Part shown: piece after piece, positions 1-64,000 of the stretch | How positions within the stretch are numbered: the stretch's first letter is position 1 | Layout: each line of letters begins with the position of its first letter | Origin: Arenicola marina | Taxonomy: Eukaryota; Annelida; Polychaeta; Arenicolidae | DNA: 64,000 nt | Assembly: GCA_964019135.1 (NCBI GenBank) | Contig: OZ025255.1 | Coordinates: 43,120,811 to 43,184,810 of the forward strand | Reading direction: 5' to 3' | Program-made: the position numbers and the translations under genes | Notes under the pieces: generated by a model | Told to the model about the DNA's origin: nothing | Databases searched by the model: none | What the model saw: only the letters and a program-made list of their open reading frames with translations

Positions 1-2926
1 GGTGTACCGGTATAAATACAGAGGGATAACATCCCACAGACCTGGTGTACCGGTATATATACAGAGAGATAACATCCCACAGACCTGGTGTACCGGTATA
101 TATGCAGAGAGATAACATCCCACAGACCTGGTGTACCGGTATATATACAGGGAGATAACATCCAACAGACCTGGTGTACCGGTATATATGCAGAGAGATA
201 ACATCCCACAGACCTGGTGTACCGGTATATATACAGAGGGATAACATCCCACAGACCTGGTGTACCGGTATATATACAGAGAGATAACATCCCACAGACC
301 TGGTGTACCGGTATATATACAGGGAGATAACATCCAACAGACCTGGTGTACCGGTATATATACAGAGGGATAACATCCAACAGACCTGGTGTACCGGTAT
401 ATATACAGAGAGATAACATCCCACAGACCTGGTGTACCGGTATATATACAGAGAGATAACATCCCACAGACCTGGTGTACCGGTATATATACAGGGAGAT
501 AACATCCAACAGACCTGGTGTACCGGTATATATACAGAGAGATAACATCCCACAGACCTGTTGTATAGGTATATATACAGGGAGATAACATCCAACAGAC
601 CTGTTGTACCGGTATCTATACAGAGAGATAACATCCCACAGACCTGGTGTACCGGTATATATACAGAGAGATAACATCCCACAGACCTGGTGTACCGGTA
701 TATATACAGGGAGATAACATCCCACAGACCTGGTGTACCGGTATATATACAGAGAGATAACATCCCACAGACCTGGTGTACCGGTATATATACAGAGAGA
801 TAACATCCCACAGACCTGGTGTACCGGTATATATACAGGGAGATAACATCCCACAGACCTGGTGTACCGGTATATATACAGAGAGATAACATCCCACAGA
901 CCTGGTGTACCGGTATATATACAGAGAGATAACATCCCACAGACCTGGTGTACCGGTATATATACAGGGAGATAACATCCAACAGACCTGGTGTACCGGT
1001 ATATATACAGAGAGATAACATCCCACAGACCTGTTGTATAGGTATATATACAGGGAGATAACATCCAACAGACCTGTTGTACCGGTATCTATACAGAGAG
1101 ATAACATCCCACAGACCTGGCGTACCGGTATATAGACAGGGAGATAACACCCCACAGACCTGTTGTATAGGTATATATACAGAGAGATAACATCCCACAG
1201 ACCTGGTGTACCGGTATATATACAGAGAGATAACATCCCACAGACCTGTTGTATAGGTATCTATACAGAGGGATAACATCCCACAGACCTGGTGTACCGG
1301 TATATATACAGAGAGATAGCATCCCACAGACCTGGTGTACCGGTATATATACAGAGAGATAACATCCCACAGACCTGGTGTACCGGTATATATACAGAGA
1401 GATAACATCCCACAGACCTGGTGTACCGGTATATATACAGAGAGATAACATCCCACAGACCTGTTGTATAGGTATCTATACAGAGGGATAACATCCCACA
1501 GACCTGGTGTACCGGTATATATACAGCGAGATAACATCCCACAGACCTGTTGTATAGGTATCTATACAGAGAGATAACATCCCACAGACCTGGTGTACCG
1601 GTATATATACAGGGAGATAACATCCAACAGACCTGGTGTACCGGTATATATACAGAGAGATAACATCCCACAGACCTGTTGTATAGGTATATATACAGGG
1701 AGATAACATCCAACAGACCTGTTGTACCGGTATCTATACAGAGAGATAACATCCCACAGACCTGGTGTACCGGTATATAGACAGGGAGATAACACCCCAC
1801 AGACCTGTTGTATAGGTATATATACAGAGAGATAACATCCCACAGACCTGGTGTACCGGTATATATACAGAGAGATAACATCCCACAGACCTGTTGTATA
1901 GGTATCTATACAGAGGGATAACATCCCACAGACCTGGTGTACCGGTATATATACAGAGAGATAGCATCCCACAGACCTGGTGTACCGGTATATATACAGA
2001 GAGATAACATCCCACAGACCTGGTGTACCGGTATATATGCAGAGAGATAACATCCCACAGACCTGGTGTACCGATATATATACAGAGAGATAACATCCCA
2101 CAGACCTGGTGTACCGGTATATATACAGGGAGATAACATCCCACAGACCTGGTGTACCGGTATATATACAGAGAGATAGCATCCCACAGACCTGGTGTAC
2201 CGGTATATATACAGAGAGATAACATCCCACAGACCTGTTGTATAGGTATATATACAGAGAGATAACATCCCACAGACCTGGTGTACCGGTATATATAAAG
2301 AGAGATAACATCCCACAGACCTGGTGTACCGGTATATATACAGGGAGATAACATCCCACAGACCTGGTGTACCGATATATATACAGAGAGATAACATCCC
2401 ACAGACCTGGTGTACCGGTATATATACAGGGAGATAACATCCCACAGACCTGGTGTACCGGTATATATACAGAGAGATAGCATCCCACAGACCTGGTGTA
2501 CCGGTATATATACAGAGAGATAACATCCCACAGACCTGTTGTATAGGTATATATACAGAGAGATAACATCCCACAGACCTGGTGTACCGGTATATATAAA
2601 GAGAGATAACATCCCACAGACCTGGTGTACCGGTATATATACAGAGAGATAACATCCCACAGACCTGGTGTACCGGTATATATACAGAGAGATAGCATCC
2701 CACAGACCTGGTGTACCGGTATATATACAGAGAGATAACATCCCACAGACCTGTTGTATAGGTATATATACAGAGAGATAACATCCCACAGACCTGGTGT
2801 ACCGGTATTTATACAGAGTGATAACATCCAACAGACCTGGTGTACCGGTATATATACAGAGAGATAACATCCCACAGACCTGGTGTACCGGTTTCTTATA
2901 CAGAGAGATAGCATCCCACCGGATAG
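1..2926. repeat. 43-bp minisatellite, about 68 copies
   Basis: A head-to-tail array with a 43-bp unit containing GGTATATATACAGAGAGATA and CCCACAGACCTG. It runs from the window edge to about 2926, so it is probably longer. Variants recur at fixed sites: GGTGTACCGG or TTGTATAGG, AGAGAG or AGGGAG, CCCACAG or CCAACAG. Because 43 is not a multiple of 3, long minus-strand open frames cycle through all three frames. These are repeat artefacts with no start context or gene-like composition. I see no gene in it. Confidence 0.97.
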
Positions 2927-3989
2927 CGTGCTCAGATAAGATAAAATAAAATTTTATTTTACGTCAGTACACAGTGTTAAAAAAGATATCATTCGCACAT
3001 GCGCGTTATTTGCCGACAATGACAACCGTACAAGTAGATTGCTGTGTGACAGTGTAATAAATTAGATCCACCGCTAATGAAATGGTCGACAGATTTAACA
3101 ACTAGACGTTCAAGCAGAGCTTGAGAAGGGACGAAAATGGGAGTTTGGGGACTCATTCGACCATTTGAAGACCCATCGCCGCTTGCCCATTGGTTGTTCG
3201 GCCTGGCGTTCGAGATTATATCGCCCACTGAAAGCTGTAGCCAGGTCAAATTGCTGGCTGAAAGCGCAAATTAGCCCAAATTGGACCCCAAATATCGTCA
3301 TGTGCCGGACGAGCGCCATCTAACGGCTGCCGTTCAACGCGGGCTATTTTTCCAGGTCGAGGGCGTCGTTTAGAGTGAATACGTCTAAATCCCGACTTCC
3401 TACGTGTCCTTGGTCACGCCCTAATCGCTCTTCTCGGACTCGTCATCGCGGAATGACGGAGCCCCCTAGCGGCGGAACTAAGCGTGATAGGCTAAAAGCG
3501 AAGGCGGCTTCCATACCCAAGTCGACGTTTGCCCGTCTTTTGCAACCGGTCCCGAGTCTCTGGCGTCGCTATTAAGCGAACGGCGGCCATCGCAACCCCG
3601 AAAGAGTGCCGGTCCATATCGCCGTTGACTCATAATGGGAGCGTCGGCATGGAGGGGGGTGCACCTCTTGCGAGCGCTCTAGCGGCCAAACTAAGCGTCC
3701 TAGAGCAATTCTGAGGTGGTTTCGATCAGCATAGCTCACATTTTTCTCCCCGTTCATGCCAAATCTGGGCTCCCTAGCTCAAATATTGACCGAGTTATGG
3801 CCTTGCAAAGTTCAAAACGCCACTTGACACGTACGCTGAATATTGATTGGCCGATTACTCGAAAATCGTTCAGCATCCGGAAAAATCTGAGCGAGTACTG
3901 CGTCACCGCCTCTCCCTGACGAATACTCTCAAACAAACAGCGAATCTCTAGACCCGATATTAACGGAGTTACACGGGAAAATCTGTTTC

Positions 3990-4520
3990 GTGGCCTTGAC
4001 CTTGCTGTGACCTTGACCTTGGAAGCGTGACCTTGACCAATATAGTTATTCGTGCCCAATTACTGATGTCATGTATCTCGCCAGGTGACGCTTGTCTCAC
4101 TTGTAACCTTCACGGAGAAATTGAGACCATGTTCCCGCCAAAAGGCTGCCGTGGGATCCCATGTTAAACTTTGGGATTTTTTTGCAGAAGAACTATTCGG
4201 AGGATTTTCAAAATTGAAACACCGTATACAAGGTACCTGTGAACCCGATACGTGAATCAATTTTGAGCGTCACTAAGTAAAAACTGGGAACGCTATAGCG
4301 ATTTTGCCGATTTTTGGTCCTATCTTTCAATGATTAAGCGAATTTCGAAAAATTCCTGTGACCTTGACCTTTAACCTACATGGCCCATCTACGAACTTAG
4401 CCTGACGATTGCCATTCCGCATCTTTTTGTGAATTTGGAAGTCGATAGCTTAAGGCATTCGAAAGATAATGCGTTACGTTACAAACGGACAGACACACAT
4501 ACAGATTCACCGAACACACC
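3990..4520. repeat. Interspersed repeat with GTGACCTTGACC motifs
   Basis: TGACCTTGACC-type motifs cluster at 3992-4038 and recur at about 4360-4373. A stretch rich in CGGACAGACACAC follows at about 4483-4500. In my experience this combination is common in old interspersed repeats of marine invertebrates. No second copy is in the window, so family and boundaries are uncertain. Confidence 0.4.
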
Positions 4521-4524
4521 GACA

Positions 4525-4605
4525 TAAGACGAAAATTGGAAATTTTCGTCTTAAAGACACACCGAACACACCGACATAAGACGAAAATGGAAAATTTTCG
4601 TCTTA
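4525..4605. repeat. Two tandem perfect hairpins
   Basis: Two near-identical palindromes lie at 4525-4553 and 4577-4605. The first has 13-bp perfect arms (TAAGACGAAAATT) around a 3-nt loop. The second has 12-bp arms around a 5-nt loop. Each is preceded by the direct repeat ACCGAACACACCGACA, so the unit was duplicated with a 52-bp period. Confidence 0.85.
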
Positions 4606-5064
4606 ATAACTACGGTGGAAGTCTACACACCCACTCCTGGGTTTGAACGTCCTAATACGTTGTTATGTATGTTCTCCGTGTTCCGCATTATTCGTTCGGT
4701 TTGATATAACGCCCCACGCCATCGGTTAAGGTTTTACATGTACTCGGAGGAAGTGGGGGGGGGGGGGGTTGAGACGTTCGTGAGTCTCACAGCGTGATTC
4801 CCGGAGCACCAGGTAGGGAGCGTCTCTGGCAATCAGCATGAGACCCAACCCGGAAAGTGGAAGGAAAACTAAATTGTCTGCAATATAAATGACACGTCAG
4901 TGAGTTTACACGCCGTAAATAAGAGGCGGGCACCGGTTCACGACGGAGTAATATTCCACAGAGCACAAAAGGCAGAAACAAGAAACAAAACACGCAAGTG
5001 AAGCAATTCGTGGCACTTGCAATTGCATTTCTCGCCGGTCTTGTTGCGAAATCAACCCCTGGCC

Positions 5065-5520
5065 TGGGGTGTTGCCATGGGGTGGTGCCATGGGGTGATG
5101 TCATGTGGTGGTTTCATGGGTAATATCATGGGGTGGTGCCATGGGATGGTGTCATGGGGTGGTGCCATGGGATAGTGTCATGGGGTGGTGTCATGGGTGG
5201 GTGCCATGGGATGGTGACATGGGGTGGTGTCATGGCGTGGTTTCATGGGGTGGTGCCATGGGGGGATGTCATGTGGTGGTGTCATGGGTAATATCATGGG
5301 GTGGTATCATGGCGTGGTTTCATGGGGGTGCCATGGGGTGGTGCCATGGGATGGTGTCATGGGGTGGGGCCATGGGATGGTGTCATGGGGTGGTGTCATG
5401 GCGTGGTTTCATGGGGTGGTATCATGGCGTGGTGCCATGGGGCGGTGCCATGGGGTGGTGCCATGGGATGGTTTCATGGGGTGGTATCATGGCGTGGTCT
5501 CATGGGGGTGCCATGGGAGC
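5065..5520. repeat. 15-bp minisatellite (CATGGGGTGGTG)
   Basis: About 30 units of a 15-bp motif, CATGGGGTGGTGYC-like, with variants such as CATGGCGTGGTTT and CATGGGTAATAT. The period is a multiple of three, so all + frames stay open and encode a monotonous W/H/G/M pattern. This is a by-product of the repeat and not a gene. Confidence 0.93.
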
Positions 5521-6040
5521 CCGGGGGCGCGCAAACAAGACCACTATAAGAGGTAATCTGACGTCACTTCCACCCGTCGCCTCACGGCCCTTAGAATAAT
5601 GAGACTTAAAGGGATCAGTTGTCTAAGTGAAGAGGACACTGCCTCCCAAGTTATATGGGTAAACAAGGCGAGACCTAATCGTGTCTTTACAGAGTCCATG
5701 TGACTGAGATGAATCTCCGTCCCGGAATAATCGTGAGCAAAATATATATCGTCTAGACCGCAAAGGAAAAACTTGCTAGGGCCAGGACTTAAATAGCTGT
5801 TGCTCGACGGCACCCCAAAAACAGGTTAAACTATATAAAGTTGGGCCGAGGTGCCATGGTAACAGGCCATTGAGAAACATCAAACGGATCGAGACATCTC
5901 GGAATTTATTTTTTCGCAACCCTACACAAACAAATGCTGACGCTGGTTAACAAAACACACACGTATATATGCTTTGTAATCGGTAAACAGGCTAACTGGG
6001 AAGTTAAACCAGTGCTAGTCGGTTTAACCGTTACCCTTTG
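5521..6040. other. Intergenic, nothing recognised
   Basis: About 520 bp of unique-looking sequence between the 15-bp array and a SINE copy. No convincing open frame, RNA gene or repeat structure. Confidence 0.5.
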
Positions 6041-6054
6041 TTTGGTTAGTTGTT

Positions 6055-6295
6055 TGTATATTCAGGACGCTTTAACCCTTTTGGTCATATCGCCTCAATG
6101 GGAGAAGGAAGGGGTAGTGGAGCCATGTCCCCGGGGGTAACCCCCTACTCTTTGCGAAGAAGGACATGGGACCTTTATCCTTCGACCACACAGACATGGC
6201 CACAGCGGGGCTCGAACCATCGATCCACGTGCCGTTAGGCTCTCAGGTGACCAGAGCACTGAAAGCGAGCGCTACCGGGCCGGCGCACAGAACAC
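6055..6295 (-). mobile_element. tRNA-derived SINE, copy 1
   Basis: The segment is about 80-85% similar by eye to 54078-54320. Read on the minus strand it has a tRNA-like head with a B-box match, GGTTCGAGCCCC, at about 6206-6217, and a plausible A-box region near 6270. The tail towards 6055 is TTAAAGCGTCCTGAATAT. A Pol III-derived SINE is the simplest reading. It encodes no protein. Confidence 0.72.
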
Positions 6296-6915
6296 GTGGA
6301 CAAGGACACATCGGTTACTGGCTTACGGGTGAGAGCCATACAGAGAAGGCTTCAAATAGAACATAATCCAAATGTGGATATCTAAAAATCACGATGACAC
6401 CTTCTCAGATTAGGGAGCATTTCCAATACATAAAACATAAAAGTTAATCATATTAGTTACATGCATATATGCATGATTATCACACAAAAGTCGGTCGTGA
6501 TCCAGCATGGATATAATACTCTTCACGACAATCTTACTGATGGTAACAAGACACCAGCTCCAGTGAAAAGGTTTGTGTCATGAATCACGAGCGCGTACAA
6601 TAGTGAGTGAAGACCTGAATGTCATTCATGGTCGCCTGATTCCTCGATGATTTAAATATAGGTCAGTATGCCACACTGGACATATCAGGTTGAAGGCCGC
6701 ACAAATATCACATGAAATAAAGTAATGAAATCATTTGCAACCAACACAAAGTTAATATACGCATAAATATGGAATGAAACAAAAGTAATCATTCGCAATC
6801 AAGTTATTATAAGGTCAGCATAGGAAATCTAGACCTCTCTATGCACTATGAGGCCGTCTGGTTCTAACGAGGAGCTGATTTAATAGAATAGACTGGGTCA
6901 CTCACTACTCCATCG
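6296..6915. other. Intergenic, nothing recognised
   Basis: AT-rich sequence leading to the large satellite. The last ~70 bp before 6916 already contain diverged satellite-like pieces (CACTCACTACTCC, GATACGAAACCA). No gene seen. Confidence 0.5.
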
Positions 6916-9900
6916 GAAACGGCGGTGCTAAGATACGAAACCACATCACTGATTCCATACTCCTTAGACACGACGTCAATGAGATACGGAGCCATAACTC
7001 ACTGATTCCATACTCCTTAGATACGACGTCAATGAGATACGAGCCATAACTCACTGATTCCCTACTCCATAGACACGGCGTCAATGAGATACGGAGCCAT
7101 AACTCACTGATTCCCTACTCCTTAGACACGATGTCAATGGGATACGGAGCCATAACTCACTGATTCCATACTCCTTAGATACGACGTCAATGAGATACGG
7201 AGCCATAACTCACTGATTCCCTACAGCTTGAACATGACGTCAAAGAGATACGAGCCATAACTCACTGATCACTGCTACTTGGGCACGATGTTAATGAGAT
7301 ACGGAGCCATAACTCACTGATTCCCTACTCCTTGGGCACGATGTTAATGAGATACGGAGCCATAACTCACTGATTCCCTACTCCTTGGACACGATGTTAA
7401 TGAGATACGAGCCATAACTCACTGATTCCCTACTCCTTGGGCACGATGTTAATGAGATACGGAGCCATAACTCACTGATTCCCTACTCCTTGGACACGAT
7501 GTTAATGAGATACGGAGCCATAACTCACTGATTCCCTACTCCTTGGACACGATGTTAATGAGATACGGAGCCATAACTCACTGATTCCCTACTCCTTAGA
7601 CACGATGTCAATGGGATACGGAGCCATAACTCACTGATTCCATACTCCTTAGATACGACGTCAATGAGATACGGAGCCATAACTCACTGATTCCCTACAG
7701 CTTGAACATGACGTCAAAGAGATACGAGCCATAACTCACTGATCACTGCTACTTGGGCACGATGTTAATGAGATACGGAGCCATAACTCACTGATTCCCT
7801 ACTCTTTGGGCACGATGTTAATGAGATACGGAGCCATAACTCACTGATTCCCTACTCCTTGGACACGATGTTAATGAGATACGAGCCATAACTCACTGAT
7901 TCCCTACTCCTTGGGCACGATGTTAATGAGATACGGAGCCATAACTCACTGATTCCCTACTCCTTGGACACGATGTTAATGAGATACGGAGCCATAACTC
8001 ACTGATTCCCTACTCCTTGGACACGATGTTAATGAGATACGGAGCCATAACTCACTGATTCCCTACTCCTTGGACACGATGTTAATGAGATACGAGCCAT
8101 AACTCACTGATTCCCTACTCCTTGGGCACGATGTTAATGAGATACGAGCCATAACTCACTGATTCCCTACTCCTTGGACACGATGTTAATGAGATACGAG
8201 CCATAACTCACTGATTCCCTACTCCTTGGGCACGATGTTAATGAGATACGGAGCCATAACTCACTGATTCCCTACTCTTTGGACACGATGTTAATGAGAT
8301 ACGAGCCATAACTCACTGATTCCCTACTCCTTGGGCACGATGTTAATGAGATACGGAGCCATAACTCACTGATCCCCTACTCCTTGGACACGATGTTAAT
8401 GAGATACGAGCCATAACTCACTGATACCCTTCTACTTGGGCACGATGTTAATGAGATACGGAGCCATAACTCACTGATTCCCTACTCCTTGGACACGATG
8501 TTAATGAGATACGGAGCCATAACTCACTGATTCCCCACAGCTTGAACACAACGTCAAAGAGATACGAGCCATAACTCACTGATCTCTGCTACTTGGGCAC
8601 GATGTTAATGAGATACGGAGCCATAACTCACTGATTCCCTTCTACTTGGGCACGATGTTAATGAGATACGGAGCCATAACTCACTGATTCCCTACTCCTT
8701 GGACACGATGTTAATGAGATACGGAGCCATAACTCACTGATTCCCTACTCCTTGGACACGATGTTAATGAGATACGAGCCATAACTCACTGATTCCCTAC
8801 TCCTTGGGCACGATGTTAATGAGATACGGAGCCATAACTCACTGATTCCCTACTCCTTGGACACGATGTTAATGAGATACGAGCCATAACTCACTGATTC
8901 CCTACTCCTTGGGCACGATGTTAATGAGATACGGAGCCATAACTCACTGATTCCCTACTCCTTTGACACGATGTTAATGAGATACGAGCCATAACTCACT
9001 GATTCCCTACTCCTTGGGCACGATGTTAATGAGATACGGAGCCATAACTCACTGATTCCCTACTCCTTGGACACGATGATAATGAGATACGAGCCATAAC
9101 TCACTGATTCCCTACTCCTTGGGCACGATGTTAATGAGATACGGAGCCATAACTCACTGATTCCCTACTCCTTGGACACGATGTTATTGAGATACGAGCC
9201 ATAACTCACTGATTCCCAACTCCTTGGGCACGATGTTAATGACATACGAGCCATAACTCATTGATTCCCTACTCCTTGGGCACGATGTTAATGAGATACG
9301 GAGCCATAACTCACTGATTCCCTTCTACTTGGGCACGATGTTAATGAGATACGGAGCCATAACTCACTGATTCCCTACTCCTTGGGCACGATGTTAATGA
9401 GATACGAGCCATAACTCACTGATTCCCTTCTACTTGGGCACGATGTTAATGAGATACGGAGCCATAACTCACTGATTCCCTACTCCTTGGGCACGATGTT
9501 AATGAGATACGAGCCATAACTCACTGATTCCCTTCTACTTGGGCACGACGTTAATGAGATACGGAGCCATAACTCACTGATTCCCTACTCCTTGGGCACG
9601 ATGTTAATGAGATACGAGCCATAACTCACTGATTCCCTTCTACTTGGGCACGATGTTAATGAGATACGGAGCCATAAGTCACTGATTCCCTACTCCTTGG
9701 GCACGATGTTAATGAGATACGAGCCATAACTCACTGATACCCTTCTACTTGGGCACGATGTTAATGAGATACGGAGCCATAACTCACTGATTCCCTACTC
9801 CTTGGACACGATGTTAATGAGATACGGAGCCATAACTCACTGATTCCCCACAGCTTGAACACAACGTCAAAGAGATACGACCCATAACTCACTGATCTCT

Positions 9901-12900
9901 GCTACTTGGGCACGATGTTAATGAGATACGGAGCCATAACTCACTGATTCCCTTCTACTTGGGCACGATGTTAATGAGATACGGAGCCATAACTCACTGA
10001 TTCCCTACTCCTTGGACACGATGTTAATGAGATACGGAGCCATAACTCACTGATTCCCTACTCCTTGGACACGATGTTAATGAGATACGAGCCATAACTC
10101 ACTGATTCCCTACTCCTTGGGCACGATGTTAATGAGATACGGAGCCATAACTCACTGATTCCCTACTCCTTGGACACGATGTTAATGAGATACGAGCCAT
10201 AACTCACTGATTCCCTACTCCTTGGGCACGATGTTAATGAGATACGGAGCCATAACTCACTGATTCCCTACTCCTTTGACACGATGTTAATGAGATACGA
10301 GCCATAACTCACTGATCCCCTACTCCTTGGGCACGATGTTAATGAGATACGGAGCCATAACTCACTGATTCCCTACTCCTTGGACACGATGATAATGAGA
10401 TACGAGCCATAACTCACTGATTCCCTACTCCTTGGGCACGATGTTAATGAGATACGGAGCCATAACTCACTGATTCCCTACTCCTTGGACACGATGTTAA
10501 TGAGATACGAGCCATAACTCACTGATTCCCTACTCCTTGGGCACGATGTTAATGACATACGAGCCATAACTCACTGATTCCCTACTCCTTGGGCACGATG
10601 TTAATGAGATACGGAGCCATAACTCACTGATTTCCTTCTACTTGGGCACGATGTTAATGAGATACGGAGCCATAACTCACTGATTCCCTACTCCTTGGGC
10701 ACGATGTTAATGAGATACGAGCCATAACTCACTGATTCCCTTCTACTTGGGCACGATGTTAATGAGATACGGAGCCATAACTCACTGATTCCCTACTCCT
10801 TGGGCACGATGTTAATGAGATACGAGCCATAACTCACTGATTCCCTTCTACTTGGGCACGATGTTAATGAGATACGGAGCCATAACTCACTGATTCCCTA
10901 CTCCTTGGGCACGATGTTAATGAGATACGAGCCATAACTCACTGATTCCCTTCTACTTGGGCACGATGTTAATGAGATACGGAGCCATAACTCACTGATT
11001 CCCTACTCCTTGGGCACGATGTTAATGAGATACGAGCCATAACTCACTGATTCCCTTCTACTTGGGCACGATGTTAATGAGATACGGAGCCATAACTCAC
11101 TGATCCCCTACTCCTTGGACACGATGTTAATGAGATACGAACCATAACTCACTGATACCCTTCTACTTGGGCACGATGTTAATGAGATACGGAGCCATAA
11201 CTCACTGATTCCCTACTCCTTGGACACGATGTTAATGAGATACGGAGCCATAACTCACTGATTCCCTACAGCTTGAACACAACGTCAAAGAGATACGAGC
11301 CATAACTCACTGATCTCTGCTACTTGGGCACGATGTTAATGAGATACGGAGCCATAACTCACTGATTCCCTTCTACTTGGGCACGATGTTAATGAGATAC
11401 GGAGCCATAACTCACTGATTCCCTACTCCTTGGACACGATGTTAATGAGATACGGAGCCATAACTCACTGATTCCCTACTCCTTGGACACGATGTTAATG
11501 AGATACGAGCCATAACTCACTGATTCCCTACTCCTTGGGCACGATGTTAATGAGATACGGAGCCATAACTCACTGATTCCCTACTCCTTGGACACGATGT
11601 TAATGAGATACGAGCCATAACTCACTGATTCCCTACTCCTTGGGCACGATGTTAATGAGATACGGAGCCATAACTCACTGATTCCCTACTCCTTTGACAC
11701 GATGTTAATGAGATACGAGCCATAACTCACTGATTCCCTACTCCTTGGGCACGATGTTAATGAGATACGGAGCCATAACTCACTGATTCCCTACTCCTTG
11801 GACACGATGTTAATGAGATACGAGCCATAACTCACTGATTCCCTACTCCTTGGGCACGATGTTAATGAGATACGGAGCCATAACTCACTGATTCCCTACT
11901 CCTTGGACACGATGTTAATGAGATACGAGCCATAACTCACTGATTCCCTACTCCTTGGGCACGATGTTAATGAGATACGAGCCATAACTCACTGATTCCC
12001 TACTCCTTGGGCACGATGTTAATGAGATACGGAGCCATAACTCACTGATTCCCTACTCCTTGGGCACGATGTTAATGAGATACGAGCCATAACTCACTGA
12101 TTCCCTTCTACTTGGGCACGATGTTAATGAGATACGGAGCCATAACTCACTGATTCCCTTCTACTTGGACACGATGTTAATGAGATACGAGCCATAACTC
12201 ACTGATTCCCTACTCCTTGGGCACGATGTTAATGAGATACGAGCCATAACTCACTGATTCCCTTCTACTTGGGCACGATGTTAATGAGATACGGAGCCAT
12301 AACTCACTGATTCCCTACTCCTTGGACACGATGTTAATGAGATACGAGCCATAACTCACTGATTCCCTACTCCTTGGGCACGATGTTAATGAGATACGGA
12401 GCCATAACTCACTGATTCCCTACTCCTTGGACACGATGTTAATGAGATACGAGCCATAACTCACTGATTCCCTTCTACTTGGGCACGATGTTAATGAGAT
12501 ACGGAGCCATAACTCACTGATTCCCTACTCCTTGGGCACGATGTTAATAAGATACGGAGCCATAACTCACTGATTCCCTACTCCTTGGACACGATGTTAA
12601 TGAGATACGAGCCATAACTCACTGATTCCCTTCTACTTGGGCACGATGTTAATGAGATACGGAGCCATAACTCACTGATTCCCTACTCCTTGGGCACGAT
12701 GTTAATGAGATACGGAGCCATAACTCACTGATTCCCTACTCCTTGGACACGATGTTAATGAGATACGAGCCATAACTCACTGATTCCCTTCTACTTGGAC
12801 ACGATGTTAATGAGATACGGAGCCATAACTCACTGATTCCCTACTCCTTGGGCACGATGTTAATAAGATACGGAGCCATAACTCACTGATTCCCTACTCC

Positions 12901-15900
12901 TTGGACACGATGTTAATGAGATACGAGCCATAACTCACTGATTCCCTTCTACTTGGGCACGATGTTAATGAGATACGGAGCCATAACTCACTGATTCCCT
13001 TCTACTTGGGCACGATGTTAATGAGATACGGAGCCATAACTCACTGATTCCCTACTCCTTGGACACGATGTTAATGAGATACGGAGCCATAACTCACTGA
13101 TTCCCTACTCCTTGGACACGATGTTAATGAGATACGAGCCATAACTCACTGATTCCCTACTCCTTGGGCACGATGTTAATGAGATACGGAGCCATAACTC
13201 ACTGATTCCCTACTCCTTGGACACGATGTTAATGAGATACGAGCCATAACTCACTGATTCCCTACTCCTTGGGCACGATGTTAATGAGATACGGAGCCAT
13301 AACTCACTGATTCCCTACTCCTTTGACACGATGTTAATGAGATACGAGCCATAACTCACTGATTCCCTACTCCTTGGGCACGATGTTAATGAGATACGGA
13401 GCCATAACTCACTGATTCCCTACTCCTTGGACACGATGTTAATGAGATACGAGCCATAACTCACTGATTCCCTACTCCTTGGGCACGATGTTAATGAGAT
13501 ACGGAGCCATAACTCACTGATTCCCTACTCCTTGGACACGATGTTAATGAGATACGAGCCATAACTCACTGATTCCCTACTCCTTGGGCACGATGTTAAT
13601 GAGATACGAGCCATAACTCACTGATTCCCTACTCCTTGGGCACGATGTTAATGAGATACGGAGCCATAACTCACTGATTCCCTTCTACTTGGGCACGATG
13701 TTAATGAGATACGGAGCCATAACTCACTGATTCCCTACTCCTTGGGCACGATGTTAATGAGATACGAGCCATAATTCACTGATTCCCTTCTACTTGGGCA
13801 CGATGTTAATGAGATACGGAGCCATAACTCACTGATTCCCTACTCCTTGGGCACGATGTTAATGAGATACGAGCCATAACTCACTGATTCCCTTCTACTT
13901 GGGCACGATGTTAATGAGATACGGAGCCATAACTCACTGATTCCCTTCTACTTGGACACGATGTGTTATGAGATACGAGCCATAACTCACTGATTCCCTA
14001 CTCCTTGGGCACGATGTTAATGAGATACGAGCCATAACTCACTGATTCCCTTCTACTTGGGCACGATGTTAATGAGATACGGAGCCATAACTCACTGATT
14101 CCCTACTCCTTGGGCACGATGTTAATGAGATACGAGCCATAACTCACTGATTCCCTACTCCTTGGACACGATGTTAATGAGATACGGAGCCATAACTCAC
14201 TGATTCCCTACTCCTTGGACACGATGTTAATGAGATACGAGCCATAACTCACTGATTCCCTACTCCTTGGGCACGATGTTAATGAGATACGGAGCCATAA
14301 CTCACTGATTCCCTACTCCTTGGACACGATGTTAATGAGATACGAGCCATAACTCACTGATTCCCTACTCCTTGGGCACGATGTTAATGAGATACGGAGC
14401 CATAACTCACTGATTCCCTACTCCTTGGACACGATGTTAATGAGATACGAGCCATAACTCACTGATTCCCTACTCCTTGGGCACGATGTTAATGAGATAC
14501 GGAGCCATAACTCACTGATCCCCTACTCCTTGGACACGATGTTAATGAGATACGAGCCATAACTCACTGATACCCTTCTACTTGGGCACGATGTTAATGA
14601 GATACGGAGCCATAACTCACTGATTCCCTACTCCTTGGACACGATGTTAATGAGATACGGAGCCATAACTCACTGATTCCCCACAGCTTGAACACAACGT
14701 CAAAGAGATACGAGCCATAACTCACTGATCTCTGCTACTTGGGCACGATGTTAATGAGATACGGAGCCATAACTCACTGATTCCCTTCTACTTGGGCACG
14801 ATGTTAATGAGATACGGAGCCATAACTCACTGATTCCCTACTCCTTGGACACGATGTTAATGAGATACGGAGCCATAACTCACTGATTCCCTACTCCTTG
14901 GACACGATGTTAATGAGATACGAGCCATAACTCACTGATTCCCTACTCCTTGGGCACGATGTTAATGAGATACGGAGCCATAACTCACTGATTCCCTACT
15001 CCTTGGACACGATGTTAATGAGATACGAGCCATAACTCACTGATTCCCTACTCCTTGGGCACGATGTTAATGAGATACGGAGCCATAACTCACTGATTCC
15101 CTACTCCTTTGACACGATGTTAATGAGATACGAGCCATAACTCACTGATTCCCTACTCCTTGGGCACGATGTTAATGAGATACGGAGCCATAACTCACTG
15201 ATTCCCTACTGCTTGGACACGATGATAATGAGATACGAGCCATAACTCACTGATTCCCTACTCCTTGGGCACGATGTTAATGAGATACGGAGCCATAACT
15301 CACTGATTCCCTACTCCTTGGACACGATGTTAATGAGATACGAGCCATAACTCACTGATTCCCTACTCCTTGGGCACGATGTTAATGACATACGAGCCAT
15401 AACTCACTGATTCCCTACTCCTTGGGCACGATGTTAATGAGATACGGAGCCATAACTCACTGATTCCCTTCTACTTGGGCACGATGTTAATGAGATACGG
15501 AGCCATAACTCACTGATTCCCTACTCCTTGGGCACGATGTTAATGAGATACGAGCCATAACTCACTGATTCCCTTCTACTTGGGCACGATGTTAATGAGA
15601 TACGGAGCCATAACTCACTGATTCCCTACTCCTTGGGCACGATGTTAATGAGATACGAGCCATAACTCACTGATTCCCTTCTACTTGGGCACGATGTTAA
15701 TGAGATACGGAGCCATAACTCACTGATTCCCTACTCCTTGGGCACGATGTTAATGAGATACGAGCCATAACTCACTGATTCCCTTCTACTTGGGCACGAT
15801 GTTAATGAGATACGGAGCCATACGTCACTGATTCCCTACTCCTTGGGCACGATGTTAATGAGATACGAGCCATAACTCACTGATTCCCTTCTACTTGGGC

Positions 15901-18290
15901 ACGATGTTAATGAGATACGGAGCCATAACTCACTGATCCCCTACTCCTTGGACACGATGTTAATGAGATACGAACCATAACTCACTGATACCCTTCTACT
16001 TGGGCACGATGTTAATGAGATACGGAGCCATAACTCACTGATTCCCTACTCCTTGGACACGATGTTAATGAGATACGGAACCATAACTCACTGATTCCCT
16101 ACAGCTTGAACACAACGTCAAAGAGATACGAGCCATAACTCACTGATCTCTGCTACTTGGGCACGATGTTAATGAGATACGGAGCCATAACTCACTGATT
16201 CCCTTCTACTTGGGCACGATGTTAATGAGATACGGAGCCATAACTCACTGATTCCCTACTCCTTGGACACGATGTTAATGAGATACGGAGCCATAACTCA
16301 CTGATTCCCTACTCCTTGGACACGATGTTAATGAGATACGAGCCATAACTCACTGATTCCCTACTCCTTGGGCACGATGTTAATGAGATACGGAGCCATA
16401 ACTCACTGATTCCCTACTCCTTGGACACGATGTTAATGAGATACGAGCCATAACTCACTGATTCCCTACTCCTTGGGCACGATGTTAATGAGATACGGAG
16501 CCATAACTCACTGATTCCCTACTCCTTTGACACGATGTTAATGAGATACGAGCCATAACTCACTGATTCCCTACTCCTTGGGCACGATGTTAATGAGATA
16601 CGGAGCCATAACTCACTGATTCCCTTCTACTTGGGCACGATGTTAATGAGATACGGAGCCATAACTCACTGATTCCCTTCTACTTGGGCACGATGTTAAT
16701 GAGATACGAGCCATAACTCACTGATTCCCTTCTACTTGGGCACGATGTTAATGAGATACGGAGCCATAACTCACTGATTCCCTACTCCTTGGGCACGATG
16801 TTAATGAGATACGAGCCATAACTCACTGATTCCCTTCTACTTGGGCACGATGTTAATGAGATACGGAGCCATAACTCACTGATTCCCTTCTACTTGGACA
16901 CGATGTTAATGAGATACGAGCCATAACTCACTGATTCCCTACTCCTTGGGCACGATGTTAATGAGATACGAGCCATAACTCACTGATTCCCTTCTACTTG
17001 GGCACGATGTTAATGAGATACGGAGCCATAACTCACTGATTCCCTACTCCTTGGACACGATGTTAATGAGATACGAGCCATAACTCACTGATTCCCTACT
17101 CCTTGGGCACGATGTTAATGAGATACGGAGCCATAACTCACTGATTCCCTACTCCTTGGACACGATGTTAATGAGATACGAGCCATAACTCACTGATTCC
17201 CTTCTACTTGGGCACGATGTTAATGAGATACGGAGCCATAACTCACTGATTCCCTACTCCTTGGGCACGATGTTAATAAGATACGGAGCCATAACTCACT
17301 GATTCCCTACTCCTTGGACACGATGTTAATGAGATACGAGCCATAACTCACTGATTCCCTTCTACTTGGGCACGATGTTAATGAGATACGGAGCCATAAC
17401 TCACTGATTCCCTACTCCTTGGGCACGATGTTAATGAGATACGGAGCCATAACTCAGATTCCCTACTCCTTGGACACGATGTTAATGAGATACGAGCCAT
17501 AACTCACTGATTCCCTTCTACTTGGACACGATGTTAATGAGATACGGAGCCATAACTCACTGATTCCCTACTCCTTGGGCACGATGTTAATAAGATACGG
17601 AGCCATAACTCACTGATTCCCTATTCCTTGGACACGATGTTAATGAGATACGAGCCATAACTCACTGATTCCCTTCTACTTGGGCACGATGTTAATGAGA
17701 TACGGAGCCATAACTCACTGATTCCCTACTCCTTGGGCACGATGTTAATGAGATACGGAGCCATAACTCACTGATTCCCTACTCCTTGGACACGATGTTA
17801 ATGAGATACGAGCCATAACTCACTGATTCCCTACTCCTTGGGCACGATGTTAATGAGATACGGAGCCATAACTCACTGATTCCCTACTCCTTGGACACGA
17901 TGTTAATGAGATACGAGCCATAACTCACTGATTCCCTTCTACTTGGGCACGGTGTTAATGAGATACGGAGCCATAACTCACTGATTCCCTACTCCTTGGA
18001 CACGATGTTAATGAGATACGGAGCCATAACTCACTGATTCCCTTCTACATGGGCACGATGTTAATGAGATACGGAGCCATAACTCACTGATCCCCTACTC
18101 CTTGGGCACGATGTTAATGAGATACGAGCCATAACTCACTGATTCCCTTCTACTTGGGCACGATGTTAATGAGATACGGAGCCATAACTCACTGATTCCC
18201 TTCTACTTGGGCACGATGTTAATGAGATACGGAGCCATAACTCACTGATTCGTAAATCCTTTGAAACAACGTCGATGAGATAAGAACCAT
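6916..18290. repeat. 11.4-kb satellite of 52/53-bp units
   Basis: About 216 tandem units containing GAGCCATAACTCACTGATTC, a CTACTCCTTGG segment and CACGATGTTAATGAGATACG. Units are 53 bp with ATACGGAGCC and 52 bp with ATACGAGCC, and the two types often alternate. Rare marked units (CAGCTTGAACAC near 7220, 7690, 8530, 9845, 11268, 14680 and 16100) show higher-order organisation of about 1.42 kb, and a block offset of about 4.83 kb. Outer units are the most diverged. No open frame or RNA gene seen. Confidence 0.98.
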
Positions 18291-18591
18291 AACGCAGGCT
18301 GATCTTCTCCTTAGGAGCGATATCAAATTTAAAGAGTATCAGTTGACTCGATTTGACTTTATCGAGTTCATTTTTAGTCTGTGAGGATATTTTGTAGTAA
18401 GAGAACCATAGTCAATGGTGATACTATGTTACTTAGGTATCATCGCTACGCGCAGTCTTTCGACACTAGTTATGTGGCCTTTCAGCCAGAAAATTAGGAA
18501 GACAGCACAAGTCATAACGTACCCGCCAAGTACTAGTGAACTGTGGGGTATGTTATTACGAGAGCACAAGTCATAACGTTCCCGGTAAAGT
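18291..18591. other. Satellite edge and short unique flank
   Basis: Decayed satellite-like pieces (ATGAGATAAGAACCATAACG) grade into unique sequence. Nothing else recognised. Confidence 0.5.
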
Positions 18592-19145
18592 CAGCGAACA
18601 CACGGTCCGTTTTTTGGCATACGTCGCCGCGTCCGCGAGCGTCGTGCGTCTTTTGCGAACACACGTGTTCGTCTTCACGTCCGTCGCCCGGCCCACTTTT
18701 CCATATGGAAGCTGTTGTGCCAGGTCATTCCTGGCCAGTGGGCCCATGGATTCTGGCCAAAGCAAACTACACAGCGTCATGTCATTATATATCATCTCGG
18801 AATATACTCCGTTTGACTCCATTTGGCAACCTAATTATAATGACAGCAAAAACGACTTGTAAGAAATTTGGTTCTACGCGAAACAAAACTTCACCTTTTT
18901 TACAGCTGCTTTGTTGCTGATTTCTCCTAAAGCAGCACGCTGGCTGACCGCAGTCCTCCTCGGCTTTTTCGTCTTTTTCTCCGCCTGCGTCAAATTCGGT
19001 CCCGGACCGAAGTCGACGCAGCCGGATCAGGACGCGGACTTGTGTGTTCGCTCCATTGAATTATATTGGATCCCTTTGAGACGAACGACGCACGACGCTC
19101 GCGGACGGAGCGACGCATGCAAAAAAACGGTCCGTGTGTTCGCTG
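18592..19145. mobile_element. TIR element (CAGCGAACAC family), copy 1
   Basis: About 554 bp bounded by inverted termini CAGCGAACACACGG and CCGTGTGTTCGCTG. The inverted similarity runs about 55 bp inward and includes a run of T (A on the other side) and GACG/CGTC-rich stretches. The interior has no transposase-like reading frame, so it is non-autonomous. A second copy is at 28645-29594. I could not see a clear target-site duplication. Confidence 0.72.
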
Positions 19146-20649
19146 CTTGAGGTAACCATCTGACAGAACTGCCTGTGCGTCACTGGTAAGGTCATTAACA
19201 AGGTTATCGTCATAATGCACACTAACGCAATCCTGCGACAAACCCAGTGTCTGAGGTGACTGTAAAGAAGGTTAACGTCATAACGTACCCTGATCCCAAA
19301 ACAATCCCGGTTTTCAATGCAGTCACCTCAAAGAGGCGAATACAACAATAGGCATTGGGAAAGTGAGCCCAGCTCTTTCCCTACTCAGCTTACAGAGTTA
19401 TATCGGAAAGCAGAGATGTGTAGATCTTCTGACGTACGTTAATCCACATAGACGAATGCAAAGATAAACTTTGGTGGTAAAAACTTGATATTTCACTTAC
19501 CTTAAAGGAAAATACATTCTAATATCTTGCTGAAGAGTCTTCAGCAAGATATTCTTCAGTGAAGACATATACATGTATTTGAGACACCAAATCAGTTTTA
19601 TCTTCACCCAACACCAAAAACAAAGTGACTGCCCACCTGTATCTGAACAGCAGTATTATCGAAGTCGAGTCTCTTCCGTATATCCTCCATCATGCTGACC
19701 ACAGCAGTCACGCAACTACAAAGTTTAATAATACTACAGGTTAGCATAACTTTCAAAAAATGTCAGCATATGTGATTTTTGAAGAATATTTGGGAGACAT
19801 ATGTCACACAAGTACACATAGTTGATTAAACACTTGCGTAGAAAACACATATTCAGTTAGAACACTTTTTCTGAAAAAATAAATAAGATCCTCTGTCATG
19901 TCTCACTGATGTAAGGAGGTAACAACTAAAAAAGATGACAACCGTAATAATTTGGGAACAGCAGGTATCTGGAAGGCAAATTCCCTTTGGCCAGTCTGTT
20001 ATAGTCAGTCAGTCGAACTAGTAGAATAAAATGGTCAAGATAAAAAGGAGATACCCATTACTCTTTTGGAGATGAAAACTTCAGAAGTAAGGAGAACTGG
20101 TCTGGCAATGCATATTTTATACTTCTTGTGGCTTGTTACGGATTACCACTTTTCTCAATAGACTAAAGGAATTATATATATGTTAGAATGCAATGGTTCT
20201 CATCTAAATGACAAGGTGAAATGGGCAGATTACATGGACTTCTTAGTACGGTTTAGGTATTTATATTGCCTTGATAACTGAATACAACTGAACAATTAAA
20301 GTTTAAAGTTATTATTTTAACAAATTTGACAGAGGAGGGTTCCACCACATTAGAGGGAGGTGCATTTGCAGATGAGAAGTTATTGTGCTCTCTCTGTCGG
20401 AATAGTTTGTTCATGCAGGTTACATTGTGCATTAAAAACAGCATTCTAAGTTCCTCAAAAGGCGGGGGTCTGGACTCCCCCCCCCCCCCGACCCCCCCTA
20501 GACCAGCCCTAGGGCACTGCTATAATAAGAAGACAAAGAAAGAATTTTAAGAAAATATATTTAGCGAGTATCAAATATTAGTGAGTGTAGTGTGCTCTTT
20601 AGACAACAAACGTAAAAAATTATGAAATCTATATCTGAATCCCATACTG
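19146..20649. other. Intergenic, no gene seen
   Basis: About 1.5 kb of AT-rich sequence with no supported coding region. A small inverted repeat around AATATCTTGCTGAAG and CTTCAGCAAGATATT lies at 19529-19554. A poly-C run lies at about 20478-20489. Confidence 0.55.
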
Positions 20650-21030
20650 TTGTAACGGTGGGGGCCGGTTTGGTCCCCAGTGGGAGTCGAAATCACAATC
20701 TCCCGATCTCAAGCCAACCACTCTACCTCTTCGGCTAAAGAGGTGATCCCTCTAGCTGAGGCTAGTAGGAATGGTTTGACTCACTGCTACACATTCCCCC
20801 CTCTTTCCGAGAGGGCTGTCCTCAGACCAGGACTACTCAGTCTCAGAACCGCCGTGGGTTCTACCTGCGCCGAGCTCCATTGTAACGGCGGGGGCTGGTT
20901 TGGTCCCCAGCTGGAGTCAAACTCACGATCTCAAGTCAACCACTCTACCTCTTTGGCTAAAGAGGTGATCCCTCTAGCCGAGGCTAGTAGGAATGGTGTG
21001 ACTCACTGCTACACTGTTATGAGCTGGTGA
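20650..21030 (-). mobile_element. Tandem pair of tRNA-derived SINE copies
   Basis: Two similar segments, about 20651-20790 and 20878-21015, repeat with a period near 227 bp. On the minus strand each has a tRNA-like head: an A-box-like TTTAGCCGAAGAGG, then a B-box-like GATTTCGACTCCC in the copy at about 20690. The distal part of each copy carries GGGGACCAAACC. Internal promoter boxes in that order point to a Pol III-derived SINE. The head-to-tail pair may be a local duplication. Confidence 0.7.
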
Positions 21031-21970
21031 AATCCACCGCTACAACGACCCCACTGGGGAAAGCGGAAGAGATCGTATGTTAATCCTAATCTTTCGTTAA
21101 AGATTGATTACTGTAAGACATATATATATATGTCAATGAAACTTGCTGATTTCAAGAAAAATAACCTCTCGTTTTATGTTTTATAAGTTATTAACAAGAA
21201 AAATTTGACGTTTTGGAGGAATCCGAGACTCACATTCAGTTTAGGTATTACCTATCCATATTAATTATTGCCTATATATAACTATATACTGATGGGATAG
21301 TTGGAACAGGGGGTCGTGTTGGTAGAGGTCGATTAATTGTTGGGTTAAGTGTGTCATAGTTTGACTTGGTTTTGGGTCGAGTTGATTAAAAACCTGTACT
21401 TCATAGATCTTCAAGTCTTGTGTACCAGTGGCAGTGCGTATGTGATGTATCAGGGCTAAAGTTAAAAAGATCTTTGTAAAATTGCCCCCTGAACTTGTCA
21501 CCACCACTACCCACTACCGACACTCCTACCCGCCAAGAGGTGGTGCCCATTTGTCAATACACCCTCCCTATCCCGCCAGCCTTGATTGCCAGAACACGGT
21601 TGATCCGTTCAACGTGGGGGGAATACAGATTTTTACTAATTATCGCTCAAAATGTCTATGAAGTGTGTTCCAAACAAATATCCCACGTTGTCACAACTAA
21701 ATAAGTGTACCAAATGGAAACTAATGATTGTCTCAATAACACTCAAGTGACTCCTTTATTGGTAAGCTGATGAACTCAAATGTAAGTGAGCAAATAACTA
21801 CTTTTAAGGATGAGCCGTCAACACCGCTCAGATGGGCGCGGCCATTGTAACTGATGCATCATGGGAATAGAGTCCTTGATGAATTAATTTTAAAATAATA
21901 TTTTGACGCATTAGATATCTTAAATTGACAGTAATTTATATGTTACCTTTATAATAACGAAGAAATATTT
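21031..21970. other. Upstream flank of cyclin B
   Basis: About 0.9 kb of AT-rich sequence. Open frames around 21265-21704 have no recognisable family features. Contains a short TA run at about 21119-21131. No gene called. Confidence 0.5.
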
Positions 21971-21976
21971 TAACAA

Positions 21977-22103
21977 ATTGGCATTTATTGCAACTTTCTT
22001 GCTTTGCATATTCGAAACTATGGGGACATAACAAAATTTAACCAATCGGAAAGTCGCATTTTCATGACGTCACGCGCCTTGTTTAAACCCGCTCTTATTT
22101 AAA
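21977..22103 (+). promoter_or_regulatory. Cyclin B proximal promoter motifs
   Basis: Upstream of the cyclin B start I see an inverted CCAAT box (ATTGG, 21977-21981) and a direct CCAAT (22042-22046), about 65 bp apart. A perfect CRE, TGACGTCA, lies at 22065-22072. Two TTTAAA elements follow at 22082-22087 and 22098-22103; the first is preceded by CGCGCC. Paired CCAAT boxes bound by NF-Y plus a CDE/CHR element are known features of G2/M promoters, including vertebrate cyclin B. The motifs are visible; their function here is inferred. The transcription start is probably between about 22105 and 22200. Confidence 0.6.
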
Positions 22104-22246
22104 GTTCCCTCCTCAGACGTTGTTGATCTCTGCTTGCAAGACGGAACACGATTTCACACGAATCTCACATTGTGATCGCTTCAGGCCTGGAAGTGTAATA
22201 ACTCGAATGATAACTTTGCTAGTGTTAACTCGCTGATAACTGAAGC

Positions 22247-22273
22247 ATGGCTGCTTTGTCTCGCTACAATGCC
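22247..22273 (+). CDS. CCNB: Cyclin B coding exon 1
   Basis: Nine codons, MAALSRYNA, ending at GCC before donor GTAAGT. Too short to be found by open-frame length. Supported by in-phase joining to exon 2 and by the promoter motifs just upstream. Confidence 0.85.
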
Positions 22274-25200
22274 GTAAGTACATGAAGGATTGTCTTATAA
22301 AAACCGGTTTAAAATTGCATTTTAAATTTTTATTTTGTGTTCGACTGTTTTTCTGTGCCGCCGTGGGAAACTTTTGCTGACCGCATGGCAGGCTTGTAGA
22401 TATAAATGAAAATCACTATTATTTTCGGGTTTAAAGTTTGTTAAGCTTATCAAAGAATAATACTCTAACCATAAAAGTCAAATTATTTTCACATTGACCC
22501 TAATAATGTTAGCAGGTTAGCCCCCTTTGGCGGCGGCTGCCAGCCTACCAGTGATTATTAGATTTAAAGTTGCATATCATTATCAAGCCTGCCTGAACCT
22601 CTAGCTTAAAATGCAAACAATTTGTGTCTACTTTGCTTCCCTTTTCAGACCACTGGCTTGCTGGGAGGACCCAAATATGGCAGTGAAAATGTAGAAGGAG
22701 CACTAAACAAGGCTGCCATTGGCAAGCCGAGGAGGACTGCAGTCAGCCAGCGTGCTGCTTTAGGAGAAATCAGCAACAAAGCAGCTGTAAAAAAAGTTAG
22801 TTTTGTTTTGTTACACCCCTTGAGCCAGTATTGAGGTTACCATAAAGCCATAACATTCTGGGTGCGCACTTGGCGCAAGTGCCCCCAGGCAAGCCAGCTT
22901 CTCTAGGGGCACAACGTCAACCACAGGCACAGTAAATCAGTGGAGGGGGAGGGGGGTAGGGGGCCCCACAACGCATACTAAAGACACAAGGTGTCCAACT
23001 CCCGCTCGAAGTGAGCGACAGGCACCCGCTTCAACCCCCAATATCGCACCTTTACCGCGCTTGACGGGCCCAGTAAATGCCTAAGTCTGATTTCTAAGTA
23101 ATTTATTTATTTCATCAAAAAGTAAATGAGACATGTACTGCCGTCTAGCCGCGACAAATAAAGAATTATGCAACGACAACAACCAACTCCAGAACAGATT
23201 GAGCAAAAATGGCTGACATCGCGAGAATTCGCCTGCAAGATCTCAGGCACAGTGCACACTATGACGATTGGTCAGCTTTCACATGACGCTCATGTGGGGA
23301 GGTACTCCTAAATTGATTAATCACATCATAGGGAGATGCTATTCTAATGTTCGTCCTGATTCAACAAATTTTGAAGTTGCATCCCCTGTGTCACGTGACA
23401 TATTTTTCGACTGCCAACCAATCAGATTAATCTCGCTGACTGATGTCAGCCATTTTTGCTCAATCTGTTCCGGAGTTGGTTGTTGTCTTTGCATAATTCT
23501 TTATTTGTCGCGAATACACGGCAGTACAGGTCTCGTTTACTTACTGATGAAAGAAATAATTTACTTAGATATCGGACTTAGGCATCTATGGGGCCCGTCA
23601 AGCGCGGTAAAGGTGCGATAGTGGGGGTTGAAGCGGGTGCCTGTCGCTCACTTCGAGCGGGAGTTGGACACCTTTTAATATGCGTTGTGGGGCCCCCTAC
23701 CCCCCCGGCCTCCCCCCTCCACTGATTTACTGTGCCTGTGACGTCAACGGTAACAGTGTTATAATCCTTTCAACGTTAGTACGGAATCGAATGTAGCTTT
23801 TATTATAATGTGGGCGCGTACAATAATAGTGCTTACGTATTCTATATGCCTTGTTATATCTTCTGACATCAAGAAAAGGTCAACACTAGATTGTTGCAGT
23901 CATATTTTCATGAACAAATGTTGGAGCATGCAACTTTTCCCTACCAACCGCCATGCATATGCAGCGCTAGCCCTGGTACATGCCTCTCTGACCACGCCCG
24001 TAAACGGAGCTAGTGTGAGAGCCATGCCGCTGACACGGCCGAAAACAAGAAATCAGCAGAAATCACGGACCGGTGGCTTAAGTTGAAGTTCATAACAGAA
24101 AAAATATACTAATGTCAAAGGATTTTAACATTGTTACCGTTGTGCCCCTAGAGAAGCGCTTGCCTGGGGGCACTTTTGCCAAGGTGCGCACCAGCCATTC
24201 GCCATATTGCCAGTGGCAAAAGCCAACTGTATGTAGATTGGCCCATGCGTGTCACCACAGGCACAGTGGCAAAAACGAAACAAAAATGGCCTAGTTTTTG
24301 ATAAACTATCAAAACATGATTTTGCGAAACTGATTGCCTGCAGTGATGCGGAGGGGGGAAATACAACATATATGTGGCTAATGGGATATGTGTGTGGCTA
24401 AAGAAAATTGAAGGTGTTTAGCCACAGTAGCTAATTAAAATGAGTTGCTAAAACACACCCACGCATTACTTTTGTGAATAAATATTGTGCCCTGTGCATG
24501 TGATGAGAACCAACACAAAATATTGAAGTCTTGTTTTTCATGCATAGTTGCATCTATTGATGTTATAAAATAATTTCCTTTTCACTATTTCAGGTTTCGA
24601 AGGATGAGGTTTCCACAAAGCCCAGTCGGGTGCCCATCACCAAAGGCAAGCTTGCCGAGGCCACCAATACCCACCGGCAGGTGAGCAAGCTGAAACAAGA
24701 GGCTGCTCGCCTCCCGAAGGTAGAGAAGAAGGTGGAGAAGGTGGAAGAGCCCCAGTCGCCCATGCCGATGGACATGAGCGCAAACTCCATGGGCGAGGAG
24801 GCCTTCTCCAAGCAGCTCCTGGCTCTCAACGTGCAGGACATCGACAAGGACGACCACGACAACCCCCAGCTGGTCTCTCAGTACGTCAATGACATCTACG
24901 AGTACATGCGCAGCCTGGAGAGGATGTACCCCATCAAGCTGCACTACTTGGACGGCATGCAGGTGAACAGTCGCATGAGGGGCATCCTCATAGACTGGCT
25001 CATCCAAGTCCACCTCCGCTTCCACCTGCTGCAAGAGACTCTCTACCTTACCGTCGCTATCATCGACCGGTTCCTGCAAGTAAGTACCCGGTCCCTGAAA
25101 GCATAAACCTGACAAAAACATGTCCACACAATGTTCTTGTATTCACGAATTTGACTGCATTTGAGGAAACACTCCTGGCATATGCACTGTTTCTCTCTAT

Positions 25201-26301
25201 ATGGATAATTGTGAGCTGATTATGATATAATTGATTGGTTTATCACCAGGTACAAGAAGTTTGCCGTCAGAAGCTGCAGCTTGTGGGTGTGACTGCCATG
25301 CTGATCGCCTCGAAGTATGAAGAGATGTATGCCCCAGAAATCGCCGATTTCGTGTATATCACAGACAATGCCTACAGCAAGTTAGACATCCGCAAGATGG
25401 AATGTCACATGCTCAAGACACTGGACTTCAACCTCGGCAGACCGCTACCCCTGCATTTCTTGCGAAGGAACTCCAAAGCTGGAGAAGTGAGATTTCTTAC
25501 GTTTTGTTATCTTCGGTTATTGGAACTGGAGCATTTTTTCTTCCGCTTATATTTAGATAGAGGTCTTAGGATTATGAGCCAGTTATTCAGGCCAGTATGT
25601 ATTAAAGGTGCGTATTGCCTATGATGAAGAGGGTCCGGTGAGTTAAAATGCAATTTGAGTGCCATTCCAGTTAATAAGCTGTTTTCATAAATTGTTCATC
25701 AATATGAAGTACGAACAGATCGAGCTGAGGTTTAGGTTGTCACTATATTCTATGGGTCACCGTTGACGTTGCAGGTTGATGCCACGAAGCACACTCTGGC
25801 CAAGTACCTGATGGAGCTGACGCTAGTAGACTACGAGTCTGTCCACTTCGCGCCGTCTCAGGTGGCAGCCGCGGCCCTCTGCTTCTCCATGAGGCTGCTC
25901 GACAACGCTGACTGGGTAAGTACCACCCTTGGTCCGTCCTCGGCTGATTCGAACCTTATCATTGCTTACATTGATTCGTAATAAAGAAATTTATAAAATA
26001 CCCGGAAGATATCAGTCATTGAGCAAACGATAAATATAATTTGTAATTAGTTTTCCCTTTAAGCGTTTATGGCTAATTTGTTGCGTTGTTGCAGTCGGAC
26101 ACGCTGAGTTTCTACAGCAAGTACACGGAGTCTGAGCTGCGACCCATCCTGAAGAGACTGGCCGACTTGCTGCAGAAAGCCGGCACCGGTAAACTGACGG
26201 CCATCAAGACCAAGTACCAGAGCTCCAAGTTCATGAAGATCAGTCTGCTTCCCGAGCTGCAGTCTAAAATAGTCGCTGAAATGGCGCAAGCGGAGTCCTA
26301 G
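22247..26301 (+). CDS. CCNB: Cyclin B, six coding exons, 414 aa
   Basis: G2/M cyclin that activates CDK1. Joined exons: 22247-22273, 22649-22795, 24594-25079, 25250-25486, 25775-25915 and 26095-26301. All junctions are phase 0 with GT-AG borders. The start follows TGAAGC and gives MAALSRYNA. Residues 44-52, RAALGEISN, are a destruction box for APC/C-dependent proteolysis. The cyclin N-box holds MRGILIDW (186-193) and [11 protein letters not shown]; the C-terminal box begins around [13 protein letters not shown]. Length is normal for cyclin B (about 400-430 aa). The lysine-rich linker at residues 97-109 is expected to be disordered. No frameshift or missing catalytic-partner residue is visible. 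Cyclin B1/B2 type fits better than B3. The gene is convergent with the KHDC4-like gene. Confidence 0.96.
22649..22795 (+). CDS. CCNB: Cyclin B coding exon 2 (destruction box)
   Basis: 49 codons between CTTTTCAG and GTTAGT. It starts [11 protein letters not shown] and carries the D-box RAALGEISN. Donor GTTAGT is weaker than the others in the gene. Confidence 0.92.
22922..23740. mobile_element. Foldback TIR element with 8-bp TSD
   Basis: 819-bp element flanked by identical 8-bp direct repeats ACGTCAAC (22914-22921 and 23741-23748). Its ends are inverted, starting CACAGGCACAGTAAATCAG, and the inverted arms extend about 300 bp each (to about 23222 and from about 23440), leaving a ~215-bp centre. 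An 8-bp target duplication suits hAT-type transposition. No transposase frame, so non-autonomous. It lies in cyclin B intron 2 and is probably removed by splicing. Confidence 0.83.
23960..24062 (+). mobile_element. Short interspersed repeat, copy A
   Basis: The stretch with CATGCCTCTCTGACCACGCC, followed by GTAAACGGAGC and GAGAGCCATGCC, is repeated in inverse orientation at about 62448-62522. Two copies 38 kb apart in introns or flanks of different genes indicate a dispersed repeat. Family unknown. Confidence 0.65.
24594..25079 (+). CDS. CCNB: Cyclin B coding exon 3 (cyclin box start)
   Basis: 162 codons between TATTTCAG and GTAAGT. It holds the basic/acidic linker, the region homologous to the cytoplasmic retention segment, and the cyclin signature [13 protein letters not shown]. 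The junction to the next exon lies after DRFLQ. Confidence 0.96.
25250..25486 (+). CDS. CCNB: Cyclin B coding exon 4
   Basis: 79 codons between ATCACCAG and GTGAGA. Includes [20 protein letters not shown] and [19 protein letters not shown], which join the N- and C-terminal cyclin folds. Translation past 25486 is intron read-through. Confidence 0.96.
25775..25915 (+). CDS. CCNB: Cyclin B coding exon 5
   Basis: 47 codons between GTTGCAG and GTAAGT. Encodes C-terminal cyclin fold helices, including [20 protein letters not shown]. Confidence 0.95.
26095..26301 (+). CDS. CCNB: Cyclin B last coding exon
   Basis: 68 codons plus TAG, after GTTGCAG. Encodes the end of the C-terminal cyclin fold ([20 protein letters not shown]) and a terminal [15 protein letters not shown]. 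Confidence 0.95.
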   Translation, partial: SDTLSFYSKYTESELRPILKRLADLLQKAGTGKLTAIKTKYQSSKFMKISLLPELQSKIVAEMAQAES

Positions 26302-27100
26302 CCTCTGTGGGACACCCGTCACGTGGTGGCGGGGTCTCGCTCCCTGGGGAATATACTGGCACTGCAAGGCCGCGCTGAACGCTCCAGACCGTGACGTCAG
26401 TGGTGAGTGCGCGCGCCTACCGCGCATGCCCAGCCCTGCAGGGCGACTAGCAGACTGGAGTAGGGACGCGCGTCCGGACAGCTTTATGAACACCACTGGG
26501 TTAAGGGAGACCTGGGCACTCGAGACTTGGAAGCTCTTCATGGCTTTTAAGCCGACGTCTTTCATGTGTGAAACGGAATTTTCGGCGTAATCGTGAACAC
26601 GAATGTGGAGAAATCAAACCGGTCGTTTGCGGTTTTTTTAATGCTATTTTATTTCAATGTTTTTAACCTGCGATGTGTTTCTTTGTCACGATGCTGGAGT
26701 ATTAAAAGGATTACCGGAGAGAAGCAGCTGGATCTCAAACTGCCAAGGATACAGAGGAAAATGTGTTTTGAGACTTGAATGTGGCTGGTTTGCATGTGAC
26801 TTACGCGAAGGTTGATGTACTTGTGTACAGGCTTAATAGTCTACGATTGACAGCATTTTGAGATTCCCAGTCTACTTTTAAATGGTCTTAGTTTCTTCAA
26901 CTAGTATCTGACTTAAATCTTACTTTTTAAGACTCGAAGGGTGATTATTTTTTTTTAGTGATCAGGACTTTCGAAATGTGTGCGACTGCCAGTTATGACT
27001 TATGCAGAAATGTATGGATGTGAATAAAGATGTATTGTGAAAATATATTATTGCCGAATGGTGCGATCTCTGTACAATGTGATTTGTAAATAATAAATTA
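26302..27100 (+). promoter_or_regulatory. Cyclin B 3'UTR with polyadenylation control motifs
   Basis: About 0.8 kb after the stop. Two poly(A) signals AATAAA are visible at 27023-27028 and 27092-27097. A perfect Pumilio element TGTAAATA (27085-27092) overlaps the second signal by one base. CPE-like U-rich motifs include TTTTAT near 26646 and TTTTTAA near 26925. Maternal cyclin B mRNAs are a classic case of CPEB/Pumilio-controlled cytoplasmic polyadenylation; that this one uses it is inferred. Confidence 0.7.
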
Positions 27101-27744
27101 ATATTATTACTAACTGCAAGGATAGTTTTATAACTGCCATCTCCCCTACTGGGACTTTCGGGCAAGTCCGTCAACGATTTTTGTTCCTCCGATCTTAATT
27201 GCCATATTGTATAAATTCTGGTTTAAGTGGGGGGACTATTTTGTCTTTGGTTAGCTACGGTAATGATAAAGTGTTCATTGCTTAAAATGAGTACCGATCT
27301 CTGCGTGATAAAGACTGGAAATTGACATTTTCGTTGCTTGCGAAACCTTTTAGGCATATTTCGCAAGATCTGGTAACAAATGCTGAAGTGTTTGCCAGGG
27401 CCAGCCTGCCAAGTATCTTGGCTAGGGAACTTTCATCGTATGCAAAATGAACGCGTTCCAAAGGATGTGCTCTGCGGCGAGCTTGCCGCCGGCAAAAGGT
27501 TAACTGTACGGACAGCTCTGGTTTAAGGATGTTTGTAAGCGTGACAAACGAGGCATTCGGCATCGATTCAAATTCTTGGGAGGATCTAGCATCCCAAAAG
27601 AGGGGTTGGGTACGTCAAGTGCAAGAGGGCCCACCACGACCGGCTCTGGTTTGACAAACTGGGTTTGAAACTCCAATCTAGGCATCCAGGGAATATAAAC
27701 CTAGACCAAACGACAGGTAATCGATGCGAGGACTGCGGTAAGCT
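27101..27744. other. Downstream flank with a dispersed repeat
   Basis: No gene seen. The stretch 27625-27744, with CCCACCACGACCGGCTCTGG and GACTGCGGTAAGCT, is repeated at 31722-31802, so it is part of a dispersed repeat. Confidence 0.6.
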
Positions 27745-28518
27745 ATATATATACCTTTATTCCTACTCAAGGTACACATAAAAACATGGAATGAGCAAGT
27801 TGGGCTAAACAATGCCGCCCGCCTGAACAATAAACGATTTAAACTAAACACTAAATCAATACAAACGATTTTAACTAAACAATACAAGCTCAGGTATATA
27901 CATTCATGGATGGATGCATGTTTACTAGAGCATACTACATTAATTATTTCTCGTAAATCAGCAACGTTTGCATCTTGTTCCCCATGAATATAGCTTCAAT
28001 CCATAAATAGTGCAAATTCGCGAATGGAGTTAGCTGTTTCTAAGTGCGTGGTATCGATCTTATCATAAAGCTTATACTTGACATCAGGCGTGCGACTCAA
28101 ATGAAACTTGTCCAACCCATACTTTTGACATACAAAGGTTATACTGTTGCCAACTGCAGACTAGCTTCCATCAATGGCATGTTTTGGCACATAGAAACAT
28201 ATTTGTTATTCGACCTTCCAAGATGACTAAAAAAAATTAGGAAACGTTTATGGATATGCACGTGAGCGGAATCGTCATTGCATATGAGATGGAGCAGATA
28301 ACAATGAGTGGTATTTGGGATGTCCCATATCCTACGAACGCACTTGCGCCAAGCAACGAAAAACCTTTCCACACTTGCATGACTGAGGTCCCAGAGAGGG
28401 CAGCCATATAATGGCATACAAAAAGATTTAAATAATTTATATTGTGTATCCGCATAGACATGTCCAAATTGAGCCAATGTGATATTGACCCGTCTGTAAA
28501 AATCATGTGTGCATATGT
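27745..28518 (-). mobile_element. 5'-truncated LINE insertion
   Basis: About 770 bp inserted into a dispersed repeat whose uninterrupted form is at 31722-31860. Its right part encodes a degenerate non-LTR reverse-transcriptase C-terminal region on the minus strand. The left end begins with a short TA-rich tract (TATATATATACC), which suits a LINE 3' tail on the minus strand. Boundaries are set by comparison with the empty copy and are accurate to a few bases only. Confidence 0.7.
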
Positions 28519-28525
28519 CTGCCAC
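28139..28525 (-). pseudogene. Non-LTR retrotransposon RT C-terminal fragment
   Basis: The minus-strand frame gives a 128-codon stretch with KLFKSFCMPLYGCPLWDLS, FFVAWRKCVRRIWDIPNTTH and CYLLHLICN. The pattern SFCMxLYGCxLWD, then AWRKCxRRxWxxPxxTH, is typical of the region just after the RT domain in many marine-invertebrate LINEs. No catalytic YADD core and no endonuclease remain, so it is a dead fragment. Confidence 0.82.
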
Positions 28526-28644
28526 AGATAGGCTTATTTAGTCATACATTTAGTCCTGCCGCGAAACAATTCTTACTACTTAAATCAAAACAAATGCTGC
28601 AAATCCATCGTCTTTCGCCGACGGCCAACCAACCAAGTATATAG

Positions 28645-29594
28645 CAGCGAACACACTCCGTTTTTTTTGGCATCCGTCTCCGCGTCCGCGTGCGTCGTCC
28701 GTTGTCCGTCGCTCGGCCCCCTTTTCCATATGGAAGCTGTTCCAGGTCAGTCCAGGCTAGTAAGCCCATGGATACTGACTACAGATCGTCATGTAATTAT
28801 ATATCATCACGGAATATACTGACACTGACTCTATTTGGCAACTTAAAGTTGCATGTCAGGTTCTCTCCCGCCAAAATTAAGCCCAGGCGAAATTTATATC
28901 AAAATGTACAGAAAACTCGATTGTTTCATTCTATAAATTCAGAAGCCTGATCAACACCGCCGTTTCGGCTGCGGTGTGGGAAACGTGTCTATCTCGCGAC
29001 ACCACAGAACTCTGTCGCGGCACTGCTACGCATCGCGAAGTACACAAACTGATGACGTTTACCACTAAAATAAAAACTTGTGGTAAATTGATATCGCAGG
29101 CAGGCCTAAGAGACACTATTTGGCAGTCTGGCATGGGTGGAGTAGAGACAAAAGAAATCTTAAATGATTGAAGGACTGATTCATATTGTATTTTGACCTC
29201 TGTAGTTTTGGCGGGAAAGAGCTCGACATGCAACTTTAATTACAATGATAGTAAAAACGACTTGGAGGAAATTCAGCTAATTATTACCTACATTACTTGA
29301 TTTAATTATTTTTGAAATTGTATGGCCTCCACCAAGTTCTAAATGCTTCTCCATACCCAGTTTCCATGTTCTACGCCCGGTTCTAAGCTGGGTTAATTCT
29401 TGGGTGCAAAGTCCAGCAAAGCCATCTGGATAACCTCATACGTGGGTATTTCCAACGATATTAGTACACAGTACTAATATCTTTGGTATTTCATCGTCCG
29501 CCGGACGTGTGTTCGCGCCATTGAATTATAGTGGACCCCTTTACGCTCGCGGACGCGGAGACGGATGCAAAAAAAACGGACTGCGTGTTCGCTG
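28645..29594. mobile_element. TIR element (CAGCGAACAC family), copy 2
   Basis: About 950 bp with the same inverted ends as the copy at 18592-19145 (CAGCGAACAC and GTGTTCGCTG) and shared interior blocks, such as TTTTCCATATGGAAGCTGTT and GCCATTGAATTATA-like sequence. It is longer mainly because a second element (28847-29235) sits inside it. No transposase reading frame. Confidence 0.72.
28847..29235. mobile_element. TTAA-target MITE nested in the TIR element
   Basis: 389-bp element with TTAA on both sides (28843-28846 and 29236-29239). Its inverted termini begin AGTTGCATGTC and match over about 30 bp, including TCCCGCCAAAA. The sister copy of the host element has the uninterrupted site near 18830. 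TTAA target duplication is typical of piggyBac and Kolobok groups. No coding capacity. Confidence 0.82.
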
Positions 29595-29599
29595 CTTAT

Positions 29600-29865
29600 T
29601 TGAATACGTTTGATCAGCTTTGGGATGATCGAGCAAACCAGCGTCATATCCAATGGGAACATCATCCCGTCACCGTTCCTGCGACACCTGCAAAACCAAT
29701 GCGGGCCGCGCGAAAACAAAACTCCTCAACCATTCAACTAATTCATCTAGCGCGTATATGTATCCAAGGCCAGATATATAGTTCGCCTATGGTTGTGATT
29801 CTTTTTCCGGGTCGCACAGTAAATGACTGAAAATATGTCGTTACATTTGCTCTGTCCTCCCCTCC
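29600..29865. other. Intergenic, nothing recognised
   Basis: Short unique-looking sequence between transposon remnants. Open frames here overlap the TIR element and carry no family features. Confidence 0.45.
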
Positions 29866-30080
29866 CTTAACCGGCTTGGGGTACCACCCCAACTTGGAGG
29901 TTCTCCCCTCCAATAACTTGGGGGTACCACCCTCAACTTGTAGCCTGCTACCATGCAACCCTTCCCGAGAGCGTCCGCCTGCCTACCGCATATCACTCTT
30001 GATGACCATCGATCGAACCCGGTTTCTTTCCCGGCGGCCCAGCACCGCTCTACCTACTGTTGCTATTTCCTCATGATTAC
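29866..30080 (-). mobile_element. tRNA-like SINE fragment
   Basis: On the minus strand a tRNA-like head is visible: an A-box-like GTAGGTAGAGCGG near 30045-30057, and B-box GGGTTCGATCG at about 30010-30020. Towards 29866 two copies of a motif with GGGGTACCACCC follow (29878 and 29920). Family not identified. Confidence 0.55.
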
Positions 30081-30119
30081 TCAAACCTACGTCTAACCGT
30101 AACAGCTCGATCTCTCTAT

Positions 30120-30520
30120 AATATCCACCCCCATCCCCCCTCCTCTCCCGATGTCCATTAACCCACATGGATCGGTAATCGCCTGCGAAGCTAAGTCATG
30201 ACACTTGGTCATGGCTGAATTTAACCCACGACACTTGGTCATGGCTGTATTTAACCCATGACACTTGGCCATGGCTGCATTTAACCCAAGCCAATGTGTC
30301 CTCGCGCCTTTCCCCATGTCCCTTAACACACGTGGATCGGTAGTCCCATGCTTAGCTTAGTGGACACTTGGTCATGGCTATATTTTGGCCCAAGACAATG
30401 TGTCCCGCCACACCCGGCGTCTCTTTACCCACGTAAATCGGTATTCCCATGCTAAGCTGAGCGGACACTTGGTCATGGCTGTATTCCGCCTATAACACGT
30501 ACTGTGTCCCCCCATAACTA
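30120..30520. repeat. Compound tandem repeat (ACACTTGGTCATGGCTG)
   Basis: A 30-bp unit with ACACTTGGTCATGGCTGTAT repeats three times at 30201-30290. It sits inside a larger block of roughly 105-150 bp (CATGGATCGGTA, then AAGCTAAG, then ACACTTGGTC) that recurs near 30168, 30332 and 30435. No coding signal. Confidence 0.75.
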
Positions 30521-33040
30521 GTGCCTTCCCCAGCTTCGTATGTACCCGAACTGTAAGGGGGATGGGGGGGTGGGGGGGCATGCTGTCATGGGGGAACGGC
30601 CGGTCATGTCATCCCGCGGATGACCGGTGCCAGGGGCGTGTGCAAGAATTCCCGAGGAGGGGGGGGGGGAAGCGGGGGGCACAATATATTGTTCCACTTG
30701 TTAAGACATACTCAGGGCCGTACGACATTTTTTGAAACGGGGTTATATACCATTTACCGTCCCACTTCCTGAGCTTTACATTGACTGGTGTATTAGTTAA
30801 TGGGTCTCGCTTTCATTTTAAAGCAAACCGTTGTTGTCCTAATGCTTACGTATCAGTCGTGTTGTGCAATTGATACAATAGTCGATTTCCTGTGTCCAAA
30901 CATGGAAACAAAATGAACCACATAATCATGAACAAAACGGATTCAATTCCGTAAGTACTTATGTTAGGGCCCAAAACGTCCTACATAACTAAGAACAAAC
31001 TAGCAGTTATATTTGACGTTGCGATCCCACACAATCTGCCGATATGAAGCCGCGATACGCTCTTAGTTAGCGATATACGTATAACATTGAGGTTTCATGA
31101 GAAGCTGGGGACGGGGGGGTGGGGGGTGGGCGGACGTGTGAGCTTCAGTACGGGAACGGTGCGTAACCATGCACGGAAAAAGCATAAGCAGTACTTTACA
31201 GCCTTGGCCTCTTTGCTCGTTAAGGGACTTATCACACTCTCCGGACCTAAATCTACCCATTATAACCATATTTAGTAGGAGGGTATGAAACAAATCTAGT
31301 GACATATTTATTTTTTGATGATCGTGTTGTGCTTGTACAAAACTCGACGCCTAACTGTGCATTATGTTATAGGTACGAAAGTCATGATCCTGGCCCGTTT
31401 TGGGCAGTCGGAGGTTTTAGGTTCTCACATACGTATGTTACAGAACTCACTGTCGTGCATTCCCCATATAATGCACCCGACGAGCCTTGCGGTTTATTTG
31501 GGCGAATGCATGCGCTCCAACTCGTTCTTTTACAAATTCATAGATAGGGCTCAATCGTCATCGGTCGTCAGAGACTTGAGCAAGTGTACGCACCTGCAGC
31601 AGTTGAAATGAAAAACATTACTCCCGAACAACAGGATTGCACGTGCCGTCACAGCCCAATGTGTACGCACATGCGTACGGCTAGCTACGCCCCTGGTGGC
31701 GACTCTATGGAGCGACAGGGATTGGCCCACCACGACGGGCTCTGGTTTTGAGAAACTAGATTTGAAACGTCAATATAGGAGTCGCGACGACTGCGGTAAG
31801 CTCTGTCAGTCACAGATAGGCTTATTACTTCAGTCATAAGCTCAAATGCCGCGAAGCAAATCTAATTACTCCAAAGCAAGATTTTTTCTTGTCATTCAAA
31901 GTAATGTTTCCAACATAGAATTCTTTCTTGATCGGACCATTTTGCCTTGCCAACGAGATTTCAGTTCTTTTAGTTTGCTTATGGGGAGGTCCAAAACTCC
32001 AATCGCAGGGCTAATTCACAGAAGATTTATTACATAAAACAGCCAACTGAGCAAAAAACCTAGAAAATGTATTGCATAAAGCCGAACCACTACGCCTGAC
32101 CGCCACATTCCAGATAGAGCAGGTTTTTGTTGCAAATTATATTTAGTAAGGCTTATACAAACCAACAAAATCTCAATATTTCGCTAAGTTTATGTATAAC
32201 TTAATGTCCAAGGAGAAACAAGATATTAACATTAACTTATGTAAAATCCACGTCTTTAGGACTCAAACACACTACATTGCAGAAAAATAACGTCGCGAGG
32301 GAACAATAGTGACGTCACCAGTGGATTTTACATTTCCGTACGAAAAATTGCACCGTGGTGATGGTCACATATCAAGAAATGAAAAGTTATGTGCCCAGTG
32401 GCGGCTTTAACTAACGCAGTTTAGCCGACTACGGAGATTAGTGATTGTAATATAACACAAACAACACAAAGACATGTGCCAATGGAAATCATTTATGATG
32501 GCGAAAATGTGCACTCCATACAGAATATAAACAACTTGCACACTCACACTCACGTGAAGCATATTCTACGTACTCCAGGGGGGCGATATTAGGTTGATGA
32601 ACGGCTATTCACAACAATATACAGGGCTATGATCAGTTCATACATGCTTCTCTCAACGGACTCATCCACACAGTTAGCAGAATGGCGCACAGTTACTGAC
32701 TCCACTTCATGTAACTACATAACTAGGACCCATTTGGTGGGTAGAAGTCATACTTCACAAACACGTTAAAGAGACCAGGCGAGACCGGGGAGACCTCCCA
32801 ATTCGCACGCTAGTGTTCATACCATGTAAATACAAATCACTATATATTTGGGACCAGACACTTCAGGCTGTAACGCTATAGAGCACCATCGGGGTATAAT
32901 CAACAATAGGGGGCATAAGTATTCATGGTTACGACAGTTTATGGGGGTCGGGGTGGGGTGAGGGTTGTCAGAGCACGATAAAACAAAGAATGGCAGTTTT
33001 TTTGTTGTTATATGGGCAAGAAGTTTGAGCGGGAGAGATT
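30521..33040. other. Intergenic between convergent genes
   Basis: About 2.5 kb with no gene. Poly-G runs lie at about 30557-30567 and 30658-30669. The segment 31722-31860 is the uninterrupted copy of the repeat that holds the LINE insertion at 27745. The 3'UTR of the KHDC4-like long form should lie here, below 33041 on the minus strand, but I see no well-placed AATAAA that I could defend. Confidence 0.5.
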
Positions 33041-34731
33041 TCACCCCCAATAGGGAGGGCCAGGCTGGTAGGGTGGGGGTGGGGGCGGCGGTCCGGGGTG
33101 TCCGTAGGGACCAGGTCCATTGTTATACACAGGGTGTCCTGGGGGGCCGGGCGGTCCTGGGGGCCCGGGGGGTCCTGGGGGACCGCCAGGCATCCCTGGG
33201 GGGCCGGGGGGTCCCGGGGGGCCGCCAGGCATTCCTGGGGGTCCCGCGTATTGAAAATGTGTGTAGGCGTGGGGTGAGCCCGGGGGCCCCCCAAAGGGAC
33301 CTCCCTGCTCCGGGGGGTAACCCCCAAAAGGACCCCCTTGGTCTGGGGGGTGACCCCCAAAAGGACCCCCTTGCTCCGGGGGGTGACCCCCAAAAGGCCC
33401 CCCCTGCTCTGGGGGGTGACCCCCAAAAGGGCCCCCCTGCTCCGGGGGTGGGGGGTGACCTCCGAAGGGACCACCCTGTTCATGGTGGTGTCCTCCAAAG
33501 GGACGCCCATGTTCAGGGTGGGGGCCCCCAAACGGCCCTCCTTGCTCCAACGGAGGCCCCCCGTAATGACCCCCATGTTCGGGGGGGTGGGGGAAGTTGA
33601 CTATGTGTTGTGCCTGAGAGGTCGGGGGACCGTGGTAAACGGGCTCGGGTGGCGGCGGAGGGGGTGGTGGAGGGGGCGCCGTTATGACCGAGTGTTGGCT
33701 CATGGGAGGGACATCCTGGGGTTGAGACCGCGGCAGCTGAGCCATTGCAAGGGTTTGGGGGTGAGGGCGGTTGGGGTCCTGCTGCGGATGCTGCTGCTGC
33801 TGCGGCTGCGGCTGCTGCTGCTGCTGCTGCAGTTGCTGGGGTGGTGGCTGCATCCCGTTCTGGCCGGGCAAGGTGTCTAGCGGGGGAGGGGCGGGTGCGG
33901 GTTGGAGGGCCAGAGACATGGTGGGCGGTGTGTCGTTGAACATCCCCTGCGGTGTGCCTCCCCTGGGGCCCATCACCAGCGGGGAGAGCCGGGGGGGAGG
34001 CTGGGGAAGGCCGTGCTCTGACCCCGAGGTGAGCACATGAGTCGTACTCATCACGGTCTGCGGTAGGCTGACGGGGGGAGGGGACTGGGCCGAGTAGGGG
34101 AGGCCGCCCACCTGGGACGTGGCCAGCTGGTAATGCGGGGTGGGGGACGGGGCGGCATAGGGGTGCGTGAGGGGCTGGCTGAACACGGTCGTGTAGACAG
34201 GCTGACCGAAGCCCTGGGAGGAGGGTGGGTAGGGGTCGTGCATGGTGATGGGGGATGCCCCGGGCTGGGACAGGGTGTACTCAATGTGACTAGACACCAC
34301 TGGGGCGAGCTGTTGCTGGGGCTGTTGCTGCGGAGGGGGGGTGAGATGGCCGACGGGGGGTCCTTCCAGCCGCTGTACCTGCACCTCGTACTGCGGCGGG
34401 GCCCCAGGATAGGGCGCAGCCGGGGTGCGGGCCCCGTTGGTGGGGGGTCCCTGGCCCTGGGGGGGCGCCGGTCCTTGCTGAGGCGGTGCCCCGCTGGAGG
34501 GGGGGCCGGGCTGGGGCGTCAAGCCGTGCGATGTGGGGGGTCCAGGTTGCGGCGCACCCCCCTGGGGCAAGGGTTGCTGGGGCGACAGGCCCGGGTGCGG
34601 CAGGGGACCGGGACCTGCGTCCTGACCATACAGCTGTGGCTTGCCCGAGTACTGGTTGAAGGAGTACTTCTTGGCTTCATCCTGTTGTCGCTTGAGGGTT
34701 GAGGTAACGCTGTCCTCCTCCTCGTCGGCAC
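33041..34731 (-). CDS. KHDC4: KHDC4-like alternative long last exon
   Basis: 562 codons plus TGA, entered after CTCTAGCAG in the phase left by exon 15. It begins [20 protein letters not shown] and is then almost wholly P/G/Q-rich. A Q tract lies at about 33781-33835. An 11-residue coding minisatellite ([11 protein letters not shown]-like) spans about 33290-33575, followed by collagen-like GPPGPPG runs and a C-terminal GPPYWG. Human KHDC4 also ends in an aromatic motif (PFWMAP), a weak resemblance. The frame stays open for 1.7 kb in biased sequence, so exon status rests mainly on the acceptor, the phase and the acidic start. Confidence 0.75.
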
Positions 34732-37700
34732 CTGCTAGAGGGGGTGACAGACGGGTCAGTGAGAGCCCGGGCTGCCGAGCTGGGGGGCAGAGTCTGGGCG
34801 CTGGGTCGCGTGTACACTCGTGTACACACACACACATACATACATGGTCATATCTCCACACCTACAACACAGTCATCGAAACGACGCACACAACACGCCT
34901 CGTCTGTGCAGAAAACCAGGGATGAAAATAGAATTAAGTTGTTCAGAGACAAACAAAATCTTCATTATATATCGATATTCTATATATATACGTGAATACA
35001 TTGCACATATATATATAAATATGCACCCTGGCGTGGGACATTGCAGGTCGGGGTCGGCAGTTAAGCCTAGAAGCTATCAAAACATGAGAGTAATGAGAGA
35101 GTGTCGGAGAGTGGCCGTGGGTAGGCAGGGCGACGGTCCAGGGTGGCGGCGAGCGAGCCACCGCCAGCGGCCGGAGAGGGGCCCCCCGGGGGCCCCGGGG
35201 GAGGGGCCTGCGGGGAGGGGGCCGTCCGTCACACAGCCGCCAGCGGCACCCTGGCCTAGCTGTCCTCATCCTCGTCAGACTCGGCGCCATAGCTGGCTGC
35301 AAGAGAAAAGAGAAAGTCACCCGGTTAGACGCTCCACCAGAGCTCCGCAGGCCTCCAGCCGCCACGCACCAACACACCCCTCCCCGCCCCATCTCTCCCC
35401 CCCCCCCCCCACACCCTACCTAATAGACCCAGACTGACGCCGCATACAGGCTAAGCCAACAGGTGTCGGCACCCACTGATGTATTAAAAAGCCAAATCGT
35501 AGCATCGTACAAACCTTGTAAGTGTAAGTATGAAATGAACACTGCAGTACATTACCGGAACCCCGTACCACGTGCCAGTCTACATACATCCCAGGCTGGT
35601 ATATAACCAAATCCACTACACATACAGGACGTCCAGATTGTGGAGCACATGTTAAATGGTCACCCTGGTGAACACATGGGGGCTACACCTGACGCAGACT
35701 TCCGTGGCCCCACACGACATACCCCTGCCCCCTGCCTAATAATGCCAGGTGGTGGTCATGGTCTGGGTCATACAGCCAGGGAGTGAACAAGCGTGTCAGT
35801 GGCACGTGGAGGCCATCTCGATGCCCCGGGCTCGCCAGGCGGACCCTCCAGTGCCGTGCCCGCCGCGTACAGAGTCACCATGCTACAGGCCCAGTCTCCG
35901 GCGCCTCTGGTCAGTGTCGTCACCCGGAGGACAATACGAACTACGTCCAGCAGCTTGTTGCATTCAATCATATAAGAGGCTAATGACTTCATGCCTGGGA
36001 CATGTGTGGGGTCGATACCACCTTAGACCCGGCTACCGCATTGAATATTATCTAGCAGTGTCACATAAAGTAAAGACTAAATCAATTAGAAAAAAAAATG
36101 ATCCGGAAATATTTCTCAAAATAAAAGTGTATTTACATACACAACATATCAGTTATATTAATAAAATGGTTAACATCTCGCTAAAGCCTCTTGATATGTT
36201 AGGAAACAAGCCACCGGACAGCAACGTTATTGTAATTACCATCGTCATAAAAAGTACACTGGGTTCGTTTGTCAGTCTGCAAGATCGAAGGAAAGCAATA
36301 ATATTAATAATGGTTGAAGGGGGGGGGGGGGGGGGGGGAGCGGTGTCTGGAAAGAACAAAAACCCATCCTGGGGTGGACAGGTGGTCTCGGCCCGTGGTG
36401 CAGAATCTCGCGATCCGGACAGCTCCAGATGGATGAACAGATGACTGCGCGCCAGAGCAACCTCCAACAAACCTATAACACAGGGGTAGAGGCTCTCACA
36501 ACAAACGGTGAGGGGAGAACAGTAAAATCGTGCAAGTAGCCGAAAAGGAACCAAATAAGCTTCTGTGACGCCAAGCCGTGCGGCGATGGCAGAGAAGGGC
36601 CTTTCCATCCAGGTACCCTGGTCTCGGCCAAGGTACTGAGGAGGAGGCATTGGCTCATCCCTCACATTACCTAAAAATTAGCGTCATACCAACATATTTC
36701 TGTACAACGGATATATTATCATTTCCGCAACACACCGCCTTGATTGTCGTTGCCCCCCCCCCCCCCCCGGCCACCTATACCCTATCCACCTATGACAACT
36801 CAGGTACAACATGCGAAGGCGTCAATCCCTTGGAGCACGCCCCTTATGGTTTAGCTGGGTGTCTGTTTAGTGTTCATAGCCAACAGTTACAGTTGCGGTA
36901 GGCGCGGAGGCAGAGCGGAATGAGAACGAGGCTGATCAACCTACCGACGACATCCCCCAGTGCGCCCTTGGCCTTCTTCCTGATTGGCTGGTTCCGGTCG
37001 GTAACTGCAACACAATAAACCATCAGATCAGAATCTGGCAGTCTCCGCCCTACGTCTTCGTGAACTAACCCCCGTAGACCCTCTGTCACTGATATAACAA
37101 GGACGCAATAGTCACAGGAAAAAGTGTTCATAATCTGGAAGTATCCTTTCTATGTCTTCGTGAACTAGCTCCTGTAGACCCTCTGTCACAGACATAACAA
37201 GGACGCAATAGTCACGCATTAGGTACTTAGAGTAACTTCAAGAATCTGGAATCACCCGCGGTAGGTCTTCGTGAACTACCTCCTGCGGACCCTGGAGATG
37301 TCACTGATACAAGAATGATGTAAAAGCAAGGCGTCAGGCACATAGACTCGTGGGACACCTGTCTATATATACAGAGCCCAGACCTACCTTTGAACGCTGC
37401 TGGCGGCATCAGCTGGATGTCGTGCTCGTAGGACACCTGTCTATATATACAGAGCCCAGACCTACCTTTGAACGCTGCTGGCGGCATCGGCTGGATGTCG
37501 TGCTCGTAGGACACCTGTCTATATATACAGAGCCCAGACCTACCTTTGAACGCTGCTGGCGGCATCAGCTGGATGTCGTGCTCGTGGGACACCTGTCTAT
37601 ATATACAGAGCCCAGACCTACCTTTGAACGCTGCTGGCGGCATCAGCTGGATGTCGTGCTGGTAGGACACCTGTCTATATATACAGAGCCCAGACCTACC

Positions 37701-40700
37701 TTTGAACGCTGCTGGCGGCATCAGCTGGATGTCGTGCTCGTAGGACACCTGTCTATATATACAGAGCCCAGACCTACCTTTGAACGCTGCTGGCGGCATC
37801 AGCTGGATGTCGTGCTCGTGGGACACCTGTCTATATATACAGAGCCCAGACCTACCTTTGAACGCTGCTGGCGGCATCGGCTGGATGTCGTGCTCGTGGG
37901 ACACCTGTCTATATATACAGAGCCCAGACCTACTTTTGAACGCTGCTGGCGGCATCAGCTGGATGTCGTGCTCGTGGGACACCTGTCTATATATACAGAG
38001 CCCAGACCTACCTTTGAACGCTGCTGGCGGCATCAGCTGGATGTCGTGCTCGTGGGACACCTGTCTATATATACAGAGCCCAGACCTACCTTTGAACGCT
38101 GCTGGCGGCATCGGCTGGATGTCGTGCTCGTAGGACACCTGTCTATATATACAGAGCCCAGACCTACCTTTGAACGCTGCTGGCGGCATTAGCTGGATGT
38201 CGTGCTCGTGGGACACCTGTCTATATATACAGAGCCCAGACCTACCTTTGAACGCTGCTGGCGGCATCAGCTGGATGTCGTGCTCGTAGGACACCTGTCT
38301 ATATATACAGAGCCCAGACCTACCTTTGAACGCTGCTGGCGGCATCAGCTGGATGTCGTGCTCGTGGGACACCTGTCTATATATACAGAGCCCAGACCTA
38401 CCTTTGAACGCTGCTGGCGGCATTAGCTGGATGTCGTGCTCGTGGGACACCTGTCTATATATACAGAGCCCAGACCTACCTTTGAACGCTGCTGGCGGCA
38501 TCAGCTGGATGTCGTGCTCGTAGGACACCTGTCTATATATACAGAGCCCAGACCTACCTTTGAACGCTGCTGGCGGCATCAGCTGGATGTCGTGCTCGTG
38601 GGACACCTGTCTATATATACAGAGCCCAGACCTACCTTTGAACGCTGCTGGCGGCATTAGCTGGATGTCGTGCTCGTGGGACACCTGTCTATATATACAG
38701 AGCCCAGACCTACCTTTGAACGCTGCTGGCGGCATCAGCTGGATGTCGTGCTCGTAGGACACCTGTCTATATATACAGAGCCCAGACCTACCTTTGAACG
38801 CTGCTGGCGGCATCAGCTGGATGTCGTGCTCGTGGGACACCTGTCTATATATACAGAGCCCAGACCTGCCTTTGAACGCTGCTGGCGGCATCAGCTGGAT
38901 GTCGTGCTCGTGGGACACCTGTCTATATATACAGAGCCCAGACCTACCTTTGAACGCTGCTGGCGGCATCAGCTGGATGTCGTGCTGGTAGGACACCTGT
39001 CTATATATACAGAGCCCAGACCTACCTTTGAACGCTGCTGGCGGCATCAGCTGGATGTCGTGCTCGTGGGACACCTGTCTATATATACAGAGCCCAGACC
39101 TACCTTTGAACGCTGCTGGCGGCATCAGCTGGATGTCGTGCTCGTGGGACACCTGTCTATATATACAGAGCCCAGACCTACCTTTGAACGCTGCTGGCGG
39201 CATCAGCTGGATGTCGTGCTCGTGGGACACCTGTCTATATATACAGAGCCCAGACCTACCTTTGAACGCTGCTGGCGGCATCAGCTGGATGTCGTGCTCG
39301 TGGGACACCTGTCTATATATACAGAGCCCAGACCTACCTTTGAACGCTGCTGGCGGCATCAGCTGGATGTCGTGCTCGTGGGACACCTGTCTATATATAC
39401 AGAGCCCAGACCTACCTTTGAACGCTGCTGGCGGCATCAGCTGGATGTCGTGCTCGTGGGACACCTGTCTATATATACAGAGCCCAGACCTACCTTTGAA
39501 CGCTGCTGGCGGCATCAGCTGGATGTCGTGCTCGTAGGACACCTGTCTATATATACAGAGCCCAGACCTACCTTTGAACGCTGCTGGCGGCATCAGCTGG
39601 ATGTCGTGCTGGTAGGACACCTGTCTATATATACAGAGCCCAGACCTACCTTTGAACGCTGCTGGCGGCATCGGCTGGATGTCGTGCTCGTGGGACACCT
39701 GTCTATATATACAGAGCCCAGACCTACCTTTGAACGCTGCTGGCGGCATCAGCTGGATGTCGTGCTCGTGGGACACCTGTCTATATATACAGAGCCCAGA
39801 CCTACCTTTGAACGCTGCTGGCGGCATCAGCTGGATGTCGTGCTCGTGGGACACCTGTCTATATATACAGAGCCCAGACCTACCTTTGAACGCTGCTGGC
39901 GGCATCAGCTGGATGTCGTGCTCGCTCTTCGACACCGCCAGGTCAGGGGGTGGGGGTGGGGGAGGCATCAACGTCCGATCACGCTCAGGGTCCTGTTCTC
40001 CCGTCCTAAAACAATGCCCGATCCAGTCTAATTACACACGGCGGGAGGTTGAGCAACGTGTTCCAGTATGTGAATCAGGCGTCTCACGGGTAATCACCTC
40101 GGGCTGTATTCAGAATCCACACGCAGCTTACGCACTTTAAGTCTTAGCCTCACCAGCTCATTGCGGTGGTGCTCATGATAAGAAAAAATCCTCTTCGATA
40201 TAATTTTCTTCCTTCGGAAAATCCACCTATTGGGCGACGGCTTATGTATTTTTTTAACCCGATAATCGCTCGACAAATCTTCCACCTAGCGTCTATTGGA
40301 CGTAGTCTAAGAGGCGATGCTGAATACGGCCCCTCAAGCTGTATTCATTATCCGTATTTACAGCTGCGCAAACCTTACGTAGAGTATAGTTAACATTTAC
40401 TCAGCAGATTAACTGTCTGAATCAGGAAATTAAACGTTTCGTTGGGATTGCGATAGCATGGCTTCCAGCTATGGCCAAATAGTGCTTTAAATTAATGTCA
40501 TGTCTCACATACAAAATGCCTTTGATTTACATTCTCAATCCCGCAAGTCACGTTTTCTTTTTGCAGTTGAAATGTAAATGGCATTAAAAGCCAGCGGCTT
40601 CGGATATTGCAACCACGTGGCAGGGTTGTGATGGTGGGTCCCCCGCGTGGTGTCGCCAAGCACCAATGTTACCTGCGTGGGTCGGCCTGGGTGGACGCCA

Positions 40701-43700
40701 GGGTGGTCACCGTGGTGGTACCGTTGACGGTGACGGTGAGGCCCGTAGTGCAGACTGGTGGCGGGGGTGGCTTATTGTTGGTAACCATGGTAGCCAGATG
40801 GGGCGGGCCGTGCTGCGCAAGAGGAAATATACAATCCAGTCAGATAGTATGAAAGTGCGAACTCATTTTGCGATGTTATGATTTTATTTTGCTATTTTGG
40901 TTGTTAATTGTTTGGAAGTTACAAAACCTACGAGACTTCCAACCTTTCTCACACAAACCTCCATCCAGCCTGATAATAAATACTCGTTGCGAGCGTTTTA
41001 ATTCTGCTATATATGAGTATTTTATCTATGCAATGACAGTATGTGTATGAGCAGCTTTAAGACTACCTAGTAGTGCTGTATGGGCAGCTTTAAGACTACC
41101 TAGTAATTCTGTATGAGCAGCTTTAAGACTACCTAGTAATGCTGTATAAGTAGCTTTAAGACTACCTAGTAATGCTGTATGGGCAGCTTTAAGACTACCT
41201 AGTAATGCTGTATAAGCAGCTTTAAGACTACCTAGTAGTGCTGTATGAGCAGCTTTAAGACTACCTAGTAATGATGTAGGAGCAGCTTTAAGACTACCTC
41301 GTAATGTTGTATGAGCAGCTTTAAGACTACCTAGTAATGATGTAGGAGCAGCTTTAAGACTACCTAGTAGTGCTGTATGGGCAGCTTTAAGACTACCTAG
41401 TAATGCTGTATGAGCAGCTTTAAGACTGCCTAGTAGTGCTGTATGGGCAGCTTTAAGACTAACTAGTAATGCTGTATGAGCAGCTTTAAGACTACCTAGT
41501 AATGATGTAGGAGCAGCTTTAAGACTACCTAGTAGTGCTGTATGGGCAGCTTTAAGACTACCTAGTAATGCTGTATGAGCAGCTTTAAGACTACCTAGTA
41601 ATGATGTAGGAGCAGCTTTAAGACTACCTAGTAGTGCTGTATGGGCAGCTTTAAGACTACCTAGTAATGCTGTATGAGCAGCTTTAAGACTACCTAGTAG
41701 TGCTGTATGAGCAGCTTTAAGACTACCTAGTAATGATGTAGGAGCAGCTTTAAGACTACCTCGTAATGTTGTATGAGCAGCTTTAAGACTACCTAGTAAT
41801 GATGTAGGAGCAGCTTTAAGACTACCTAGTAGTGCTGTATGAGCAGCTTTAAGACTACCTAGTAATGCTGTATGAGCAGCTTTAAGACTACCTAGTAATG
41901 ATGTAGGAGCAGCTTTAAGACTACCTAGTAGTGCTGTATGGGCAGCTTTAAGACTACCTAGTAATGCTGTATGAGCAGCTTTAAGACTGCCTAGTAGTGC
42001 TGTATGGGCAGCTTTAAGACTAACTAGTAATGATGTAGGAGCAGCTTTAAGACTACCTAGTAGTGCTGTATGAGCAGCTTTAAGACTACCTAGTAGTGCT
42101 GTATGAGCAGCTTTAAGACTACCTAGTAATGCTGTATGAGCAGCTTTAAGACTACCTAGTAATGATGTAGGAGCAGCTTTAAGACTACCTAGTAGTGCTG
42201 TATGGGCAGCTTTAAGACTACCTAGTAATGCTGTATGAGCAGCTTTAAGACTGCCTAGTAGTGCTGTATGGGCAGCTTTAAGACTAACTAGTAATGCTGT
42301 AGGAGCAGCTTTAAGACTACCTAGTAGTGCTGTATGGGCAGCTTTAAGACTACCTCGTAATGTGGTATGAGCAGCTTTAAGACTACCTAGTAATGCTGTA
42401 TGAGCAGCTTTAAGACTACCTAGTAGTGTTGTATGGGCAGCTTTAAGACTACCTAGTAATGATGTAGGAGCAGCTTTAAGACTACCTCGTAATGTTGTAT
42501 GAGCAGCTTTAAGACTACCTAGTAATGATGTAGGAGCAGCTTTAAGACTACCTAGTAGTGTTGTATGGGCAGCTTTAAGACTACCTAGTAGTGCTGTAGG
42601 AGCAGCTTTAAGACTACCTAGTAGTGCTGTATGGGCAGCTTTAAGACTACCTAGTAGTGCTGTATGGGCAGCTTTAAGACTACCTAGTAGTGCTGTATGA
42701 GCAGCTTTAAGACTACCTAGTAATTCTGTATGAACAGCTTTAAGACTACCTAGTAATGCTGTAGAAGCAGCTTTAAGACTACCTAGTAATGCTGTATGGG
42801 CAGCTTTAAGACTACCTAGTAGTGCTGTATGAGCAGCTTTAAGATTACCTAGTAATTCTGTATGAACAGCTTTAAGACTACCTAGTAATGCTGTATAAGC
42901 AGCTTTAAGACTACCTAGTAATGCTGTATGAGCAGCTTTAAGACTACCTAGTAGTGCTGTATGGGCAGCTTTAAGACTACCTAGTAATGCTGTATGGGCA
43001 GCTTTAAGACTACCTAGTAATGCTGTATGGGCAGCTTTAAGACTACCTAGTAGTGCTGTATGGGCAGCTTTAAGACTACCTAGTAGTGCTGTATGAGCAG
43101 CTTTAAGACTACCTAGTAATTCTGTATGAACAGCTTTAAGACTAACTAGTAATTCTGTATGAACAGCTTTAAGACTACCTAGTAATGCTGTATAAGCAGC
43201 TTTAAGACTACCTAGTAATGCTGTATGGGCAGCTTTAAGACTACTAGTAGTGCTGTATGGGCAGCTTTAAGACTACCTAGTAGTGCTGTATGAGCAGCTT
43301 TAAGACTACCTAGTAGTGCTGTATGAGCAGCTTTAAGACTACCTAGTAGTGCTGTATGAGCAGCTTTAAGACTACCTAGTAGTGCTGTATGAGCAGCTTT
43401 AAAACTACCTAGTAGTGCTGTATGAGCAGCTTTAAGACTACCTAGTAATGATGTAGGAGCAGCTTTAAGACTACCTAGTAGTGCTGTATGAGCAGCTTTA
43501 AGAACACATATCAATGCTGTATGAGCAGCTTTAAGCATACCTGGTAGCCCAGCAGGTTGTCCGGCAGTTTCTCTTCCTGCTTCTCTTCCGTGAACCGTCG
43601 CTTGCGTTCCTCGCGTGCGTCCTGGCGCCACGTGGCCGATGACGTCACAGTGGGCGCGCCGCCGGTGGAGGCGGCGCTGGGTACGTACTGACTGTAGTAC

Positions 43701-46700
43701 GTCTGTCCCGAGGGACGGCTGCCGGGGACACACACCGGGGCGCCCACCCCGGGCCCGCCGCCGCCGCCGCCGCCGAACTGCTGGCCCAGGGGTGGGGGCT
43801 GACCGCCGGGGAGGCCCTGGGGCTGGGGCTGGGCCTGCTGCGGGGGTAGGGCGTGCTGGTGGTGGCCCGGCGGGGGGTGGCCCATTCCGCCCTGCATCAT
43901 CCCCTGTTGTTGTTGATGCTGTTGCTGTTGTTGCTGCTGCTGCTGCTGTTGTTGCTGTTGTTGTTGGTGGTGGTGGTGTTGGTGTTGTTCCAAGGTCATG
44001 TGTGGCGGGTGGGTTTGGAAGAGCTGTCCGGGCGGTCCGGGCGGTCCGGGCATGGGGCCGTCTATGGTCGTCACGGCGACCGGGGCCCCGCCGTCCGGCT
44101 GGTTGACAAGGAACACGTGCTGCCCAGGCCCCGGCTGCAGTAGTGGACCTCCAGGCTGGCCGGGCGCCTGCATGGGCTGCATGTGGGGGTGGGGGGGAGC
44201 ACATTGCTGGGGTGGCGGCATGGGCTGTAGGTGCTGCATGGCAGCGGGCGGGGGCTGGCCCAGCATCGGCCCCTGGTTCGGCCCCCCAGCCTGCGACACG
44301 GCCACGGCGGTGAGGGGCTGGCCGGGCAGCCCCTGGGTGAGCTGCATCATCCCCCCCGGCGGGTGCCCCCCCATGCCGGGCGCCAGGGACATGATGGGGC
44401 CCCCCGGGAGGGTCATCATGGGGGAGCTGACGGAGACGTGGACGGGGTAGGGGCCGTGGCCGGGCGCGGACATGGGGATGGGCGCCTGCTGCATGCCCAT
44501 GGGAGGCTGAACCATGCTGGTCATGGGCTGGGCGAACGACAACGATGTGCCCGGGTGGCCTAGAGCCAGGCAAGTCACTGGAAGGAAGCCAACACACAGC
44601 AGCTCAATTCAAACTGTTACATAACAGATTTACTTCCCTGACACATCATAAAGTAAACAAGTTTTCTCGATATTTTTCACGATACTGGCCTACAGTTTTC
44701 AGCGCTTCGATATTTTTTCATGATACAAGTATATATTAATTGTTGAATAGGTTGAGCCGTTTAGGTGTGGTGGGGGCGTAGTTTTACCGTAGGAATACCG
44801 CAGGGTCACCGTAGGGTTACCGTAGGGCAACCGTAGGGTTACCGCAGGGCAGGGTTACCGCAGAGCAGGGTCACCGTAGGGTTATCGTAGGACAGGGTCA
44901 CCGTAGGGTTATCGTAGGACAGGGTCACCGTAGGGTTATCGTAGGACAGGGTCACCGTAGGGTTATCGTAGGACAGGGTTATCGTAGGACAGGGTCACCG
45001 TAGGGTTATCGTAGGACAGGGTTATCGTAGGACAGGGTCACCGTAGGGTTATCGTAGGACAGGGTCACCGTAGGGTTATCGTAGGACAGGGTTATCGTAG
45101 GACAGGGTCACCGTAGGGTTATCGTAGGACAGGGTCACCGTAGGGTTATCGTAGGACAGGGTTATCGTAGGACAGGGTCACCGTAGGGTTACCGTAGGAC
45201 AGGGTCACCGTAGGGTTACCGTAGGGCAGGGTCACCGTAGGGTTACCGTAGGACAGGGTCACCGTAGGGTTATCGTAGGACAGGGTCACCGTAGGGTTAC
45301 CGTAGGGCAGGGTCGCCGTAGGGTTACCGTAGGGCAGGGTCGCCGTAGGGTTACCGTAGGGCAGGGTCACCGTAGGGTTACCGTAGGGCAGGGTCGCCGT
45401 AGGGTTACCGTAGGGCAGGGTCGCCGTAGGGTTATCATAGGGCAGGGTCGCCGTAGGGTTACCGTAGGGCAGGGTCACCGTAGGTTTACCCAGAACACGT
45501 ACCGATCTCGTAGGATTGTGGCGTGGGTCCCTGGGTGCTGACCGGGGGTAGCTGGGCCGTGGAGTAGGACGCGGGGGGAGGCGGCACGCTGGTGTTGACC
45601 AGCATACTGCCCGGCGGCACTGAGGGGCTCACCGTGCACAGCACTCCTGGAAAGTAAACGGTCGTGGTTTAGGCCACTTTGGTGAACACAAAGAAATGAT
45701 GTTGGATGTTGGGTGATATTTGCCTGCAGCTCAGCCTCATTACCAACTGAGCTACGGAGGCTCCGGGCGAGGGAGGCTTCGAGCTAACGAGGCTCCGGGC
45801 GAGGGAGGCTTCGAGCTAACGAGGCTCTGGGCGAGGGAGGCTTCGAGCTAACGAGGCTCTGGGCGTGGGAGGCTTCGAGCTAACGAGGCTCCGGGCGAGG
45901 GAGGCTTCGAGCTAACGAGGCTCCGGGCGAGGGAGGCTTCGAGCTAACAAGGCTCTGGGCGAGGGAGGCTTCGAGCTAACGAGGCTCTGGGCGAAGGAGG
46001 CTTCGAGCTAACGAGGCTCCGGGCGAGGGAGGCTTCGAGCTAACGAGGCTCCGGGCGAGGGAGGCTTCGAGCTAACGAGGCTCTGGGCGAGGGAGGCTTC
46101 GAGCTAACGAGGCTCTGGGCGAGGGAGGCTTCGAGCTAACGAGGCTCCGGGCGAGGGAGGCTTCGAGCTAACGAGGCTCTGGGCGAGGGAGGCTTCGAGC
46201 TAACGAGGCTCTGGGCGAGGGAGGCTTCGAGCTAACGAGGCTCCGGGCGAGGGAGGCTTCGAGCTAACGAGGCTCTGGGCAAGGGAGGCTTCGAGCTAAC
46301 GAGGCTCTGGGCGAGGGAGGCTTCGAGCTAACGAGGCTCCGGGCGAGGGAGGCTTCGAGCTAACGAGGCTCTGGGCGAGGGAGGCTTCGAGCTAACGAGG
46401 CTCTGGGCGAGGGAGGCTTCGAGCTAACGAGGCTCTGGGCGAGGGAGGCTTCGAGCTAACGAGGCTCTGGGCGAGGGAGGCTTCGAGCTAACGAGGCTCC
46501 GGGCGAGGGAGGCTTCGAGCTAACGAGGCTCCGGGCGAGGGAGGCTTCGAGCTAACGAGGCTCCGGGCGAGGGAGGCTTCGAGCTAACGAGGCTTTGGGC
46601 GAGGGAGGCTTCGAGCTAACGAGGCTCTGGGCGAGAGAGGCTTCGAGCTAACGAGGCTCTGGGCGAGGGAGGCTTCGAGCTAACGAGGCTCCGGGCGAGG

Positions 46701-49700
46701 GAGGCTTCGAGCTAACGAGGCTTTGGGCGAGGGAGGCTTCGAGCTAACGAGGCTCTGGGCGAGGGAGGCTTCGAGCTAACGAGGCTCTGGGCGAGGAAGG
46801 CTTCGAGCTAACGAGGCTCTGAACTAGGGAGGCTGTAAACTAGGGAGGCTCTGAGGTAGGCAGGTTCTGAGCTAACGAGGCTCTGGGCGAGGGAGGCTTC
46901 GAGCTAACGAGGCTCTGAACTAGGGAGGCTGTAAACTAGGGAGGCTCTGAGGTAGGCAGGTTCTGAGCTAACGAGGTTCTGGGCGAGGGAGGCTCTGAGG
47001 TGGGGAGCCTCTGAACTGGAGAGGTTCTGAGGTAGGTAGTCTCTGATGTTGGGAGGCTCTGAGGTAGGAAGTCTCTGAGGTAGGGAGCCTCTGAGGTAGG
47101 GAGCCTCTGAAGTAGGGAGGCTCAGAGGTAGGACGGTTCTGAGCTAACGAGACTCTGAACTGGAGAGGCTCTGAGGTAGGGAGCCTGAGGTAGGGAGCCT
47201 CTGAGGTAGGAAGCCTCTGAGTTAGGGAGGTTCTGAGGTAGGAGGTCTCTGAGGTAGGAAGCCTCTGAGTTAGGGAGGTTCTGAGGTAGGGAGGCTCAGA
47301 GGTAGGAAGGTTCTGAGCTAACGAGGCTCTGAACTGGAGAGGCTCTGAGGTAGGGAGCCTCTGAGGTAGGGAGGCTCTGAGGTAGAGAGGCTCTGAGGTA
47401 GGACGGTTCTGAGCTAACGAGACTCTGAACTGGAGAGGCTCTGAGGTAGGGAGCCTTTGAGGTAGGGAGGCTCTGACGTAGGGAGCCTCTGAGGTAGGAA
47501 GCCTCTGAGGTAGGAAGCCTCTGAGATAGGGAGCCTCTGGGCGAGGGAGGCTCTGACGTAGGGAGCCTCTGAGGTAGGGAGCCTCTGAGGTAGGGAGCCT
47601 CTGGGCGAGGGAGGCTCTGACGCAGGGAGCCTCTGAGGTAGGGAGCCTCTGGGCGAGGGAGGCTCTGACGCAGGGAGCCTCTGAGGTAGGGAGGCTCTGA
47701 GGTAGGGAGCCTCTGAGGCAGGGAGCCTCTGAGGTAGGGAGCCTCTGGGCGAGGGAGGCTCTGACGCAGGGAGCCTCTGAGGTAGGGAGCCTCTGGGCGA
47801 GGGAGGCTCTGACGTAGGGAGCCTCTGAGGTAGGGAGGCTCTGAGGTAGGGAGCCTCTGAGGCAGGGAGCCTCTGAGATAGGGAACCTCTGAACTGGAGA
47901 GGCTCTGAGCGAGGGAGGCTCTGACGTAGGAAGCCTCTGAGGTAGGGAGGTTCTGCGCACCCCATTCCTTACGGCAACAGACCAACTATATCGCAGGTGA
48001 TAAACATCAATAGACAAGGTAGGGGGGTGGGGGGGGGGGGGTCAGTGATGGAGCTTTGAATGGCTGGTACGATTAGACTTTGTATCCGAGTAGCACGGTG
48101 GCTTTACTTGGTCAACAAAGCTATTCTGACCGCACGGGATTCAATCTAGGAGGGCAGTATGTCCAGAAATACAGGAGTCGGTCAATGAAGAAATACCAGC
48201 CCTGCCTTCACTAAGTTAAGAGGGTTTTTTGTGGTCGCGGCTGAGGCCACCGTATTAGGGGGTTGTAGACGGAGGGTGGTGGTGGAGGTCGTAGGGGTGT
48301 GGACTCACCTGGTCCGGCCATTGTGGCCATCAAGCGGGGCTGGGCCAGCGGGGCCATCGACGTCGCCATGGAAACCATCGGGGGCATACCCGGCTGCCCC
48401 GGGGGATGCAACATCATGCCCCCTCCTGGCGCTTTAGAAAAATGATGCAATTGTCAGCGCATGGTTGTCAAGACCACGCAAACACAAAGAACGGTTTGAC
48501 GGATAACGCAAAAAACTGCCATTCAACTGTTCCAGCTAAAAAAACGAAAAACCTGTTTATCAGTTCAGTTTTGGCATAGCCAACATGACAGCATTGTCCT
48601 GGAGAAAAGTTCAAGATTACGGAAATCAATGGCAGTACTCAGTGTTGTTCTTCCAGTGCAAGCAGCGTCCCTTGGTAGCGCCAGCACAAGGGAAGCGGCA
48701 ACATCGTGGGAAACGTAACCTGAAAACGGAAAGGTCAATAGGCAGCACGCCCTGGAGTATGGGGACCCGGATGTTGCCTTGACACGGGAAGTCACGTGGA
48801 GTTTCCGCCGCTACAGCGGTCACTTCGATTCGCCGCCGTATTGCACGCAGACACTCGATCGTCTCTCTATTTTAGAAAATATCTCATATCACTGGTATTA
48901 TAAGACAAGAAGGAATACAGATTTTTTTTAACGCGAGTGAAACCGCCATTGCCGCGTCACTTCTAAGGACTTCTAAGTCAGTGAAAGAGAAAAGGGCAAA
49001 CCATCATTATCAGGATGAAAGTGTAACATCAGAACATTAAAAACAAAGTTATCGAGGATGCTTTGAGCCATCTTTGTGCACACAATGGGTTAAGAAAGCT
49101 CTTGAGAGGGGGAGGAGGGAGAAGGAAAACGTGTGAGGAAGCAACCGGCAGCGGCGCTGATGTCTCGGATCTCCTAATGTCTGTTACAAACAACGATTAC
49201 ACGGTTAATGTGAGCAGCCAAGTAGCCTTGTATGATGGCCTGAATAGTCCACAAGGTTGTTCTGGCCGCACGGGTTTCAATCTAGGAGGGCAGTATCAGC
49301 AGAGATGCATGACTAAAGCAATACCACTTTCTTTTCCCTCCTCAAAAATAAACTGGGTCAGGTTACGATGTTATGGCGACATTATCACAGAAATGACTTT
49401 CTTTCCACGGCAAACATGGTAGTTACATGGTTGGGTCTGTAAACAAGGAAAAAGCATTGCACTAGTCACTTCTATGTACCAGGCGGACGGTGAATGGGCC
49501 TTATATTAGTGTTATACACCGGGCGGCGGCCAAAAAACACCCGGAATGGCCTGGAGATGGCCTGATGGCCAAGACGACCTATGTGAGAGAACCAGCGTAA
49601 TAATGCAAGAGAACCAGCGTAATATAACACATGACGAGGACTCCCAACGGCAGCGGAGATCATCAGCAAGGTCAAGGTCATCACTAACATTAGTAAAAAA

Positions 49701-52700
49701 TTACAAACAGACAATTCATTATAATGGTTCACTACCCATCTGTTAGACAGTCTCAGTACACACACGACCTGTCTGGGAAGTTGTTGCTACTGTAAAGCAC
49801 GAAAGTACACGAAAATGTGTCGTTAATACGTTATATTTCTCTCCACCACTACACTTTTAAAGCAGTGTCCACGTCTCTCAGAAACCACAGTTAAACGAGA
49901 TTTTTCTTTCCAATATCCGGCAAACCTCGTCGCCAGGATACGACTCTTGGGTGGATACAGAAAGGCAGCATCAGTTTCAAGTAACTATGGGCGTGTATAT
50001 TAGGTCATATTGCTAGAGTTTTTCAACGCGCCGAGGTTGCGGCGAATAGTTACGCCAGATACCGCCATTCGAATACAAAAAACCCAAGAATCATCGACTG
50101 CTGAAAAGGGAAACAACTCATTTAGTGTTTATTGTTTTCTTGTGTCGGATACAAACTTTCCACTGCGCTGCCTACTTAGCTCAGTGGAAACTGCAAAAAA
50201 GTAAAAAAAAAAAAAAAAAAAAAAAACAGAAACTGGCCCAGAAACTGACTTGGTAGAAAACTGCCTGGCTCCCAGGACTCCGTTGCCATGGAAACGCGAC
50301 CGACGCAACTTACTCTGTTGTTGGATACCGGCAAGCAGGGTTGCGGTTCCTGGGCTTAGGGCGGGCGGCATAGCGGCCAGGGCCTGTTGAAACTGAGCAT
50401 AGTCCTGTTGCACCTACAAGAAACCAAAGGCAAGACACATGGCGGTTATGGCAAAAAAAAAAACACACGGGTGGTTGTGGTCGCTTTGGTGGTTCCCCCG
50501 TCCACGCCGGTCTCTTCAATCCTGTCTACGCGTTGACGTAGGACGGACGCCCGGCCGGCCCCTCCGACCGCTGTCAACGTCAGGCCAAGCGTCCGGATTC
50601 ACTGGGCGGCCGCGAAGCTCGGGATCATCTCTCCACGTGTATCCAGATGCTCCTTGGTCGCCACACAAGGCGACAGACTTCGCCAGGATTGGCTTGGCTG
50701 CCCCTCCACAAGGCGGTGGAGGGGGTGGGGGGTGGGGGATGGGGGGGGGGGGGGATGGGGCATCCCGATGGGAGGTCCTCACGGAACACTAAGGAAATGG
50801 GGGACTTCAACGACGCCAGTAACACTGGAGTCCCTCGCCTACGATCCTAGTCAAGTCAAGGAAGGTCTTCTATATAATGTAATGTATTAATGTATATTAT
50901 ATTACGATGAAAACTAATAGCGCGGATATATTGTCCAGCCTATGTAAAAATGTAAACGTCACATAAGCGTAAGTTACAACGAACAGTCCTGGAGTTTGCG
51001 ACCATTGGCCTCTCGTCTGAGCTTAACGCTGTTCTAGTCCCAGTGCCTGCTGTACAAGGCGAAGATAAGGTCTTGGCTAATTAATACACATACTGAGTTA
51101 GTAGTACTAACATGAACACACTCAAGATCAACAAAGACGTACGTGTTGTGTATTAATGCTCCGATACCAAAAAACGAAGATAAAAAGAAAACAAAAGCCA
51201 TCTTTTTTTGTAGGAATACGGTATGGTTGCATCCTGAAGAAAACGGAAATCATTTAGCTTGGACCAGCGGTTTAATAAAGGGAGGGATGCTTCAAATGCT
51301 GCTTGGCTTGAACACGCATCCAGTGAAGAACCAGCGACGGACTACCTCGGCTGTGGCCTCCTAACGTTATATACTCTTAACATGCAAGACTATGTTACGT
51401 TTAAGGAAAGGCAAACGGGAAGGGTTTGGCCATTTCTTCATTTCCAGAGGAAACGGAGGAACGAACAGTCCTTGAGTTTGCGATCATTGGCCTCTCGCCT
51501 GAGCTTAACGCTGTTCTAGTCCCAGTGCCTGCTGTACAAGGCGAAGATAATGTCTTAGCTAATTAATACACATTGAGTTAGTAGTACTAACATGAACACA
51601 CTCAAGATCAACAAAGACGTCTCAAATTCATGGCTTAATATAGCATTTGAGTGATACATGACGTGAGTAATAAGAGTCATATATTGAATGTTCGTGCTAA
51701 CATGTAAGAATAGCCCAAGGGACGCTCTTATATTAGTGGCTAAAGCGATACTAGCATAAGAGGTCTTTTGACAAATAGCCTTGCAGGAGTAGTGAATTGC
51801 AAATGCAAGTTTATATTACAAATAAACAGAAAACCACGTTTACTTTTCAGGAGTTGTGGATTATGTGGTATCTACCTTACACCGAATATACTGAGGCTGT
51901 CTACTTTACAACATTGAAAGGTTATGTTAATTCACATTATGCTTATCCTGTCTTGTTACTGAAAGCTATATCGGTCCACGAACGCACATTTTCGTTAAGC
52001 CATTTCACCTCATCACCCAGACTCAACTTGATACAGTTACGCCTGGAAAATGTCGTTAAATCTAAACACCATTATTACTAAACATGCCACCACACTGGGT
52101 TCCAACACAAATCCGGTTACAAAATTTGCAAAAAAAAAATTATGAACATTTCCTTGGTCTATAGCATGTATACATGGATTAGTTACCCTAATAACAAAGA
52201 CTTTTTAGCCACTTTCCCCCGTAACTGTTTGAAAAATAACCATTGTTCAGGACTGGGAACCCGGACCACAATACCATGATGCACAGGCTGTGTAAGAACT
52301 CATTAAACTAGCTCAATGATTATTATCTATCTCTAATATTGACACCAGAATATTAATTATAATATTAACTTGAGTGTTCTGGGATATTTTGTGATTAAAT
52401 AGGTCTTGTTTAAGCACAGTAAACCGTATGCCTGTAACACAGCAAGGGTACAGGAAGTGTGAAGCTTTCAAGTTCAGTGATATCAAGCAAGAGAATAGCA
52501 AAGAGGATATGAAAGACTTTAATTTCCACGGTTCACAGGTTTCACGTAACTAGTAACCCGAAAACATGAAACAGTTTTTAGGTCCTCAAGTTTCTAAGCA
52601 CCAAAATACATGTGAAAGGATTAATAAGTTAAGTCCTGCACCTGAAATGTGAATGAAATTAGTTTAATCATATAATATTGGTGATCTATTCCACTCCTGG

Positions 52701-55700
52701 AAGCACAGTTCTCGGTACATCTTAACTGCTGTACAATACAGAAGCCTCCTATATGACTAAATATTTAAACAAATGTATTAATATAATATCACTTATACAG
52801 CTCACCCATTTAACATTTCAAGCATAATAAGTGAGTAATTCCAAGCGCAACAGTAAATCATTTCACAACAATTTAATACAATTACAAATAGGGGGAACCA
52901 TTGAAATAAAAGGCCGAGCGACTGTCATGCAAGATGTGATACACTGCCCGTAGTGTTAAGCTAGACTAATAAGAATTTAAGTCTTTAATTATTGTACCAT
53001 GCATTGTCCTTAGAAGTGGTAATGAACGCATAACATACAGAGGGGCAGCAGAAGTCCTTACATTATACGACCCCTGTATCATAAGACTGCCATCTCGAGA
53101 CGACCACCCCATTGAGGACTACCCACCCACTCCCACATGCAACAACCCGCACAATACGACCACCCGTGTACGCGTGGTCTTACTCTGCTGGCGAAAGGAA
53201 TGTCGTATAATGCAGTGACAACCCTACAGTCCAACAGTTCATCAACTAAATCAAAGCCAACACCGCAATTGTGCAACTCTTTTTTAACATGAAATATATT
53301 GCTGCAGAATAAGTAACTGTACAATTCAGCTTAAACCAATACAATAAGTACAACGACCCCGGACCGCATGCAAGGTGTCGTCACAAGGGATGGGACGAAA
53401 GCTGGCCGGTTTAAACATTGAATCAAGGTTATGACCCTGGTCTGATCAGGAAGCTCGTTGCTGCGGGTACTGATAGAGAGTAGAAATGGATGTGGGTGTT
53501 TGGTGGGGGAGAAGGAAGTGACAGGGGAGAACAGGGCACGGTAGTGGGCGTGAAGGGCGATCGGCGAGTTAAAACAAAATACATTCATGCTAAGAAGGGA
53601 GTCCCATCGTATCAATGCTACAAGCTAAAAACTAGTTAAAATCCTTCAAAATGTGGACTTTTTACATGGTACAACAAATCGTGGGCTTCACGCAGGCATT
53701 TCTGAAAATTATTAAAGGTCATGTCAACAGCATATTATCATATATTAAAGGTCATGTCAACAGCATATTATCATATATTAAGGCTACTGTAACAATAATA
53801 ATTGTAATATATCGAAACGCTTCGGTGTAATACACAGGATGAAGGAGGCCTGTAGCGCGTTGCTATGGGAACGCCAGGGTCAGACTACTTACAGTATGCA
53901 TGAGGTTGACGGCCAGCGTCTTGGCTTGCTGTAACCCAGGTAACGTCGCATGTCTACAACAAACACAGGAAAGAAGGAATCACGTGGCTGTGGCGGTATC
54001 GTGGAGTTCATTGTTTAATGTGAGGCCCCAGTCCTCACCATACAAGGCCGTCTCACCACGCCACGTCAGTGGTTGGTGGAATATTCAGGACGCTTTAACC
54101 ACTTTTGTTCATATTGCGTCAACGGGAGAATGAAGGGAGAGTGGAGCTATGTCCCTGGGGGTAACCCCCTACTCTGCGAAGAAGGACATGGAATCTTTAT
54201 CCTGCGACCACACAGACATGGCCAAAGCGGGGCCCGGACCACCGATCCACGTGCCGTTAGGCTCCCAGGTGGCCAAAACACTCAAGGCGAGCCATCTACC
54301 CCACTTATCTACTGAGCCGGTCACCAGGTTAGTGAAGCGATACCCTGATAGTTATTGCGTATCAACGTAGCTAATAGCCCAAAATAGATGGCTGTATGGC
54401 TAGATTAAATCTTTCAGGCCATCTTTCTACACACGGATTAAATGGAACAATGCGTTGACAGGGTGTTGACAGCTTAAGGCACAGCACACGTGGGATGTGT
54501 ACCCCCAATCAATGGATAGTTATCCCTGTAATAAGCCGGCCGGACACTTACTGGATGTGTATGTGCATTGGCTCGAAGGCTTCTCGTCCAGACGTCTGTT
54601 CGATGAAGCCAGATCCCTTTCCTCGCAGCGTCACCTTCGCACCGGACTCGTTCTGAATATGTTGCAGGTAGGATCCCTGGAACATTAAGCGGTCATGCAA
54701 TTTCCTGAGGATACGTACAGCACACTCGATATTCCCTGATCGCTAAACTTTCTCGCGGAAACTTCACAAAACGCATATTGTCTATCTGAAGCCTCGACAT
54801 CTATCAGCCGGAAAATATGCTTAGGCAGCCTTGAAAACAGGTAGGTAAACAACCAGTGTACTCCCTAAACAGCTTCAGGTCCGAACTGCGTATGATGGAG
54901 ATAATAAATATGTAAAGAAACAAACTGATTGATTACACAACGGTAGACGTTTCATTGCTTCCACCGTTTCGGTGGCATGCTTCATTGCCCAATATGAATA
55001 CTGCAATTGCAGAGAACACTGTCATTGTACTCACCCCATGACCAAACACGTCAGTGTACTCACCCCATGACCAAACACGTCATTGTACTCACCCCAGGAC
55101 CAAACACTGTCATGGTACTCACCCCATGACCAAACACGTCAGTGTACTCACCCCATGACCAAACACGTCAGTGTACTCACCCCAGGACCAAACACGTCAG
55201 TGTACTCACCCCATGACCAAACACATCAGTGTACTCACCCCATGACCAAACACGTCAGTGTACTCACCCCAGGACCAAACACGTCAGTGTACTCACCCCA
55301 TGACCAAACACGTCAGTGTACTCACCCCATGACCAAACACGTCATTGTACTCACCCCAGGACCAAACACGTCAGTGTACTCACCCCATGACCAAACACGT
55401 CAGTGTACTCACCCCATGACCAAACACGTCAGTGTACTCACCTAATGACCAAACACGTCAGTGTACTCACCCCATGACCAAACACGTCATTGTACTCACC
55501 CCATGACCAAACACGTCATTGTACTCACCCCATGACCAAACACGTCAGTGTACTCACCCCATGACCAAACACGTCAGTGTACTCACCCCATGACCAAACA
55601 CGTCAGTGTACTCACCCCATGACCAAACACGTCAGTGTACTCACCCCATGACCAAACACGTCAGTGTACTCACCCCATGACCAAACACGTCATTGTACTC

Positions 55701-58700
55701 ACCCCATGACCAAACACGTCAGTGTACTCACCCCATGACCAAACACGTCAGTGTACTCACCCCATGACCAAACACGTCAGTGTACTCACCCCATGACCAA
55801 ACAAGTCAGTGTACTCACCCCAGGACCAAACACGTCAGTGTACTCACCCCAGGACCAAACACTGTCATTGTACTCACCCCATGACCAAAACGTCAGTGTA
55901 CTCACCCCATGACCAAACACGTCAGTGTACTCACCCCATGACCAAACACGTCAGTGTACTCACCCCATGACCAAACACGTCAGTGTACTCACCCCATGAC
56001 CAAACACGTCAGTGTACGCACCCCAGGACCAAACACTGTCATGGTACTCACCCCATGACCAAACACGTCATTGTACTCACCCCATGACCAAACACGTCAG
56101 TGTACTCACCCCATGACCAAACACGTCAGTGTACTCACCCCATGACCAAAACGTCAGTGTACTCACCCCATGACCAAACACGTCAGTGTACTCACCCCAT
56201 GACCAAACACGTCAGTGTACTCACCCCAGGACCAAACACGTCAGTGTACTCACCCCATGACCAAACACGTCAGTGTACTCACCCCATGACCAAACACGTC
56301 AGTGTACTCACCCCATGACCAAAACGTCAGTGTACTCACCCCATGACCAAACACGTCAGTGTACTCACCCCATGACCAAACACGTCAGTGTACTCACCCC
56401 ATGACCAAACACGTCAGTGTACTCACCCCAGGACCAAACACTGTCATGGTACTCACCCCATGACCAAAACGTCAGTGTACTCACCCCATGACCAAACACT
56501 GTCATGGTACTCACCCCATGACCAAAACGTCAGTGTACTCACCCCATGACCAAACACGTCAGTGTACTCACCCCACGACCAAACACGTCAGTGTACTCAC
56601 CCCATGACCAAACACGTCAGTGTACTCACCCCAGGACCAAACACTGTCATGGTACTCACCCCATGACCAAAACGTCAGTGTACTCACCCCATGACCAAAC
56701 ACGTCAGTGTACTCACCCCAGGACCAAACACTGTCATAGTACTCACCCCATGACCAAAATGTCAGTGTACTCACCCCATGACCAAACACGTCAGTTTACT
56801 CACCCCAGGACCAAACACTGTCATTGTACTCACCCCTGGACCCAGCACTGTCATTGTACTCACCCCTGGACCCAAAACTGTCAGTGTACTCACCCCAGGA
56901 CTAAACACTGTCAGTGTACTCACCCTTGGACCCAGCACTGTCAGTGTACTCACCCCAGGACCAAACACTGTCAGTGTACTCACCCCTGGACCCAGCACTG
57001 TCATTGTACTCACCCTTGGACCCAGCACTGTCAGTGTACTCCCCCCAGGACCAAACACTGTCAGTGTACTCACCACTGGACCCAACACTGTCAGTTTACT
57101 CACCCCTGGACCCAGCACTGTCAGTGTACTCACCCCAGGACCAAACACTGTCATTGTACTCACCCCTAGACCCAGCACTGTCGGTGTACTCACCCCTCGA
57201 CCCAACACTGTCAGTGTACTCACCCCTGGACCCAGCACTGTCAGTGTACTCACCCCTCGACCCAGCACTGTCCGTGGACTTACCCCTAGACCCAGCACTG
57301 TCGGTGTACTCACCCCTCGACCAAACACTGTCAGTGTACTCACCCCCGGACCCAGCACTGTCGGTGTACTCACCCCTCGACCCAACACTGTCAGTGTACT
57401 CACCCCCGGACCCAGCACTGTCAGTGTACTCACCCCCGGACCCAGCACTGTCAGTGTACTCACCCCTAGACCCAGCACTGTCAGTGTACTCACCCTTGGA
57501 CCCAGCACTGTCAGTGTACTCACCCCTCGGCCCAGCACTGTCAGTGTACTCACCCCTCGACCCAGCACTGTCAGTGTACTCACCCCTCGACCCAGCACTG
57601 TCCGTGGACTTACCCCTAGACCCAGCACTGTCGGTGTACTCACCCCTCGACCAAACACTGTCAGTGTACTCACCCCCGGACCCAGCACTGTCGGTGTACT
57701 CACCCCTCGACCCAACACTGTCAGTGTACTCACCCCCGGACCCAGCACTGTCAGTGTACTCACCCCCGGACCCAGCACTGTCAGTGTACTCACCCCTAGA
57801 CCCAGCACTGTCAGTGTACTCACCCTTGGACCCAGCACTGTCAGTGTACTCACCCCTGGACCCAGCACTGTCGGTGTACTCACCCCTCGACCCAACACTG
57901 TCAGTGTACTCACCCCTGGACCCAGCACTGTCAGTGTACTCACCCCTCGACCCAACACTGTCAGTGTACTCACCCTTGGACCCAGCACTGTCAGTGTACT
58001 CACCCCCGGACCCAGCACTGTCAGTGTACTCACCCCAGGACCAAACACTGTCATTGTACTCACCCCTAGACCCAGCACTGTCGGTGTACTCACCCCTCGA
58101 CCCAACACTGTCAGTGTACTCACCCTTGGACCCAGCACTGTCAGTGTACTCACCCCTCGACCCAACACTGTCAGTGTACTCACCCTTGGACCCAGCACTG
58201 TCAGTGTACTCACCCCCGGACCCAGCACTGTCCGTGGACTTACCCCCGGACCCTACACTGTCAGTGTACTCACCCCTCGGCCCAGCACTGTCCGTGGACT
58301 TACCCCTGGACCCAGCACTGTCGGTGTACTCACCCCTCGACCCAGCACTGTCGGTGTACTCACCCCTCGACCCAGCACTGTCGGTGTACTCACCCCTCGA
58401 CCCAGCACTGTCGGTGTACTCACCCCTCGACCCAGCACTGTCGGTGTACTCACCCCTCGACCCAGCACTGTCGGTGTACTCACCCCTCGACCCAGCACTG
58501 TCGGTGTACTCACCCCTCGACCCAGCACTGTCGGTGTACTCACCCCTCGGCCCAGCACTGTCAGTGTACTCACCCCTAGACCCAATACTTTGTCTTTCAC
58601 ATTGAATGAAGGAGGGGCGTGTTCAAGTCCAATGAACAACTTCTCTTGAACAACTGGTATCTGAATGAGAAGGAGACATTTAGTCTGGTATCATAATGTT

Positions 58701-61700
58701 AAGATGTTAGGACACAAGTTTAATCAATACGAAACACGAATACGAAATGCGCGCTGGTGCGATACTAGACTTCCTGCAATTTAAGATGAATGCCACTGAC
58801 CTAGTTAAAGTACATAATTTGAACGAGATTATCGAATATTTATACATAACATAGGCCCCTAATGCAACGTTGACGTTTAATTCAGTTGATTGTCATTTAC
58901 TCTCTCTCTTTTAAAAAGTTTATCTCGTTTAATTCCCATTCTTTGTGTTATATTTATTCTGTGTGTATATGTACGCTGAACTATAAGTTCGTATAAAGGT
59001 ATAAATATAATACAGGCACCGTGCTGGCAAAGTCTGTGTGTACGTAACCAAATAGGTTCATTTTTACGATATTTATTAAAACAAATTTGACATGTAACTT
59101 GCGATGAAGTACAGTATTTTAGTGCAAAAAAACAGAAAGCCACTGATGAATGTGGTAAATTACCAAGCAAAAACTTCTCAAATCGAACATGAAGCTCAAA
59201 ATTTTAAACAATAAAATAAGCCTTGATTCTCCAATAATGAGTGCCTATGTTCAGAGGTCTAAGCGGACTTACGCCTGCGTTGATCCCTGGCGGCTGGGCG
59301 TTAATGGACATCAGAGGAGGTGGGTTTCCCTGGGGACAGGGAGGGGGGAGCCCCGGCGGCTGCATGCGGGGCCGGGGCATAGCATTATGAGTCACCAGAG
59401 CCTGTCTCGGGCCAAACCGGGACCCTTTCGGCTTGCTATTGGTAGACATTATCTCGTGGATCCTGTGAACAGCCTCTGGAATATGACAAAAAGGAAAGCT
59501 TGATTCAATGATGATTTAAATCTCGACCAATAAAACGAAGAGCACCAACAATTTTTTAGTAATTAATTCGTTTAAATTTATTGGGATGTTACATTAGATT
59601 TTATTTCCTTTACCGGTAGTTTTCAAAATAAATTGTTATTTAGATTAAAATAACTTACTGTCAATACTATCCTGTGTTGGACCTTGCACACAGAGGTAAA
59701 GTGGCCGCTCTCTGCCAGAAAAAAAAAAGCAAATGAAATGTATCCACTGTGCATTGCATAGTTATAGTAACCCCTAAGGGGCTTGAATATACACTTAATC
59801 TATCAGTCATGGCATTTAAATTATAGTTTAAATTGGCAGAAAGCCCAGCATTTCCAAATGCCATTATGCCGGCAAGTCAAAACAGAATGAATTGGAGAAA
59901 CCTGATCTGAATTTTTTCTCTCTGTAATAGCTAATGATATGTTTGCACCAAGATATAGAGTTACTCACCCTGATGAGCCATGCATTCTTTCCTCAGGAGA
60001 GACATAGCGCCCTCTCGTGGATACAGCCGCTCCACTCATCTTAGATATCTACAGAATACATGTAAATACATTTAGACGTTTAAAGAGCATGGAATACATG
60101 TAAACCTGAATACAACAGCAATGATGGTTTGTCAAATAATTTAATCGTTCATTCAACCTGCTGCAGATTATTATGTTACAGTTATGTATGTAAGCAAGTG
60201 TAAGTGTAAGTATATATAGCACAGTTTCGTGTTTTTTAAAAATCTAATTTGTGCTGGGTGTAGAATTAGACTAACTGTTAATCTAATCTGTGCTGTCACT
60301 ATTTATCTACAAATTATGGATGCAAATTTAATTAAGAATTAATGATAGTTGAGTGTTTAAGTACATCTCTATGATGATTGAAAACCATTGGCTGTTAGGT
60401 TCTTGTATAGTGCTGTAAGCTAGGTTATATGGCGACAATGGGACGGACCTACCTAGGTAGAACAGTCATGTCTCATAGCCATTTACACAAGTGGAATTGA
60501 AACCTATGCACCAATCGCTTAGCTCAGCACAACCAAACAAGCTACTCACTAGGCCATAGGCTTACCTCTGAGCTAAAAAAAAATAATTATTTAGTTGCTT
60601 TTGTTCATGAAAGGAGATATATGGTAGTACCTATATGTATATTTTCATTCATGAACAGTGTTTCTAGGCATAAACCCCCCAACCCAGGGAGAGGCATGAA
60701 CGACTGCCTAGGAGAGTTGAATTACAGAGGGGACAGGTCAGAATGCTAGTTGTATGCCCAATGGGGCAGGTGAAGATTTAGACTGATCTCTCCCTATTCA
60801 GCAATGTTCAGCAGTTACACTGAGGAAAAACCTGCAGGCGCGGATCAATGTAAACAATAATTGCACAGTAGCTTTCCCATTTTTGGCACTGACAATATAA
60901 CATAGAAAAACTGTGCGCTAATCATATGCGCTCCCTTTTCGCAACATGACATTGCATAATCATCGAAATCCTTGAAATCACAGTAAATAAATTGTTTATT
61001 AGCTAATTACATCAACGCTGTTGTTTCTCAATTTGATAGGACAGGTAAATTTTCTGGAGGGCAGATCAATTTCAACACCAGGTGCCTGACAGCGACAGGA
61101 CAGGAGACATCCAAAGTTAATGTTCCTGCGCCCCCCACCCCCCCCCCCCACTACTGCTCATGACCTGAAATGAAGACTTACCTCATCTTGTGTAGAGCCT
61201 CTTGTCAACATGTTGCGACATCCTATTGGCACATCGTTAATGTCAACTTCAGCCATCAACAAATTATTCTGATTCTGTTGAGTCTGTAAAAAATATATAA
61301 ATCTTTGCATTGTATAAGCATCACCCATATGTATTTTTTTTATTGCCGATGGAGTCGATTTTTGTGCTCTTTCCTGACTAGTGCCCTGACATCATTATCA
61401 GGCAAACATGTTCATCCAAGTTGAACTCTAAAAGTAATCTTTAATACAATATTTTGTTGAACTTCTGGCTTGAAATAGATTTTTCACCTCTTCTATGTAA
61501 ACTTCATAGTAAATGACAATAACTATGGGGAGGAGTGGGACTTTTACCTTTTGTTTACTGTTCTGGGTGTTTGATAGCTGCGAAGGCTTGAGTTTTCCCT
61601 TGGCAATAAGCATAGCATTCACTTTAGCAGCAGCTTCAGCAGCAGCCTCCAGACTGCTACGGCTGGCTGCTCTCATATTGGCGTGGTCCCACTTACTCAT
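33041..61700 (-). CDS. KHDC4: KHDC4-like KH-domain splicing factor gene
   Basis: RNA-binding protein whose vertebrate homologue (KIAA0907/BLOM7) binds the Prp19 complex and affects splice-site selection in the nucleus. Coding exons in order: 61700-61548, 61283-61182, 60048-59969, 59711-59659, 59475-59273, 58660-58574, 54676-54552, 53953-53893, 50413-50314, 48431-48309, 45646-45503, 44559-43541, 40812-40673, 40005-39884, 37004-36945, then 35296-35256 (870 aa) or 34731-33041 (1420 aa). All have GT-AG borders and every phase matches. Homology blocks: SKWD with [17 protein letters not shown] at the N-terminus, [88 protein letters not shown] and a DR-LMPPP motif. The proline/glutamine-rich middle is much longer than in human (about 614 aa). 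Confidence 0.93.
33290..33575 (-). repeat. Coding 33-bp minisatellite ([11 protein letters not shown])
   Basis: About eight in-frame 33-bp units in the long last exon, encoding variants of [11 protein letters not shown] (also [22 protein letters not shown]). Indels keep the frame (for example HPPPPEQ), which suggests that the protein product is constrained. Confidence 0.85.
34732..35255 (-). other. Region between the two alternative last exons
   Basis: 3'UTR of the short form and intron of the long form. It has short CA/TA repeats at about 34820-34835 and 34975-35015. A G/C-rich stretch lies at 35170-35240 just after the short-form stop. Confidence 0.6.
35256..35296 (-). CDS. KHDC4: KHDC4-like short last exon
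   Basis: Forty-one bases after TTCTCTTGCAG, read with the carried G as [13 protein letters not shown] then TAG. This matches the human C-terminal region around AYAADSSDEEEE, so it is probably the ancestral ending. It is far too short to be found by open-frame length. Confidence 0.82.
35297..36944 (-). other. Intron 15
   Basis: About 1.65 kb. Contains a poly-G run at 36319-36338 and a poly-C run at about 36752-36768. No exon recognised. Confidence 0.6.
36945..37004 (-). CDS. KHDC4: KHDC4-like coding exon 15
   Basis: Sixty bases between TTGCAG and GTAGGT. With the carried base it gives [20 protein letters not shown], matching the human YPAKKMKTTEKGFGLV segment in position and basic character (a possible nuclear-localisation segment). 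Leaves one base, which fits both last exons. Confidence 0.88.
37020..37330. repeat. Three diverged ~115-bp direct repeats
   Basis: The block with CGTCTTCGTGAACTA, then GACCCTCTGTCAC and AACAAGGACGCAATAGTCAC, occurs at about 37049, 37153 and (partly) 37264. It lies between exon 15 and the end of the 78-bp array. Confidence 0.75.
37345..39883 (-). repeat. 78-bp splice-donor array, 32 units
   Basis: The unit copies the last 41 bases of exon 14 ([12 protein letters not shown]) plus the first 37 bases of its intron, including the donor AAAG/GTAGGT. Donors recur from 39884 down to 37388, a distance of 2,496 bp, or exactly 32 x 78, so no indel has accumulated. Differences are single-base only. The unit is 26 codons and has no stop, so the exon frame stays open through the whole array (stop at 37227-37229). 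Each unit also has an acceptor-like TATATAGACAG before GTGTCC. A three-unit higher-order repeat is marked by CATTAGC at 38189, 38423 and 38657. Confidence 0.95.
39884..40005 (-). CDS. KHDC4: KHDC4-like coding exon 14
   Basis: 122 bases from TTGTTTTAG to the first donor of the array. Encodes [20 protein letters not shown] followed by [20 protein letters not shown]. Human has ERERDRQLMPPPAF at this place. Here the LMPP motif occurs twice in the exon and again in every array unit. The true 3' end could be any of 33 donors. Confidence 0.9.
40006..40672 (-). other. Intron 13
   Basis: About 670 bp with no repeat array and nothing else recognised. Confidence 0.6.
40673..40812 (-). CDS. KHDC4: KHDC4-like coding exon 13
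   Basis: 140 bases from TTGCGCAG to AG/GTAACA. Encodes [20 protein letters not shown] and a T/V-rich tail ending QADPR. The HGP continues the human LLGYQHGPIHMT block across the junction with exon 12. Confidence 0.85.
41044..43540 (-). repeat. 33-bp array starting at the exon 12 donor, ~75 units
   Basis: The array begins at the first base of intron 12. The junction CTACCAG/GTATGCTTAAAG aligns with CTACTAG/GTAGTCTTAAAG in every unit, so the unit appears to derive from this exon-intron boundary. Each unit also has CATACAG, an acceptor-like end. In exon 12's frame a TGA follows at 43511-43513, so read-through would add nine residues only. Another frame is open ([11 protein letters not shown] repeats) but is not continuous with the exon. 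Confidence 0.93.
43541..44559 (-). CDS. KHDC4: KHDC4-like coding exon 12 (P/Q-rich)
   Basis: 1,019 bases from TGGCTCTAG to CCAG/GTATGC. Low-complexity region rich in P, G, M, Q and H, with an H/Q tract at about 43904-43990. It closes with the conserved stretch [20 protein letters not shown] and LLGYQ, matching human [20 protein letters not shown]. The other open frames over this exon are shadows. Confidence 0.92.
43904..43990 (-). repeat. Coding CAG/CAA (polyglutamine) tract
   Basis: Mixed CAA/CAG codons with CAC/CAT interruptions encode a long Q stretch after an H-rich lead. Mixed codons argue against recent pure-triplet slippage. Confidence 0.9.
44790..45490 (-). repeat. 27-bp array just downstream of exon 11 donor
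   Basis: About 26 units with GGGTCACCGTAGGGTTA and CGTAGGRCAG on the + strand; some units carry an extra partial repeat. On the transcript strand the unit has CCTACG/GTAACC and CTACG/GTGACC, donor-like sequences, and starts about 20 bp after the exon 11 donor. The link to the exon end (CCTACGAGATCG/GTACGT) is weaker than in the other arrays. In exon 11's frame a TAA follows within five codons. Confidence 0.88.
45503..45646 (-). CDS. KHDC4: KHDC4-like coding exon 11
   Basis: 144 bases from CTTTCCAG to ATCG/GTACGT. Encodes [20 protein letters not shown] and [18 protein letters not shown]-rich, not conserved in detail. Phase joins exon 10 (1 base carried in) and exon 12 (1 base carried out). 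Confidence 0.85.
45725..45765 (-). mobile_element. tRNA-like A-box fragment
   Basis: On the minus strand GCCTCCGTAGCTCAGTTGG resembles a tRNA acceptor stem and A-box. No B-box follows, so it is at most a SINE or tRNA fragment. It abuts the next array, whose unit shares GAGGCTCCGG. Confidence 0.4.
45758..47960. repeat. 32/16-bp minisatellite in intron 10
   Basis: The part 45758-46815 has about 33 units of 32 bp, made of two 16-bp halves (GAGGCTCYGGGCGAGG and GAGGCTTCGAGCTAAC). The part 46816-47960 has 16-bp halves such as CTCTGAGGTAGGGAGC in mixed order. The minus-strand open frames ([15 protein letters not shown] pattern, 16-aa period) come from the periodicity and show no splice or start support. 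Confidence 0.95.
48060..48200 (+). mobile_element. tRNA-derived SINE copy in intron 10
   Basis: The block with CCGCACGGGATTCAATCTAG and GAGGGCAGTAT is repeated at about 49230-49330. Read on the + strand, an A-box-like TAGCACGGTGG precedes a B-box-like GGATTCAATC. Two copies of about 100 bp support a dispersed SINE family. Confidence 0.6.
48309..48431 (-). CDS. KHDC4: KHDC4-like coding exon 10
   Basis: 123 bases from TTCTAAAG to CCAG/GTGAGT. Encodes [20 protein letters not shown] and an M/A/P-rich remainder ending MAGP. Phase fits both neighbours. Confidence 0.88.
48450..50313 (-). other. Intron 9
   Basis: About 1.9 kb. Contains the second SINE copy at about 49230-49330 and a poly-A run at about 50204-50226 near the exon 9 donor. 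No extra exon recognised. Confidence 0.6.
49230..49335 (+). mobile_element. tRNA-derived SINE copy in intron 9
   Basis: Second copy of the 48060-48200 family, sharing GCCGCACGGG, TTTCAATCTAGGAGGGCAGT and ATGACTAAAGCAATACCA-like tail sequence. Confidence 0.6.
50314..50413 (-). CDS. KHDC4: KHDC4-like coding exon 9
   Basis: 100 bases from TTCTTGTAG to CAGA/GTAAGT. Encodes [20 protein letters not shown] and ends AGIQQQ. Continues the human TVHAEYSRFVNQ block from exon 8 (end of the second KH-like domain). Confidence 0.92.
50700..53880 (-). other. Intron 8
   Basis: About 3.4 kb in all. Contains a poly-G run at 50740-50753, two direct copies of a ~160-bp block (50980-51139 and 51462-51619), and a 36-bp direct repeat with AAAGGTCATGTCAACAGCAT at about 53713-53780. 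No extra exon recognised. Confidence 0.6.
50980..51619. repeat. Direct duplication, ~160 bp, 480 bp apart
   Basis: The block from CGAACAGTCC to ATCAACAAAGACGT occurs at 50980-51139 and 51462-51619 with about 95% identity by eye. Possible origins are a solo repeat pair or local duplication. No LTR signals (TG...CA ends or TSD) were evident. Confidence 0.8.
53893..53953 (-). CDS. KHDC4: KHDC4-like coding exon 8
   Basis: 61 bases from TTGTTGTAG to ATACT/GTAAGT. Encodes [20 protein letters not shown], matching human [20 protein letters not shown], a helix of the second KH-like domain. Confidence 0.93.
54078..54320 (-). mobile_element. tRNA-derived SINE, copy 2 (intron 7)
   Basis: Matches 6055-6295 in the same orientation over about 240 bp, including ATATTCAGGACGCTTTAACC and CTGGGGGTAACCCCCTACTC. 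The B-box region (GTGGTCCGGGCCCC) is more decayed here than in copy 1. Confidence 0.72.
54552..54676 (-). CDS. KHDC4: KHDC4-like coding exon 7 (KH core)
   Basis: 125 bases from TGTTCCAG to ATCCA/GTAAGT. Encodes [20 protein letters not shown] and [20 protein letters not shown]. This is the most conserved block, matching human [20 protein letters not shown]; the GKGSG loop is the RNA-contact region expected of a KH-type fold. Confidence 0.96.
55020..58573 (-). repeat. 30/29-bp splice-donor array at exon 6, ~120 units
   Basis: The unit on the transcript strand holds GGG/GTGAGTACACTGACA, the exact junction of exon 6. From 58573 to about 56790 the unit is 30 bp (about 59 copies), ten codons, [10 protein letters not shown]-like, in frame with exon 6. 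The frame is stop-free to a TAG near 58252. From about 56790 to 55020 the unit is 29 bp (about 61 copies) after losing one base (ACACGTCAG in place of ACACTGTCAG), so frame is lost there. Some units carry GTAAGT in place of GTGAGT. Almost all keep one of the two. Confidence 0.95.
58574..58660 (-). CDS. KHDC4: KHDC4-like coding exon 6
   Basis: 87 bases from CTCATTCAG to CTAGGG/GTGAGT. Encodes [20 protein letters not shown] and VKDKVLGLG. Human has [26 protein letters not shown]. The array unit re-creates the end of this exon (VLGPG), so the true 3' end could be any of several donors. Confidence 0.95.
58675..59272 (-). other. Intron 5
   Basis: About 600 bp, AT-rich. No repeat array or extra exon recognised. 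Confidence 0.6.
59273..59475 (-). CDS. KHDC4: KHDC4-like coding exon 5
   Basis: 203 bases from ATATTCCAG to GGC/GTAAGT. Encodes [20 protein letters not shown], matching human RAVNRIKEIITNG at the end of the first KH-like domain. A P-rich linker ending [11 protein letters not shown] follows. Confidence 0.92.
59659..59711 (-). CDS. KHDC4: KHDC4-like coding exon 4
   Basis: 53 bases from TCTGGCAG to GACA/GTAAGT. Encodes [17 protein letters not shown], matching human DRPLYLHVQGQTRELVD. Too short to stand out as an open frame. Confidence 0.93.
59969..60048 (-). CDS. KHDC4: KHDC4-like coding exon 3
   Basis: 80 bases from TTCTGTAG to CAGG/GTGAGT. Encodes [20 protein letters not shown] and RMHGSS, matching human [20 protein letters not shown]. 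Not in any long open frame. Confidence 0.94.
60075..61165 (-). other. Intron 2
   Basis: About 1.1 kb, AT-rich. Contains a SINE-like block at about 60465-60590 and a poly-C run at about 61131-61149. No extra exon recognised. Confidence 0.6.
60465..60590 (-). mobile_element. tRNA-like SINE fragment in intron 2
   Basis: On the minus strand TTTAGCTCAGAGGTAAGCC resembles an A-box head, and GGTTTCAATTCC about 70 bp later resembles a B-box. No second copy is in the window. Confidence 0.5.
61182..61283 (-). CDS. KHDC4: KHDC4-like coding exon 2
   Basis: 102 bases from TTTTTTACAG to GAG/GTAAGT. Encodes [20 protein letters not shown] and TQDE, matching human [20 protein letters not shown]. Start of the first KH-like domain. 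Not in any long open frame. Confidence 0.95.
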
Positions 61701-61704
61701 ACTT
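61548..61704 (-). CDS. KHDC4: KHDC4-like first coding exon
   Basis: The ATG at 61700-61698 follows an acceptor, GATTACAG, with four bases of 5'UTR, so a non-coding exon must lie upstream. Encodes [20 protein letters not shown], then [18 protein letters not shown], matching human SKWDQ and AAKINAMLMAKGKLKPTQ. Ends AAG before GTAAAA. Translation upstream of 61704 is intron. Confidence 0.94.
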
Positions 61705-61719
61705 CTGTAATCACAATAA

Positions 61720-63020
61720 ATAATCAAGTAAATGATTTGATAAAGTAATCCAACACAAGTACCAAAGATTTATGAGGAGCACATAGTTTAACATTAGTTG
61801 ACTAGACTTTTCAGGCACCTAGTTAAAAGTTATAAGAAAAACCCTTTACTTCTTTTTCTCAAAATTTATTTATTGTATAAAATATTACAGTATACAGCTT
61901 GTTTTAAAAATAATGCTTGTATTTGAACGTATGAACTTTAATTTAGTTAGATTGCAAGGAGCAGGCAGGGTGGCCTTAAATGCAGCATTTTTTACTGGGG
62001 TGCTTTTATAAGGTTGGAAACTAAAAAATGTGATTTATGCCATAATAGTTTCTGCCTTTAGAACACTATCAATGTAACAGCCTGCCGTCCGAGAGCAGGG
62101 GTTGGTGACGAAGATTTCTTGATTTCATGAAAATGTGATGAAGACACCACATATCTGTCACATACTAATGTCCAGTATACATTTATGAAGAGTTAGGCAC
62201 AAAGATTGAAGGCCCCAAGCGCTACTCACAAATGTATCAGCCCACAAGATATCCACCAAAACAAACCGTGTGCCACTTACTGCCATTTCAAATACATCGC
62301 ATAAGGTTTGGCAGAAGGGTTGTTTTAGTGGATGTTTTATGGGCTGATGAATTTTGCGGCCAGGTGCGGGAAATAGGCACTGCATATTTATTCTGTTAGG
62401 ACCTTCAACTTGAGCCACCAGTCCGCAATGTCTAATTTTATGTCTGGTGAATGGCATGGCTCTCACCCTTGCTCCGTTTACAGGCGTGGTCAGAGAGGCA
62501 TGTACCAGGGCTAGGGCTAGCCTAGGCCTTACCAGGCCTGTCTCAAACTTATCACAGGGTGCTGTTAGAGCCAGGCAGCATTTGCTGTCTGTGCAGTGTT
62601 GCAGCGCATATTGGCACAGCTGGCACTGATCGAATACATTTGGCCAGAAAAAGCCCTGACATTGCAAGTTAAGATAATAAATCAAAGTATTTTCTTTCTG
62701 CCAGGTCAGTAAATTGCATAAGGATTCTGGAAAGATGCATATTTTGTCGGATAGTTAAAAACTGTGCACCCTATATTCGAAACTATGCACTACAACACCA
62801 CACATACAGGAAATGCTGCCTGGCTCTAACGGTACCCATGGCCATGCTGCTTAAGAGACTAGTCCTGCAAGCAAGCCCGCTCATTAGTTGAGTGAAGCGA
62901 CAACAAACCTGGGACATTTTGCATCGCTTAAGTGAATCTACAAATTGTACATCGCTTTGTTACCAATATAACTTGCAGGAAATGGTATTAGCGTTTATTT
63001 TTGCATAGTAGAATTGTTGT
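61720..63020. other. Upstream intron or flank of the KHDC4-like gene
   Basis: About 1.3 kb. The only recognised feature is the dispersed repeat at 62448-62522 (copy B). The minus-strand frame at 62158-62685 shows no family features and runs through that repeat, so I do not call a gene. Confidence 0.5.
62448..62522 (-). mobile_element. Short interspersed repeat, copy B
   Basis: Inverse copy of 23960-24062: GGCATGGCTCTCAC, GCTCCGTTTACAGGCGTGGT and CAGAGAGGCATGTACCAGGG, in that order on the + strand. Confidence 0.65.
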
Positions 63021-63082
63021 CAAGCGTTCTGGAGCGCAAGAGACAACCACTTTGCACCAGTAACAACCAAAAACGAATCAAG

Positions 63083-63113
63083 CTCCGCCATGTTTGCAGG
63101 TGCACTTCCTGCC
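63083..63113 (-). promoter_or_regulatory. Candidate KHDC4-like promoter (ETS and YY1-like motifs)
   Basis: On the minus strand GGCAGGAAGTG (63113-63103) is an ETS-type site, and AACATGGCGGAG (63094-63083) is close to the YY1 motif found at transcription starts of many housekeeping genes. They lie about 1.4 kb upstream of the first coding exon, which needs a 5'UTR exon. The ATG in the motif opens a 23-codon frame ending at TGA, so it would act as an upstream ORF unless spliced out. Inference only. Confidence 0.4.
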
Positions 63114-63119
63114 AAGAAG

Positions 63120-64000
63120 CAGTGCGCACTGATCACTGGTTTCGTGCTGCGAGGTCTCCCCGCATGATGAACAGTATAGAGTGGAATATTCTGAAGGTAT
63201 ATTTTGATATAAAATATCTGCTCTATAGCCCCCCCCCACCTCCCATGGGATAGCACATCCACCATATCCAAAAGGGAGGGGAATACATCTGATGAATTGT
63301 GAATGCCCACACATTAGTAAAAGCAGGGGCTGCACAAGGGCAGAGGTCCCGGGAGTTCTCCCCTGCCCCCTTTTCTTAAACGTCCTATAATGTCCCTATG
63401 CGACCATGGATGTGGACCCCCCTCCCCTGTTTGTACTGGACCCCCTACTATGTTGGTTGGCAAGTTCAAAGCGTAATTTCGAGAGAAGCTGAAAATACTC
63501 CTCACGTTAAATCAAGATCGAATTACACAAACAGCTTGCCGGATAACGATCCATAAAAATTGTCAACAGATTTCCAGCATGATAATCACGGAAATGGAAA
63601 ATTCTCGTCCCCCACACTATTGCTGGCGCGTGCATGTTCCGCTCTCAGTGATTGGATGGGGCCCAGTTGGGTACTTAATACATTGCTGGGTTTGGGGGGG
63701 GTGGGGGGCCTCATGGTCTGTTTGATGTGGTGTAGAATCTGTACTTTACATTCCCCAACCAAAAATTTATATGCACCCAATGATTATTTCTTCCAGTGCG
63801 CCTGAACCCTAATCAAAACATGGCACCCACTGCAGCCAGAAAGGCTCAGGAATCACACAGCAGGTGATAAAGTTATCAACACACAACAACGTCACAGAGT
63901 ACTCCATAAGCCCCAGCGGCCGGCGATAACGCTGGCTACTTGTATAACTTGAGCTGTCTACTTTTTTTCATATTAAATATGTTAAAAGGTAAAAAAAACA
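63120..64000. other. Upstream flank, no gene seen
   Basis: About 0.9 kb to the window edge. Contains a poly-C run at 63229-63237 and a G-rich stretch at about 63692-63707. No supported coding region. Confidence 0.5.

Follow-up and report, generated by a model that had tools for sequence, protein, structure and literature searches.

In an annelid genome, the last part of exon 14 of a KHDC4-like gene is repeated, together with the start of the following intron, as an array of 33 units of 78 bp, each with its own potential splice donor. We consider it likely that this array is a recently expanded minisatellite spanning the exon/intron boundary, in which the exon-proximal donor yields the normal mRNA and the remaining ones are near-identical intronic decoys. 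Examination of exon ends in two other gene families of the same genome revealed comparable arrays at 10 of 80 donor sides, and most of these would break the reading frame if their further donors were used. Coordinates are those of the window, by which we mean the whole stretch of 64,000 nucleotides that was analysed.

The KHDC4-like gene and the 78-bp array

Fifteen coding exons, whose limits were set by eye and which were then joined by script, give one open frame of 859 codons. GT follows each exon and AG precedes each internal exon, with the exception of exon 13 as joined: its start in the chain was placed 12 nt too late, and its acceptor is the CAG preceding CACGGCCCGCCC. A Pfam search with the first 321 residues revealed the domains KH-I_KHDC4-BBP (PF22675, E 7.2e-40) and KH_12 (PF23469, E 9.6e-28), and the best PDB sequence match of the same residues is KIAA0907 (2yqr, E 6e-36). 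These KH domains of the KHDC4/BBP type confirm the identity proposed for the gene in a first-pass annotation. Exon 14 (39884..40005, minus strand) is 122 nt long, lies between a TAG acceptor and a GTAGGT donor, is entered in phase 2 and left in phase 1, and is continuous in frame with its neighbours; the GT of its exon-proximal donor is at 39883-39882. Exon 15 (36945..37004, minus strand) is entered at phase 1. The peptide encoded at the junction of this first donor resembles a human motif, QLMPPPAF followed by VT.

The array occupies 37347..39923 and runs on the minus strand from 39923 to 37347. Each of its 33 units holds 40 nt of exon end and 38 nt of intron start; the split into 41 and 37 given at first is obtained only when one extra base of a shared CGAG is counted as exonic. 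The original 78 bp has this CGAG at each end, as the left flank of the array ends in AGCGAG and its right end reads CACGAGTCTATG. All 32 spacings are exactly 78 bp, without an indel, and the reading frame is open across all units without a stop, just as the first-pass annotation had stated of the distance of 32 x 78 between the first and the last donor. Its account of 33 tandem in-phase donors stands as to number and phase; the donors are, however, not identical, since 31 read AAAG/GTAGG, one AAAA/GTAGG (37934) and one AAAG/GCAGG (38870), so that 32 units carry GT and one carries GC. All leave phase 1, as needed by exon 15, and the earlier arithmetic by which any of them could be joined to exon 15 in frame is right. 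When the assembly (867 Mb, 762 contigs) was searched with 456 bp of the array, there were at least nine matches, all within this one place. In the same intron, just ahead of the exon 15 acceptor, a 100-bp unit is present in 1.9 copies (86%) at 37028-37215.

Other arrays in the gene and the window

Counting the 78-bp array, arrays span three of the 14 donors of exons 1-14, a proportion that does not differ significantly from the 10 of 80 found in the surveyed genes (p 0.40). Exon 6 (58574..58660, minus strand) ends in KVLGLG with the donor GTGAGT, at which a 30-bp array starts (55015..58576, minus strand). This array holds 115 GGTGAGT sites in about 52 units of 30 bp followed by units mostly of 28-30 bp that lose the frame, and ten of its donors can be reached in frame ahead of the first stop. 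Exon 12 (43541..44577, minus strand) ends in LLGYQ with the donor GTATGC, where a 33-bp array begins (41044..43546, minus strand) that has an in-frame stop in nearly every unit. A 27-bp array (44851..45490, minus strand) starts about 13 nt beyond exon 11, close to the donor, which it does not span. Outside the gene, large arrays lie at 1-2919 and 6946-18251 (43 bp x 68, 105 bp x 108), and open frames on the plus strand at about 24561-26300, beside the gene, look by eye like cyclin B.

Arrays at exon ends in other genes

Tandem arrays lie elsewhere in this genome too. In 18 fixed-position stretches of 10 kb, 30 arrays with a period of at least 20, at least four copies and a TRF score of at least 150 make up 28% of 180 kb. 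By eye, two of them (L009, period 68; L026, period 53) carry on an apparent coding exon beyond its donor. In a third array, L011 (period 68), the unit also reads by eye as exon end plus donor; its exon is deduced from the unit alone, because the array fills the entire 10-kb stretch.

In order to avoid a choice by eye, exons of CCT and kinesin genes were picked by HMM match, the surveyed exon ends being the ends of the matches, and 270-460 nt were inspected past each. The CCT sample comprised 40 of 49 matches for the donor side and 40 of 49 for the acceptor side, picked before sequence retrieval and excluding apparently intronless matches and the outer side of any terminal exon. The kinesin sample comprised the first 40 of 133 matches in table order meeting a fixed rule (large contig, no internal stop, end at or before profile position 303, open frame below 200 codons), with acceptor sides taken for the first 20 of the 40. 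Ends without a clear splice site were kept in the denominators, for example L045, L117 and L127 on the donor side and L098 and L107 on the acceptor side.

Spanning arrays were found at 5/40 donor sides in CCT genes (L042, L043, L048, L051, L065) and at 5/40 in kinesin genes (L113, L122, L132, L135, L144), giving a pooled 10/80 (95% interval 7-22%). The mirror case, an array across an acceptor, occurs at 2/40 sides in CCT genes (L090, 68 bp; L091, 34 bp) and 1/20 in kinesin genes (L162, 32 bp), or 3/60 in all, and the difference between donors and acceptors is not significant (p 0.15). The weakest of the thirteen spanning cases are L043 and L091, which overlap the exon by about 6 nt and only about 4 nt, respectively. 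L132 was called spanning by eye, with a 38-bp TRF row starting at 75 and a 160-bp row starting at 31. Scored as non-spanning were L149, which starts at the match end, L092, with 1.9 copies, and L151, which stops short of the acceptor.

Array starts appear to favour exon ends. The exon tails (40 nt in CCT, 36 nt in kinesin genes) make up about a tenth of the length of the 80 donor-side stretches and hold 10 of the 22 array starts, periods below 20 being omitted (p 2e-5, or 1e-3 with 150 nt of each intron part treated as blind). The density in the random stretches would predict about 0.5 starts in these tails, a loose comparison given the stricter TRF limits of the random sample. Both gene families show the same trend, with small samples and HMM-defined ends. 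Over all arrays at any location, including those far from any exon, enrichment of the donor consensus is weak: 4 of 39 arrays match at 8/9 or better against 1.5 expected, and 11 of 39 at 7/9 or better against 8.6 expected.

Frame and donor conservation

The first-pass annotation had left it undecided whether the indel-free periodicity came from very recent amplification or from selection on the frame, and our results favour recent amplification. The 68-bp array L011, whose period is no multiple of three, keeps 146 units without an indel, which shows that such spacing can exist without selection on the frame. Among units 2-33 of the 78-bp array there are six distinct substitutions, four nonsynonymous and two synonymous, where 72% nonsynonymous and 25% synonymous changes are expected for this unit from all possible changes with transitions weighted double. 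Such a proportion looks neutral and fits a recent amplification without constraint on the peptide. The chance that a 78-bp unit of this make-up would be open is about 0.19 by a simple estimate, and three of the six frames of the unit are open. Since the 68-bp control undercuts the argument for frame selection and the substitutions look neutral, the open frame is probably due to chance in a young array.

None of the ten donor arrays surveyed in CCT and kinesin genes stays open and in phase. Within the stretch seen, nine reach no further donor of the same phase before a stop and L132 reaches one more. Their main period is divisible by three only in L048, which has spacings of 64 and 65 bp, and this 1/10 is not a significant deficit (p 0.18). 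Three of six arrays vary less in the donor 9-mer than in the remainder of the unit (0.7% vs 7.3% in L026, 2.6% vs 8.2% in the 30-bp array and 2.4% vs 5.8% in the 33-bp array), and the other three show no such difference. The lower variation could mean that the donors matter; neither result counts as a test, because the units of an array are not independent.

Origin of the array and choice of donor

The likely history of the 78-bp array would begin with a stretch of 78 bp astride the exon 14 donor, between the two CGAG matches seen in exon and intron, that was duplicated there and then presumably expanded by slippage or unequal exchange. Its open frame would follow from a period that happens to be divisible by three, together with a short intronic part that is free of stops. 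The donor at 39884 would make the normal mRNA and the remaining donors would act as near-identical intronic decoys, of which at most the next few would see some use through leakage. For the conserved genes of the survey, the exon-proximal donor probably serves the normal message, because use of distal donors would mostly break it, and the KHDC4-like gene most likely uses its exon-proximal donor likewise. As the donors of the array are nearly identical, the sequence itself gives no reason for the choice of the first.

The first-pass annotation had proposed instead a built-in length dial. On the full form of this reading, many donors would be used under control to add 0 to 32 copies of the peptide, with selection keeping the frame. 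The 32 spacings of 78 bp and the lack of stops speak for it. So does the human protein Blom7alpha/KHDC4, whose C-terminal tail binds Prp19 and whose nuclear retention is reported to need a C-terminal region (PMC3483155), which suggests that length there could matter. Of the three arrays in this gene, two moreover run on in frame, against 1/13 elsewhere, a difference that is not significant (p 0.07). We nevertheless regard this reading as very improbable, given a young array with neutral substitutions, the array without indels whose period is no multiple of three, the stops in the sister 33-bp array and the same structure in other genes, where the arrays at 10 of 80 donors mostly break the frame. 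An open frame throughout would also suit an array that is coding in its entirety, with the last donor alone in use, which is scarcely credible with 31 GT donors and one GC donor ahead of it, 832 residues added to the protein and neutral substitutions. A run of N adjoining a 45-bp array elsewhere (L020) indicates that arrays are hard to assemble here, and the assembler might have produced the length or the uniformity of the array; this is extremely unlikely, however, since variants are dispersed among the 78-bp units in several combinations and boundary arrays recur across several genes.

Compatible with an origin by recent expansion is limited leakage: the first donor would be the main one and the next one to three would be used often enough to give protein length variants in steps of 26 residues. 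The donors and the frame permit such use, and two downstream repeat units serve as donors in human IFI6 (PMC4526556), which makes it plausible; equivalent use in nine of the ten surveyed arrays of other genes would, however, break the frame or meet a stop. We hold leakage on this scale to be possible, if rather doubtful. A broader proposal is that a mechanism linked to splicing, or to the splice site itself, turns exon ends into donor arrays in this annelid, at about one surveyed donor in eight. KHDC4 being a splicing factor, the three arrays of its gene here, two of them running on in frame, would on this proposal allow the cell to adjust the C-terminal tail or to sense its splicing state. 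This we judge unlikely.

The apparent density and donor anchoring of arrays in this annelid are of more interest than a length dial. If the survey holds genome-wide, these arrays constitute a natural experiment on how the spliceosome picks one 5' splice site among dozens of near-identical ones, and they bear on the gain and loss of introns through boundary duplications.

Host genome and additional observations

The literature on lancelet minisatellites had suggested a lancelet host, a candidate ruled out by a mitochondrial gene order of annelid type. The order read is cox1-N-cox2; cox3-Q-nad6-cob-W-atp6-R; rrnS-V-rrnL; nad1-I; nad3-S1-nad2, with a sixth cluster H-(end not read)-F-E-P-T-nad4L-nad4 in which nad5 would lie in the end not read. 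The cox1 gene was located by search, tRNAs by ARAGORN, the other protein genes by eye and the rRNA genes by their position between tRNAs. Compared with the list of six clusters conserved in annelids (PMC2667193), five are whole and the sixth is complete apart from nad5. That the host is not a lancelet is relevant to common descent and has no bearing on what kind of structure this is. A search for GFP gave no match in the worm genome and none in any control genome either, so that the negative carries no weight.

Several observations were made in passing. Several small contigs (C443, C465, C504, C330, C652, C390, C536) hold matches to kinases and kinesins that contain in-frame TAG and TAA; these contigs may belong to a ciliate, either a contaminant or a symbiont, whose stop codons have been reassigned. 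Contig G000:C3 carries, mostly at 45-57 Mb, dozens of protein kinase matches that are probably intronless, because most of the domain sits in one open frame of about 270-380 codons; they represent a large family expansion on one chromosome. Five kinase matches of equal score about 8.5 kb apart form a tandem array of a whole gene at G000:C5:5402476-5437356. A dispersed repeat with GGTAGCTCAGTGGGTTAGAGCGCTCG-like sequence, perhaps a tRNA-derived SINE, is present, as judged by eye, in L016, L055, L066 and L127 and in a diverged copy at about 54350-54120 of the window.

Comparison with known minisatellites

The repeat unit of human IFI6 is short, at 12 bp, as against 78 bp in the worm. In both cases a tandem repeat lies at an exon end, with units that carry a donor, a predicted one in the worm; the IFI6 (6-16) units act as donors and three mRNAs result (Turri 1995, cited in PMC4526556). 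Among annelids, earthworm metallothionein genes have minisatellites in intron 1 with monomers averaging 178 and 181 bp; like the worm arrays they are tandem repeats inside introns, and unlike the 78-bp array they are placed within the intron, the account given there describing none across a donor (PMC12783039).

The closest parallel is the lancelet "mirage" minisatellites, tandem repeats that straddle exon/intron boundaries in Adh3, troponin C, the globins BflGb6 and BflGb9 and PGBD5, with units of about 10-160 bp at donors or acceptors, many of them carrying splice signals, and with regular splicing reported as undisturbed (PMC3087553, PMC3902484). The open-licence literature that we consulted yielded none outside lancelets. 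The worm arrays differ from those described in having an annelid host, in numbering tens to more than 100 units and in their presence at 10/80 surveyed donor sides, and the 78-bp array is further set apart by a frame that is open and in phase across all units. Should the survey hold genome-wide, mirages would be present in a second phylum and cluster there at splice donors. The 78-bp array itself crosses an exon/intron boundary with units that carry predicted splice signals and, on this structural definition, would be a mirage in a phylum other than that of the lancelets.
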